Assembly: GCF_000430995.1 (NCBI RefSeq)
Contig: NZ_HF952018.1
Span: 176,180-220,907 of the forward strand
DNA: 44,728 nucleotides
Direction: 5' to 3'
Source of the DNA: Thermobrachium celere DSM 8682
Lineage (GTDB): Bacteria; Bacillota; Clostridia; Clostridiales; Caloramatoraceae
The position numbers were made by a program, and so were the translations under genes. Shown here one piece after another: positions 1 through 44,728 of this stretch. Positions within the stretch are counted from its first letter, which is position 1; every line of letters starts with the position of its first letter. A model generated the notes under the pieces. It was not told where the DNA came from and searched no databases. It saw only the letters and a list, made by a program, of their open reading frames with translations.

Positions 1-538
1 CATCGATAATTTTTCTATTAACAGGGTCAACGATACAACAGTGATATTTAGAACCTCCAGAATTACCTTTAAATTCGTCAATAGCTATAATTTCAGGTAA
101 AGTAGTAGCAGAAGGATAGGAGACATTATTAAAAATGCGCTTTATAGTATCAACAGACAAATTAACTCTTTTAGCTAAACTTGACATACTATAAGTATTA
201 GTAAGCTCTGTTATAACGTACATAGATAAAAGATTAGTGATTCTATAATAACGTGGCAAGAATTCAATATGCTCATAAAATCTTTTACCACAAATATTAC
301 AACGATATCTACGCTTTTTAATAACGAGAATAGTAGGTTTTAAGAATAGAGGAATGTGTTTAACACGTTGTGTTCTATAATCATGAACTCTACTGGTTTG
401 AGAATTACAACAAGGGCAAGTATGAGGTTTCTTTTTCATTTCTAAATAAATCTCAAAACAATTATCAGTATTACGTACTTTTGTTATAATAACATCTTTA
501 AAACCTAGTAAGTTTTTGATAAAATTATTAATATGCAC
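1..538 (-). CDS. ISL3-family transposase, N-terminal part (cut by window edge)
   Basis: Reading the minus strand from a GTG at 538 gives about 179 open codons that run off the window. The start has an ideal AAAGGAGG (549-556) ten bases upstream. Near residue 40 is a zinc-finger pair, CPCC, then RYRCNICGKRF, typical of the zf-ISL3 domain. A helix-turn-helix stretch follows (SMSSLAKRVNLSVDTIKRIF), and then IAIDEFKG, which starts the DDE catalytic domain and supplies its first Asp. The order zinc finger, HTH, DDE is that of ISL3 transposases, usually about 400 residues long, so this is the first 40-45%. The part present is uninterrupted, so the element may be intact. The second and third catalytic acids lie outside the window. 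Confidence 0.85.
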   Translation of the reverse strand, partial: MHINNFIKNLLGFKDVIITKVRNTDNCFEIYLEMKKKPHTCPCCNSQTSRVHDYRTQRVKHIPLFLKPTILVIKKRRYRCNICGKRFYEHIEFLPRYYRITNLLSMYVITELTNTYSMSSLAKRVNLSVDTIKRIFNNVSYPSATTLPEIIAIDEFKGNSGGSKYHCCIVDPVNRKIID

Positions 539-665
539 TTGTTGGATGCCTCCTTTCAGGTGGAATTATGTTTTGGTTAATTTTATTTTACCAGGCATCT
601 AAAACAGGTGCATATTTTTTTGAAAAAATATGCTGGGGCTACGCCCCAACATTTATTATAGAACC
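1..665 (-). mobile_element. one end of an ISL3-type insertion sequence
   Basis: The transposase reads away from a gene-free tip at about 540-665. Read inward from about 665 on the minus strand, the tip begins GGTTCTATAATAAATG, followed by a GC-rich palindrome around GGGCTACGCCCC; this is plausible as a terminal inverted repeat. The boundary at 665 is inferred, because the other end is outside the window and neither the matching repeat nor a target duplication can be seen. The tip sits just below the terminator of the GNAT/peptidase operon, so that operon was not disrupted. Confidence 0.55.
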
Positions 666-666
666 A

Positions 667-715
667 TTAAAAAATCCCCATGTAAGTAGTTTAATGAATT
701 ACTTACATGGGGATT
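667..715 (-). terminator. intrinsic terminator of the peptidase/GNAT operon
   Basis: A perfect 16-bp inverted repeat (673-688 with 700-715, loop 689-699) carries a CCCC/GGGG core. Read on the minus strand it is followed by a run of six T. It lies about 30 bases past the GNAT stop codon, so it should end minus-strand transcription. On the plus strand the following bases are less T-rich. Confidence 0.85.
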
Positions 716-747
716 ATATTTTATACTCTATTTGTTTAAGTTACTAT

Positions 748-1518
748 TTATATTTCATGCTTTAATATAAATCCAGATGATATTTTTTTAAAACCATGTT
801 TTTCAAAAAATGAAGTAGAAGAGTCAATACAATCAATACAAATTGGCAGAACACCCTTTGATTTAAAAGAGTTAATTACTTCTCTTAAAAGCATCGAACC
901 AAATCCTTTATGATGATAATCTTTATCTACAGCCATTTTAATTATATATCCAAATCCAAGTGTATGGTTTAATCTATATATGCTATATCCAATACAATTT
1001 CCATTATGCATTAATAGAGTTATTTTGATATAAGGATCCTTTGACATCTCGATTATATGATGTGGCTTTAACTTAAAAATGTCATAGAAGAAACTATTAT
1101 CTATATTTAAAATATCCTGTGAGTATATATTTGAATAAGGAATAAAATAGCAGTTTGGAACTATTCCTTCTATTTCAAAATCTTTTTTTATCAAGGTATT
1201 TGTTTTAAATATGGGATAGAATTTTATAGATTTAAATATTTCTAATTTTTCTTCAGGAATATTTGACACGTATATATCTTCATTAAATAAATCTAAGAAA
1301 ATTTTAAGCATTTCATTAAGTTCGTCATAATCTTTAATATGATATCTAATCATTATGTTATCATAATATCTTACAGGGTAAGAAAAGTGTAATGGATTTA
1401 CATCAGATACAACCATATAGCCATCATTATATATATTATATAGTTCTTCTTCTGTAATGTAGCTTGGTCTATGTTTTATTATCCTTTTTAAATCTAATAT
1501 GGTTGCAAAATGAGCCAT
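748..1518 (-). CDS. GNAT-family N-acetyltransferase
   Basis: A 256-residue soluble protein. The C-terminal part (roughly residues 165-250) has the acetyl-CoA binding signature of GNAT enzymes: a strand ending IIKMAVDKDYHHKGFGSMLL (the Q/RxxGxG/A-type loop is HHKGFG), a helix with LLREVINSF, then FFEKHGFKKISSGF, the usual last strand-helix-strand. The first 150 residues match nothing I recognise and may be a degenerate N-terminal GNAT fold, as in tandem-GNAT proteins. The substrate cannot be read from sequence. The ATG lies 4 bases after the stop of the M28 peptidase gene and its ribosome binding site is inside that gene's end, so the two are one operon and probably translationally coupled. 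Confidence 0.8.
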   Translation of the reverse strand: MAHFATILDLKRIIKHRPSYITEEELYNIYNDGYMVVSDVNPLHFSYPVRYYDNIMIRYHIKDYDELNEMLKIFLDLFNEDIYVSNIPEEKLEIFKSIKFYPIFKTNTLIKKDFEIEGIVPNCYFIPYSNIYSQDILNIDNSFFYDIFKLKPHHIIEMSKDPYIKITLLMHNGNCIGYSIYRLNHTLGFGYIIKMAVDKDYHHKGFGSMLLREVINSFKSKGVLPICIDCIDSSTSFFEKHGFKKISSGFILKHEI

Positions 1519-1522
1519 ATTA

Positions 1523-2884
1523 TCACTCTCTTTTCGTTATAATAAAACTAATAGTTTGAAGTAAAATTAAGGCTAAAATATATCCAATAATGATATTTGT
1601 AAAAGATATTTGTTCTATTTTAGGGTTATATACTAGTTTAGTTCTGCTTTCAAGATATATATTTAAAGCATTAAATACATCGTCAAATCTATTTATATCT
1701 ATGTTTTGTATTGTATCCATAGGAGTATGGATTTTACTTGTATCATCATGAATAAATGTAACAGCATTTATATTTTGGTAGCAGAAGGGAGCGTGGTCAC
1801 TATTGTCTTGATAGATGTTTTTGCATTTTATCTTATTCTTAAGTAGTTCCAACATACTTCTTGAAAAAACACTTCTGCTACTTGATGATAATATACTTAA
1901 AGGCACATCTTGTTTTGAGCCAACCATATCAAAATTTATGACTTCAGCATCCTTTAAATCAAGTCCGCTGTTTTTAACAAAGTATGATGAGCCAATAAGT
2001 CCCTCTTCCTCAGCATTGAAGGCAACAAATATTATATCTCTATCGTAGGAGGTGTTTTTTAATGCTCTTGATGTTTCAATAAGTAGTGCAACACCAGAGG
2101 CATTATCAAGTGCACCAGAGTATATTACGCCATCTGCATCAAATCCAACGTGGTCAAAGTGTGCAGATAAAATTATAGGGGGCAGGTTTTTATCCTTTCC
2201 TTCCTTTATTCCAACGATATTACTTACCTTAACCTTTTTATAGTTTACAGGGCTTTGTATTTCAACATAATATCCTTGCTTTTTAAACTCCTCAAGTTCC
2301 TTTAAAACGTTTGTTTGAACTGAAATCTTAATAAGCCCATCTTTATAATCTATCTGTTCCTTATAGGGACTTCTAAACCTCATCATTCTGTCAAAGGAAT
2401 AAATTACAGCCTTAATTCCATCATTAAATAATTTTTTATCATATTCATAGCTGCTTAAACTCTCGGTTGAAAGCTTTGATTCAAATTTAATAGTTTTATC
2501 GTCTAGTTTAGCAAATATTCTTCCTCCTTGTGATAATCCTGAGATAATCTCCTTAAAATCCTCTCCATACTTATATTCCTTTATTAGCTTTTTTTCATTG
2601 CTAAATATCTTAAGTGTACATTTTCCCTCAATTAAAGGTACATAAACCTCAAAGCTCTGCCTAAAGTCCTTATAGAGAGGCTTTATTCCATTTTTTTTAA
2701 ATTGTGATATAATATAATCTTCTGCAAGTTTATTTCCCTTATCACCTGCAAGCCTTCCTCTGTATCTATCAGATGATAGTTCCTTTGTAATTTCATATAC
2801 GTTTTGCTTATTGAATTTTATTGGAGTAAATGAAGTAAACAAAAGGCAAATTAGAATTAAAACTACTGCATAGAGTCTTTTCAT
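1523..2884 (-). CDS. secreted or membrane-anchored M28-family zinc aminopeptidase
   Basis: 453 residues with an N-terminal signal or anchor (MKRLYAVVLILICLLFTSF) and a second hydrophobic segment at the extreme C-terminus (IIIGYILALILLQTISFII) followed by KRE. The catalytic region runs from about residue 215 and has the complete M28 metal set in order: HFDHVGF (His and Asp), SGALDNASG (bridging Asp), FNAEEEGLIGS (catalytic Glu plus Zn Glu), INFDMVG (Asp) and KIHTPMDT (last His). A PA-like insert probably precedes it. M28 enzymes release N-terminal amino acids from peptides outside the membrane. The start is supported by GAGGTGATTTT just upstream of the ATG. It leads an operon with the GNAT gene. 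Confidence 0.88.
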   Translation of the reverse strand: MKRLYAVVLILICLLFTSFTPIKFNKQNVYEITKELSSDRYRGRLAGDKGNKLAEDYIISQFKKNGIKPLYKDFRQSFEVYVPLIEGKCTLKIFSNEKKLIKEYKYGEDFKEIISGLSQGGRIFAKLDDKTIKFESKLSTESLSSYEYDKKLFNDGIKAVIYSFDRMMRFRSPYKEQIDYKDGLIKISVQTNVLKELEEFKKQGYYVEIQSPVNYKKVKVSNIVGIKEGKDKNLPPIILSAHFDHVGFDADGVIYSGALDNASGVALLIETSRALKNTSYDRDIIFVAFNAEEEGLIGSSYFVKNSGLDLKDAEVINFDMVGSKQDVPLSILSSSSRSVFSRSMLELLKNKIKCKNIYQDNSDHAPFCYQNINAVTFIHDDTSKIHTPMDTIQNIDINRFDDVFNALNIYLESRTKLVYNPKIEQISFTNIIIGYILALILLQTISFIITKRE

Positions 2885-2994
2885 AAAATCACCTCATATA
2901 ATTATATGAAAATAATAAAAAAATTAGCATAGAAGAGTAACTGAAACTTATGTATATGCGTATTATAAAATAGAAAATTTATAAAGGTGATTTT

Positions 2995-5871
2995 ATGTTT
3001 CCCATAAATGACAGTCTTTGGATTGTCTACACAAAAGATGAACTACCCATAACTGCTGTAGCAAATAACGTAACTCCTTGTTCAACCGACATTGTAGGTG
3101 ATCTTTAAAATCCAGCAGCCTACTACTATATTGATCCAATAACAACTATAAATAGGGATGTTTGCTTTAGGATGAGGCTCAATCAAACACCTCTAAAGAA
3201 TGTTCAGGGCGATTTTAAAGAATTTGGATGGGGAGTATATATTAATTTTGGAATAAATCTAAAATATACAGTAACTGTAGATACAAGTGGTGGGAACTAC
3301 AGGCTTATTGTTACAAACCCATTTGGAGTAATTATTTATAATCAGCCTGTAGTTCTTGGGAATAATGTAAGGGTAATTAAGGCAAACACTACGTTCCCTT
3401 GTGGAAAAACCCCAGATGATGACTTCTTTTTAGACTTTAAAGTCCCAATATTTGCCTTTGAAGGTTTCAATTTTGATACAACAGTATTTAGCTTATGCTA
3501 TTTTACTTCTACACAAAACCAAGTTTTAATTAAAGACATTATCTGCGGTGATGAGATAAATGCTCTAAAGCCTACAGTTGTAACAATTGAAAAGCAAATA
3601 ATACAAGGACCATTGACTGTTGATGTAAACCAAACTGCAACTTGGACAGTAAGGATAACTGTAACTAATACAACAGCAGTTGACTCAATAAATACCATTG
3701 TAGTAGATACAATAAATAATGAGATAGCAGGTCAAATTACAGGAAACATTAGTTTTAATTTAACTCAAGGAACAGCAACCTATAGTGCACCAAAGGTAAC
3801 TTGGAATGTTGGAACACTTCTTGGAAATAGCTCTGCAATACTTCAAATTACCTTCACAGCAAGCTTTTCAACAAGTGGACAAAAGATATTAGATTCTGCA
3901 ACAGTTGTTTCAGATAATAGTATAATTAGTCTTCCTGTTCAGGATGAGGGAGTATTGGTAAAACAGACAGGTGTACCCTTCTTTACTCTAAAGAAGGATG
4001 TAGAGGGACCTCTTGAGGTAAATGTAGAAGAACAAGGAACCTGGACAGTGACACTTAAGGTAGAAAACCCATCACAAGTTACAGTAAATGATATTGTAGT
4101 TGAGGATAATCTTCATCCAGAGTTAAATGTAACTTCTGTATCTCCAGACCCACTTAATCCTTCAAAGGGAAGTGCATCAATTACTGGAAATAAGATTACT
4201 TGGAATGTAGGAAATTTATCACCAAGTGAAGAGGCAACACTAACCTTTGATGTAACAGGACATTTTAATGCAGCAGGTTCCAAAGTTTTTAATATAGCTT
4301 ATGGAAGGTCAAGCAATGCACAAGAGGTAGGACCTGTAGATGATACTACTATTGTTGTTAAATTGGTAACTCCAACTGTAACAATAACAAAGGTGGTAGA
4401 TGAGGGGCCTATAAGCCCAGAGGTTATAAAGCCAGAGGAGGAAAACTCTTGGAAATATACATTAAGGGTTAAAAATTTAGGTGAAGGAACTGCAAAAAAT
4501 CTTGTTGTTACTGATGTTATTAATTATGAACTTTACGGCTCTGCAACAATAACTTGGGATGCTCCAACCCATGGAAGTGTAGATTTTAACGAAGACACCT
4601 TTATTTTAAAATGGACTATTGGAAATTTAGATGAAGAAGATGAGGCTACACTTACAGTTTATATTACAAATGGAGTATTTATGGTGCCTGGCTATAAAGT
4701 TTTAAACTATGCTAAGGTAGATGGAGATAATGTACTTCCAGTTGGACCAGTTTATGATATAGGTGTTCTGGTTGCAACAGAATATGGAATTTTAAAAATA
4801 GATAAAGAGGTATTAAGCGGTCCAACCCAAATCAATGCATGTACAAAGGGTAACTGGAGGGTAAAAATAACAGTTGAGAATATATCAAGTGTAAAGCTGT
4901 ATTGTGTTAAATTGGTTGATGTTGTAAATGAGTATTTTGTATTTATAAATGGAATTCAAAATTACACTACAAATGCTGGTAATATATTCTTTGACAGCAT
5001 ATCAAATAAATTTGTTTGGGACATTGGCAATATGGAGCCAGGTCAAAGGGTTGAATTTGAGATTAATTTTAAAGGGTACTTTATACAAATAGGACAGCAA
5101 AGTTTTGATACAGCAGTTGCAAGCGCTAAAAATGCTGTGACTGTTGAGGCAAGGGATGAAGGTGTACTTGTTAAGGCAGCCTTTGAGGATTTTGACATAA
5201 ATATAGAAGGAAATATAATAGACTGTAAAACAGGTGAGCTAATAGATAATGTCACTGTTAAGGTTTATAAGGACTGCTCTTTGATAACAACTGTAGTTGC
5301 AGACTATAAATACAGCTTTAATTTAAAAGTTGGAACCTACACTATAGTTTTTGAAAAGGAAGGATATTATAAAAAGTTTGTTGCACCAATTATATTTACA
5401 GATGAGTATATAAGATATGATGTAAAACTTTTAAAGAAGGAAGCTATAGATGCTAATTTTGAAGAAAACATGGATATATACGCAGAAAAAATTACAGAGA
5501 GAATAGATGGAAATATAGTTTTAAACCAAATTGTATGCCTACACGAAAAGTATAATCTTGAATGTGGAAGCGATGTTATAGATAAATTTGAATATAGGAT
5601 CATAAAGGGAAGGCTTATTTTGAAGTTTTTGATAGAGAAGAATGTAATTTACAAGCTTGAGGGAAAGGACTTAATGATAAATTTAATTGAACACACAATC
5701 TGCTATCCTCTTCAGACAGATGTATGTGACAAAGAGTTTAAATACAAATACAAGGTTAATAGGTTTAAAATGTGTAGAGATTTAAGTAAGCTTTACAACT
5801 TCTGTGATATAGAATTTAAGGGATTCTTTGTAGAGCCTATGGATATTTTAATTGAAGGAAAAGAGGAATAG
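2995..5871 (+). pseudogene. DUF11-repeat surface-type protein, interrupted by one in-frame TAA
   Basis: The natural start is the ATG at 2995, behind AAAGGTGA and aligned with the start of the downstream paralogue. Codon 38 (3106-3108) is TAA where the paralogue has TTA (Leu); the residues on both sides match (STDIVGDL, then NPAAYYYID). After the stop the frame stays open for 920 codons. The shorter reading from the ATG at 3172 would cut into the conserved N-terminal domain and has a poor ribosome binding site. Order of parts: conserved N-terminal domain of about 200 residues, four DUF11-like beta repeats (each opening like KEVxxGP and containing a W-[KRT]-[VY] strand), one carboxypeptidase-regulatory-like repeat (GNIIDCKTGELIDNVTVKVY), and a Cys-containing C-terminal domain of about 130 residues. 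There is no signal peptide. It may be a fresh pseudogene, a readthrough or reinitiation case, or a sequencing error. Confidence 0.75.
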
Positions 5872-5949
5872 ATTATAAATAAGCTTTACAACACCTTCTT
5901 TTATATATTCATAATATGATATAGAGTTTAAAATAGAGAGGTGGTTTTT

Positions 5950-8046
5950 GTGCCTTTTCCAAGCGACAGTAATTGGATAGTATATACAGAAAATGGACTT
6001 CCTATAACTGCAGTTCCAAACAATGTTAACCCCTGTTCAACAGATATTGTAGGAGACCTTTTAAATCCAGCAGCCTACTACTATATTGACCCTGAGACTG
6101 AAACAGATAGAGAAGTCTGCTTTAGAATGAGAATAAATGAAACACCACTTAAAAGCCAGTCAGGTGAATTTAAAGAATTTGCTTGGGGAGTATTTATAAA
6201 TTTTGGAGTAAATTTAAAATATACTTTTACAATTGACGTGAGTGGTGGAAATTATAGATTGTTAATTAAAAACCCATTTGGAGTAATAATTTATAGTGTT
6301 CCAGTTTCCACTATATTTGGAACAGATATTAGGGTGATTAAGGCAAATACAAAGTTCCCCTGTGCAAAAACACCAGATGATGACTACTTTTTAGATTTTA
6401 AAGCACCTATATCGGCCTTTGAAGGATTTAATTTCGACACAACAGTTTTTAGCCTCTGTTATTTCACATCAACACAAAACCAAGTGCTAATTAAGGATAT
6501 AATCTGTGGAGATGAAATAAATAAGTCAGTTGAGCCTGAGGTAATGCTTACAAAAGAAGTTACAGAAGGCCCGTTATATCCTGAGTGTATAGAGCCAGAA
6601 CAAGAAAAAACTTGGAAATATACACTTACAGTTACTAATAACTCTGCATCAACTGCAGAAGGATTGGTTGTAAAGGATATTATAAATGCAGAATTAGGGC
6701 TTGAAGATAGTGATGTAACATTGACACCAAGTGGTACAACTACTGCAGATTTTGATGATGAGACATCTACAGTAACTTGGGATATAGGAGATCTTGGTCC
6801 AGGTAATTCAGTAACATTAGATGTTGAAATAACAGGTTCATTTAAATATCCAGGATTTAAGATTATAAACTTTGCAACACTAACTGGGGATAATATAAAA
6901 CCTGTAGGTCCTGTAAGCGACATAGGAGTTTGTGTTAATGAAGAGATGGGAGAAATAGAGATAACAAAGACATTAACAGATGGTCCAACAGAAATTAATG
7001 CGTGTACAAAGGACAACTGGACAGTAGAAATAAAAGTAAAAAACACTTCAACAGTTAAGGTATATGGTGTAAAGGTAGTAGATAAACTAAATGAATATTT
7101 TATATTTACAGGTGGAGTGCCAATATATACACCTTCAATAGGAACAGTATTTTATGATTCACCAACCAGTACTCTTGTTTGGGAGGTTGGAGATTTAGAA
7201 CCAGACCAAGAGGAAACTTTGATAGTTCAATTTAATGGATACTTTATAATGACTGGACTTCAGTATTTAGATGAGGCACAAGCATCAGCCCTAAATGCTG
7301 AAACAACTGATATTGTGCGTGATGAAGGAGTTTTAGTTAAGGCAGCCTATGATAATAAACTGATAAACATCTCTGGTAAAATAATGGACTGTAAAACAAA
7401 GGAACTACTTCAGGATGTAACAGTTAAAGTATATAAAGATTGTAGCCTAATAAAAACAGAGATATTTGATGAAGAATACAGCTTAAATCTTTTAGCAGGA
7501 GTTTATACAATTATATTTGAAAAGGACGGATACTATAGAAAATTTATAGCTCCAATAATTTATACAGACGAATATATTAAATACGATATAAAACTGTTAA
7601 AGAGAAAATCAGTAACTGATAGTATAGAGGAAAATTTAGACTTATATGTTGACAGGATTGTAGAAAGAATAGATGGAAATATTCTATTAAATCAGATTGT
7701 TTGTCTACACGAGAAATTTGATTTAGAATGTGGCAGTGATGTAATAGATAGTTTTGAATATAAGGTTTTTGACAACAAGATAATATTAAAATTTGCAATA
7801 GAGAAAAATATAATTTATAAATATGAAGGAAAGGATATGATGATTAACCTACTTGAACATCAAATATGTTACCCATTAGAAGAGGATGTTTGTGATAGGC
7901 AGTTTAAATATAAATATATTATTAAAGAATTTAAGTTCTGTAGAGATTTAAGTAAGCTATATAACTTCTGTGATATAGAATTTAAGGGGTTCTTTGTAGA
8001 GCCAATGGATATAATAATACAGGGAGAAGCTGAAAAGGATTGTTAA
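5950..8046 (+). CDS. DUF11-repeat protein, intact paralogue
   Basis: The start is taken as GTG 5950 (M-P-F-P-S-D-S-N-W) because it aligns with the ATG of the upstream copy and has GAGAGGTGG at about 5936-5944; the in-frame GTG at 5941 lies inside that ribosome binding site. The protein has 698 residues: the same N-terminal domain (about 1-195), two DUF11-like repeats (about 200-330 and 335-470; the upstream copy has four), a carboxypeptidase-regulatory-like repeat (GKIMDCKTKELLQDVTVKVY) and the same C-terminal domain ending in a CRDLSKLYNFCDIEFKGFF motif. DUF11 repeats usually occur in surface proteins, yet there is no signal peptide, LPXTG or anchor. Assembly on a spore surface from the mother cell would fit this but is inference. 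Function is unknown. Confidence 0.8.
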   Translation: MPFPSDSNWIVYTENGLPITAVPNNVNPCSTDIVGDLLNPAAYYYIDPETETDREVCFRMRINETPLKSQSGEFKEFAWGVFINFGVNLKYTFTIDVSGGNYRLLIKNPFGVIIYSVPVSTIFGTDIRVIKANTKFPCAKTPDDDYFLDFKAPISAFEGFNFDTTVFSLCYFTSTQNQVLIKDIICGDEINKSVEPEVMLTKEVTEGPLYPECIEPEQEKTWKYTLTVTNNSASTAEGLVVKDIINAELGLEDSDVTLTPSGTTTADFDDETSTVTWDIGDLGPGNSVTLDVEITGSFKYPGFKIINFATLTGDNIKPVGPVSDIGVCVNEEMGEIEITKTLTDGPTEINACTKDNWTVEIKVKNTSTVKVYGVKVVDKLNEYFIFTGGVPIYTPSIGTVFYDSPTSTLVWEVGDLEPDQEETLIVQFNGYFIMTGLQYLDEAQASALNAETTDIVRDEGVLVKAAYDNKLINISGKIMDCKTKELLQDVTVKVYKDCSLIKTEIFDEEYSLNLLAGVYTIIFEKDGYYRKFIAPIIYTDEYIKYDIKLLKRKSVTDSIEENLDLYVDRIVERIDGNILLNQIVCLHEKFDLECGSDVIDSFEYKVFDNKIILKFAIEKNIIYKYEGKDMMINLLEHQICYPLEEDVCDRQFKYKYIIKEFKFCRDLSKLYNFCDIEFKGFFVEPMDIIIQGEAEKDC

Positions 8047-8049
8047 GAG

Positions 8050-8178
8050 TTATCCACTAATTTTCAGGCTTATCCACAAAAGTTGTGGATAAGCCTGTGG
8101 AATATTATGTGAAAAAAATGTGGAACAATGTTGAATAAAAAAATATTGTGTATAATGTGTGGACAAGTGTGTGGATAT
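8050..8178. promoter_or_regulatory. cluster of DnaA-box-like 9-mers
   Basis: Eight matches to TTATNCACA or its complement lie within 129 bases. Exact matches: TTATCCACA at 8070-8078 (+), its complement at 8084-8092 (-), and TTATACACA at 8147-8155 (-). One-mismatch matches: 8050-8058 (+), 8158-8166 (-), 8170-8178 (-). Two-mismatch matches: 8096-8104 and 8119-8127 (-). The first opposed pair forms a perfect 15-bp inverted repeat (8065-8079 with 8083-8097) with no T-tract after it, so it is not a standard terminator. AT-rich sequence follows to 8260. Known parallels are the DnaA-box clusters outside oriC that titrate or recycle DnaA. No dnaA, dnaN or other replication gene is nearby. The motif matches are seen; binding is inferred. 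Confidence 0.6.
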
Positions 8179-8268
8179 TGTTGAAAACCTTTTGGAATAT
8201 TTGAAAAATCATTATTTTTGCAAATAATTAATATACTATAATATGATTAAGATATAAGGTGGGGTTTT

Positions 8269-9345
8269 ATGGGAGATAACATAGATAGGCAGATAGATGA
8301 ATTTATAAAAAAACTATCTGAAAGATTTGAGGCATCGGAAGATGAATGTGAATTTGAAGATTGTTTTAATGAATTTGTCAAGGAAAGTATAGAAGGTGGC
8401 ATGAAGGATAAAAAAATATCATATAACCCATGTAATGCCTGTAGAAAAAAGCAGGTTATAATAGATGCCTATAATAGAATATGCAATAGAGAATACATTC
8501 CACCTTATGTTGATGAGGATTGTAGGAACTATAAGCTGGCACTTGTTGCAGAAAAGGTTGAAGAAGAAATTTTGGTAAATGTTTTTGAATATTTAATATT
8601 TAGAGTTAGCATAAGAGAAATAATAGATAAAATAGATGACATTGAATGGAGATGTAAGGCAGAAGATATACTAATATCTACAGGATATGATAAGTTTATA
8701 GAGATGAATTTTGGAAGATTTAATAAAAGGCAGATAATAAGGATGCTGTATAATGTAAATTACGTTCCCTTTGATGCTGAAAGAAAAAGGACATTATCAG
8801 AGAAAGAATGTATTACAATGATTAAATATTATATAGTTTTGGCATTAAGGGACAAAGTAAATGAAAGCTTATTTAAAATATTAAGGCTAATTGAATTAGA
8901 ACTTGAATATAAAATAGCAGTTATTGAGGATGAGATAAGATATATAATAAAATGCATACTTCAAGAGATTTTAATTACGCCTATTCAATCAAACAACTAC
9001 AATATAAATTCATTTAATGTAGTTGGGGCATTAACAGAGCTTTTTAAAATATTTGATGGTGTTGTAATTAATGGTACAGTAGCTGCTAATGGTAAGCATG
9101 ATCAAAGATCTGATTTTAGGCATTTTAGAAATACAATTGAAAAATATGAAAGGGCTATAAGGGTGTCCTTTGATCTATTAACAAAGAAAATAAAACAATA
9201 TGGAGAACTAATAGAACAGAGAAGATATATAGTTGGAATTACAGGAATTTGCGAAAGGCCAAATATATATCCTAAAAACGGTAATGAAAAGGATGTTATT
9301 GTTCCACCAAAACCTATAATTATTTTAAATCCAGATCAAAAATAG
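8269..9345 (+). CDS. conserved-looking protein of unknown function
   Basis: I do not recognise this 358-residue protein. It starts at ATG 8269 behind AAGGTGGGG. The sequence is soluble and mostly helical-looking, with no signal peptide or membrane segment. The first 90 residues are acidic and Cys-rich (DECEFEDC, NPCNACRKK, ICNRE, DEDC), which could bind metal or form disulfides. A long charged helical middle follows (IEWRCKAEDIL to LELEYKIAVIEDEIRYIIKC), then a Gly/Asn-rich patch (FDGVVINGTVAANGKH) and a Pro-rich tail ending PPKPIIILNPDQK. The spacer upstream shares the 10-mer ATAATATGAT with the spacer before the intact DUF11 gene, which hints at joint expression with those proteins. Confidence 0.6.
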   Translation: MGDNIDRQIDEFIKKLSERFEASEDECEFEDCFNEFVKESIEGGMKDKKISYNPCNACRKKQVIIDAYNRICNREYIPPYVDEDCRNYKLALVAEKVEEEILVNVFEYLIFRVSIREIIDKIDDIEWRCKAEDILISTGYDKFIEMNFGRFNKRQIIRMLYNVNYVPFDAERKRTLSEKECITMIKYYIVLALRDKVNESLFKILRLIELELEYKIAVIEDEIRYIIKCILQEILITPIQSNNYNINSFNVVGALTELFKIFDGVVINGTVAANGKHDQRSDFRHFRNTIEKYERAIRVSFDLLTKKIKQYGELIEQRRYIVGITGICERPNIYPKNGNEKDVIVPPKPIIILNPDQK

Positions 9346-9411
9346 GTTGTCTTTTTTTGATATTTAATGTAAATTAATAATGTAATATATATTTTAAAGA
9401 GGTGTAAATTT

Positions 9412-9447
9412 ATGGGAGATGGGCCTTATAGTAGTATATTAAAATAG
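9412..9447 (+). CDS. possible 11-residue ORF upstream of corA
   Basis: ATG 9412 is preceded at ideal distance by AAAGAGGTG (9396-9404) and encodes MGDGPYSSILK before TAG. The first bases (ATGGGAGAT) equal those of the gene starting at 8269, so this may be the stub of a deleted duplicate. Its position directly before a hairpin and corA also suits a leader peptide. It is too short to prove as coding; the strong ribosome binding site is the only support. Confidence 0.3.
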   Translation: MGDGPYSSILK

Positions 9448-9448
9448 A

Positions 9449-9482
9449 CCACAAGGGTGCACGATTTTCTGCACCCTTGTGG
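9449..9482 (+). repeat. strong hairpin between the short ORF and corA
   Basis: A perfect 13-bp inverted repeat (9449-9461 with 9470-9482, loop CGATTTTC) begins 2 bases after the short ORF's stop. It ends 21 bases before the corA start and is followed by GTGCGG, not a T-run, so it is not a canonical intrinsic terminator. It may act as an attenuation, pausing or processing structure in the corA 5' leader. Confidence 0.6.
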
Positions 9483-9503
9483 GTGCGGAAAGGAGTGCAT
9501 AGG

Positions 9504-10439
9504 ATGATAAAGATTTATAGGACATTAGAAAATGAAAAAACTGTAGAAGTAGAAACAATAGAAAAAGGATGTTGGATTAATATAACAGATCCAACAGATA
9601 CAGAACTTGAATATGTATCACAAAAAACTGGTATAATGGTTGAATTTTTAAAATCAGCACTAGACGAAGAAGAAAGCTCACGTCTAGAAATTGAAGAGGA
9701 CCAATATCTATTTATATTTGATATTCCATTTATTGATGTTGAGAATAAAAAATTAAACTACTATACTATACCACTAGGTATTGTTTTAAACAACGACTTT
9801 ATAGTTACAATATGCCTAGAAGAAAATAAGATACTTGAAGACTTTGTAAAGGGGAAGATTAAAAGCTTCTATACATATAAAAAATCAAGGTTTATTCTTC
9901 AGATACTATATAGAATATCAACCTATTATCTAAATTATCTAAAGCAGATAGATAAAACAAGCTCAGTTATAGAGGCAAGACTTCATAGATCAATGAAGAA
10001 TAAGGAACTTATACAGCTTCTAGAACTAGAGAAGAGTCTTGTTTACTTTTCTACTTCACTTAAGGCAAATGAAATAACTCTTGAAAAAATGTTAAAGCTT
10101 GAGATGATAAATAAATATCCTGAAGATCAGGATGTTCTTGAAGATGTTATTATTGAAAATAAGCAGGCAATAGAGATGGCAAATATATATAGTAACATTT
10201 TAAGTGGTACGATGGATGCCTTTGCATCAATTATCTCTAACAATCTAAATATAGTTATGAAATTTTTGGCCTCAATAACTATTGTAATATCTATCCCATC
10301 AGTCTTTGCAGGACTTTGGGGAATGAACGTACCTGTTCCTTTTGCAGAAAATCCATTTGGATTTTATATAGTTCTTTTGATAACTGCTGTGGCAACAGGT
10401 GCTGCAACATATTATCTAGCCAAAAAAGATATGTTTTAA
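9504..10439 (+). CDS. corA: CorA-family divalent metal ion transporter
   Basis: The start is ATG 9504, behind GAAAGGAG; upstream in-frame starts would lie in the hairpin. The 312-residue protein follows the CorA plan: a long cytoplasmic alpha/beta N-terminal domain, the long stalk helix (around residues 190-245), then two C-terminal membrane helices (FLASITIVISIPSVFAGL and FGFYIVLLITAVATGAATYYLA). The loop between them begins with the hallmark GMN tripeptide (WGMNVPVP). It is a pentameric channel of the inner membrane, normally for Mg2+, with Co2+ and Ni2+ also carried by members. WGMNVP replaces the classic YGMNF, as is common in Firmicute CorA proteins. The gene stands alone between a hairpin leader and its own terminator. 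Confidence 0.9.
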   Translation: MIKIYRTLENEKTVEVETIEKGCWINITDPTDTELEYVSQKTGIMVEFLKSALDEEESSRLEIEEDQYLFIFDIPFIDVENKKLNYYTIPLGIVLNNDFIVTICLEENKILEDFVKGKIKSFYTYKKSRFILQILYRISTYYLNYLKQIDKTSSVIEARLHRSMKNKELIQLLELEKSLVYFSTSLKANEITLEKMLKLEMINKYPEDQDVLEDVIIENKQAIEMANIYSNILSGTMDAFASIISNNLNIVMKFLASITIVISIPSVFAGLWGMNVPVPFAENPFGFYIVLLITAVATGAATYYLAKKDMF

Positions 10440-10470
10440 AAGCTGCTTATTGCAGCTTTTTGTTTTATTT
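10438..10470 (+). terminator. intrinsic terminator of corA
   Basis: AAAAGCTGC (10438-10446) pairs with GCAGCTTTT (10452-10460) around a 5-base loop, followed by TGTTTTATTT. It overlaps the corA stop codon. Confidence 0.85.
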
Positions 10471-10498
10471 TTGTTTAAATTGTAGAAAAGTTTATAAT
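10471..10498 (+). promoter_or_regulatory. sigma-A-type promoter of the GGDEF/HD-GYP gene
   Basis: TTGTTT (10471-10476), a 16-base spacer and TATAAT (10493-10498). The predicted start of transcription (about 10505) leaves no room for a ribosome binding site before the ATG at 10513, which supports ATG 10543 as the real start. Confidence 0.6.
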
Positions 10499-10542
10499 AA
10501 TTTAGTATAATAATGAAAAATATTCTGCAGAAGAGGGTTGTT

Positions 10543-12594
10543 ATGGCAAAAAAGAGAGCGGTAATTGGACACTTAGTACTTGTTATGTTTGTTTTTGCAG
10601 CATTTTTAATTAGTTCAATGTATTATAAACACAGATATTTTATAAATGTAGTTAACTCTATACAAAGTATAATATATATCATTGCATCATTAATGTGCTA
10701 TAAAAAATACAGAGATACTAAGGCTAGATATTTTTTAAATCTAATGATGTTTTTAATGTTCTCTCTAATGGGAGATTTGTTATATGTGTTTTATGGAAAA
10801 AGGGTTTATGATTTATTTTATGTAGTTGCATATATCAATGTTTTTCTTGCTCTAGATAAGCTATATAAAAGTCTTTATCTTTTTAAATTTAACAAATCAA
10901 TTGTGCTAGATACCTTAGTTGTTTGTTATATAACTATATATACTTTATTATTATATTCTTCAAACAATATAATTAAGGAATTTACATTTGACATAGTTTA
11001 TGTTATATTTGACATTCTGCTGTTATTTTATATTGTTATGAACTTATTAAAGATGACATCTTCTGTGAAAATTAGAAGGCATGTAATGTATATATTATCA
11101 GCATTAATGTTTTATTTTGTTGCAGATTTAATATATTTTATAGTTGATAATGAAATAAAAAATCTATATACATCATTTGCAGATATTTTGTATATACATA
11201 CAGGGCTTTATGTTATATTTAGCATTATTTTGCTTAAGAAAACTGATTTATATGATACTATAGTATCCCTGATAAAATCTTCCTTAAAGACAAAGAGTCT
11301 AGAGATTTATTTTGCATGGATTTATAGTATATTGCTTTTAGTATTTGTTATTTCTTTTACTGTAATTAATAGCAATGAATTAAATTTAACTTTTAATGAC
11401 ATAGGAGTGTATATTATCATTTTCTCTATTATGCTCTTTAGAATGTTTTCAAACATAATGTATATTACTGCCAATGTAAAAAGGTATGACGATGAAAATA
11501 CATTTGATGTTTTAACCAAATTTTACAAGAGAGAAAAACTAACTGATATAATTAATAAAATCAATAGATTTAAAAGTAGAGCATATCCAATTACACTGCT
11601 TATGATAGATATTGACGAAATGCAGGTATACAATTCAATATTTGGCATAGAGGCTGGTAACTTAAGAATTAAATTGGTTGCAGACTATATAAATAAATAT
11701 TTTGGCGATGATGGAATATGTATAAGGTATGGAGGAGATGAATTTTTAATTATTCTACTTAATAAAAATGAAGATGTGGTAAATGAAAGGTTAAAGCAGT
11801 TTGAAATATATGTAGAAGAGCAAAATAAATATGTTCAAAACAAAATTAATTTAACATACTATAGCTTAACATTTGAAGAAGTATCAGATTTAGAAAAGGC
11901 ATTATATTCTTTAGAAATGAGTCTAACTAGAAGAAGACTTTCTAAAAAGAAGATTGTAAATGAAATGATTGAAGAGAAGAATAGACAGCAAATAGAGGAA
12001 CAGCAGATAGAGGTTTTAAAGAGTTTTCTAAAGATAGTTCAATTGAAGGATAGCTATACAGAGGGACACAGTACTAGAGTTGCAGAATATGCAGCGCTTA
12101 TTGCTAAATACATGAAGTTAAGTGACTATGAAATTAAAAAAATATATACAGCAGGAGTTTTACATGACATAGGAAAAGTGTTAATACCAACTGAAATATT
12201 AAATAAAAATGGACCTTTAAATGAAGAGGAAAAGAATATTATGTCCAAACACCCTGTTTACGGATACGAAATAGTATCCTCACTAAACATACTTAAGGAA
12301 GTTGCACCACTTATTAAATATCATCATGAAAGGTACAGTATTGGTGAAAATGGGCATTCAGGATATCCAAATGAAAAACATGGTGAGGATATACCTATAG
12401 GAGCAAGAATACTTGCTGTTGCAGATAGTTTTGATGCAATGATAACTGATAGGCCATATCGAAAGGGTATGCCAATTGAAAAAGCAGTAAATATTTTAAG
12501 AGAAGAAGCAGGAAAACAGTTTGATCCACAAATTGTAAACATTTTTACAAGCATGGTAGAGCATGAGATGAAAATGTATAAAAAAAATATATAA
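10543..12594 (+). CDS. membrane-bound GGDEF and HD-GYP cyclic-di-GMP enzyme
   Basis: The start is ATG 10543 with AAGAGGG five bases upstream; an earlier ATG at 10513 has no ribosome binding site. 683 residues. The first 320 or so form 8-9 hydrophobic helices, a membrane sensor region I cannot name. A GGDEF domain follows, with an intact YGGDEF (residues 396-401) and the substrate-site DIDEMQVYNSIFG. Then comes a charged helix (KKKIVNEMIEEKNRQQIEEQQ) and a full HD-GYP domain: HDIGK (541-545), HPVYGYEI, KYHHERY, GHSGYP and RILAVADSFDAM. GGDEF makes c-di-GMP and HD-GYP hydrolyses it, so the net activity cannot be told from sequence. A c-di-GMP-I riboswitch at 33.7 kb gives a possible local target. 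Confidence 0.9.
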   Translation: MAKKRAVIGHLVLVMFVFAAFLISSMYYKHRYFINVVNSIQSIIYIIASLMCYKKYRDTKARYFLNLMMFLMFSLMGDLLYVFYGKRVYDLFYVVAYINVFLALDKLYKSLYLFKFNKSIVLDTLVVCYITIYTLLLYSSNNIIKEFTFDIVYVIFDILLLFYIVMNLLKMTSSVKIRRHVMYILSALMFYFVADLIYFIVDNEIKNLYTSFADILYIHTGLYVIFSIILLKKTDLYDTIVSLIKSSLKTKSLEIYFAWIYSILLLVFVISFTVINSNELNLTFNDIGVYIIIFSIMLFRMFSNIMYITANVKRYDDENTFDVLTKFYKREKLTDIINKINRFKSRAYPITLLMIDIDEMQVYNSIFGIEAGNLRIKLVADYINKYFGDDGICIRYGGDEFLIILLNKNEDVVNERLKQFEIYVEEQNKYVQNKINLTYYSLTFEEVSDLEKALYSLEMSLTRRRLSKKKIVNEMIEEKNRQQIEEQQIEVLKSFLKIVQLKDSYTEGHSTRVAEYAALIAKYMKLSDYEIKKIYTAGVLHDIGKVLIPTEILNKNGPLNEEEKNIMSKHPVYGYEIVSSLNILKEVAPLIKYHHERYSIGENGHSGYPNEKHGEDIPIGARILAVADSFDAMITDRPYRKGMPIEKAVNILREEAGKQFDPQIVNIFTSMVEHEMKMYKKNI

Positions 12595-12623
12595 AAAGAG
12601 CCTTTTTAGGCTGTTAAAAAAGT

Positions 12624-12666
12624 ACCCCCATAAAAGAGTTAAAGAATTCTTTTATGGGGGTTTTTT
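12624..12666 (+). terminator. intrinsic terminator after the GGDEF/HD-GYP gene
   Basis: A 14-bp perfect stem (12624-12637 with 12648-12661) with a CCCCC/GGGGG base is followed by six T. A weaker AGCC/GGCT hairpin lies just upstream at about 12598-12612. Confidence 0.9.
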
Positions 12667-12878
12667 ATTTGAACATTAATCGTATTAATATAACAACACA
12701 TAGAAAAATTTAAATTTTTTATTATTTTATATTTGAAAATTAAGTTTTTTCGTTTAAATCAATTTAAAACTGATATATAACAGTTTAAGGTATTTTAAAA
12801 TTATTGTAACAAAGATTGAAAATAAGGCTTATATGTGATATATTACTGTAGTCAAAGTGTTATGTACATATACATCAA

Positions 12879-12896
12879 TTGTTAAAAATATAACAA
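12879..12896. promoter_or_regulatory. Rex-type operator upstream of the hydrogenase operon
   Basis: TTGTTAA-AAAT-ATAACAA matches the Rex consensus TTGTTAA-N4-TTAACAA at 13 of the 14 defined positions. Rex is the NADH/NAD+-responsive repressor of fermentation and hydrogenase genes in Clostridia; high NADH releases it. The site is 28 bases upstream of the best promoter for hydC, inside a 404-base gene-free region (12667-13070) that is otherwise AT-rich. No rex gene is in the window. Confidence 0.65.
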
Positions 12897-12923
12897 ACTA
12901 CAAACCTTTTACAAATTATTACA

Positions 12924-12952
12924 TTGATTTACATAATGTTTTAGTTTACAAT
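12924..12952 (+). promoter_or_regulatory. likely sigma-A promoter of the hyd operon
   Basis: TTGATT (12924-12929), a 17-base spacer and TACAAT (12947-12952). A second, weaker pair (TTTACA at 12908-12913 and CATAAT at 12932-12937, spacer 18) overlaps it. Transcription would begin near 12959, giving a 5' UTR of about 110 bases. Confidence 0.5.
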
Positions 12953-12988
12953 TAAATTGTTTGAAAATTCTTTATAAACTAAGTTGCA

Positions 12989-13020
12989 AATTGGTTAATG
13001 AAAAATTTCATTAACCAATT
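12989..13020. repeat. 15-bp perfect palindrome in the hyd operon 5' UTR
   Basis: The arms 12989-13003 and 13006-13020 are exact complements around two A. No T-run follows, so it is not a terminator. Its place near the predicted 5' end of the transcript suits either a DNA operator or a 5' stem that protects an abundant mRNA. The half-site TTGGTTAATG resembles, but does not match, the Rex half-site. Confidence 0.7.
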
Positions 13021-13070
13021 AAATATAATTAAGTATGCCATAAAAATAACAAGCAAGGGGTGTGAATTTA

Positions 13071-13565
13071 ATGAGTCAACAACATTGCTGCTGTGGCGGA
13101 AATCAAGTTGATGAAAGATTAGAAAAGATCATGAAGGTAATTGAAGAGCACAAAACAGTAAAGGGAGGATTAATTCCTGTACTACACGAAATACAAGACA
13201 CATATGGTTATCTTCCAGAGGATATATTAAAGATTGTTTCAAGAGAACTAGATATCCCAATGGCTGAAATATTTGGTGTAGCTTCCTTCTATTCATATTT
13301 CTCACTTGAACCAAAGGGAGAACATATAATAAGAGTTTGTCTTGGAACAGCATGCTATGTTAAGGGAGCACAAGGTTTAATAGATAGACTATGTAAAGAA
13401 CTAAATGTAGAAGTAGGTAAAACTACTGCAGATGGTAAGTTTACATTAGAGGCTACAAGATGTTTAGGTGCGTGTGGACTTGCACCAGTTATGGTTATAG
13501 GTGAGAAGGTATATGGAAGAGTTACTCCAGAAGATATTCCAAACATTTTAAAAGAATATAAGTAA
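13071..13565 (+). CDS. hydC: electron-bifurcating [FeFe] hydrogenase subunit HydC (NuoE-like)
   Basis: The start is ATG 13071, ten bases after AAGGGG; an in-frame GTG at 13062 is too close to it. 164 residues with the NuoE plan: an N-terminal helical bundle (residues 15-75) and a thioredoxin-fold [2Fe-2S] domain with ligands C90, C95, C131 and C135 (VCLGTACYVKG and RCLGACGLAP). A CCCGG cluster at residues 6-10 is an extra. In HydABC this subunit supports electron flow near the flavin of HydB. It opens the operon hydC, ATPase, [2Fe-2S] protein, hydB, hydA, all tightly spaced. Codon use favours AAG for Lys and CCA for Pro, as in abundant proteins of AT-rich Clostridia. Confidence 0.92.
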   Translation: MSQQHCCCGGNQVDERLEKIMKVIEEHKTVKGGLIPVLHEIQDTYGYLPEDILKIVSRELDIPMAEIFGVASFYSYFSLEPKGEHIIRVCLGTACYVKGAQGLIDRLCKELNVEVGKTTADGKFTLEATRCLGACGLAPVMVIGEKVYGRVTPEDIPNILKEYK

Positions 13566-13574
13566 GGAGATATT

Positions 13575-14123
13575 ATGAGGGAACTTTCTCTTCATATAAT
13601 GGATATAATTGAAAACTCTATTAATGCAGATGCAACACTCATTGAACTTTATATTGAAGAGGATACGTCTAAAAATATCTTTATCATTAAGATAAAGGAT
13701 AATGGTAGAGGTATTGATGAAGAGATGTTAAAAAACATAACAGATCCCTTTGTAACATCAAGAACAACAAGAAGGGTTGGGTTAGGTCTTTCGTTGTTTG
13801 AAAGTACATGTTTAAGATGTAACGGAAACCTAAAGGTTTATTCTAAGGTAAATGTAGGAACTGAAGTTGTGGCGACTATGGAACATGATAATATAGATAG
13901 GCCACCGCTTGGTAAAATAGAAGAGACAGTTGTTTCTGTTCTTCTTAATCCTAAAATTGATTTGGTTTATGAACACATATATAATGGCAAAAAATTTATT
14001 CTAGACTCAAGAGAAATAAAAAAAATACTTGGCAGTGATGAAATTAATAGCCCAGAGGTTTTATTGTGGATAAAGGATTTTATTAAGGAAAATTTAAATG
14101 AAATAAGTGGAGGTGCCTTCTAA
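13575..14123 (+). CDS. GHKL-type ATPase encoded inside the hyd operon
   Basis: 182 residues, ATG 13575 behind AAGGAGA, 9 bases after hydC and overlapping the next gene by one base (TAATG). The N-terminal 115 residues form a histidine-kinase-like ATP-binding fold: N-box IIENSINADA, G1 box KDNGRGIDEEML, and G2-like VGLGLSLFESTC. There is no HisKA dimerisation helix, phospho-accepting His or sensor domain, so it is not a normal sensor kinase. The C-terminal 65 residues are unassigned. Homologous ATPase genes between hydC and hydB are known in several thermophilic Clostridia, but the role is unestablished. It could be a regulatory kinase resembling anti-sigma factors, or an assembly factor. Confidence 0.85.
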   Translation: MRELSLHIMDIIENSINADATLIELYIEEDTSKNIFIIKIKDNGRGIDEEMLKNITDPFVTSRTTRRVGLGLSLFESTCLRCNGNLKVYSKVNVGTEVVATMEHDNIDRPPLGKIEETVVSVLLNPKIDLVYEHIYNGKKFILDSREIKKILGSDEINSPEVLLWIKDFIKENLNEISGGAF

Positions 14124-14524
14124 TGAAAACACTACAAGAATTAGAAGAAATTAGAAAAAGGACCCTAGATAGAGTAAATCAAAGAAAGGATAGAACAACA
14201 ACAAGAATAGTTGTTGGTATGGCAACATGCGGTATAGCAGCAGGAGCAAGACCAGTTCTTCTTGCAATTATGGAAGAGGTTGAAAAGCTAGGTCTTACTG
14301 ATGTTGTAGTTGCTCAAACTGGATGTATCGGTCTTTGTAAGATGGAACCAATTGTTGAGGTTATAAAGCCAGGTGAAGAAAAGGTTACTTATGTTAAGAT
14401 GGATGCAGAAAAGGCAAGAAGAATAGTAAGAGAACATGTTAAGGACGGAAAAGTTGTTGAGGAATACACAATGCACGTAATTCAAGGAAAGATACTAAAT
14501 GACTATAAAGTAGAAAAAGAGTGA
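14123..14524 (+). CDS. small [2Fe-2S] thioredoxin-like protein of the hyd operon
   Basis: 133 residues with the thioredoxin-like ferredoxin fold seen in NuoE and in the N-terminus of HydB. Cysteines C36 (MATCGIAAGA), C68 and C72 (GCIGLC) sit where three cluster ligands are expected. The usual fourth ligand, two or three residues before C36 in HydC, is Gly here, so the cluster would have three Cys or an unusual ligand. In some four-subunit clostridial hydrogenases the equivalent protein is called HydD. It overlaps the ATPase stop by one base and lies 14 bases before hydB, so it is very likely co-translated with the hydrogenase. A structural electron-carrier role is inference. Confidence 0.85.
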   Translation: MKTLQELEEIRKRTLDRVNQRKDRTTTRIVVGMATCGIAAGARPVLLAIMEEVEKLGLTDVVVAQTGCIGLCKMEPIVEVIKPGEEKVTYVKMDAEKARRIVREHVKDGKVVEEYTMHVIQGKILNDYKVEKE

Positions 14525-14538
14525 TTGGAGGGAAAAGC

Positions 14539-16332
14539 ATGGCTTTCTATCGTTCACAGGTTTTAGTTTGCGGTGGTACAGGATGTACATCATCAGATTC
14601 AATGAAGATTTTAGAAAAGTTTAAGGAAGAAGTTAAAAAGCACAACATAGAAAATGAAATAGAAATAGTAAGAACTGGATGTTTTGGTCTTTGTGAGTTA
14701 GGTCCTGTAGTTATTGTTTACCCAGAAGGAGCTTTTTATTCAAGAGTAAAGGTTGAAGATGTAGAAGAGATAGTTGCAGAACACTTAGTTAAGGGTAGAC
14801 CTGTTACAAGACTTCTATACACTGAAACAGTAGAAGAAGGAAGAATTAAATCTCTAAATGAAACAGGATTCTATAAAAAGCAAGAGAGAATTGCACTTAG
14901 AAACTGTGGGGTTATTGACCCAGAGAACATAGATGAATACATCGCTTTTGATGGATACAAGGCTCTTGCAAAGGTTTTAACTACAATGACTCCAGAACAA
15001 GTAATAGAGGAAGTTAAAAAGTCAGGCCTAAGAGGTAGAGGAGGCGGTGGTTTCCCAACAGGATTAAAGTGGGAGCTTACTGCTAAGTCAAAGGCAGATC
15101 AAAAATATGTTGTATGTAATGCAGACGAAGGAGACCCAGGTGCCTTCATGGATAGATCAATACTTGAAGGAGACCCACATTCAGTATTAGAGGCAATGGC
15201 AATTGCAGGATATGCAATTGGTGCTAACCAAGGATACATCTACGTTAGAGCAGAGTATCCAATAGCTGTTCAAAGATTAAAGGTTGCTATAAAGCAAGCA
15301 AGAGAATATGGACTACTTGGAAAGAATATATTTGGAACAGACTTTAGCTTTGATATAGAAATAAGACTTGGTGCAGGTGCATTCGTATGTGGTGAAGAAA
15401 CTGCACTTATGAACTCAATTGAAGGTAGACGTGGTATGCCAAATCCAAAGCCACCATTCCCAGCACAATCAGGACTTTGGGGTAAACCAACATTAATTAA
15501 TAACGTTGAAACTTACGCAAATATCCCTCCAATCATTGTAAGAGGTGGAGAATGGTTTGCTTCAAAGGGAACAGAAAAGAGCAAAGGAACAAAGGTATTT
15601 GCACTTGGTGGAAAGATTACAAACACAGGACTTGTTGAAGTTCCAATGGGTATAACTCTAAGAGAAGTTATATATGAAATAGGTGGAGGAATTCCAAACG
15701 GAAAGAAGTTCAAGGCTGTTCAAACAGGAGGACCATCAGGTGGATGTTTAACAGCAGAACACCTAGATACTCCAATTGAATACGATACTTTAACTGCACT
15801 TGGCTCAATGATGGGTTCAGGTGGTATGATTGTAATGGACGAAGATACTTGTATGGTTGACGTTGCAAGATTCTACCTTGACTTTACAAGAGATGAGTCA
15901 TGCGGTAAGTGTACTCCATGTAGAATAGGTACAAAGAGAATGCTTGAAATACTAGACAGAATAGTTGAAGGAAAGGGTACTTTAGAAGACCTAGACAAGC
16001 TTGAAGAATTAGGAAAGCAAATAAAGGCTGCTTCACTATGTGGACTTGGACAAACAGCACCAAACCCTGTTTTATCAACACTTAAGCACTTTAGAGATGA
16101 ATATGTTGCTCACGTTGTGGACAAGAAGTGTCCAGCTGGAGTATGCCAAGCACTTCTACAATACACAATTATTGAAGAAAAGTGTAAGGGATGTGGACTA
16201 TGTGCAAGACAATGTCCAGTAAATGCAATTTCAGGACAAGTTAAGAGTCCATTTAAGATAGATCAAGATAAGTGTATTAAGTGTGGTGCATGTATAGACA
16301 AGTGTCCATTCAAGGCAATAGTTAAGAAATAG
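14539..16332 (+). CDS. hydB: electron-bifurcating [FeFe] hydrogenase subunit HydB (NuoF-like, NADH/FMN)
   Basis: The start is ATG 14539 behind TTGGAGGG; an in-frame GTG at 14521 precedes that site. 597 residues in order: a [2Fe-2S] domain with C11, C16, C48 and C52; the FMN/NAD(H)-binding NuoF core with GRGGGGFPTGLKW (residues 166-178) and CNADEGDPGAFMDR; a SLBB-type segment; the 4Fe-4S site ESCGKCTPCRIG; and a C-terminal double ferredoxin (CKGCGLCARQC and CIKCGACIDKC). The extra C-terminal ferredoxin domains are typical of HydB from bifurcating enzymes rather than complex I. It oxidises NADH on FMN and passes electrons to HydA. It ends 15 bases before hydA. Confidence 0.95.
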   Translation: MAFYRSQVLVCGGTGCTSSDSMKILEKFKEEVKKHNIENEIEIVRTGCFGLCELGPVVIVYPEGAFYSRVKVEDVEEIVAEHLVKGRPVTRLLYTETVEEGRIKSLNETGFYKKQERIALRNCGVIDPENIDEYIAFDGYKALAKVLTTMTPEQVIEEVKKSGLRGRGGGGFPTGLKWELTAKSKADQKYVVCNADEGDPGAFMDRSILEGDPHSVLEAMAIAGYAIGANQGYIYVRAEYPIAVQRLKVAIKQAREYGLLGKNIFGTDFSFDIEIRLGAGAFVCGEETALMNSIEGRRGMPNPKPPFPAQSGLWGKPTLINNVETYANIPPIIVRGGEWFASKGTEKSKGTKVFALGGKITNTGLVEVPMGITLREVIYEIGGGIPNGKKFKAVQTGGPSGGCLTAEHLDTPIEYDTLTALGSMMGSGGMIVMDEDTCMVDVARFYLDFTRDESCGKCTPCRIGTKRMLEILDRIVEGKGTLEDLDKLEELGKQIKAASLCGLGQTAPNPVLSTLKHFRDEYVAHVVDKKCPAGVCQALLQYTIIEEKCKGCGLCARQCPVNAISGQVKSPFKIDQDKCIKCGACIDKCPFKAIVKK

Positions 16333-16347
16333 GAGGTACATGGAACT

Positions 16348-18084
16348 ATGGAAATGGTAAAGTTAACTATAGATGGAATAGAAGTAGAAGTACCAAGAGG
16401 AACGACAGTTATTGAAGCGGCAAGACAAATAGGCATAAACATTCCAAGTTTATGCTATCTAAAGGGTGTTAGCCATACATCAAGCTGTAGAGTTTGTGTG
16501 GTTGAAGTTGGACCAAGACTTATAGCATCATGTACATTACCTTGTGAAAATGGAATGGAAGTTAAGACAAACACTCCTAAGGTAAGAGAAGCAAGAAGAA
16601 CAGTTGTTGAGCTTCTACTTTCAAACCACAAGAGAGAATGTACTTCATGTAATAGAAGTGAAAACTGTGAACTACAAACACTTGCAAAGGAATTAAATAT
16701 AAGAGATTTAAGATTTGAAGGAGAAAGAATAAGCTACGAAATAGACAACTCATCACCTTCACTTGTAAGAGACCAAGAAAAGTGTGTTCTTTGTGGTAGA
16801 TGTATAAATACTTGTAAAAATGTACAAACTGTAGGTGCAATTGATTTTTCAAGAAGAGGATTTAACACAAGAGTATCAACTGCACTTGATAAGAATATAG
16901 CAGATACAGTATGTGTAAACTGTGGACAATGTATCATGGCTTGTCCAGTTGGTGCACTAACTGAAAAGGAAAACATTAAGGAAGTATGGAAGGCACTTGC
17001 TGATCCAGAAAAGTTTGTTGTAGTACAAACAGCACCAGCTGTAAGAGTTGCACTTGGTGAAGAGTTTGGAATGCCAATAGGAACAAGAGTTACTGGAAAG
17101 ATGGCAGCAGCATTAAGAAGACTTGGATTTGACAAGGTATTTGACACAGACTTTGCAGCAGACCTTACAATAATGGAAGAAGGAACAGAACTTCTTACTA
17201 GACTTGAAAAGGGAGAAAGACTTCCACTTATGACAAGCTGCTGTCCAGGATGGGTTAAGTTTGTAGAACACTTCTATCCAGAACTTATAGATAATCTATC
17301 AACTTGTAAGTCACCACATGAAATGGAAGGGGCATTAATAAAGCACTACCTTGCTGAAAAGCTTGGTGTTGATAAGAAGAATGTAGTTGTAGTTTCAATA
17401 ATGCCATGTGTTGCTAAGAAGTTTGAAGGACAAAGAGAAGAGCTTTCAAATGAAAATCTACAAGATGTAGATTATGTACTAACTACAAGAGAACTTGCTC
17501 AAATGATTAAGGAAGCAGGAATTGATTTTACAAAGCTTCCAGATGAAGAGTTTGATAACCCACTTGGAGAATCAACAGGTGCAGCAGTTATATTTGGTGC
17601 TACAGGTGGAGTTATGGAAGCTGCACTAAGAACAGTTTATGACCTACTTTCAGGACAAGATCTAGAATCAATAGATTATGTTCAAGTAAGAGGAACTACA
17701 GGAATTAAAGAAGCTGAACTTACTCTACCAAATGGAAAGACAATAAGAGCAGCTGTTGCACACGGACTTGGTAATGCAAGACAACTTATGGAGCTTGTAA
17801 AGAGTGGGGAAAAGCACTATGACTTCATAGAAGTTATGGCTTGTCCTGGAGGATGTGTAACAGGTGGAGGACAACCAATAGTAGATGCAAGAACTCAAGC
17901 ATGCATAGATGTTAAGGCAGAAAGAGCAAAGGCTATCTATGATGAAGATAAGGATATGCCAATAAGAAAGTCACATAAGAACCCATATGTTATAAGATTA
18001 TATGAAGAATTCCTTGGAAAGCCAAACAGCCACAAGGCACACGAACTACTTCATACTCACTATGTAAAGAGAGATAGATTCTAA
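16348..18084 (+). CDS. hydA: [FeFe] hydrogenase catalytic subunit HydA
   Basis: 578 residues, ATG 16348 eleven bases after AGGAGG. Domains: plant-type [2Fe-2S] (C36, C47, C50, C62), His-ligated [4Fe-4S] (H94, C98, C101, C107), two ferredoxin [4Fe-4S] sites (C146-C156 and C189-C199), then the H-cluster domain with all signatures: L1 TSCCPGW (C298 proton relay, C299 ligand), L2 MPCVAKKFE (C354) and L3 EVMACPGGCVTGGGQP (C499, C503). It ends with the small-subunit-like tail (HELLHTHY). It should reduce protons to H2 with electrons from NADH and reduced ferredoxin through HydB and HydC. The length fits the M3-type catalytic subunit. Codon use is strongly biased, suggesting high expression. It is the last gene of the operon. 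Confidence 0.96.
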   Translation: MEMVKLTIDGIEVEVPRGTTVIEAARQIGINIPSLCYLKGVSHTSSCRVCVVEVGPRLIASCTLPCENGMEVKTNTPKVREARRTVVELLLSNHKRECTSCNRSENCELQTLAKELNIRDLRFEGERISYEIDNSSPSLVRDQEKCVLCGRCINTCKNVQTVGAIDFSRRGFNTRVSTALDKNIADTVCVNCGQCIMACPVGALTEKENIKEVWKALADPEKFVVVQTAPAVRVALGEEFGMPIGTRVTGKMAAALRRLGFDKVFDTDFAADLTIMEEGTELLTRLEKGERLPLMTSCCPGWVKFVEHFYPELIDNLSTCKSPHEMEGALIKHYLAEKLGVDKKNVVVVSIMPCVAKKFEGQREELSNENLQDVDYVLTTRELAQMIKEAGIDFTKLPDEEFDNPLGESTGAAVIFGATGGVMEAALRTVYDLLSGQDLESIDYVQVRGTTGIKEAELTLPNGKTIRAAVAHGLGNARQLMELVKSGEKHYDFIEVMACPGGCVTGGGQPIVDARTQACIDVKAERAKAIYDEDKDMPIRKSHKNPYVIRLYEEFLGKPNSHKAHELLHTHYVKRDRF

Positions 18085-18130
18085 TTGTTATATTGTGTAA
18101 ATTACATTAGTGTGATAAAATAATACTAAA

Positions 18131-18278
18131 GATATCCGCCAAAGTGGTTCTACTGCTTTGGGGGATTAAGATATTGAGCCTGATTGCAAGGATTATTCTG
18201 AGCAAGAGGGGAAGGATATAGACAGACTCATAGCTATGGCCATATTATGCCTTCCAGCTTTTGCTGGAGGGCATTTTT
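18131..18278 (+). ncRNA. structured leader with terminator before the HydEGF operon; possible riboswitch of unassigned class
   Basis: The 215 bases between hydA and the TM1266-type gene hold a stretch that folds. ATATCC 18132-18137 pairs with GGATAT 18214-18219, enclosing a hairpin CCAAAG 18139-18144 with CTTTGG 18156-18161. TGAGCCTG 18175-18182 can pair with CAGACTCA 18223-18230 (7 of 8), which crosses the first helix and would make a pseudoknot. A strong terminator follows at 18248-18273: 11 pairs including one G-U, loop TTTT, then five T. Aptamer-like structure, terminator, then an operon start is riboswitch or attenuator architecture. I compared it by eye with TPP, SAM, cobalamin, Moco, THF, ZTP, NiCo, c-di-GMP, fluoride and guanidine types and saw no match. 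The terminator could simply end the hydA transcript. Confidence 0.5.
18248..18278 (+). terminator. intrinsic terminator between hydA and the maturation operon
   Basis: TGCCTTCCAGC (18248-18258), loop TTTT, GCTGGAGGGCA (18263-18273), then TTTTT. It either ends the hydCBA transcript or attenuates read-through into the maturase genes. It ends 22 bases before the next start codon. Confidence 0.9.
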
Positions 18279-18299
18279 ACTTTAGAAGGAGGAAGTAGA

Positions 18300-18545
18300 A
18301 TGGAAAAGAGGCTTGGAGTTGTTGCAATTGTAGTTGAGGATTTAGAGAGGGCAGAGGATGTAAATGCAATTCTACACGAGTTTAGTAGTTTAGTTGTTGG
18401 TAGAATGGGAATTCCCTATAGAGATAGAGGCGTATCTGTCATTTCACTAATTGTAGATGGAACAACAGATGAAATTAGTGCAATGACAGGTAAGCTTGGA
18501 AAAGTAAAAGGAGTAAGTGTAAAATCAGCATTAACAAAGAAATAG
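18300..18545 (+). CDS. TM1266-type iron-only hydrogenase system regulator
   Basis: The start is ATG 18300 behind AAGGAGG (18286-18292); an in-frame TTG at 18261 lies inside the terminator and is rejected. 81 residues with an ACT/ferredoxin-like beta-alpha-beta fold: a MEKRLGVVAIVVED strand, a RVGRMGIPYRDRGVSV-like centre (here VVGRMGIPYRDRGVSVISLIVDG) and a GKLGKVKGVSVKSALTK end. Small proteins of this family, named after Thermotoga TM1266, sit next to hydE/G/F in many anaerobes and are presumed to regulate them; there is no DNA-binding domain in this one. It is 8 bases before hydE in one operon. Confidence 0.88.
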   Translation: MEKRLGVVAIVVEDLERAEDVNAILHEFSSLVVGRMGIPYRDRGVSVISLIVDGTTDEISAMTGKLGKVKGVSVKSALTKK

Positions 18546-18553
18546 GTGATAGG

Positions 18554-19585
18554 ATGAAGGATTTAATATACAAGATAGTTGAAGGATACGTGCCAAGTTT
18601 AGATGAAATGGAAAAGATACTTTCATTAGATGAAGAGGATGCAGAAGTTTTATTTAAAGCTGCAGATGAGGTAAAGAAGAAATACTTTGGAAATGAAATA
18701 CACATAAGAGGAATAATTGAATTTTCAAGCTACTGCAGAGCAGACTGCTACTATTGTGGATTAAGATGTAGCAATAGAAATCTTCCAAGATACAGAATGG
18801 ATAAGGATGAGATAGTAGAATGTGCAAAGGAAGCTGTTGATGCAGGGTACAGAAGCCTAGTTCTTCAGTCAGGTGAGGATTTATATTATACAAAGGAAAT
18901 TTTAGGTGAAATAGTAGAGAGAATAAAGGATTATTCAGACGTTGCTATTACTTTAAGTATTGGTGAGAGAAGCTATAAAGAGTATGAGTACCTAAAGGAA
19001 AAGGGAGCAGATAGGTTTCTAATGAAGCATGAAACAGCAGATGAGTCTCTATACAACAGTCTTCATCCACATTCAAACTTTAAAAATAGAATAGACTGTC
19101 TTAAAAATCTAAAGATGTTAGGCTATCAATTAGGAAGTGGGTTTATGATAGGGCTTCCTGGACAGACTATAAGGACAATTGCAGAGGATATAATGCTTCT
19201 TAAGGAACTTGATGTTGATATGGCAGGAATAGGACCATTTATACCACACAAGGATACACCACTTGGAACATATGATGCAGGAAGTGCATTTTTAACAGTA
19301 AAGGCTGTTGCACTAACAAGAATTCTTTTAAAAAGGCCCCATCTTCCTGCAACAACTGCACTTGGTGTATTAAATACTAAATATAAAGATAAAGTTTTCT
19401 TTGCTGGTGCAAATGTAATAATGCAAAAGGTGGAACCTTATAAGTACAGAAGGTTATACGAAATATATCCAAAAGAATTTAAATTTGAAAAAAGTATAAG
19501 GGAAGAAAGATTAGATTTAGAAAACTACCTGTTGAGTTTAGGACTTGAGATTTCAGATAGTAGAGGCGATGCCCTAATAATTTAG
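18554..19585 (+). CDS. hydE: [FeFe] hydrogenase H-cluster maturase HydE (radical SAM)
   Basis: 343 residues of the biotin-synthase-like radical SAM barrel. The SAM-cluster motif is C61-x3-C65-x2-C68 (YCRADCYYC), followed by GLRCSNRNLPRYRM, RSLVLQSGED (SAM contact region) and SGFMIGLPGQT. HydE acts on an Fe(CO)2(CN)-cysteine intermediate from HydG to build the diiron centre. The three C-terminal Cys that hold a second cluster in Thermotoga HydE are missing here, which is common, and that cluster is dispensable. The gene is spaced 8 bases after the regulator gene and 11 before hydG, all in one operon. Confidence 0.94.
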   Translation: MKDLIYKIVEGYVPSLDEMEKILSLDEEDAEVLFKAADEVKKKYFGNEIHIRGIIEFSSYCRADCYYCGLRCSNRNLPRYRMDKDEIVECAKEAVDAGYRSLVLQSGEDLYYTKEILGEIVERIKDYSDVAITLSIGERSYKEYEYLKEKGADRFLMKHETADESLYNSLHPHSNFKNRIDCLKNLKMLGYQLGSGFMIGLPGQTIRTIAEDIMLLKELDVDMAGIGPFIPHKDTPLGTYDAGSAFLTVKAVALTRILLKRPHLPATTALGVLNTKYKDKVFFAGANVIMQKVEPYKYRRLYEIYPKEFKFEKSIREERLDLENYLLSLGLEISDSRGDALII

Positions 19586-19596
19586 GAGGTATATGT

Positions 19597-21012
19597 ATGG
19601 AAACTGTAAAGCAAACATTTATAAATGATAATGAGATTTTTAAAATATTAGATGAGGCAAAGAAGAAGGCAGAGGATAGAGAATACGTTTTAAGTATTCT
19701 AGAAAAGGCAAGAGAAGCAAAGGGACTTACACCAGTTGAGGCTGCAGTACTTTTAAATATTGAGGATAGAGAGCTTTTAGATAAGATGTTTAAAATGGCA
19801 AAGGAGATAAAGGAAAAGATATATGGTAGAAGAATAGTTTTATTTGCACCACTTTATGTAAGTAACTACTGTGTAAATGAATGTGAATATTGCGGATATA
19901 AGCACTCAAACTGTTCATTTAAGAGGAAAAAACTAACTATGTCTGAACTTATTGAGGAGGTTAAGGTATTAGAGTCACTTGGGCACAAAAGACTTGCCCT
20001 TGAGGCTGGAGAGGACCCTCAAAACTGTCCAATTGAATATATATTAGACTGTATAAGAGCGATATATTCAATTAAATTTGATAATGGAAGTATAAGAAGG
20101 ATAAATGTAAATATTGCAGCAACAAGTGTTGAGAACTATAGGAAGTTGAAAGAGGCAGAAATTGGGACATATATACTTTTCCAAGAAACATACCATAGAG
20201 AAACCTATGAAAAGATGCATAAAAAAGGTCCAAAGCATAATTATGATTACCATACAACAGCAATGGATAGGGCAATGGAGGGTGGCATTGATGATGTAGG
20301 ACTTGGTGTATTATATGGACTTTATGATTATAAGTATGAAACTGTTGCAATGCTTCTCCATGCACAGCATCTTGAGGAAAAGTTTGGAGTAGGGCCTCAT
20401 ACAGTTTCTGTTCCAAGGCTAAAAAAGGCAGAGGGCGTTGATTTAGAGAAGTTCCCATATTTAGTATCTGATGAAGATTTTAAGAAGATTGTAGCTGTAT
20501 TAAGACTGTCTCTACCATATACAGGAATGATTTTATCTACAAGGGAAGAGCCAAAGTTTAGAGATGAAGTAATAGCTCTTGGTATATCTCAAATAAGTGC
20601 AGGTTCCTGTACAGGTGTTGGAGGATATGTTGAATATTATAGGGGAGAGCACCACGATGATGAAAAGCCACAGTTTGAGGTAGGAGATCACCGTTCACCA
20701 CTTGAGATAATAAAGAGTCTACTTAGGGGTGGATATATACCAAGCTACTGCACAGCTTGTTATAGAGAAGGAAGAACTGGAGATAGATTTATGAGACTTG
20801 CAAAAACAGGTCAGATAAATAACGTATGTCAACCAAATGCACTAATCACATTAAAGGAGTTCCTGCTTGATTATGGCGATGAAGAAGCAAGAAAGTTAGG
20901 TGAAGAGGTAATAAAAAGAGAATTAGAGACAATTCCAAATGAGAGGGCAAAGGAAGCAACAATAAGGATGCTTGAGAGAATTGAAAAGGGAGAGAGAGAT
21001 TTAAGATTCTAA
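19597..21012 (+). CDS. hydG: [FeFe] hydrogenase maturase HydG (tyrosine lyase, radical SAM)
   Basis: 471 residues, ATG 19597 behind TAGGAGGT. The N-terminal SAM-cluster motif is C92-x3-C96-x2-C99 (YCVNECEYCGY), and the barrel continues with LALEAGEDP and LFQETYHRETYEKMH. The C-terminal auxiliary-cluster motif Cx2Cx22C is complete (SYCTACYREGRTGDRFM to NNVCQP); it separates HydG from ThiH. HydG cleaves tyrosine to p-cresol and dehydroglycine and yields the CO and CN- ligands as an Fe-cysteine synthon. It lies 11 bases before hydF. Confidence 0.95.
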   Translation: METVKQTFINDNEIFKILDEAKKKAEDREYVLSILEKAREAKGLTPVEAAVLLNIEDRELLDKMFKMAKEIKEKIYGRRIVLFAPLYVSNYCVNECEYCGYKHSNCSFKRKKLTMSELIEEVKVLESLGHKRLALEAGEDPQNCPIEYILDCIRAIYSIKFDNGSIRRINVNIAATSVENYRKLKEAEIGTYILFQETYHRETYEKMHKKGPKHNYDYHTTAMDRAMEGGIDDVGLGVLYGLYDYKYETVAMLLHAQHLEEKFGVGPHTVSVPRLKKAEGVDLEKFPYLVSDEDFKKIVAVLRLSLPYTGMILSTREEPKFRDEVIALGISQISAGSCTGVGGYVEYYRGEHHDDEKPQFEVGDHRSPLEIIKSLLRGGYIPSYCTACYREGRTGDRFMRLAKTGQINNVCQPNALITLKEFLLDYGDEEARKLGEEVIKRELETIPNERAKEATIRMLERIEKGERDLRF

Positions 21013-21023
21013 GGAGGAATACT

Positions 21024-22214
21024 ATGTTAGATACACCAAAGGCAAATAGGCTACACATTGCTATATTTGGAAGAAGAAATGCTGGAAAATCAAGTCTTAT
21101 AAATGCAATAACAGGTCAAGAAATAGCCCTTGTTTCAGATTATGCAGGAACAACAACAGACCCTGTATATAAGGCTATGGAGCTTTTGCCAATTGGTCCT
21201 GTTGTTATAATAGATACAGCTGGAATTGATGATGAAGGAGAGGTAGGAGAATTAAGAGTTAAAAAGACAAGGGAAGTTTTAGATAAGACAGATCTTGCAC
21301 TGCTTGTATTTAGTGCAGAAAATACTGACTTATCAATGGAGAAGGAATGGTATTCATTACTAAAAGAGAGAAAAATACCTACAATTGGAGTTGTAAATAA
21401 GATAGATGTAGAGGATTTAGACTTAGAAGTATTAAAAAATGAATTTGATTTACCCTTTGTTAAGGTTAGTGCAAAAGAAAAAATAAACATAGGAAAATTA
21501 AAAGAAGCAATACAGCAGTATGCACCAGAGGACTATGAGAGAAAAACAATTTTAGGTGATGTTGTAAAAAGAAAGGATCTTGTTGTTTTAGTTGCACCAC
21601 AGGATATACAGGCACCAAAGGGAAGATTAATACTACCTCAGGTTCAAGTTATAAGAGACATATTAGATAACGATGCACTTGCTTTAACTGTGAAGGATAG
21701 TGAGTTAACAGACATTTTAAGTGCACTAAATAGAAAACCAGACTTAGTTATAACGGATTCACAGGTATTTGAAAAGGTAAATGGCATTTTAGATAAGGAT
21801 ATACCTTTAACCTCCTTCTCAATTTTAATGGCTAGGTATAAGGGTGATTTAAAAATACTCATAGAGGGTGCAAAGGCTATAGATACACTTAAAGATGGGG
21901 ATAAGGTGCTAATAGCTGAGGCATGTACGCACCACCCGCTTCAGGGTGACATAGGACGTGAAAAGCTTCCAAACTGGTTAAGGCAAAGGACTGGTGCAAA
22001 CCTTGATATTACAGTAAATGCAGGAGTTGATTTTCCAGAGGATTTAACTAAATATAAGCTAATAATCCACTGTGGTGCGTGTATGTTCAACAGAAAGCAG
22101 ATGATGACAAGAATAATAAGGGCAAGGGAGCAGAATGTACCGATAACCAACTATGGAGTTGCAATTGCATATATGAATGGTATACTTGATAGGGTAACAG
22201 GGATGCTGATTTAG
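21024..22214 (+). CDS. hydF: [FeFe] hydrogenase maturase HydF (GTPase scaffold)
   Basis: 396 residues, ATG 21024 after AAGGAGG. The N-terminal third is a small GTPase: P-loop GRRNAGKSSL (residues 12-21), switch region GTTTDPVYK, G3 DTAGIDD, G4 NKID. A dimerisation domain follows, then the C-terminal cluster-binding domain with ACTHHPLQGDIG and IHCGACMFNRKQM, giving the CxHH...HCGxC ligand set of HydF. It carries the 2Fe precursor and delivers it to apo-HydA. The stop codon lies in the operon terminator. With hydE and hydG the maturation set is complete. Confidence 0.95.
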   Translation: MLDTPKANRLHIAIFGRRNAGKSSLINAITGQEIALVSDYAGTTTDPVYKAMELLPIGPVVIIDTAGIDDEGEVGELRVKKTREVLDKTDLALLVFSAENTDLSMEKEWYSLLKERKIPTIGVVNKIDVEDLDLEVLKNEFDLPFVKVSAKEKINIGKLKEAIQQYAPEDYERKTILGDVVKRKDLVVLVAPQDIQAPKGRLILPQVQVIRDILDNDALALTVKDSELTDILSALNRKPDLVITDSQVFEKVNGILDKDIPLTSFSILMARYKGDLKILIEGAKAIDTLKDGDKVLIAEACTHHPLQGDIGREKLPNWLRQRTGANLDITVNAGVDFPEDLTKYKLIIHCGACMFNRKQMMTRIIRAREQNVPITNYGVAIAYMNGILDRVTGMLI

Positions 22215-22229
22215 CATCCCTTATTTGTT
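22200..22229 (+). terminator. terminator of the maturation operon
   Basis: GGGATGCT (22200-22207) pairs with AGCATCCC (22213-22220), then TTATTTGTT. The hydF stop codon overlaps the loop and right arm. Confidence 0.85.
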
Positions 22230-22398
22230 AAAATTTATTATAATTTAAAGATGTTATATTGTACAAAGAATATTTTTATGTTACAATATCAAACGTTGCG
22301 AAAAATGTAATATCTTGAAGTATTATATCAAAATATATCATAATCTAGTATATTAAACAGAAAAATAAAGGATTTAAGCTCTTGATTTTAAAAGTTAG

Positions 22399-22427
22399 TA
22401 TAATCAGGATTGTTAAAACATTAACTA
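22399..22427 (+). promoter_or_regulatory. -10 element and Rex-like site before the chemoreceptor gene
   Basis: TATAAT at 22399-22404 is followed at 22410-22427 by TTGTTAA-AACA-TTAACTA, 13 of 14 defined positions of the Rex consensus. It lies across the expected start of transcription, where a repressor would block initiation. No good -35 box is seen (TTAAGC at about 22374-22379 is the best). The rest of 22230-22477 is AT-rich and shows nothing else I can name; GAGGGGAGG at 22463-22471 is the ribosome binding site. Confidence 0.45.
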
Positions 22428-22477
22428 AATATTGTTAGTTTTATTTATAAAAAAGTTTAAGTGAGGGGAGGATTTTT

Positions 22478-24178
22478 ATGCAAATAAATACGAAAAAAAG
22501 TATAAGTTCAAAGATAATTTCTACATATTTCTTATTATCTTTTGTTCTTATTTTTTCAATTATGTGTATTGTTTATATTCAATTTAAAAATGTTATTCAA
22601 AATAATATATTAGATTCAAATGTAGGTTTTGTGATTGAACTTTTAGATAAACAATATACAGGTGAATGGAAGGCTGAAGGGGATAAGCTTTATAAAGGAG
22701 ATAATATTATTAATGAGGATTATAAAATACTTGATGATATAAAGAAAATAACAAAGGCTGATGTTACAATATTTTTAAACGATACAAGAATAAGTACGAC
22801 AGTTTCAAATAATGGTCAAAGACAAGTTGGTACAAAGGCTGCACAAAATGTGGTAGAAAAGGTTTTAAAACAAGGAAGTGACTATAAAGGAACTGCGGAT
22901 GTATTAGGTATAAAGTACGTTACAGTATATAAGCCTATAAAGGATAGTTCTGATAAAATAATTGGGATGATTTTTATAGGTTATCCAGAAAGTTTTGTTT
23001 TTGGAATTATTAGAACACCTATGCTTTTAATAATCATAATATCTTTAGTTGTTCTTCTACTTGGATGTACTGGATTTTATTTACTTGTAAATAGAAATAT
23101 TATAAAACCAATAGAGGTTTTAAATAAAAATCTTAATTCTGTATCAAATTTAAATTTCAAAGTTACAGTAGATAAAAAAATGTTAGAGAGACGTGACGAA
23201 GTTGGAGAAATGTTTAATAGTTTAAATGAAATGATGAGTACTCTAAAGGGAATGGTTAAGAAGCTTTCGGATAGTTCTTCTAATCTTTTTGATGAGGCAA
23301 ACAATTTAACAGCAGTTTCTCAGGAGATGGCAGCATCTTCAGAACAGGTTGCGTCAAGTGTTGAGCAGGTGGCAAGTGGTGCTCAGGAGCAGTCAACAAG
23401 TATAGAGGAAATAATGTTTGCCTTTGATAAGCTATCTAATGCTATGGATGAGGTACATAATAAATTAAATAGTGTAAAGGATGAGGTACAAAACACAGAA
23501 CAAAAAGCATCTATTGGTAAAAATGAAATGGATAAATTAATTCTTTCAATAGAAGAGATAAGATCTGCTTTTAATGTGGTTTCAGAAAAGCTAAATACCC
23601 TAAATGAATCTGTATATAATATAAGTAGTATTGCAGATGTTATAAAGGGAATTTCAGAACAAACAAACCTATTAGCGTTAAATGCAGCAATTGAGGCATC
23701 ACGTGCAGGGGAAGCAGGACGTGGTTTTTCAGTTGTTGCAGATGAGGTTAGAAAGCTTGCGGAGGAATCTAAAAAATCAACAGATCAAATAGTGAATATA
23801 ATTAATATGATACAGTCAGAAGCAAAGGAAGTTATAGAAACATCAAATAATGTTGGAAGATTTATAAACAACCAAAAAGAATCAGTAAAAGCAACAGTAA
23901 CATCATTTACAGATATATTGACATCGGTTGAAAGTATAATTCCTCTAATAAAAGGAACATCAGAGTATGTAAATGAAATGGTTGAATATAAGGATGAAAC
24001 AGTAAGTAAGATAGAATCGGTAAATCAAATAGCAAGTGAAAATTTAGCAGTTGTAGAGGAGGTAAGCGCATCTTCAGAGGAGCTTTCAGCATCAGCAGAA
24101 GAGGTGGCATCAGCGTCAGAAAAACTTATGAATTTAGCAGATAACCTTAAAGATATTGTAGAAACTTTTAAAATATAG
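22478..24178 (+). CDS. methyl-accepting chemotaxis protein with extracytoplasmic Cache-type sensor
   Basis: 566 residues. TM1 at about 12-34, an extracytoplasmic domain at 35-180 resembling single Cache domains ([44 protein letters not shown]), TM2 at about 181-204, HAMP at 205-257 ([12 protein letters not shown]-like and [15 protein letters not shown]), then a long coiled-coil signalling domain. The CheA/CheW-contacting hairpin tip is intact: [20 protein letters not shown], then [18 protein letters not shown]. It should sense a small ligand and signal to CheA. The Cache type suggests an organic acid or similar metabolite, but this is inference. The gene is monocistronic; its promoter carries a Rex-like site, which would tie the receptor to redox state. 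Confidence 0.92.
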
Positions 24179-24253
24179 TTTGTAAAGATTTAATTCGATT
24201 ACTGTTTTATATTATTAATATATAAAGTTAACTTTATATGAATTTGGAAAAAA

Positions 24254-24559
24254 TATATATACCATGGAGATGATTTTGTTATAATTTTTGAAGTAGAAGA
24301 AGATTTTGTATTTAATTTTCTTCATAAAAATAATGGAGAAATAAAGCACAGTTTATATGTGAAAGGAATTAAGATATTAATTGGTTAATATAATTATTGA
24401 GTTATGCTATCATTTTATTATGATGTTGTAGCAGAATGGGTTGAAACTAAAGAGCAGTTTGAGTTATTGAGAGAGTTAGGATGTGATAAAATACAGGGTT
24501 ATTATATATCTAAAGTACTTCCAATTGATAAGTTAGAAAAATTTATTAAATATAATTAA
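24254..24559 (+). pseudogene. remnant of a GGDEF-EAL cyclic-di-GMP protein
   Basis: Two fragments lie in the spacer after the chemoreceptor. From about 24254 one frame reads YHGDDFVIIFE, a worn (R)YGGDEF signature, and stays open to a TAA at 24386-24388. From 24404 another frame reads VVAEWVETKEQFELLRELGC then DKIQGYYISKVLPIDKLEKF, the conserved end of EAL domains (normally VAEGVE...QGYxxSKPLP), stopping at 24559. The order GGDEF then EAL C-terminus, with about 200 residues missing between them, shows internal deletion. The EAL active site is gone, so it cannot work. The stop is 13 bases before the methyltransferase start, so the remnant forms that gene's upstream region. Confidence 0.75.
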
Positions 24560-24572
24560 AGGAGTTTTGTAT

Positions 24573-25139
24573 ATGCATAAATTTGATCCTAAAAACGCTG
24601 AAAAACTGGATAATCCAACTAGAAGAAAGTATATGCCTCCATATAAAACTTTAGAGAAGTTTGGATTAAAGTCAAAGGGTGGAGGAGTATTCTTAGATGT
24701 TGGTTGTGGTATAGGATATTTTACCATACCAGCTGCTAAAATATTGACAAATGGAAAGGCTATAGGAATAGATATTTTAGATGAAATGCTTGAGCTTGCA
24801 ATGGAAAGGTCAATAGGAATAGAAAATATAGAGTATATAAAATGTGGTGAGTATGATTTCCCTATAGATAACAGCTTTGCAGATTATGTTATGTTGTCAA
24901 ATGTTTTGCATGAGATAGAGGATAAAAGTAGATATATAAATGAGATAAAAAGAGTATTAAAAGAGGATGGTAGAGTTTTTATAATAGAGTGGAAAAAGAT
25001 AGATACAAACTATGGTCCACCAACTAAACATAGAATATCTCAAGAGGAAGTTATAAAATGGTTTGAAAATGCAGGATTAAAGTTTGTATCAGAAATTGAA
25101 GTATCTGAACATCACTATGGATTAATATTTGAAAAATAA
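24573..25139 (+). CDS. class I SAM-dependent methyltransferase (UbiE-like)
   Basis: The start is ATG 24573 behind AAAGGAG; an in-frame TTG lies two codons earlier. 188 residues with a Rossmann methyltransferase fold: motif I LDVGCGIGYFTIPAAK, acidic loop AIGIDILDEMLELA, motif II region DYVMLSNVLHEIED, post-II LKEDGRVFIIEWKK. The N-terminus (MHKFDPKNAEKLDNPTRRKY) resembles a widespread clostridial methyltransferase group, some members of which are placed near metalloid-resistance genes, but no Cys motif supports that role here. Substrate unknown. It is monocistronic, with its own terminator. Confidence 0.85.
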   Translation: MHKFDPKNAEKLDNPTRRKYMPPYKTLEKFGLKSKGGGVFLDVGCGIGYFTIPAAKILTNGKAIGIDILDEMLELAMERSIGIENIEYIKCGEYDFPIDNSFADYVMLSNVLHEIEDKSRYINEIKRVLKEDGRVFIIEWKKIDTNYGPPTKHRISQEEVIKWFENAGLKFVSEIEVSEHHYGLIFEK

Positions 25140-25182
25140 TTTAAGAAAGTTGCTAAACAACATGATAATATATTTTGAAGAG

Positions 25183-25240
25183 GCCCCATGAAAGATCTTT
25201 GAAATTAGCATTAGATCTTTCTGGGGCTAGTTTATATATT
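25183..25240 (+). terminator. terminator of the methyltransferase gene
   Basis: GCCCCA plus GAAAGATCT (25183-25198, one bulged T) pairs with AGATCTTTCTGGGGC (25213-25227), followed by TAGTTTATATATTTT. It shows that the apparent upstream coding extension of the next gene is not translated. Confidence 0.75.
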
Positions 25241-25285
25241 TTAAATATAAGTAATTTACAAACTTACATTATCAAAAAAATAACA

Positions 25286-25314
25286 TTGAAAAATATTCGG
25301 AAAAATTATAATAT
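25286..25314 (+). promoter_or_regulatory. promoter of the group D-like hydrogenase operon
   Basis: TTGAAA (25286-25291), a 17-base spacer and TAATAT (25309-25314); an overlapping TATAAT at 25307-25312 has a 15-base spacer. It lies between a terminator and the first gene (ribosome binding site GGGGGAA, start 25346). Confidence 0.55.
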
Positions 25315-25345
25315 TAAAATAGATCAAATATGGGGGAATGTATAT

Positions 25346-25696
25346 ATGAAGTTAAGTGAGATTAAGGAATTAATTAAAGCTGAAGTATTATGCAATGAAG
25401 AGATGCTTTCAATGGAAACAACATGTGCCTTTGGGTCAGATTTGATGAGTGATGTTTTAGCATTTTCATGTAGGGATACGATTTTAATTACAGGACTAAC
25501 TAATATTCAAACTATAAGAACAGCAGAGATGCTAGATATTAAATGTATTATTTTTGTAAGAAATAAAAGGCCAGATGAATCAATAGTAGAGCTCGCCAAG
25601 GAAAAGGGGATGTGTCTGCTTGCCACTAGACATACAATGTTTACAACCTGTGGAATACTTTATAGTAATGGGTTAAAAGGAGTTGACATGGAGTAA
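25346..25696 (+). CDS. DRTGG-domain protein (first of operon)
   Basis: The start is ATG 25346 behind GGGGGAA; longer readings cross the upstream terminator and are rejected. 116 residues, one DRTGG-type domain: MKLSEIKELIKAEVLC, then VLAFSCRDTILITGLTN, then DIKCIIFVRNKRPDESIVEL and LLATRHTMFTTCGILYSNGL. DRTGG domains occur next to CBS domains and in phosphotransacetylase-like proteins and are thought to bind nucleotides; stand-alone ones accompany [FeFe] hydrogenase homologues in Clostridia. The gene starts a five-gene operon and overlaps the next gene by one base. Confidence 0.8.
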   Translation: MKLSEIKELIKAEVLCNEEMLSMETTCAFGSDLMSDVLAFSCRDTILITGLTNIQTIRTAEMLDIKCIIFVRNKRPDESIVELAKEKGMCLLATRHTMFTTCGILYSNGLKGVDME

Positions 25697-26121
25697 TGGA
25701 GGAGTTACTTTCTGTAAAATATGATATAGAAAGTGGGGATTTTATAAGAGGTGGAGAAGCATCAAGTAATTTGAAAAAGCTTCTAAACCAGCTTGGAATA
25801 AGAAGTGACATTATAAAGAGGATTTGTGTTGCCTGTTATGAGGCAGAGATGAATATAGTTATTCATAGCGTAGGTGGATATATTGAGGCTAAAATATATA
25901 GCGATCACATTGAGATAATAGCATATGATTATGGTCCAGGTATCCCTAATATTGAACTTGCAATGCAGGAGGGATATTCAACAGCTTCTGATATTGCAAG
26001 AGAAATGGGATTTGGTGGGGGAATGGGGCTACCAAACATCAAAAGGAGCAGCGACGAATTTTATATAAAGTCGGAGGTAGGCAAGTATACGGAAATTAAA
26101 ATAATAATTTACTTTAATTAA
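25696..26121 (+). CDS. anti-sigma-factor-like (RsbW-type) ATPase
   Basis: 141 residues, a complete small GHKL ATPase: N-box ACYEAEMNIVIHS, G1 box DYGPGIPNIE, G2 GFGGGMGLPNIKRS and the closing strand TEIKIIIYF. That is the size and plan of anti-sigma kinases RsbW/SpoIIAB and of RsbT. Such proteins bind ATP and phosphorylate a Ser/Thr on an STAS partner or bind a sigma factor. No STAS or sigma gene is adjacent, so the partner is unknown. It overlaps the DRTGG gene by one base and lies 9 bases before the hydrogenase homologue, suggesting that it relays that protein's state. Confidence 0.87.
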   Translation: MEELLSVKYDIESGDFIRGGEASSNLKKLLNQLGIRSDIIKRICVACYEAEMNIVIHSVGGYIEAKIYSDHIEIIAYDYGPGIPNIELAMQEGYSTASDIAREMGFGGGMGLPNIKRSSDEFYIKSEVGKYTEIKIIIYFN

Positions 26122-26130
26122 GGTGATATT

Positions 26131-27369
26131 ATGAAAAAACTATTTCATGCAGTTGGATTAATTCCCGAAAAGTGCATAGGATGTACAAAATGTTTAATGA
26201 ACTGTCCTGTAGAAGCAATAAGAGTTAAAAACGGAAAGGCAGTAATATACAATGAAAAGTGTATAGACTGTGGTGAATGCATTAAGGTATGTCCATATGG
26301 TGCACATGTTGCAATTAGAAATTCGCTAGAAGATATAACAAGATATAAGAAAAAGATTGTTATACCTTCAGTTACATTATATTCTCAATTTGGAAAACAA
26401 GTTGAACCAGCAGCTATTAATGAAGCTCTTCTTAAACTGGGATTTGATGAGGTGTTTGATATAACCTTTGCATGTGATATTGCGTCTGAAATATTAAAAA
26501 AGGATATAGAGAAGGCAGAAAAACCAGCTATTTCAACTCTATGTCCTACAGTTATAAGGTTAGTTGAAACTGAATATCCAAGTTTAGTTAACCACTTAGT
26601 TAAGATGCTTACTCCAATTGAAATTTCAGCCCTTTTAACTAGAGAAAAATATCAGAGTCAAGGATACAAAAATGAAGAAATAGGTATCTTTTTCTTAACG
26701 CCTTGCCCAAGTTGGGTAACAAAAATTAGTGAGATTTCAAGGAATGAGAATATTAGAATAAATGGTGCTATTTCAATAAGTGATATATATCCAAAACTAT
26801 TAAAGCATATAAAATCAAAAAATAATGAGTCGAATTCACACATATCAAAAACAGGTCTTTTATGGGCATATTCAGGAGGACAGTGTGAAGCGATTGGAGT
26901 TGAAAATTCTATTTCAGTTGACGGTATAAAAAATGTAATAAAGGTTTTAAGTGACGTTGAAAATGGTAGACTTGATGACATTGATTATATAGAAGTTTTA
27001 GCATGTCCAAATGGATGTGCTGGTGGTTTACTTCTTGTTGAAAATCCTTATAATGCTGAAAGGATAACAAAATCAATAATTGATAAACTTGATTTTACGT
27101 ATCAAATACATGATTTTTCACATATAGAAAGTAAATTAGTTAGCGATGAAGGTAAAAAAGAGGTAAAGTATAAGGTGCCTGTTGATTTTGAGAGTGCAGT
27201 TAAAATGATAAAGAGCATGAACAATATAATAAATATTCTTCCTGGTACAGATTGTGGATTATGTGGTTCACCTTCATGTAAGGCCTTTGCTGAAGATGTA
27301 GTCAAAGGACTTGCAAGTATTGAAGATTGTAAATTTATAAGTAGTGGAGGGTTTAAAAATGAAGGTTAG
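26131..27369 (+). CDS. group D-like [FeFe] hydrogenase homologue, probably a sensor
   Basis: 412 residues. An N-terminal double ferredoxin (C15, C18, C21, C25 and C44, C47, C50, C54) leads into a shortened H-cluster domain. Its three signatures are degenerate: TLCPTV (C138) for TSCCPxW, TPCPSW (C192) for MPCxxK, and LACPNGC (C292, C296) for MACPGGC. All four cysteines that would hold the H-cluster remain, but the proton-relay Cys of L1 is Leu and the conserved Lys of L2 is Trp. The C-terminus adds a [4Fe-4S] site C375-x2-C378-x4-C383-x16-C400 (PGTDCGLCGSPSC). This architecture matches the putative sensory/regulatory group D proteins. It overlaps the next gene by 11 bases. A catalytic role is unlikely but not excluded. 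Confidence 0.85.
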   Translation: MKKLFHAVGLIPEKCIGCTKCLMNCPVEAIRVKNGKAVIYNEKCIDCGECIKVCPYGAHVAIRNSLEDITRYKKKIVIPSVTLYSQFGKQVEPAAINEALLKLGFDEVFDITFACDIASEILKKDIEKAEKPAISTLCPTVIRLVETEYPSLVNHLVKMLTPIEISALLTREKYQSQGYKNEEIGIFFLTPCPSWVTKISEISRNENIRINGAISISDIYPKLLKHIKSKNNESNSHISKTGLLWAYSGGQCEAIGVENSISVDGIKNVIKVLSDVENGRLDDIDYIEVLACPNGCAGGLLLVENPYNAERITKSIIDKLDFTYQIHDFSHIESKLVSDEGKKEVKYKVPVDFESAVKMIKSMNNIINILPGTDCGLCGSPSCKAFAEDVVKGLASIEDCKFISSGGFKNEG

Positions 27370-27691
27370 AGATATAGTAAATGCACTAAACTTTGAGGTT
27401 TTAGCTGGAGAAGAGGGATTAGATAGAGAAGTAAAGGGTGTGTATACATGTGACCTATTGAGCTGGGTAATGTCCCATGGGAAGCAGAATAATGCATGGA
27501 TTACAGTTCAAGTACATCCTAATATAATAGCAGTTGCAACCCTTTTAGAGTTTTCTTGTGTAATAATACCTGAAGAAATAGAGGTGGAAGAATCAACACT
27601 TAAAAAGGCTAATGATGAAAAGATTCCGGTTTTAAAGTCAAAATTAAATGCCTACGAAATATGTATTGAACTTAATAAATTAGGGGTATAA
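27359..27691 (+). CDS. DRTGG-domain protein (second of operon)
   Basis: ATG 27359 behind GGAGGG, starting inside the end of the hydrogenase homologue. 110 residues: MKVRDIVNALNFEVLAGEEG, then VYTCDLLSWVMSHGKQNNAW and WITVQVHPNIIAVATLLEFS, a second DRTGG-type domain. It is distinct from the first copy and lacks the RHTMFTTCG end, so the two probably have different partners. The overlap implies translational coupling with the hydrogenase homologue. Confidence 0.8.
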   Translation: MKVRDIVNALNFEVLAGEEGLDREVKGVYTCDLLSWVMSHGKQNNAWITVQVHPNIIAVATLLEFSCVIIPEEIEVEESTLKKANDEKIPVLKSKLNAYEICIELNKLGV

Positions 27692-27693
27692 GT

Positions 27694-28401
27694 ATGAAAA
27701 TATATTATGATTTTCACATACACACTGCACTATCTCCTTGTTCAGATGATGATATGACTCCTAATAATATAGTTAATATGGCAAAAATTAAGGAGTTAGA
27801 TGTTATTGCAATCACTGATCATAATAGTTGTAAAAATGTTGAAGCATGTATGAAGGTTGGAACTCAAGTTGGAATTTTAGTTATACCGGGAGTGGAAGTT
27901 CAAACAAAAGAAGAAGTACATTTAGTTTGTTTATTTAGAGATTTAAATACAGCATATATTTTTCAAGAATATGCCGACAAAAAACTTCCTAATATCAGTA
28001 ATAAACCGAATATATTTGGAAACCAAATAATATATAATGAATTTGATGAAGCAATAGGAGTAGAGGAAAGACTACTTTTAAATTCATTAGATGCCACAAT
28101 AGATGAAGTTTTTGAAAAGGTAAAAGAGCTAGATGGAATAGTAATTCCAGCCCATATTGATAAAGATACCTATAGTATTATATCAAACTTAGGTTTTATG
28201 CCAGATTATTTAGATATAAATACAGTAGAGTATTCAAGTTTTGATAAATTACAAAGGTTAATTAAAAATAAAATAGTTAAAAATAACCTAATGTTTTTAA
28301 AAAATTCTGATGCTCATAATCTAGGACATATTTCAGAGAGGGAAAACTTTTTAGAGGTTGAAGAGTTGAGTATAGATGCAATAATAGATAGACTAAAATA
28401 A
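27694..28401 (+). CDS. PHP-domain phosphoesterase
   Basis: 235 residues, ATG 27694 behind AGGGGTA. A PHP metal-dependent phosphoesterase with the motif set FHIHTALSPC (first His pair), ITDHNSC (Asp/His), IPGVEVQT (Glu), EVHLVCLF (His), PAHIDKD (His) and NSDAHNLGH (Asp/His). These residues hold a trinuclear metal site in histidinol phosphatase and DNA polymerase PHP domains. Small stand-alone members hydrolyse phosphate esters such as nucleoside 3',5'-bisphosphates. As the last gene of the operon it may remove the signal that the DRTGG proteins bind, which is speculative. Confidence 0.88.
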   Translation: MKIYYDFHIHTALSPCSDDDMTPNNIVNMAKIKELDVIAITDHNSCKNVEACMKVGTQVGILVIPGVEVQTKEEVHLVCLFRDLNTAYIFQEYADKKLPNISNKPNIFGNQIIYNEFDEAIGVEERLLLNSLDATIDEVFEKVKELDGIVIPAHIDKDTYSIISNLGFMPDYLDINTVEYSSFDKLQRLIKNKIVKNNLMFLKNSDAHNLGHISERENFLEVEELSIDAIIDRLK

Positions 28402-28432
28402 AAGATGCTAAGGAACTAACCTTAGCATCTTT
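28401..28432. terminator. bidirectional terminator between convergent operons
   Basis: A 13-bp stem (28401-28413 with 28420-28432) has T-rich sequence on both strands after the hairpin. It serves the PHP gene on plus and the small unknown gene on minus. Confidence 0.88.
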
Positions 28433-28439
28433 TTTAGAT

Positions 28440-28958
28440 TTAAATTAAAGCTGAAGATTTTTTGTGGTATGAAAGTCTTTTTACAACCAAAGCATTTATA
28501 TCGCTTATCATTTTTAAAATTGTCAACTCATAATACATTTTATTTATATCACTATACTTTAGATTTTTAGTATCTAATTTTTTGTTATGGATAGAATTAT
28601 TAGAGTTATTCTTAAAATAATTTATAGCTTTGCTAATTTGTATGTTTTTATTATCTTTATCTTCTAAGTACTCTTTAACCCATTCATCAACTATTAAATT
28701 CACTTCCTTTTCTATTTCCTTTATTTCTGATCTAAAGAAGAAATATTTATCGTTATAGAAGTTTTCAATTATCATAGGTAGTTTTTTTACAGAGTTTAAG
28801 TTATTTAAGTACCTATGGGAAAAGATATTTAAACCATTGCCAATATATTTTCTTAAATTAATTTTTGAATAAACTATGTTTGCTAATGTGTTTTGTTCTT
28901 CTGATATATTAATTTTAGGAACAAATGTTAAATTGTTAACATGTAAATTTAAATTCAC
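28440..28958 (-). CDS. unknown protein encoded downstream of the histidine kinase
   Basis: I do not recognise this 172-residue protein. The start chosen is GTG 28958 (MNLNLHVNNL), five bases after GGAGGGG; an ATG five codons earlier overlaps that site. It is soluble and Lys/Asn-rich, with a beta-looking start (LNLHVNNLTFVPKI) and then helices (EEQNTLANIVYSKINLRKYI, EIKEIEKEVNLIVDEWVKEY, YYELTILKMISDINALVVKR). There are no Cys, no receiver-domain Asp/Lys pattern and no HTH. It lies 77 bases downstream of the kinase gene on the same strand and shares its terminator. Confidence 0.6.
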   Translation of the reverse strand: MNLNLHVNNLTFVPKINISEEQNTLANIVYSKINLRKYIGNGLNIFSHRYLNNLNSVKKLPMIIENFYNDKYFFFRSEIKEIEKEVNLIVDEWVKEYLEDKDNKNIQISKAINYFKNNSNNSIHNKKLDTKNLKYSDINKMYYELTILKMISDINALVVKRLSYHKKSSALI

Positions 28959-29035
28959 GCATACCCCTCCCATTTACATTAGTTAAACAATACATTAATA
29001 TATATATTCACTAAAATAAAAAAATGTGAGAGATT

Positions 29036-30970
29036 TTAAAAATATATGTCAGAAAACTCAATTGATATTCTCTCAACATTATTAAAGTTATTTAATGGAC
29101 TTAGATCTTTATATATGTCCTTCTCCAAATTATTGGGCAACAATATTATAAATTCACTACCTTTTCCCTCTTCACTTATTAATTTAATTTCCCCACCATG
29201 CATTTCAACAAATGATTTTACAATATTTAATCCCAGTCCACTTCCTTCGCGTTCACGTGAAAGTGACTTATTAACTTGGCTAAATCTTTCAAATATTATA
29301 TCTTGCTTATCCTTTGGAATACCAATGCCTGTGTCCTTTACAGATATACAAGTATATTCATCTAAATCTGTTATATTTACAAATATCTTGCCACCTTCTG
29401 GAGTAAACTTTATTGCATTAGACAGAAGATTTAATATTATTCTTTCTATTTTATCTTTATCGCATCGTATTATTTTTTCCTCTATTTCTGTATCAAAGGT
29501 TATTTCAATATTTTTTGAATTGATATAGTCAGCAACCGATTGTACTATATCCTCAACTAAAGATACAATATTGCATTCAGATAAATTAAGTTGCATATAT
29601 CCAGCGCTAACTTTAGTTATATCTATTAGGTTATTAACTAGTCTTAATAGCCTATAGCAGTTTTGTTTTATAGATTTATTATATTTTTGTAGTGTATGAT
29701 TTTCATCTATAATTTTATTGTTCTTTAAATACAATTCAAGAAGTTGTATAGAACCCAAAATTATATTTAAAGGAGTTCTAAATTCGTGGGAAATATTAGC
29801 AAAGAATTCAGAACGTATATTTTCATATTCTTCAAGTTCTTTAATTTTTCTTCTGCTCTCCTCAAGTTTTTTAGAGTCTGTTATATCCTTTGCATATATG
29901 AATATTCTTTCAAGCAAGTTGTTCTCTATTATAGGCATTATATTTAATTCTAAATAGTATTCTTCATTAACCTTATTGACTAGTTTAGTTTCGAATTTAA
30001 TAGGTTTACCATCCAGCAGTGAATCTATAGAACTTTTTTGAGTTACCTTATCTTCTATATCAAATAAATTATATATTGTATAATTTTCCAATTCATCCTT
30101 ATTTAGTTTAGTCAATTTATAAAATGTAGGATTTGCAACAAATATATATCCAGAGTAGAGGTCAGCCTCAAGAAGTACATCAGGGCTATAGTCAAAGAAG
30201 GATTTATATTTCATTTGTTGATTTAAATTTTTTATTTCAATCAACTTCTTTTCAGTTATATTTCTAACAACAGCCATAACTTCTTTTTCATTAAGATAGA
30301 CTAATCTTGCTTCAAAATATTGCTTTTGTTTTTTGAAGGGGAGAGAGTATTCTATAGATTTTATCTTTTTTGTTTTAAGTACATATTCTATTGCAGATTC
30401 ATAAAGTAATGCAACATCTTGGGGAAATATATCAGTAATTTTATTTCCAATTATATTTTCGGGTTCAACAAATAGGTCAGTTTTATTATAGGTTTTAAAG
30501 TCAATTATAGTTGTGTCAGAACTTATTCTAAAATATAAATCAGGAAAAGCCTTGATTATTGAAAATAGTTCTGATGTAATGTTTTTTAAGCTTTCTTCTG
30601 CAACCTTTCGTTTTGTAATGTCAACACCAACTGTCCACCTACTTAATCCTTCTATTGGATAAAGGGATGAAACATTTGACCATGATATTATTTTTTTAGT
30701 TCCATCTTTACAGGTTATAGTTGTTTCTAGATTTCTAAAGTTATTTTCAAGCTTGGGAATGAGATTTAAAACATAATTTCTATATTCATCATCTGGATAT
30801 AACAATTTAAATGCATTGGGGTTATTTAATATTTCTTCCTTGGTATATCCAGTTACTCTTTCTGCTTCTTTATTCCATAATATAAAATTTCCATTCTTGT
30901 CTAAAGCATCTATAATAACAGGCATATTTTCAAGTATGTATATGGAATTTTGATAGATTATATTCTGCAT
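29036..30970 (-). CDS. soluble sensor histidine kinase with three PAS domains
   Basis: 644 residues, ATG 30970 behind GGAAGGGGAAAGG. There is no membrane segment or signal. PAS 1 spans about 8-125 (NGNFILWNKEAERVTGYTKE and WTVGVDITKRK), PAS 2 about 130-243, PAS 3 about 250-370 (SPDVLLEADLYSGYIFVANP). HisKA has H395 in ISHEFRTPLNIILG. HATPase_c has N-box LLSNAIKFTPEGG, G1 VKDTGIGIPKD and G2 GSGLGLNIVKSFVEMHGGEI. It is a cytosolic PAS sensor, typical of kinases that feed Spo0A in Clostridia, where orphan kinases are normal. No response regulator gene is adjacent and no cofactor-binding residues are obvious. The only neighbour on the strand is the unknown 172-residue protein. Confidence 0.9.
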   Translation of the reverse strand: MQNIIYQNSIYILENMPVIIDALDKNGNFILWNKEAERVTGYTKEEILNNPNAFKLLYPDDEYRNYVLNLIPKLENNFRNLETTITCKDGTKKIISWSNVSSLYPIEGLSRWTVGVDITKRKVAEESLKNITSELFSIIKAFPDLYFRISSDTTIIDFKTYNKTDLFVEPENIIGNKITDIFPQDVALLYESAIEYVLKTKKIKSIEYSLPFKKQKQYFEARLVYLNEKEVMAVVRNITEKKLIEIKNLNQQMKYKSFFDYSPDVLLEADLYSGYIFVANPTFYKLTKLNKDELENYTIYNLFDIEDKVTQKSSIDSLLDGKPIKFETKLVNKVNEEYYLELNIMPIIENNLLERIFIYAKDITDSKKLEESRRKIKELEEYENIRSEFFANISHEFRTPLNIILGSIQLLELYLKNNKIIDENHTLQKYNKSIKQNCYRLLRLVNNLIDITKVSAGYMQLNLSECNIVSLVEDIVQSVADYINSKNIEITFDTEIEEKIIRCDKDKIERIILNLLSNAIKFTPEGGKIFVNITDLDEYTCISVKDTGIGIPKDKQDIIFERFSQVNKSLSREREGSGLGLNIVKSFVEMHGGEIKLISEEGKGSEFIILLPNNLEKDIYKDLSPLNNFNNVERISIEFSDIYF

Positions 30971-31066
30971 GCCCTTTCCCCTTCCTATTCATTTGTCACA
31001 TAAATTATTATTCGACGCAATTAAAAGAATTCCTGCAAAAAAATAAAATTAAAGAAGGATTTTAAA

Positions 31067-31098
31067 TAAATTAAAAGTGAGCCTAAAGAGCTCACTTT
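31067..31098 (-). terminator. terminator of the MFS transporter gene
   Basis: AAAGTGAGC (31074-31082) pairs with GCTCACTTT (31090-31098). Read on the minus strand it is followed by TTAATTTATTT. The MFS stop codon lies inside the stem. Confidence 0.75.
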
Positions 31099-32252
31099 AA
31101 TGCCTTTTTAACTGTATATGTTGCAATAAATGAAACTAGAAGCATTGCAATTGAAGCACTAATGAATACATAGTTATAGTTATTGTATAGATTTATTATT
31201 TTTCCATTTAAACTTGTTCCAATTGCACCACCTACAAACATATTAAAGGATGCAAGGGACATTGCAGTACCCCTTAGGCTTGGCATAGTTTCTTGTGCTG
31301 TTGAAACTAATGTTGACTGCAGAGAAACAAAGGCAAGACCAAATCCAAATAGAGCAACTACTATTAAAGCTGTTGATTTAGTAGCAGCTAATAGATAAAG
31401 TGATATAGAACCAGTTAATCCTAAAACTAAAAGGAATTTATTTTGTAGTTTTGATCTAAGTTTTGGGGCTATTCTTCCACCTATAACAGTTGCGATACCG
31501 AAGGAAGTTAATACAATACCGACTATAAAAATATTGTATCCTGTTTTAGACTGAACAAGCTTTCCCGTGTATGTGAAGCTACCAAATACACTAAAACCAA
31601 CAAGCATAATAGTTGAAACTACAGATACAAGTTTACCATTTGAAAGTGCTTGTTTATATACACAGGTTAAATTAAGTTTATTGATTCTTCCGGGGAGTTT
31701 TGGTAGTTTCTTAAGCATTACTATAGCAAGAATAAGTTCACCAAGACCATAAATAAAATAAACAGTTCTCCAAGAGCCGAAGTACGCAAGCATTCCTCCT
31801 ATAAGTGTAGCTGATGCACCACCTAGGAACATCATTCCCATTACTTTACCAATGGATTTTTGTCTTTCTTGTGGTTCAAAAACTTCACCAACTAGTGCCA
31901 TAGTAACAGGGAAAATACCAGCACCAAATGCACCGTTTACTGCTCTAAAAAATACAAGTGAAGTTAGGTTGAATGCAAAGGCACCAAGCATACTAAAAAT
32001 AGCTGTACCAAAAGCAGCTATGTTTATGATTCTAGTTTTTCCAAATCTGTCTCCAAGTGGTCCAAATAATATTGTAAATAGTCCAAAGGAAAGCATATAT
32101 GCAGTAACAGATACTGCAGCTGTTGTTAAACTAAGATTTAAGTCCTTTGCAATGTTTATAATAAGTGGAGCAGCAGCATAATTATCTCCGTTAGCTAAAA
32201 AGGCCATTAAGCCAAGGACCATAACTATGGCTTGTTTATCTTTATTTGTCAT
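31092..32252 (-). CDS. major facilitator superfamily transporter
   Basis: 386 residues with 12 predicted membrane helices. The MFS signature loop between helices 2 and 3 is GPLGDRFGKTRI; the antiporter-type motif in helix 5 is seen in GAGIFPVTMALVGE and GGASATLIGGMLA. The start is ATG 32252 behind GGAGGTG. The size and motifs resemble 12-helix drug and metabolite efflux proteins (DHA1-like), but substrate cannot be assigned. Monocistronic. A 7-4-7 palindrome lies over its promoter, so a repressor probably controls it; no regulator gene is adjacent. Confidence 0.87.
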   Translation of the reverse strand: MTNKDKQAIVMVLGLMAFLANGDNYAAAPLIINIAKDLNLSLTTAAVSVTAYMLSFGLFTILFGPLGDRFGKTRIINIAAFGTAIFSMLGAFAFNLTSLVFFRAVNGAFGAGIFPVTMALVGEVFEPQERQKSIGKVMGMMFLGGASATLIGGMLAYFGSWRTVYFIYGLGELILAIVMLKKLPKLPGRINKLNLTCVYKQALSNGKLVSVVSTIMLVGFSVFGSFTYTGKLVQSKTGYNIFIVGIVLTSFGIATVIGGRIAPKLRSKLQNKFLLVLGLTGSISLYLLAATKSTALIVVALFGFGLAFVSLQSTLVSTAQETMPSLRGTAMSLASFNMFVGGAIGTSLNGKIINLYNNYNYVFISASIAMLLVSFIATYTVKKALK

Positions 32253-32288
32253 CGTAACACCTCCATTATATAAGTAAATAATTAAATA

Positions 32289-32333
32289 ATTATATTACGA
32301 TATAATGATATTACATTAAGGAGTACTTGTCAA
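32289..32333 (-). promoter_or_regulatory. promoter and palindromic operator of the MFS gene
   Basis: Minus strand: TTGACA (32333-32328), a 17-base spacer and TATCAT (32310-32305). Overlapping the -10 box and the start of transcription is the perfect palindrome ATTATAT-TACG-ATATAAT (32289-32306), of the size bound by MarR- or TetR-type dimers. The promoter is clear; the operator is inferred. Confidence 0.7.
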
Positions 32334-32341
32334 CATTACAT

Positions 32342-32370
32342 TTGACATATTTAGAAAATAGTTATATTCT
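32342..32370 (+). promoter_or_regulatory. promoter of the mrp operon
   Basis: TTGACA (32342-32347), a 17-base spacer and TATTCT (32365-32370). It starts divergently, 8 bases from the MFS -35 box. Confidence 0.75.
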
Positions 32371-32402
32371 ATTAATAGCAAATGCTATAAAGGGGTGGTA
32401 TT

Positions 32403-33218
32403 ATGTCAAATTGCAGTACTTGTCCTTCAAATTCATCATGTTCAAAGGATAAGAATACATGTATGGTACAAATAAATCCAAATAATAAAATAAAAAAGGT
32501 AATAGCAGTAATGAGTGGTAAGGGTGGAGTTGGTAAATCAACTGTATCAGTTCTACTTGCAAAAAAACTAAATGAGTTAGGATATAGTGTTGGTATTATG
32601 GATGCAGATGTTACAGGTCCTAGTATACCAAGACTTCTCAATATAAAGGAAAAGGCAAGGGGAACAGAGGAGTATATATTTCCTGTTGAAAAAGATGGAA
32701 TTAAAGTTATGTCAGTAAATCTATTAATGGAGGATGAAAATCAGCCAGTTTTATGGAGAGGTCCTGTAATTTCAGGTGTTATAACTCAATTTTGGACAGA
32801 TGTTTTATGGGAGGAGTTGGATTATTTAATAATAGATATGCCTCCAGGGACATCTGATGTTGCATTGACTGTAATGCAGTCAATTCCAATTAATGGTGTT
32901 GTAATGGTTTCAATTCCACAGGATTTAGTTACAATGATAGTAATGAAGGCCATAAATATGGCAAGAAAGCTAAATATTGATGTTTTAGGAGTTATACAAA
33001 ATATGAGCTATATTAATTGCCCAGATTGTGGAAAGAAGATAAGACTATTTAATTCAGAAAAGGCGGAGGAAGAATATAGAGAAATGGGAATAGATATTTT
33101 AGGTGAACTTCCAATGACTCAAAACTTAAATAGTTACAATAATTTAACAAAAGACGCAATAGAATTTGATAAAATATTTACATCAATTGTTTTAGATATT
33201 ATGAAAAAACTAAACTAA
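32403..33218 (+). CDS. Mrp/NBP35-type P-loop ATPase, Fe-S cluster carrier
   Basis: 271 residues. A Cys-rich N-terminus (C4, C7, C13, C20) of the NBP35 type precedes the deviant Walker A SGKGGVGKST, followed by DADVTGPSIPRL, Walker B LIIDMPPGTSD and the C-terminal CPDCGKK (CxxC) that in this family bridges a [4Fe-4S] cluster between two subunits. It probably delivers clusters to Fe-S proteins, relevant here given the many Fe-S enzymes encoded nearby. The start is ATG 32403 behind AAGGGGTGG. It is 11 bases before the DUF134 gene, a pairing common in Clostridia. Confidence 0.9.
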   Translation: MSNCSTCPSNSSCSKDKNTCMVQINPNNKIKKVIAVMSGKGGVGKSTVSVLLAKKLNELGYSVGIMDADVTGPSIPRLLNIKEKARGTEEYIFPVEKDGIKVMSVNLLMEDENQPVLWRGPVISGVITQFWTDVLWEELDYLIIDMPPGTSDVALTVMQSIPINGVVMVSIPQDLVTMIVMKAINMARKLNIDVLGVIQNMSYINCPDCGKKIRLFNSEKAEEEYREMGIDILGELPMTQNLNSYNNLTKDAIEFDKIFTSIVLDIMKKLN

Positions 33219-33229
33219 TGGAGGGATTT

Positions 33230-33676
33230 ATGCCAAGACCAACTAAATATAGATTGGTAGAAAATCTACCTAAAGAGGAATATTTTATTCCTTCAAATGT
33301 GCCAAAATGCTCCTTAGATGAGGTTGTTTTGAAGGTTGAGGAACTTGAGGCTATGAGATTAAAGGATGTTTTAGATCTGCATCAGGAAGACTGTGCAGAG
33401 AGAATGAATGTCTCAAGGCAGACATTTCAAAACATAATAGATAGTGCAAGAAAAAAGGTAGCAATAGCCTTAACAGAGGGTAAGGCCATTAGGATTGGAG
33501 GAGGACACTTTGTAACAAAACACTGCAAGTTTAAGTGTTTTGATTGTGGAAATGAATACGAAATAAATGTTGATTATGATAAAACAAAGTGTCCAAAATG
33601 TGGTTCCAATAAGGTTATGTGCAGTAAAAAGGCTGAAAAGTGTAAAAAGTGGTGTAGATGTGAAGAAAATGATTGA
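33230..33676 (+). CDS. DUF134 (UPF0251) DNA-binding protein with Cys-rich tail
   Basis: The start is ATG 33230 behind GGAGGG; the in-frame ATG at 33218 contains that site. 148 residues: the family opening MPRPTKYRLVENLP, EELEAMRLKDVLDL, and a helix-turn-helix of sigma-70 region 4 type (QEDCAERMNVSRQTFQNIID). The C-terminus holds zinc-ribbon-like pairs (CKFKCFDCGNEY, CPKCGSNK) and a further CRC. Family members lie beside Mrp and Fe-S or nif-accessory genes; a regulator of Fe-S or metal handling is plausible but unproven. It shares a promoter with mrp. Confidence 0.85.
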   Translation: MPRPTKYRLVENLPKEEYFIPSNVPKCSLDEVVLKVEELEAMRLKDVLDLHQEDCAERMNVSRQTFQNIIDSARKKVAIALTEGKAIRIGGGHFVTKHCKFKCFDCGNEYEINVDYDKTKCPKCGSNKVMCSKKAEKCKKWCRCEEND

Positions 33677-33717
33677 TTTAATATTTTAAAGTAGTAGAAT
33701 AGAATTAAGAATAAAAA

Positions 33718-33806
33718 AACCTGAAAAGGGCAAACTTAGGGAAACCTAAGGACGCAAAGTCATGGGCCTAAGGAGCAGAGCTCTATGGTTGCCAGACTGC
33801 CAGGTT
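33718..33806 (+). ncRNA. cyclic di-GMP-I riboswitch (GEMM) aptamer
   Basis: The conserved core is present in order: P1 AACCTG (33718-33723), AGGGCAAAC, a GAAA-capped hairpin CTTAGG-GAAA-CCTAAG, GACGCAAAGTC, a GGGCCTAAGG helix leading to AGAGCTCT, GGTTGCC, and the P1 partner CAGGTT (33801-33806). The GAAA tetraloop and GACGCAAAG receptor side are exact. The guanine in AGGGCAAAC, which discriminates c-di-GMP from cGAMP-type variants, looks like the c-di-GMP form. It lies directly upstream of a secreted protein gene. Confidence 0.93.
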
Positions 33807-33845
33807 CTCCTTATATGGAGAACCTCAAATCTCTATATAAGGAGG
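33802..33845 (+). promoter_or_regulatory. expression platform: alternative hairpins controlling the ribosome binding site
   Basis: Hairpin A: AGGTTCTCC (33802-33810) with GGAGAACCT (33817-33825). It uses the 3' strand of aptamer helix P1, so it cannot form when c-di-GMP holds P1. Hairpin B: CTCCTTATAT (33807-33816) with ATATAAGGAG (33835-33844), which hides the AGGAGG at 33840-33845. A and B share bases and exclude each other. Prediction: ligand gives P1 plus B (translation off); no ligand gives A with a free ribosome binding site (translation on). No T-run is present, so control is translational. Confidence 0.65.
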
Positions 33846-33852
33846 GAATATT

Positions 33853-34800
33853 ATGTTTAAAAGAGTCATATCATTCTTTTTGATCCTTTTTGTATTTGTA
33901 TGCACGTCAACTATTTCAGCTACTGCTAAGTCTAAATTAAATCCCAAAGTTAAGAGAGGAGTAATTAAAAAAGTTATAATTAATAATAAAGTTTTAAGTG
34001 AAACTACATATAAGGTACCTTACGGTACTTGGCTTTGGGATACAAGTAAAATCCTTCAGATTCCAGATGACGTTATAAAATTCCTAAATAAAAATGGATT
34101 TAATGAAGTTTATGTTCAGATAGACCAGAGTTTAAACTATTCACATTACAGCTATTTTATAAAAAATGCTAATAAGTTTGGAATAAAGGTTTATGCATTA
34201 GATGGTAATCCTAATTGGACATTGAAAAGCAAAAGAGTTCAGCTTGATAAATTTTTAAATTGGGTTGTAAAATATAACAACTCTAAGGCAAATGATGAGA
34301 AATTTTATGGAATACACCTTGACTCTGAGCCCTATCTTTTAGATTTATGGAACATAAATAGAAATCAGGCAGTTTTAGAGTACATGGATTATATATCATA
34401 CATTAAGAATTTTGCAGTAAAAAATAAATTAAATATATCAGTTGATATGCCTTTTTGGTTCGATGAAATACCCCTTTTAAATAAGGGTATGAGTTTAGCT
34501 GAATATGTGATTTCTAAGGTGGATTCTGTAAATATAATGGCCTATAGAGATAGAGCAGAATTAATAATAGAGATAGTAAAGAATGAGATAGATTATGCTA
34601 AGAAATATAATAAGAAAATTATGATTTCGGTTGAAACAGGCAACACAAGTGAAGGAGATTATGTAACCTTCTATCAAGAGGGGTTAAATTATATGTGGAG
34701 TGAAATAAATAAGGTAAATGATTATTATAGAAATAAATACAATAATTTTGGTTTTGCAGTACATTATCTGGAAAATATTATGATGATGAAAAGAGAGTAA
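33853..34800 (+). CDS. secreted protein with glycosidase-like barrel, c-di-GMP-controlled
   Basis: 315 residues with a clear signal peptide (MFKRVISFFLILFVFVCTSTISATA). The mature part shows the strand-helix rhythm of a TIM barrel: NEVYVQIDQ, IKVYALDGNPNW, YGIHLDSEPYLLDLW, ISVDMPFWF, VNIMAYRD, IMISVETGN, FGFAVHYLEN. Acidic residues at strand ends (HLDSEPY, SVDMPFW, SVETGN) are placed like glycoside hydrolase catalytic acids, but I cannot name a family. The preceding riboswitch ties it to c-di-GMP, which in Clostridia controls motility and surface attachment. A role in extracellular polysaccharide or surface-structure turnover is inference. Confidence 0.7.
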   Translation: MFKRVISFFLILFVFVCTSTISATAKSKLNPKVKRGVIKKVIINNKVLSETTYKVPYGTWLWDTSKILQIPDDVIKFLNKNGFNEVYVQIDQSLNYSHYSYFIKNANKFGIKVYALDGNPNWTLKSKRVQLDKFLNWVVKYNNSKANDEKFYGIHLDSEPYLLDLWNINRNQAVLEYMDYISYIKNFAVKNKLNISVDMPFWFDEIPLLNKGMSLAEYVISKVDSVNIMAYRDRAELIIEIVKNEIDYAKKYNKKIMISVETGNTSEGDYVTFYQEGLNYMWSEINKVNDYYRNKYNNFGFAVHYLENIMMMKRE

Positions 34801-34841
34801 TTTAAAAATTGGGTTAAAGTATATTTAAAGGATAATTTGTA

Positions 34842-34870
34842 TTGACTAAAATGATATATTTTGTTAACAT
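34842..34870 (+). promoter_or_regulatory. promoter before the FmdE/ABC transporter region
   Basis: TTGACT (34842-34847), a 17-base spacer and TAACAT (34865-34870). Predicted transcription from about 34877 runs into a terminator after roughly 80 bases. Confidence 0.6.
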
Positions 34871-34922
34871 AAAAAATGGAACACGAAGTTCCAAATAAAC
34901 AATAGCTAATGAAATATAACTA

Positions 34923-34958
34923 AACCCACGAAGGGTTAACCTTCGTGGGTTATTTTTT
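34923..34958 (+). terminator. intrinsic terminator in the leader before the fmdE-like gene
   Basis: A perfect 12-bp stem (34923-34934 with 34940-34951), loop GTTAA, then ATTTTTT. A smaller hairpin GGAAC-ACGAA-GTTCC lies upstream at about 34879-34893. Either this pair forms a short stable RNA or leader of the downstream operon, or it simply ends the barrel-protein transcript. Confidence 0.85.
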
Positions 34959-35002
34959 GTTCTTATTTAAATTATAAAATTATGTGGTTAGGAGGTTGAA
35001 CT

Positions 35003-35527
35003 ATGAATAAAGAACTATGGAAAAAATGCGTTGAATTTCATGGACATGAGTGCCCAGGGCTTGCAATAGGTTTTAGAGCCTGTGAAATTGCAGTAGAGAA
35101 ACTTAATTTGACCTTTTCTAAGGATGAGGAGGTTGTATGCATAACAGAAAATGATGCTTGTGGTGTAGATGCTGTACAGGTTATAACAGGATGTACGATG
35201 GGAAAGGGCAATTTAATATTTAAAGACAGAGGTAAAATGGCCTTTTCATTTATTAAAAGAAATACAGGAGAAGGAATAAGGGTAGTATTAAAACCTTCAA
35301 ATAAAGAAATGTCAAGAGAGGAAAGAAAACAATATATTTTAGAGGCAAAAGAAGCTGATGTATTTGAAGTAAAGCCTTTAAGAGTGAAATTGCCTGAAAA
35401 GGCAAGAATTTTTAACAGCATAGTATGTGAGGAATGTGGAGAGGCTGCAGCAGAGCACAGGATAAGAATTCAAAATGGTAAGATGGTTTGTTTAGACTGT
35501 TTTAAAGAATATACAAGAGGATGGTAA
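35003..35527 (+). CDS. FmdE-like protein with C-terminal zinc ribbon
   Basis: 174 residues, ATG 35003 behind TAGGAGG. The N-terminal 130 residues match the FmdE family: FHGHECPGLAIGFR (conserved HxHxCPG), ENDACGVDAVQVITGCTMGKGN and FSFIKRNTGEGIRV. The C-terminus adds a CEECGEAAAEHRI...CLDC zinc ribbon. The family name comes from a subunit of tungsten formylmethanofuran dehydrogenase, but bacterial stand-alone members are not that enzyme; they often lie beside metal or metal-chelate transporters and bind metal. Here the gene overlaps or abuts a FecCD-type permease gene, supporting a role in handling the imported metal. Confidence 0.87.
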   Translation: MNKELWKKCVEFHGHECPGLAIGFRACEIAVEKLNLTFSKDEEVVCITENDACGVDAVQVITGCTMGKGNLIFKDRGKMAFSFIKRNTGEGIRVVLKPSNKEMSREERKQYILEAKEADVFEVKPLRVKLPEKARIFNSIVCEECGEAAAEHRIRIQNGKMVCLDCFKEYTRGW

Positions 35528-35529
35528 CA

Positions 35530-36585
35530 ATGCAGGCAGATATTATGTACAAAAGGTATGTAGGTAGGAAAAAATATGTATTTATAGTTCTTCTTTTAAT
35601 TTTATTTATACTATCCTTTTTGGCATTAAATTTAGGTGCAAGTAGAACTACACTCATAAACTTAATTGGATTTTTTAGAGGAATAAATGATCAAGATGCA
35701 AATTTGATTCTTTGGAGGATAAGACTTCCAAGGATACTTGCTGCAATTGTTGCAGGTGCAGCACTTTCAATATCAGGTTGTATAATGCAGAACAACTTAA
35801 AAAATCCCCTTGCTTCTCCTTTTACTCTTGGTATTTCAAATGCGGCAGCCTTTGGTGCAAATGTTGCAATAATTCTTTTAGATGCAGGTTCAACTCAAAG
35901 TAGTACAAAGGATGCGGTAATAATAAATAATCCTTATATAGTAAGTATTTGTGCATTTGTATTTTCAATATTTGCCACCTTTATTGTTATAAAGCTTGCA
36001 AAACTTAAATTTTTTAGTAAAGAGGCAATAGTTTTATCAGGTGTAGCATTAGGTTCACTTTTTACGGCAGCTACAACTCTTATACAGTATTTTGCACAGG
36101 ACTATCAAGTTGCTGCAGCTGTGTTTTGGACCTTTGGAGATTTAGGAAGGGTGTCATATAAAGAGGTATTAATTATGGCAACTGCCACATTAATATCATA
36201 TATATATTTTTACGTTCACAGATGGGACTATAATACATTAGAGGCCTCCGATGATGTTGCAAAATCTTTAGGTGTTGATGTAGAAAAGTTACGTTTAAGA
36301 AGTCTGTTATTAGTTTCATTTGCAACAGCAACAGCAGTATCTTTTATAGGTGTTATAGGATTTATTGGCCTTATTGCACCACACATAATGAGAAGAATTG
36401 TAGGAAGTGACTTAAGGTTTTTAATACCTACTTCTACAGTTTTAGGTTCAGTTCTACTTTTATTATCAGATACCCTTGCAAGAACTATAATTAGTCCTAT
36501 TGTGCTTCCAGTTGGAGTTATAACATCATTTTTGGGTGCTCCTCTTTTTCTATATCTTTTGATAAAGGGGGAGGGCAGAGGATGA
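35530..36585 (+). CDS. FecCD-family ABC transporter permease
   Basis: The start is ATG 35530, nine bases after AAGAGG. The ATG at 35521 overlaps the FmdE stop and is too near the site. 351 residues with about ten membrane helices and the family signatures WRIRLPRILAAIVAGAALSISGCIMQ and GFIGLIAPHIMRRIVGSD. These permeases form homodimers for ferric siderophores, haem, cobalamin or other metal chelates. It overlaps the ATPase gene by 4 bases (ATGA). Confidence 0.92.
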   Translation: MQADIMYKRYVGRKKYVFIVLLLILFILSFLALNLGASRTTLINLIGFFRGINDQDANLILWRIRLPRILAAIVAGAALSISGCIMQNNLKNPLASPFTLGISNAAAFGANVAIILLDAGSTQSSTKDAVIINNPYIVSICAFVFSIFATFIVIKLAKLKFFSKEAIVLSGVALGSLFTAATTLIQYFAQDYQVAAAVFWTFGDLGRVSYKEVLIMATATLISYIYFYVHRWDYNTLEASDDVAKSLGVDVEKLRLRSLLLVSFATATAVSFIGVIGFIGLIAPHIMRRIVGSDLRFLIPTSTVLGSVLLLLSDTLARTIISPIVLPVGVITSFLGAPLFLYLLIKGEGRG

Positions 36586-37334
36586 TATTAAGGGTAGATA
36601 ACTTAACTTTTTCCTATCATAGTAAATTGGTTTTAGATAAAGTAAGCTTTAGTATAGAAAGAGGAGAATGTGTTGCAGTTCTTGGTGTAAATGGAGCTGG
36701 TAAATCAACGCTATTAAAGTGTATAAATAAAATATTAGTACCAGATAGTGGGGTTGTTTATATAGAAAACAAAGATTTAAGTAAAATGCCTCAAATTGAA
36801 GTTGCAAAGAATATAGGATATGTACCACAGCGTACAAATGTGTCAAGGATGACGGTTTTTGATGCTGTTTTGTTAGGTAGAAAACCATATATAAAATTAG
36901 ATGTAACTGATAAGGATATTGAGATTGTAAAGGACATATTAAGACACCTCTCACTTGAAAAATATAGTTTAAAGTATATTGATGAATTAAGCGGAGGAGA
37001 ATTTCAAAAGGTTTTAATTGCAAGGGCACTTGCTCAGGAGCCTAAGGTTTTGCTACTTGATGAACCAACCAGCAGTTTAGATTTAAAAAATCAAATTGAG
37101 GTTTTGGATTTTATAAAGAAGATTGCAAGGGAAAGGGGAATTTCGGTTGTTATAATAATACACGATTTAAACTTAGCCTTAAGGTTTGCAGATAAATTTA
37201 TAATGATTAAGGATAACAAAATATATTCTGCTGGAGGACAAGAAGTTATTACAGAAGAGGCAATTAGAGATGTTTATTCTGTAGATGTAAAGATAGAAAA
37301 AATAAGGAATAAAAAAATAGTAATACCAGTTTAA
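36582..37334 (+). CDS. FecE-type ABC transporter ATPase
   Basis: 250 residues. Walker A GVNGAGKST, Q-loop YVPQRTN, signature LSGGEFQKV, Walker B VLLLDEPTSSLDL and switch His in IIIHDLNLAL. It is the nucleotide-binding subunit of an iron-chelate or cobalamin-type importer, translationally coupled to the permease and 13 bases before the binding-protein gene. Confidence 0.93.
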   Translation: MILRVDNLTFSYHSKLVLDKVSFSIERGECVAVLGVNGAGKSTLLKCINKILVPDSGVVYIENKDLSKMPQIEVAKNIGYVPQRTNVSRMTVFDAVLLGRKPYIKLDVTDKDIEIVKDILRHLSLEKYSLKYIDELSGGEFQKVLIARALAQEPKVLLLDEPTSSLDLKNQIEVLDFIKKIARERGISVVIIIHDLNLALRFADKFIMIKDNKIYSAGGQEVITEEAIRDVYSVDVKIEKIRNKKIVIPV

Positions 37335-37347
37335 TGGAGGGATTAAA

Positions 37348-38448
37348 ATGAAAAAAAGATTAGCACTTTTTTTATCTATTTTAATGTTGTTAATGTCTAT
37401 ATTTATGGTTGGTTGTAACAGTAAAGAATCAAAAACTAATCAAAGGGAAATAGTAGTTACAGATTTACTTGGAAGAGAAGTAAAGATTAAGGAGAATGTT
37501 AAAAGGGTTGTAGCAATAGGACCAGGAGCATTAAGGCTTTATACATATGTAGCAGGTAAAGATAAAATTGTTGGAATTGAAGAGTTTGAAAAGAAGAACG
37601 CAAAAGGAAGACCATATATTATAGCTAATAAGGAACTTTTAGAGTTACCTACTGTTGGGCTTGGAGGACCCAATAATCCACCAGATGCAGAAAAGATTCT
37701 ATCAGTTAAACCGGATGTAATTTTTACAACCTATGCAAAGGATAAGATGGAGGCAGATAATCTTCAGAGTAAAATAGGTATTCCAGTTGTTGCAATAAGC
37801 TATGGGAAAATATCTCTATTTGATAATGCAGTTAATGAATCTTTAAAATTAATAGGTAAAGTGGTTAATAAAGAAGAAAGAGCAAAGGAAGTGGTAGATT
37901 TTATAGAAGGAGTAAAGAAGGATTTAGAAAAAAGAACAAGAGACTTGAAGGATGAAAATAAACCTTCTGTATATATAGGGGCCCTTGGAATGAAGGGAAT
38001 GCACGGTATAGAAAGTACACAGGGAAAATACTCTCTCTTTACTGTATTAAATATTAAAAATGTTGCAGATGAAACAGGAAAAACAGGTAGTGTAATGATA
38101 GATAAAGAAAAATTAGTTGAATGGAATCCAAATATAATATTTATCGACTTAGGTGGACTTGAAATAGTTAAGCAGGATTACAGTAAAAACTCAAAATTCT
38201 ATGATTCACTTAAGGCATTTAAAGAAGGAAATGTATATTCACAGCTGCCATATAATTTTTACAGCACCAATATAGACACAGCTTTAGTTGATGCCTACTT
38301 TATAGGAAAGACAGTTTATCCTGAAAGGTTTAATGATATTAATATAAAGGAAAAGGCGGATGAAATATATAAGTTTTTTGTAGGAAAAGAACTATTTGAT
38401 AAGATGAAGGAGGATTTTGGGGAGCTTGGAAAACTACAAATAAAGTAA
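37348..38448 (+). CDS. metal-chelate substrate-binding lipoprotein
   Basis: 366 residues; the lipoprotein signal peptide ends MSIFMVGC, with C23 as lipidation site. The mature protein is the two-lobed periplasmic-binding fold of class III: REIVVTDLLGREVKIKENVKRVVAIGPGALRLYTYVAG, ILSVKPDVIFTTYAKD, the long linker helix, and IIFIDLGGLEIV. The opening LGREVxIxxxVKRVV is shared by siderophore-, cobalamin- and molybdate-type chelate binders. With the FmdE-like neighbour, a molybdate, tungstate or similar ligand is possible, but iron chelate is equally open. It is last of the operon. Confidence 0.9.
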   Translation: MKKRLALFLSILMLLMSIFMVGCNSKESKTNQREIVVTDLLGREVKIKENVKRVVAIGPGALRLYTYVAGKDKIVGIEEFEKKNAKGRPYIIANKELLELPTVGLGGPNNPPDAEKILSVKPDVIFTTYAKDKMEADNLQSKIGIPVVAISYGKISLFDNAVNESLKLIGKVVNKEERAKEVVDFIEGVKKDLEKRTRDLKDENKPSVYIGALGMKGMHGIESTQGKYSLFTVLNIKNVADETGKTGSVMIDKEKLVEWNPNIIFIDLGGLEIVKQDYSKNSKFYDSLKAFKEGNVYSQLPYNFYSTNIDTALVDAYFIGKTVYPERFNDINIKEKADEIYKFFVGKELFDKMKEDFGELGKLQIK

Positions 38449-38468
38449 AAAGGTGCTGTGCACCTTTT
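38448..38468. terminator. bidirectional terminator between the ABC operon and the thioredoxin gene
   Basis: AAAAGGTGC (38448-38456), loop TGT, GCACCTTTT (38460-38468), T-rich on both strands. Stops of both convergent genes abut it. Confidence 0.85.
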
Positions 38469-38788
38469 TAAAATACAAGTGAGTAATATTTATCTATTGT
38501 AGCTTGAAAATCATCAATGCTTACTATTCTTGATTTTCGGGCTATTTCTTTTCCGTCTATAAATACAAGTATTGTAGGAAATGAAAATATTGAATATTCT
38601 CCAGCAGATTCTGGTACGTCAGTTATCTCTACCTCTGCAAGCTTTATATTTGGATATTTAAGGACAACCTCCTCAATTTTAGGATAGAGTGCATGGCATA
38701 CATTACAAGTATTGCTTGAAAAATATAAAATAGACATTGTATTTTCTTTTATAAAATTTTTAATTGAATCTAAAGTTGTAAGTTTCAT
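38468..38788 (-). CDS. thioredoxin-family protein
   Basis: 106 residues, ATG 38788 behind AGAGGTG. Thioredoxin fold with active site SNTCNVCHALYP (CxxC with Asn-Val between the Cys, unlike WCGPC) and the cis-Pro loop FSFPTILVFIDGKEI. It is thus a divergent thiol oxidoreductase. Strands ILYFSS and KLAEVEITDV complete the fold. It is a single cytosolic gene with no partner reductase in the window. Confidence 0.87.
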   Translation of the reverse strand: MKLTTLDSIKNFIKENTMSILYFSSNTCNVCHALYPKIEEVVLKYPNIKLAEVEITDVPESAGEYSIFSFPTILVFIDGKEIARKSRIVSIDDFQATIDKYYSLVF

Positions 38789-38918
38789 AATAACACCTCT
38801 TTAACATAATATCACTATAATACGATATATTATACAAAACTTTTAGCCTATTATCTACAACTAGATTCTAATAATTTATTTAAAAATTAATATATTTACA
38901 ATTTATTTTTACAAAGTT

Positions 38919-38946
38919 TTGAAATAGTATGTATTTATGTTATTAT
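38919..38946 (+). promoter_or_regulatory. promoter of the PpaX-like gene
   Basis: TTGAAA (38919-38924), a 16-base spacer and TATTAT (38941-38946), 36 bases before the start codon. Confidence 0.55.
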
Positions 38947-38982
38947 TAGATTGTAATTTAACTTGTTTTTAGGAGGGAGAAT

Positions 38983-39612
38983 ATGTTTAAGGCAGTTTTA
39001 TTTGATTTAGATGGAACACTTATAGATACAAATCAGCTTATAATTTCATCCTATAAACATACCATAAAAAAGCATTTGAATAGAGACTTAGATGAAAAAG
39101 AAATTGTAAGATATTTCGGTGAACCATTAAGACTAACTCTTGAAAGATATGATAAGGAAAAGGTTGAAGAAATGTATAAAACCTATGTTAAATATAATGA
39201 AGAAAAACACGACAGCATGATTAAATTAATGGACAATGCAAAGGAAACATTGGAGGAGCTTAAAAATAGAGGGCTTAAGATAGGTGTTGTAACCTCAAAA
39301 AGAAAGAGGATGGCAGAGAGGGGACTTAAGTATTTTAATTTACTTGAATTAATGGATGTAATAATTGCAATGGAGGATACAGAAGTACATAAACCAAATC
39401 CACAACCTCTACTTGAGGCCTGCAAAAGACTTAATATATCACCAAGTGAAGTTCTATATGTTGGTGATAGCCATTACGACATTCAATGTGGAAAAAATGC
39501 AGGCTCTAAAACCTGTCTTGTGAAATACACAATGCTTAATTTAGATGAGGTATTAAGCTATAGCCCAGATTTTGTTATAGATGGGTTGAGGGAGCTTTTG
39601 GATATAATATAA
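38983..39612 (+). CDS. ppaX: HAD-superfamily phosphatase, PpaX-like
   Basis: 209 residues, ATG 38983 behind AGGAGG. HAD motif I LFDLDGTLIDTNQLIISS, motif II VVTSKRKRMAERGL (Ser/Thr and following Lys), motif III KPNPQPLLEA, motif IV YVGDSHYDIQCGKNAG. The stretch LIDTNQLIISSYKHT closely resembles Bacillus PpaX, a pyrophosphatase acting on PPi released by HPr kinase/phosphorylase; phosphoglycolate phosphatase is the main alternative. It precedes a LacI-regulated sugar locus but has its own promoter. Confidence 0.75.
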   Translation: MFKAVLFDLDGTLIDTNQLIISSYKHTIKKHLNRDLDEKEIVRYFGEPLRLTLERYDKEKVEEMYKTYVKYNEEKHDSMIKLMDNAKETLEELKNRGLKIGVVTSKRKRMAERGLKYFNLLELMDVIIAMEDTEVHKPNPQPLLEACKRLNISPSEVLYVGDSHYDIQCGKNAGSKTCLVKYTMLNLDEVLSYSPDFVIDGLRELLDII

Positions 39613-39664
39613 ATATATTAAAATTTAGTTGAAGTACTAATAAAAATGTGATAAATTTAAAATA

Positions 39665-39678
39665 TGAAAAGCTTTTCA
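39665..39678. promoter_or_regulatory. LacI-type operator before its own gene
   Basis: TGAAAAGCTTTTCA, a perfect 14-bp palindrome immediately upstream of (and touching) the ribosome binding site AAGGAGAG of the LacI-family gene. The same core recurs at 40702-40719, which supports autoregulation. Confidence 0.75.
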
Positions 39679-39690
39679 AGGAGAGTTGTT

Positions 39691-40680
39691 ATGTTAAACA
39701 TAAAGGATATTGCAAAATTAGCAGGTGTTTCACCAGCAACCGTATCAAGGGTTATAAATAACAGTGCGAATGTGAATGAAGAAAAAAGACAGAGAGTTTT
39801 AGAGGTTTTAGAGCAAACAGGATATAAACCAAATTCGTTAGCAAGGGGATTACTCTATAACAAGACCTTTACATTAGGTGTTGTTGTACCTGATATATCA
39901 AATATAAATTTTTCAGAGTTTGTAAAGGGAATAGAAATAGAAGCAAGGCAAAACAATTATAATATAATATTAATGACTTCAGGAAATGAACCTGAAAGGG
40001 AAGTTGAATGCTTTGAAATATTAAAGGAAAAAAGGGTAGATGGAATAATATTTGCAGGAACTATTTTAACAGACAGACATAAACTGCATATAGATAATTC
40101 AACTATACCATTTGTGGTTTTTGGCCAAGATTTCGAATATAAGTCACTAATTTCAATTAACATAGATAATATTAAAGCTTCCTATGATGCAGTTAAATAT
40201 TTATACTCAAAAGGTATTAAAAAAATTGCTATGATTACAGGACCACTTTGGGACAAAGCAGCTGGGTATGATAGATATACAGGATTTTTAAAGGCCTCCA
40301 TCGAAAATGGTATAAATCAAAGAGATTTAATATATAAAGAGGGAGATTTTACAATTTCATCTGGTTACGAAGCTATGAAAAAGATATTAAAAGAAGAAAG
40401 AGTTGAAGCAGTTTTTGCAGCAAATGATTTTATGGCACTTGGTGCAATAAAATATTTATTAGATAATGATGTTAAAGTACCACAGGATATAAAGGTTGTT
40501 GGATTTGATGATAATCCAATAGCAAAGATTTATACTCCTTCTTTATCAACTGTTAAAATTGACTTTTATAGAGCAGGTGTATTATCTGTAAATGCTATTA
40601 TAAGCTGTATTAATGGAATAGAAGTAGAAAATAAAATGTTGTTAGAATATGAGATTATAGAGAGGCAGAGTAGTATATAA
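39691..40680 (+). CDS. LacI-family transcriptional repressor
   Basis: The start is ATG 39691 behind AAGGAGAG; the in-frame ATG at 39664 overlaps the operator. 329 residues: N-terminal HTH (IKDIAKLAGVSPATVSRVIN), hinge helix YKPNSLARGL, then a periplasmic-binding-type effector domain (LGVVVPDISNINFSEFVKG, VDGIIFAGTIL, KIAMITGPLWDKAAGYDRYTGF, AVFAANDFMALGAI, VVGFDDNPIA). It likely senses a sugar or sugar phosphate linked to the downstream kinase and glycosyltransferase genes, to which the same palindrome is attached. Confidence 0.93.
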   Translation: MLNIKDIAKLAGVSPATVSRVINNSANVNEEKRQRVLEVLEQTGYKPNSLARGLLYNKTFTLGVVVPDISNINFSEFVKGIEIEARQNNYNIILMTSGNEPEREVECFEILKEKRVDGIIFAGTILTDRHKLHIDNSTIPFVVFGQDFEYKSLISINIDNIKASYDAVKYLYSKGIKKIAMITGPLWDKAAGYDRYTGFLKASIENGINQRDLIYKEGDFTISSGYEAMKKILKEERVEAVFAANDFMALGAIKYLLDNDVKVPQDIKVVGFDDNPIAKIYTPSLSTVKIDFYRAGVLSVNAIISCINGIEVENKMLLEYEIIERQSSI

Positions 40681-40701
40681 TTTTTTTTTAACTTAACTAT
40701 C

Positions 40702-40719
40702 CTTGAAAAGCTTTTCAAG
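40702..40719. promoter_or_regulatory. LacI-type operator before the sugar kinase/SPS operon
   Basis: CTTGAAAAGCTTTTCAAG, a perfect 18-bp palindrome sharing the 14-bp core of the site at 39665-39678. It directly precedes the ribosome binding site AAGGGAG (40720-40726). Confidence 0.8.
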
Positions 40720-40734
40720 AAGGGAGTGACAATT

Positions 40735-41688
40735 TTGAACATAGAAGAAAAAGTAAGTTTTGAAGAAAAACAATATGACCTTTTGACAATAGGAGAGATT
40801 TTAGTTGATATGATTTCCAAAGACTTTTCAGAGGACTTTTCAAATGATGAATATGTTAAAAAATTTGGAGGCTCTCCTGCGAATATTGTAATCAACACTA
40901 AAAGGTTAGGACTTAACTCAATTGTTGCTTCAAGTGTAGGATATGATGGTTTTGGAGACTTTCTTGTTTCATATCTTCAAAATCAAGGAGTTGATATATC
41001 CCTTATAACAAGAACAACTTATCCAACAAGCATGGTTGTAGTAACAAGATCAAAGGGGACACCCATACCTATATTTTACAGAGGGGCAGATTATGAAATT
41101 GAATATACACAAAAATTAGAGGAAGCAATAAAAAATTCAAAGATTATGCATTTTTCAACGTGGCCATTGTCAAGGGAAAAATCAAGAAAAGTAGTAGAAA
41201 AGGGGATTGAAGCAGCAAAGAAAAGTGGTACACTAATAGGTTTTGACCCAAATTACCATAAGGATTTGTGGGATATGGATGTTGATGGAGTAAGTTATAT
41301 TAAATCAATAATAAAGTATGTGGACTTTATAAAGCCATCAGAGGATGATGCAGAAAGAATATTTGGCAAGGATACCCCAGAGAACCAAATTAAAAAATTC
41401 ATTGAACTTGGTGCAAAACTTGTTGTTATGACTCTTGGAAAAGATGGAGTGATAGTTGCAGATAAAAATAAAATGCAAAGATTTAGTACATTAGCAACAG
41501 AAGTTCAAGATACAACAGGAGCAGGAGATGCCTTTTGGTCAGGCTTTTATACAGGAATAGTAAAGGGAAGAAGTATTCAAGAGGCAGTAAAGGTGGGGCT
41601 TGCTGCAAGTGCCTTTAAATTAAGATATGTAGGTGCTATTTCACCAATGCCAAAGTATGAAGATTTAATAAAAGAATTTAATGTATAG
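40735..41688 (+). CDS. PfkB-family sugar kinase, probable fructokinase
   Basis: The start is taken as TTG 40735, eight bases after AAGGGAG; a GTG at 40726 overlaps that site. 317 residues with PfkB signatures FGGSPANIVINTKRLG (substrate side) and the C-terminal DTTGAGDAFWSGFYTG with the catalytic Asp. GFDPNYHKDLW and KPSEDDAERIFG are as in fructokinases and 2-keto-3-deoxygluconate-type kinases. Pairing with a sucrose-phosphate-synthase-like gene and a LacI repressor favours fructose as substrate. It lies 9 bases before the glycosyltransferase gene. Confidence 0.87.
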   Translation: MNIEEKVSFEEKQYDLLTIGEILVDMISKDFSEDFSNDEYVKKFGGSPANIVINTKRLGLNSIVASSVGYDGFGDFLVSYLQNQGVDISLITRTTYPTSMVVVTRSKGTPIPIFYRGADYEIEYTQKLEEAIKNSKIMHFSTWPLSREKSRKVVEKGIEAAKKSGTLIGFDPNYHKDLWDMDVDGVSYIKSIIKYVDFIKPSEDDAERIFGKDTPENQIKKFIELGAKLVVMTLGKDGVIVADKNKMQRFSTLATEVQDTTGAGDAFWSGFYTGIVKGRSIQEAVKVGLAASAFKLRYVGAISPMPKYEDLIKEFNV

Positions 41689-41697
41689 GAGGTAAGT

Positions 41698-43149
41698 ATG
41701 AGAATAGCATTTATTAATCCACAAGGAAATTTTGATAATAATGATAGCTACTGGACACAACATCCAGACTTTGGAGGACAGCTTGTTTATGTAAAGGAAG
41801 TTGCACTTGCTCTTGGAGAAATGGGAATAAAAGTAGATATTATTACAAGAAAAATAGTAGATGATAAGTGGCCAGAGTTTTCAAAGGATGTTGAGATTTA
41901 TCATGGAAATGAAAATGTTAGAGTAGTGAGAATACCCTTTGGAGGAGATAAATTTTTACCAAAGGAGGAGCTTTGGCCATACCTTGCAAATGAGTTTGTG
42001 GATGGAATAGTGGAGTTTTATAAAAAAGAAAATACAAAACCAGATGCAATAACAACCCATTATGCAGATGGTGGACTTGTTGGTGCAATACTTTCTAATA
42101 TTTTTGATGTACCATTTACTTTTACTGCACATTCCCTTGGTGCACAAAAGATGGACAAGTTAGGTGTAAATAAAGACAACTTTGAAGAGTTTGAAAAGAG
42201 ATTTAACTTTTCAAAAAGAATATTTGCAGAGCGAATTGCAATGAATAGGTCCTGTGTTAATATTGTTTCAACAGAGCAGGAAAGATTTAATCAGTATAGC
42301 CATAAATACTATACAGGTGCTGTTGATGTAAATGATGATAGAAAGTTCAAGGTGGTTCCTCCAGGAGTAAATACAAAGGTATTTACCTATGAATATTCGG
42401 AAGAAGATGATAAAACTAAGGAATACATAGATAAATATTTAAGAAGAGACATTGACGAGGATAGATTAAATCTTCAATATGTAGTACTATCCTCAAGGTT
42501 TGATAAAAAGAAAAATCATAAGGGGGCAGTTCTTGCCTTTGCAAAGAACAAGAAATTGCAGGAAATGGCAAACCTAGTCATTGTTTTAAGAAATGTTGAG
42601 AATGCCTTTGAAGATTATTCAAATCTAAATGCTGAAGAGAAGGAAATAATGGACGAAATAATGGCTATCATAAAAGAATATAACCTTTACGGAAAGGTAT
42701 CAATGTTTCCTATAAATGGGCAAAAACAACTTGCTTCTGCATATAGAGTTTTCAGTAGATTAAGATCAGTCTTCTGCCTAACAGCACTATATGAGCCATT
42801 TGGTCTTGCTCCAATTGAGGCTATGTATGCTGGCCTTCCTGCCGTTGTTACTAAAAATGGAGGAACTCTTGAGACTGTAGATAGAGGACGCTATGGAGTT
42901 GTGGTTGATCCAGAAGATCCTGAGGATATAGCAGAGGGACTTATAAAGGCACTTAATAACTTTGAGATGTATAAAAAGCTTGGTATAGAAAGAGTAGAAT
43001 CAAAATATACTTGGAGGGCTACTGCAAAGGGATATCTTGATGCAATAAATGAGGCTTTAAAAGGTAGAGAGAAGATAGAGAATTATTACTATACAAGAGA
43101 AGGAGAAGAAATTTTAATTAAAAAAATGAAGGATGTAATGGGAGAGTAG
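41698..43149 (+). CDS. GT4 glycosyltransferase, sucrose-phosphate synthase-like
   Basis: 483 residues, ATG 41698 behind AGGAGG. The N-terminal FINPQGNFDNNDSYWTQHPD and FGGQLVYVKEVALALGEMG, RIPFGGDKFLPKEELWPYL, HSLGAQKMDKLGVN and KVVPPGVNTKVF closely resemble the sucrose-phosphate synthase of Halothermothrix orenii as I recall it. The C-terminal nucleotide-sugar site has the GT4 E-x7-E in EPFGLAPIEAMYAGLPAVV and GRYGVVVDPEDPEDIA. It transfers glucose from a nucleotide sugar to fructose 6-phosphate (or, in the sucrose synthase sense, to fructose). No sucrose-phosphate phosphatase domain is fused. With a fructokinase under LacI control, either sucrose synthesis or cleavage is possible. Confidence 0.85.
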   Translation: MRIAFINPQGNFDNNDSYWTQHPDFGGQLVYVKEVALALGEMGIKVDIITRKIVDDKWPEFSKDVEIYHGNENVRVVRIPFGGDKFLPKEELWPYLANEFVDGIVEFYKKENTKPDAITTHYADGGLVGAILSNIFDVPFTFTAHSLGAQKMDKLGVNKDNFEEFEKRFNFSKRIFAERIAMNRSCVNIVSTEQERFNQYSHKYYTGAVDVNDDRKFKVVPPGVNTKVFTYEYSEEDDKTKEYIDKYLRRDIDEDRLNLQYVVLSSRFDKKKNHKGAVLAFAKNKKLQEMANLVIVLRNVENAFEDYSNLNAEEKEIMDEIMAIIKEYNLYGKVSMFPINGQKQLASAYRVFSRLRSVFCLTALYEPFGLAPIEAMYAGLPAVVTKNGGTLETVDRGRYGVVVDPEDPEDIAEGLIKALNNFEMYKKLGIERVESKYTWRATAKGYLDAINEALKGREKIENYYYTREGEEILIKKMKDVMGE

Positions 43150-43155
43150 AATGAT

Positions 43156-43186
43156 AAAAAAGCTCCACTTTTGTGGAGCTTTTTTT
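43156..43186. terminator. bidirectional terminator between the SPS-like gene and arcC
   Basis: AAAAAAGCTCCAC, loop TTTT, GTGGAGCTTTTTT (arms about 43156-43168 and 43173-43185), with A/T runs on both sides. It serves both convergent genes. Confidence 0.9.
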
Positions 43187-44135
43187 ATCTTGTAATTACA
43201 GTTCCTGTTAATCCCTTTAATGCTTCTCTTGCCTTTTCAAGTGAAGTTATTATAGCCTTTCTTCCAGGCTTTGAATTTGCAAACATTACAGCAGCTTTAA
43301 CCTTTGGAAGCATTGAACCTGGAGCAAAGTGTCCTTCTTCGATATACTTTTCAGCTTCTTCTACAGTTAATGTATCTAAATCCTTTTGATTTGGCTTATT
43401 GAAGTTTATAGCAACCTTTTCAACAGCAGTTAGTATAACAAGCTCATCTGCATCAAGAAGTTCTGCAACCTTTTCAGAAGCAAGGTCCTTGTCTATAACT
43501 GCCGCAACACCTTCAAGTGAGCCGTCTTCCTTCATAATAACAGGAACACCGCCTCCACCAACAGTTATAACAACATGTCCAGCTTCAACAAGAGTCTTTA
43601 TAATTGGCTCTTCAACAACTGCAACTGGCATTGGAGATGGAACAACACGTCTCCAACCACGGCCTGCATCTTCCTTCATTACATATCCTTTTTCTGCCAT
43701 TAAAACCTTTGCTTGTTCTTCTGTAAAGAATGAACCAACTGGCTTAGTTGGATTTTTAAATCCTGGATCGTTTTTATCAACTACAACTTGAGTTACAATT
43801 GCAGCTACAGATTTTTTAATGTCTCTTCTTAACATTTCTTCTCTTATTGCTTGTTGTAGGTGATATCCTATATATCCTTGGCTCATTGCACCGCATTCTG
43901 GGAATGGCATAACAGGTTTTGAACTGTCTTGTGCATTTGCAGCTTCATATGTTGCAACTATTTGTCCAACTTGTGGGCCATTTCCATGGGCAATGATAAC
44001 TTCATGACCATCTTCTATTAAATCAACTATTGCCTTAGCAGTGTGGTGGCATGTTTCAAGTTGTGCTTCTGCTGAGATATCCTTTGGATTTGCTTGAAGA
44101 GCATTTCCTCCTAAAGCTACTACTATTCTTGCCAT
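43185..44135 (-). CDS. arcC: carbamate kinase
   Basis: 316 residues, full length for the family. The N-terminal VVALGGNALQ and IIAHGNGPQVGQI bind the substrate phosphates; GWRRVVPSPMP, VITVGGGGVPVI (nucleotide side), VIDKDLASEKVAELL and APGSMLPKVKAAV follow in order. It makes ATP from carbamoyl phosphate and ADP, the energy-yielding step of arginine or citrulline breakdown. The start is ATG 44135 behind GGGGGA. It lies downstream of ornithine carbamoyltransferase on the same strand, separated by two hairpins. Confidence 0.94.
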   Translation of the reverse strand: MARIVVALGGNALQANPKDISAEAQLETCHHTAKAIVDLIEDGHEVIIAHGNGPQVGQIVATYEAANAQDSSKPVMPFPECGAMSQGYIGYHLQQAIREEMLRRDIKKSVAAIVTQVVVDKNDPGFKNPTKPVGSFFTEEQAKVLMAEKGYVMKEDAGRGWRRVVPSPMPVAVVEEPIIKTLVEAGHVVITVGGGGVPVIMKEDGSLEGVAAVIDKDLASEKVAELLDADELVILTAVEKVAINFNKPNQKDLDTLTVEEAEKYIEEGHFAPGSMLPKVKAAVMFANSKPGRKAIITSLEKAREALKGLTGTVITR

Positions 44136-44170
44136 TTTTAAATCCCCCTATCGTTTAGTATTTAATATAA

Positions 44171-44250
44171 CTCACGTTTAGATTAACTATAACCTAAACG
44201 TGAGCTTTTCATTTTGGGTAAACAAAAGGTGCCAAGCACCTTTTGTTTAC
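44171..44250 (-). repeat. two hairpins in the arcB-arcC spacer
   Basis: Pair 1: 11-bp arms 44171-44181 and 44194-44204. Pair 2: 15-bp arms 44218-44232 and 44236-44250, loop CAA, starting four bases after the carbamoyltransferase stop (read on minus). Neither has a T-run on the minus strand; on plus, pair 1 is followed by CTTTTCATTTT. They may be weak terminators or mRNA processing/stability elements that set the ratio of the two enzymes. Confidence 0.6.
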
Positions 44251-44253
44251 TAA

Positions 44254-44728
44254 TTATAGAGTAGCAACCATAACAGCCTTTATTGTATGCATTCTGTTTT
44301 CAGCCTCATCAAATACAACTGAGTGCTTGCTTCTGAACACTTCGTCAGTAACTTCTCTTATGTCTAGTCCCATCTTTTCCATAGCATCCTTTGCCATCTT
44401 AGTTTCGAAGTCGTGGAATGATGGTAGGCAGTGCATGAAGATTACATCTGGATTTTCAGTTGCCTTTAACATATCCATTGTTACTCTGTATGGAGTTAGA
44501 AGTCTTACTCTTTCAGCAAGTTGAGCTTCTTCTCCCATTGATGCCCAAACATCTGTATAGATAACGTCTGCACCCTTTAGAGCTTCAATGTTGTCAGTTA
44601 TTTCAATTACAGCACCAGTTTCCTTTGCAACTTCACGAACCTTTTCAACTATATCTTCTTGTGGCCATAATTCCTTTGGACCATATCCTACATAGTGCAT
44701 TCCCATCTTTGCACATCCATACATCCAA
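44254..44728 (-). CDS. arcB: ornithine carbamoyltransferase, C-terminal part (cut by window edge)
   Basis: About 157 residues reach the window edge without a real start; the full enzyme is about 330 residues. The piece begins in the [17 protein letters not shown] region (usually MxGxAKxGxH) and includes [14 protein letters not shown] and the ornithine-loop motif HCLPSFHD, where the active-site Cys sits. The end is [19 protein letters not shown]. It makes or splits citrulline. Next to carbamate kinase, the catabolic (arginine deiminase pathway) role is favoured over biosynthesis; arcA, if present, would lie to the right. Confidence 0.9.

Follow-up and report, generated by a model that had tools for sequence, protein, structure and literature searches.

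A conserved five-gene set around a group D [FeFe] hydrogenase of Thermobrachium celere as a candidate redox- or H2-responsive phospho-switch

In Thermobrachium celere DSM 8682, five adjoining genes at 25346-28401 of the window (the whole stretch of 44,728 nucleotides analyzed here) encode a DRTGG protein, a SpoIIAB/RsbW-type ATPase, the [FeFe] hydrogenase homolog HydS, a second DRTGG protein and a PHP enzyme. The families of these parts, their fixed order, their natural fusions, their intact catalytic residues and their neighbors can be read from sequence, and we propose, with a probability of roughly 0.5, that the operon is a redox- or H2-responsive phospho-switch tuning the neighboring ferredoxin/NAD complexes. 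The genes and the operon ends are as follows.

25285..25315, + strand: possible operon promoter (TTGAAA ... TATAAT-like; TTGAAA at 25286)
25346..25696, + strand: DRTGG domain protein 1 (116 aa; Pfam DRTGG, 1.8e-8; 99 homologs)
25696..26121, + strand: SpoIIAB/RsbW-type GHKL ATPase, probable Ser kinase (141 aa; Pfam HATPase_c_2)
26131..27369, + strand: HydS, group D (M2e) [FeFe] hydrogenase by Pfam Fe_hyd_lg_C, motifs and tree
27359..27691, + strand: DRTGG domain protein 2 (110 aa; Pfam DRTGG, 7e-8; 99 homologs)
27694..28401, + strand: PHP metal-dependent phosphoesterase (235 aa; Pfam PHP, 2.9e-9)
28400..28433, either strand: bidirectional intrinsic-terminator-like hairpin at the operon end (hairpin scan)

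A sequence-only reading had given the same gene content and positions, which are borne out by Pfam and by the frames with their overlaps and near-overlaps. The stop of the first DRTGG gene and the start of the ATPase gene overlap as TAATG, and HydS shares 11 nt with the second DRTGG gene, whose start was picked from its ribosome site. By eye, a stretch resembling a possible promoter lies 5′ of the first DRTGG gene in loci L001, L002, L004 and L006; promoter-like sites in the window are at chance level (30 versus 28.4 expected). A second hairpin precedes the operon (~25182-25228) and is probably the terminator of the preceding gene, because different hairpins are found at comparable positions in L001, L004 and L006. 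Control of the operon by Rex was considered and rejected, since no Rex site with up to one mismatch lies near it and Rex-type sites with up to three mismatches are not in excess in the window (13 versus 16.9 expected).

The composition of the set is conserved. In 105 of 126 loci, HydS has all four partners within 6 kb and on its own strand; gene order and strand are identical in all 105 complete loci, and no module partner was assigned around other [FeFe] hydrogenases (0/20 control regions). These counts leave out L005 (Caloramator sp. mosi_1), in which HydS is fragmented along with other genes, and L007, which has a ferredoxin-like match only. The loci are not a random draw; 100 regions comprise the 80 best-scoring matches after the window and 20 lower ones, and a further 20 were chosen for long frames, distance or score. 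The PHP gene is absent from three otherwise present modules (L046, L101 and L118). Contacts among the module proteins are supported by natural fusions, each within one open frame: ATPase-HydS (L179), HydS-DRTGG2 (L180 and L181), DRTGG1-ATPase (L184), PHP fused to HK2, a second GHKL protein (L197), and CBS-CBS-ATPase (L198). A Pfam scan covered five of the six; the DRTGG part of the L184 protein was not found by Pfam.

HydS belongs, on motifs and phylogeny, to the group D (M2e) [FeFe] hydrogenases, which are defined by two N-terminal [4Fe-4S] motifs, a C-terminal Cx2Cx4Cx16C motif and the lack of a PAS domain (PMC8163306). Pfam assigns it Fe_hyd_lg_C, 4Fe-4S and C-terminal FeS domains and no PAS domain, the mark of group C; both N-terminal motifs are present, and the tail reads Cx2Cx4Cx16C (C375, C378, C383 and C400). 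As expected for group D, Leu137 replaces Cys299 of CpI and Thr190 stands where CpI has Met353, a position that is Ser or Thr in the group. The 51 group D rows of the tree, assigned from motifs and from their resemblance to the window, with TamHydS not among them, lie with the window HydS on one side of a branch with a starred support of 99, adjoining group C. The four H-cluster Cys (C138, C192, C292 and C296) are each kept in 126/126 loci, and Cys precedes C138 in 0/126. Trp195 occupies the position of the L2 Lys, which we take to correspond to CpI K358 and which is common in group D without defining it; the 126 loci have Lys in 109, Arg in 9, Trp in 7 (six Caloramator-type and one of another family) and Glu in 1. 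The sequence-only reading had listed the four Cys, the lost proton-relay Cys, the lost L2 Lys and the C-terminal cluster motif, and all are seen; as hints of a sensor, the missing Cys and the C-terminal cluster belong to the group D standard, and the Lys loss alone is special. AlphaFold2 models of HydS reached pLDDT 30 with one sequence and 34 with six.

The ATPase and the PHP enzyme keep intact catalytic residues. By its conserved residues, the ATPase has a GHKL ATP site with the catalytic Glu and Asn; E49, N53, D78, G80, G82, G107, G109 and G111 are kept in 101/101 homologs. Its closest solved relatives are SpoIIAB anti-sigma F factors (profile, 7e-11), and it matches NCBIfam spIIAB at 1.7e-12 with 47.4 bits, below the 135-bit cut-off. 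No sigma factor and no anti-anti-sigma or STAS antagonist is found among the five conserved genes, so that the earlier term ‘anti-sigma-like kinase’ holds for the ATPase fold only. Both DRTGG proteins carry a (near-)invariant D32-x-x-S35 (99 homologs each), absent from the two other alignable DRTGG domains of the genome; this motif may be structural instead of a phosphoacceptor. In the PHP enzyme, the metal ligands H8, H10, D42, H43, E68, H76, H154, D206 and H208 form the pattern HxH, Asp-His, Glu, His, Asp-x-His and are invariant in 26/26 aligned sequences. Because its solved relatives include nucleases, its substrate could be nucleic acid or nucleotides. A second-messenger system, in which the ATPase or the DRTGG pair handles a nucleotide and PHP hydrolyzes it, would accord with these nucleotide- and nucleic-acid-cleaving relatives, with the CBS fusion, and with PDB relatives of DRTGG that include parts of manganese-dependent pyrophosphatase. 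However, none of the five belongs to a synthase-like family and PHP is missing from the three modules above, and we consider this quite improbable.

The genes for HydCBA and the maturases HydEGF lie 3-12 kb upstream of the operon; these and HK2 were absent from the sequence-only reading.

13062..13565, + strand: hydC/NuoE-like subunit (NCBIfam NuoE model, above cut-off)
13575..14123, + strand: second GHKL ATPase, HK2 (Pfam HATPase_c; homolog fused to PHP in L197)
14123..14524, + strand: 2Fe-2S ferredoxin-like protein in the hyd operon (weak match to NCBIfam fdxn_Clost with 38.6 bits, below cut-off; position conserved)
14521..16332, + strand: hydB/NuoF-like subunit (NCBIfam PRK13596 NuoF, above cut-off)
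16348..18084, + strand: hydA, group A [FeFe] hydrogenase catalytic subunit (NCBIfam FeFe_hydrog_A6, 4e-282, above cut-off)
18261..18545, + strand: TM1266-family putative hydrogenase-system regulator (TIGR03959, above cut-off)
18554..19585, + strand: hydE maturase (TIGR03956, above cut-off)
19597..21012, + strand: hydG maturase (TIGR03955, above cut-off)
21024..22214, + strand: hydF maturase (TIGR03918, above cut-off)

HydA is found within the stretch read in 74 of the 126 HydS loci, Rnf genes beside the module in 12 and Nqr-like genes in two, the gene names of the complex having been checked for L107 and L144; 34 loci, some of them short contigs, have none of the three complexes in the stretch read. 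Since Rnf or Nqr-like genes adjoin 14 of 126 modules, a general redox role seems likelier for the module than one restricted to H2. The earlier signaling reading is strengthened by the conservation and fusions. The neighbors are large Fe-S flavoenzymes, and in L006 the module begins 99 bp after hydF, both of which would suit an assembly or quality-control module in which the GHKL ATPases would be chaperones and HydS would provide HydABC or Rnf with an iron-sulfur scaffold; the resemblance to SpoIIAB, the CBS-ATPase fusion and the PHP and DRTGG parts speak against this reading, which is unlikely.

What HydS senses is best discussed with its closest family. Among family relatives the L2 Lys is replaced by Trp in 12/13 (Arg in one) and the relay Glu by Gln in 12/12 readable sequences, and Leu or Phe precedes C138. 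The stem of this Trp/Gln clade is long (0.88), and the clade sits in a 19-row clade (support 90) with Gln or Ala at 251 throughout; seven of the nine members outside the Trp/Gln clade are Rnf- or Nqr-linked and two are without a complex. The dN/dS of the Caloramator-type HydS gene is 0.05-0.20, indicating purifying selection. Relatives of [FeFe] hydrogenases without H2 chemistry exist in Nar1/Narf, and the features above, together with the universally kept H-cluster Cys, count in favor of a tentative reading in which HydS of this clade lacks the 2Fe subcluster and, with [4Fe-4S] clusters only, reports the redox state of ferredoxin. Nevertheless, hydEGF adjoin the operon, and the HydS of the window and of L045 have Trp yet are HydABC-linked; Lys loss, Glu loss and Rnf/Nqr context mostly agree in direction on the tree, with one starred pair per comparison and few independent events, which leaves the association underpowered. 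Group D enzymes also tolerate large pocket changes (PMC8163306). A lack of H-cluster maturation in Arg/Gln variants was rejected: among eight genomes from the nine Arg rows, six (G081, G199, G109, G155, G269 and G211) have HydF and HydG, so that missing maturation is not the driver of Lys loss, and the same count weighs against an H-cluster-free HydS. The other two (G259 and G056) have neither, yet keep other [FeFe] hydrogenases.

Short of even odds but a serious possibility is that HydS is an ordinary H2 sensor of group D whose H-cluster is normal; Trp and Gln would then only make turnover slower still, and the switch would be triggered by bound H2. The tree, the motifs and the nearby hydEGF agree with it, as does TamHydS of Thermoanaerobacter mathranii, which has an H-cluster, turns over slowly and has a low Km for H2 (PMC8163306, PMC10407848). 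An alternative proton path through E252, E289 and D265 of TamHydS is highly conserved in the group without being definitive of it. HydS keeps E288 and D264 of this path and has Gln251 at E252, and the seven HydS with L2 Trp have Gln or Ala there; since TamHydS E252 variants lose much activity (PMC10407848), this replacement argues against normal H2 sensing, as does the Lys or Arg kept at the L2 site in nearly all loci (109 and 9 of 126).

The phospho-switch that we favor goes beyond the sequence in its kinase activity, its phosphoacceptor, its ligand, its target and the substrate of PHP. HydS would read electron or H2 pressure in the cytoplasm via its [4Fe-4S] clusters and H-domain; the C-terminal cluster of TamHydS does not respond to H2 (PMC13104023), so that the internal signal is not the redox state of that cluster. 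HydS would make direct contact with DRTGG2 and with the SpoIIAB-type kinase, which in turn would work together with DRTGG1. Among possible sites of phosphorylation, Asp-x-x-Ser of both DRTGG proteins is the strongest candidate. The PHP enzyme and HK2 of the hyd operon may reset the signal. The output would be activity, assembly or expression of the adjoining complex, HydABC here and Rnf or Nqr-like elsewhere; an AraC-type regulator also flanks the TamHydS gene (PMC8163306), so it could be plain transcription. The broader proposal, that this is a widespread undescribed Bacillota module in which HydS gates a kinase on the DRTGG pair and controls the adjoining HydABC, Rnf or Nqr-like complex, and that the Caloramator lineage shed the 2Fe subcluster to leave a pure ferredoxin-redox sensor, is doubtful as a whole.

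A putative H2-sensory role of group D enzymes had already been proposed, with the relay of the signal stated as an open question (PMC8163306), so that the H2-sensor idea of the sequence-only reading is not new. Group D and its putative sensory role are in print; the fixed set, the fusions, the Rnf/Nqr-like contexts and the Trp/Gln clade were found here. The set and its fusions name candidate partners for signal transfer, the Rnf and Nqr-like contexts suggest general redox poise as the signal, and in the Trp/Gln clade nature provides a test of whether the H-cluster is needed. No paper on the five-gene set was found in literature on DRTGG with hydrogenase, PHP, RsbW/anti-sigma or Rnf; the one DRTGG-hydrogenase match was an unrelated Desulfovibrio gene. 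In clusters of biofuel bacteria, an M2e hydrogenase gene precedes those for bifurcating HydABC, and a kinase gene separates them (PMC3561251). The excerpts of that paper do not mention DRTGG, PHP, fusions, Rnf association or the Lys-to-Trp clade, and its locus-tag gaps would fit the gene order of the 105 loci.

Compared with TamHydS, HydS of the window has Trp for the L2 Lys, Gln for E252 and Leu at 137, and the excerpts on TamHydS (PMC8163306, PMC10407848, PMC13104023) mention no DRTGG, PHP or Rnf linkage. The ATPase shares the GHKL fold, the E-x3-N box and the conserved glycine-rich ATP site with SpoIIAB/RsbW but scores below the family cut-offs, is accompanied in the five-gene set by neither a sigma factor nor a STAS antagonist, and has homologs fused to HydS, DRTGG1 or CBS. 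Group C TmHydS, from the nearest group in the tree, is likewise a putative sensor with a C-terminal FeS tail and no proton-relay Cys, but TmHydS has a PAS domain after this tail, whereas the window HydS has none. Instead of the five-gene module, group C has a SpoIIE-type phosphatase (L222) or a fused output (L180 and L184); given the phosphatase gene after HydS in L222, both sensory lineages carry partners of the Ser-phosphorylation type.

The sequence-only reading had described a DRTGG gene, an RsbW-type ATPase gene, a hydrogenase gene, a second DRTGG gene and a PHP gene in a row, and gene calls and Pfam bear out the positions and identities of all five, which lie on the same strand as the hyd operon:

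13062-22214 (+), hydC, HK2 (a second GHKL ATPase), 2Fe-2S protein, hydB, hydA, TM1266-family protein, hydE, hydG, hydF
25346-25696 (+), DRTGG1
25696-26121 (+), ATPase
26131-27369 (+), HydS, a group D (M2e) [FeFe] hydrogenase
27359-27691 (+), DRTGG2
27694-28401 (+), PHP

Neighbouring start and stop codons of the module overlap or almost abut. A terminator-like hairpin lies 3′ of PHP, the last gene of the operon, and a promoter-like stretch, by eye also present in Caloramator relatives, lies 5′ of DRTGG1; promoter-like matches across the region show no excess over chance. HydS consists of two N-terminal [4Fe-4S] motifs, the H-domain and a Cx2Cx4Cx16C tail. Between hydF and the module, an MCP gene and then a methyltransferase gene are found on the same strand; in C. 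fervidus (locus L006) the module follows hydF directly after a gap of 99 bp. Rex-like palindromes with one mismatch occur at 12879-12896, 5′ of hydC, and 22410-22427, 5′ of the MCP gene (two in the window vs 0.09 expected by shuffling), and none was found at the HydS operon. Downstream on the opposite strand, a 644-aa histidine kinase-like gene (29036-30970, named from our own ATPase profile and by eye) lies at a comparable distance in L001, L002, L004 and L005 and is thus a conserved neighbour in Caloramator. A c-di-GMP-I riboswitch (33719-33804, 83 bits) stands just 5′ of an ORF (33853-34800) whose start resembles a secreted protein.

HydS loci were read with their flanks in 126 cases (the window, five Caloramator-type loci, 100 class and 20 phylum regions). 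Within 6 kb and on the same strand, DRTGG1 was found in 115, ATPase in 120, DRTGG2 in 118 and PHP in 114; all four are present in 105, and every one of these full modules has the gene order DRTGG1-ATPase-HydS-DRTGG2-PHP. The 21 incomplete loci include four cut by contig ends (L080, L115, L126, L128), four fusions scored as missing (L179, L180, L181, L184), of which L179 also lacks DRTGG1 and PHP, and L125, whose second DRTGG received the label of the first. At least one part is absent from the sequence read in 12 (L046, L059, L061, L067, L074, L101, L118, L130, L144, L183, L195, L196), among which L059, L074 and L183 are poorly covered on one relevant side and L061 contains 1279 unread bases; all four partners are lacking in L130 and L144. 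In 20 control regions around homologues of groups A and C, none of the genes fell into the four partner families; the sole raw match there, at 17 bits, paired the ATPase model with an HK2 protein.

Single open frames combine ATPase with HydS (L179, 626 aa), HydS with DRTGG2 (L180, L181), DRTGG1 with ATPase (L184), PHP with HK2 (L197) and a CBS pair with ATPase (L198). Both halves are confirmed by Pfam in L179, L181, L197 and L198; in L184 Pfam covers the ATPase half and our own profile the DRTGG half, and the L180 frame lay outside the Pfam scan. Taken together, the fusions join the module parts into a chain, with PHP tied in through HK2 of the hyd operon, and are the strongest, yet indirect, support for physical contact among the proteins.

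A rapid maximum-likelihood tree built from 84 rows places the 51 group D rows on one side of a branch (support 99, starred). Group C, whose own unity is weak (52), is nearest to them and group A is distant; the deep order is uncertain, since several long branches come together where group A is attached. The window, its Caloramator kin, other family members and L045 form a clade of 10 (100, starred; stem 0.88), nested in a clade of 19 (90, not starred) together with L085, L109, L144, L130, L107, L142, L095, L140 and L133. Group C-type relatives show other outputs. In L184 (12756-14978, −), a group C-like hydrogenase (H-domain and FeS tail), a sigma-54 activator AAA domain and a Fis-type HTH share one frame, apparently a one-component H2/redox-responsive transcription activator. 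In L180 (12388-16072, −), PAS, HisKA and HATPase (Pfam) are fused to such a hydrogenase, adjoining an ORF that by eye resembles an NtrC-type response regulator. In L222 a SpoIIE-type phosphatase gene (10971-12143, +) lies immediately 3′ of a group C HydS, and ORFs of 389-390 aa occupy the matching position in L218, L220, L221, L224, L225 and L226.

The proton-relay Cys and the L2 Lys, described as lost in the sequence-only reading, are indeed both absent from HydS. The former is no special trait: residue 137 (CpI C299) is never Cys among the 126 HydS, being Ala in 93, Ser in 18, Leu in seven and another residue in eight, and the lack of Cys is therefore ordinary for group D. Residue 195 was assigned as the L2 position because it aligns with the corresponding Lys in HydA of the window; 109 HydS have Lys there, nine have Arg, seven Trp (window, L001, L002, L003, L004, L006, L045) and one Glu. 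In the H-cluster, a cyanide ligand makes contact with the L2 Lys. At residue 251 (E252 of TamHydS, the Thermoanaerobacter mathranii enzyme), 107 HydS have Glu, 16 Gln, two Ala and one Asp, and the 19-row clade has Gln or Ala throughout. In a family search, whose relatives overlap partly with the L001-L006 genomes, Trp195 was found in 12 of 13 (Arg in one) and Gln251 in all 12 readable. NG86 dN/dS is 0.05-0.20 among six Caloramator-type HydS genes, with dS saturated in most pairs, and 0.077 in the one close pair; the Trp/Gln variant is thus being maintained and is not decaying.

At E≤1e-20, a cut-off loose enough to take in group C as well, HydS matches occur in 173 of 291 class genomes; at E≤1e-60 they occur in 117 of 299 phylum and 14 of 17 family genomes. 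The stretches read at the 126 loci contain a HydA frame in 74, HydB alone in four, Rnf (at least three genes, counted first where both contexts occur) in 12 and an Nqr-like pair in two; 34, some of them short contigs, have no such complex. In L059, L107, L133, L140 and L142, hydC, HK2, the 2Fe-2S gene and hydB, without hydA, sit between module and Rnf. Family models confirm RnfC and RnfD in L107 and NqrF in L144; NqrF of L130 scores slightly under the cut-off. No Rnf or Nqr genes were found in the 20 control regions, and no RnfC over the family cut-off in the window's genome. On the tree, switches between HydA and Rnf/Nqr contexts require at least five changes among the 39 D rows of known context. 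pyrK-pyrD-like genes adjoin the module in the inspected loci L062 (confirmed), L079, L105 and L114. The window's genome has another full-length group A-like hydrogenase elsewhere, and pieces of additional [FeFe] hydrogenase genes (G000:C17:3213-3682, G000:C48:3061-3222), one with an internal stop. Genomes G063, G252 and G098 (assemblies rated 96-98% complete) carry full-length group A-like hydrogenase genes, with HydF below cut-off and HydG without a match at 1e-60.

Published work already describes group D hydrogenases, with a putative role as sensors, low activity, no relay Cys, a tail cluster and a position near a kinase, upstream of hydrogenases of the bifurcating type (PMC8163306, PMC10407848, PMC13104023, PMC3561251, PMC3608648). 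Searches of an open-licence library turned up no publication on the set with DRTGG and PHP or on its link to Rnf, and as far as that literature goes, the strict conservation of the five genes, their fusions, the Rnf/Nqr contexts and the Trp/Gln clade are apparently new. The TamHydS tail cluster did not respond to H2 (PMC13104023), which makes a conformational signal sent by the H-domain more probable for HydS than a transfer of electrons to the tail. Asp-x-x-Ser, invariant in both DRTGG proteins (99 homologues each) and absent from the two other alignable DRTGG domains of the window's genome, may serve as phosphoacceptor. The GHKL site is complete in the module ATPase, whose nearest solved relatives are the SpoIIAB anti-sigma F factors, and the metal site is intact in PHP, whose solved relatives are nucleases and phosphoesterases with varied substrates.
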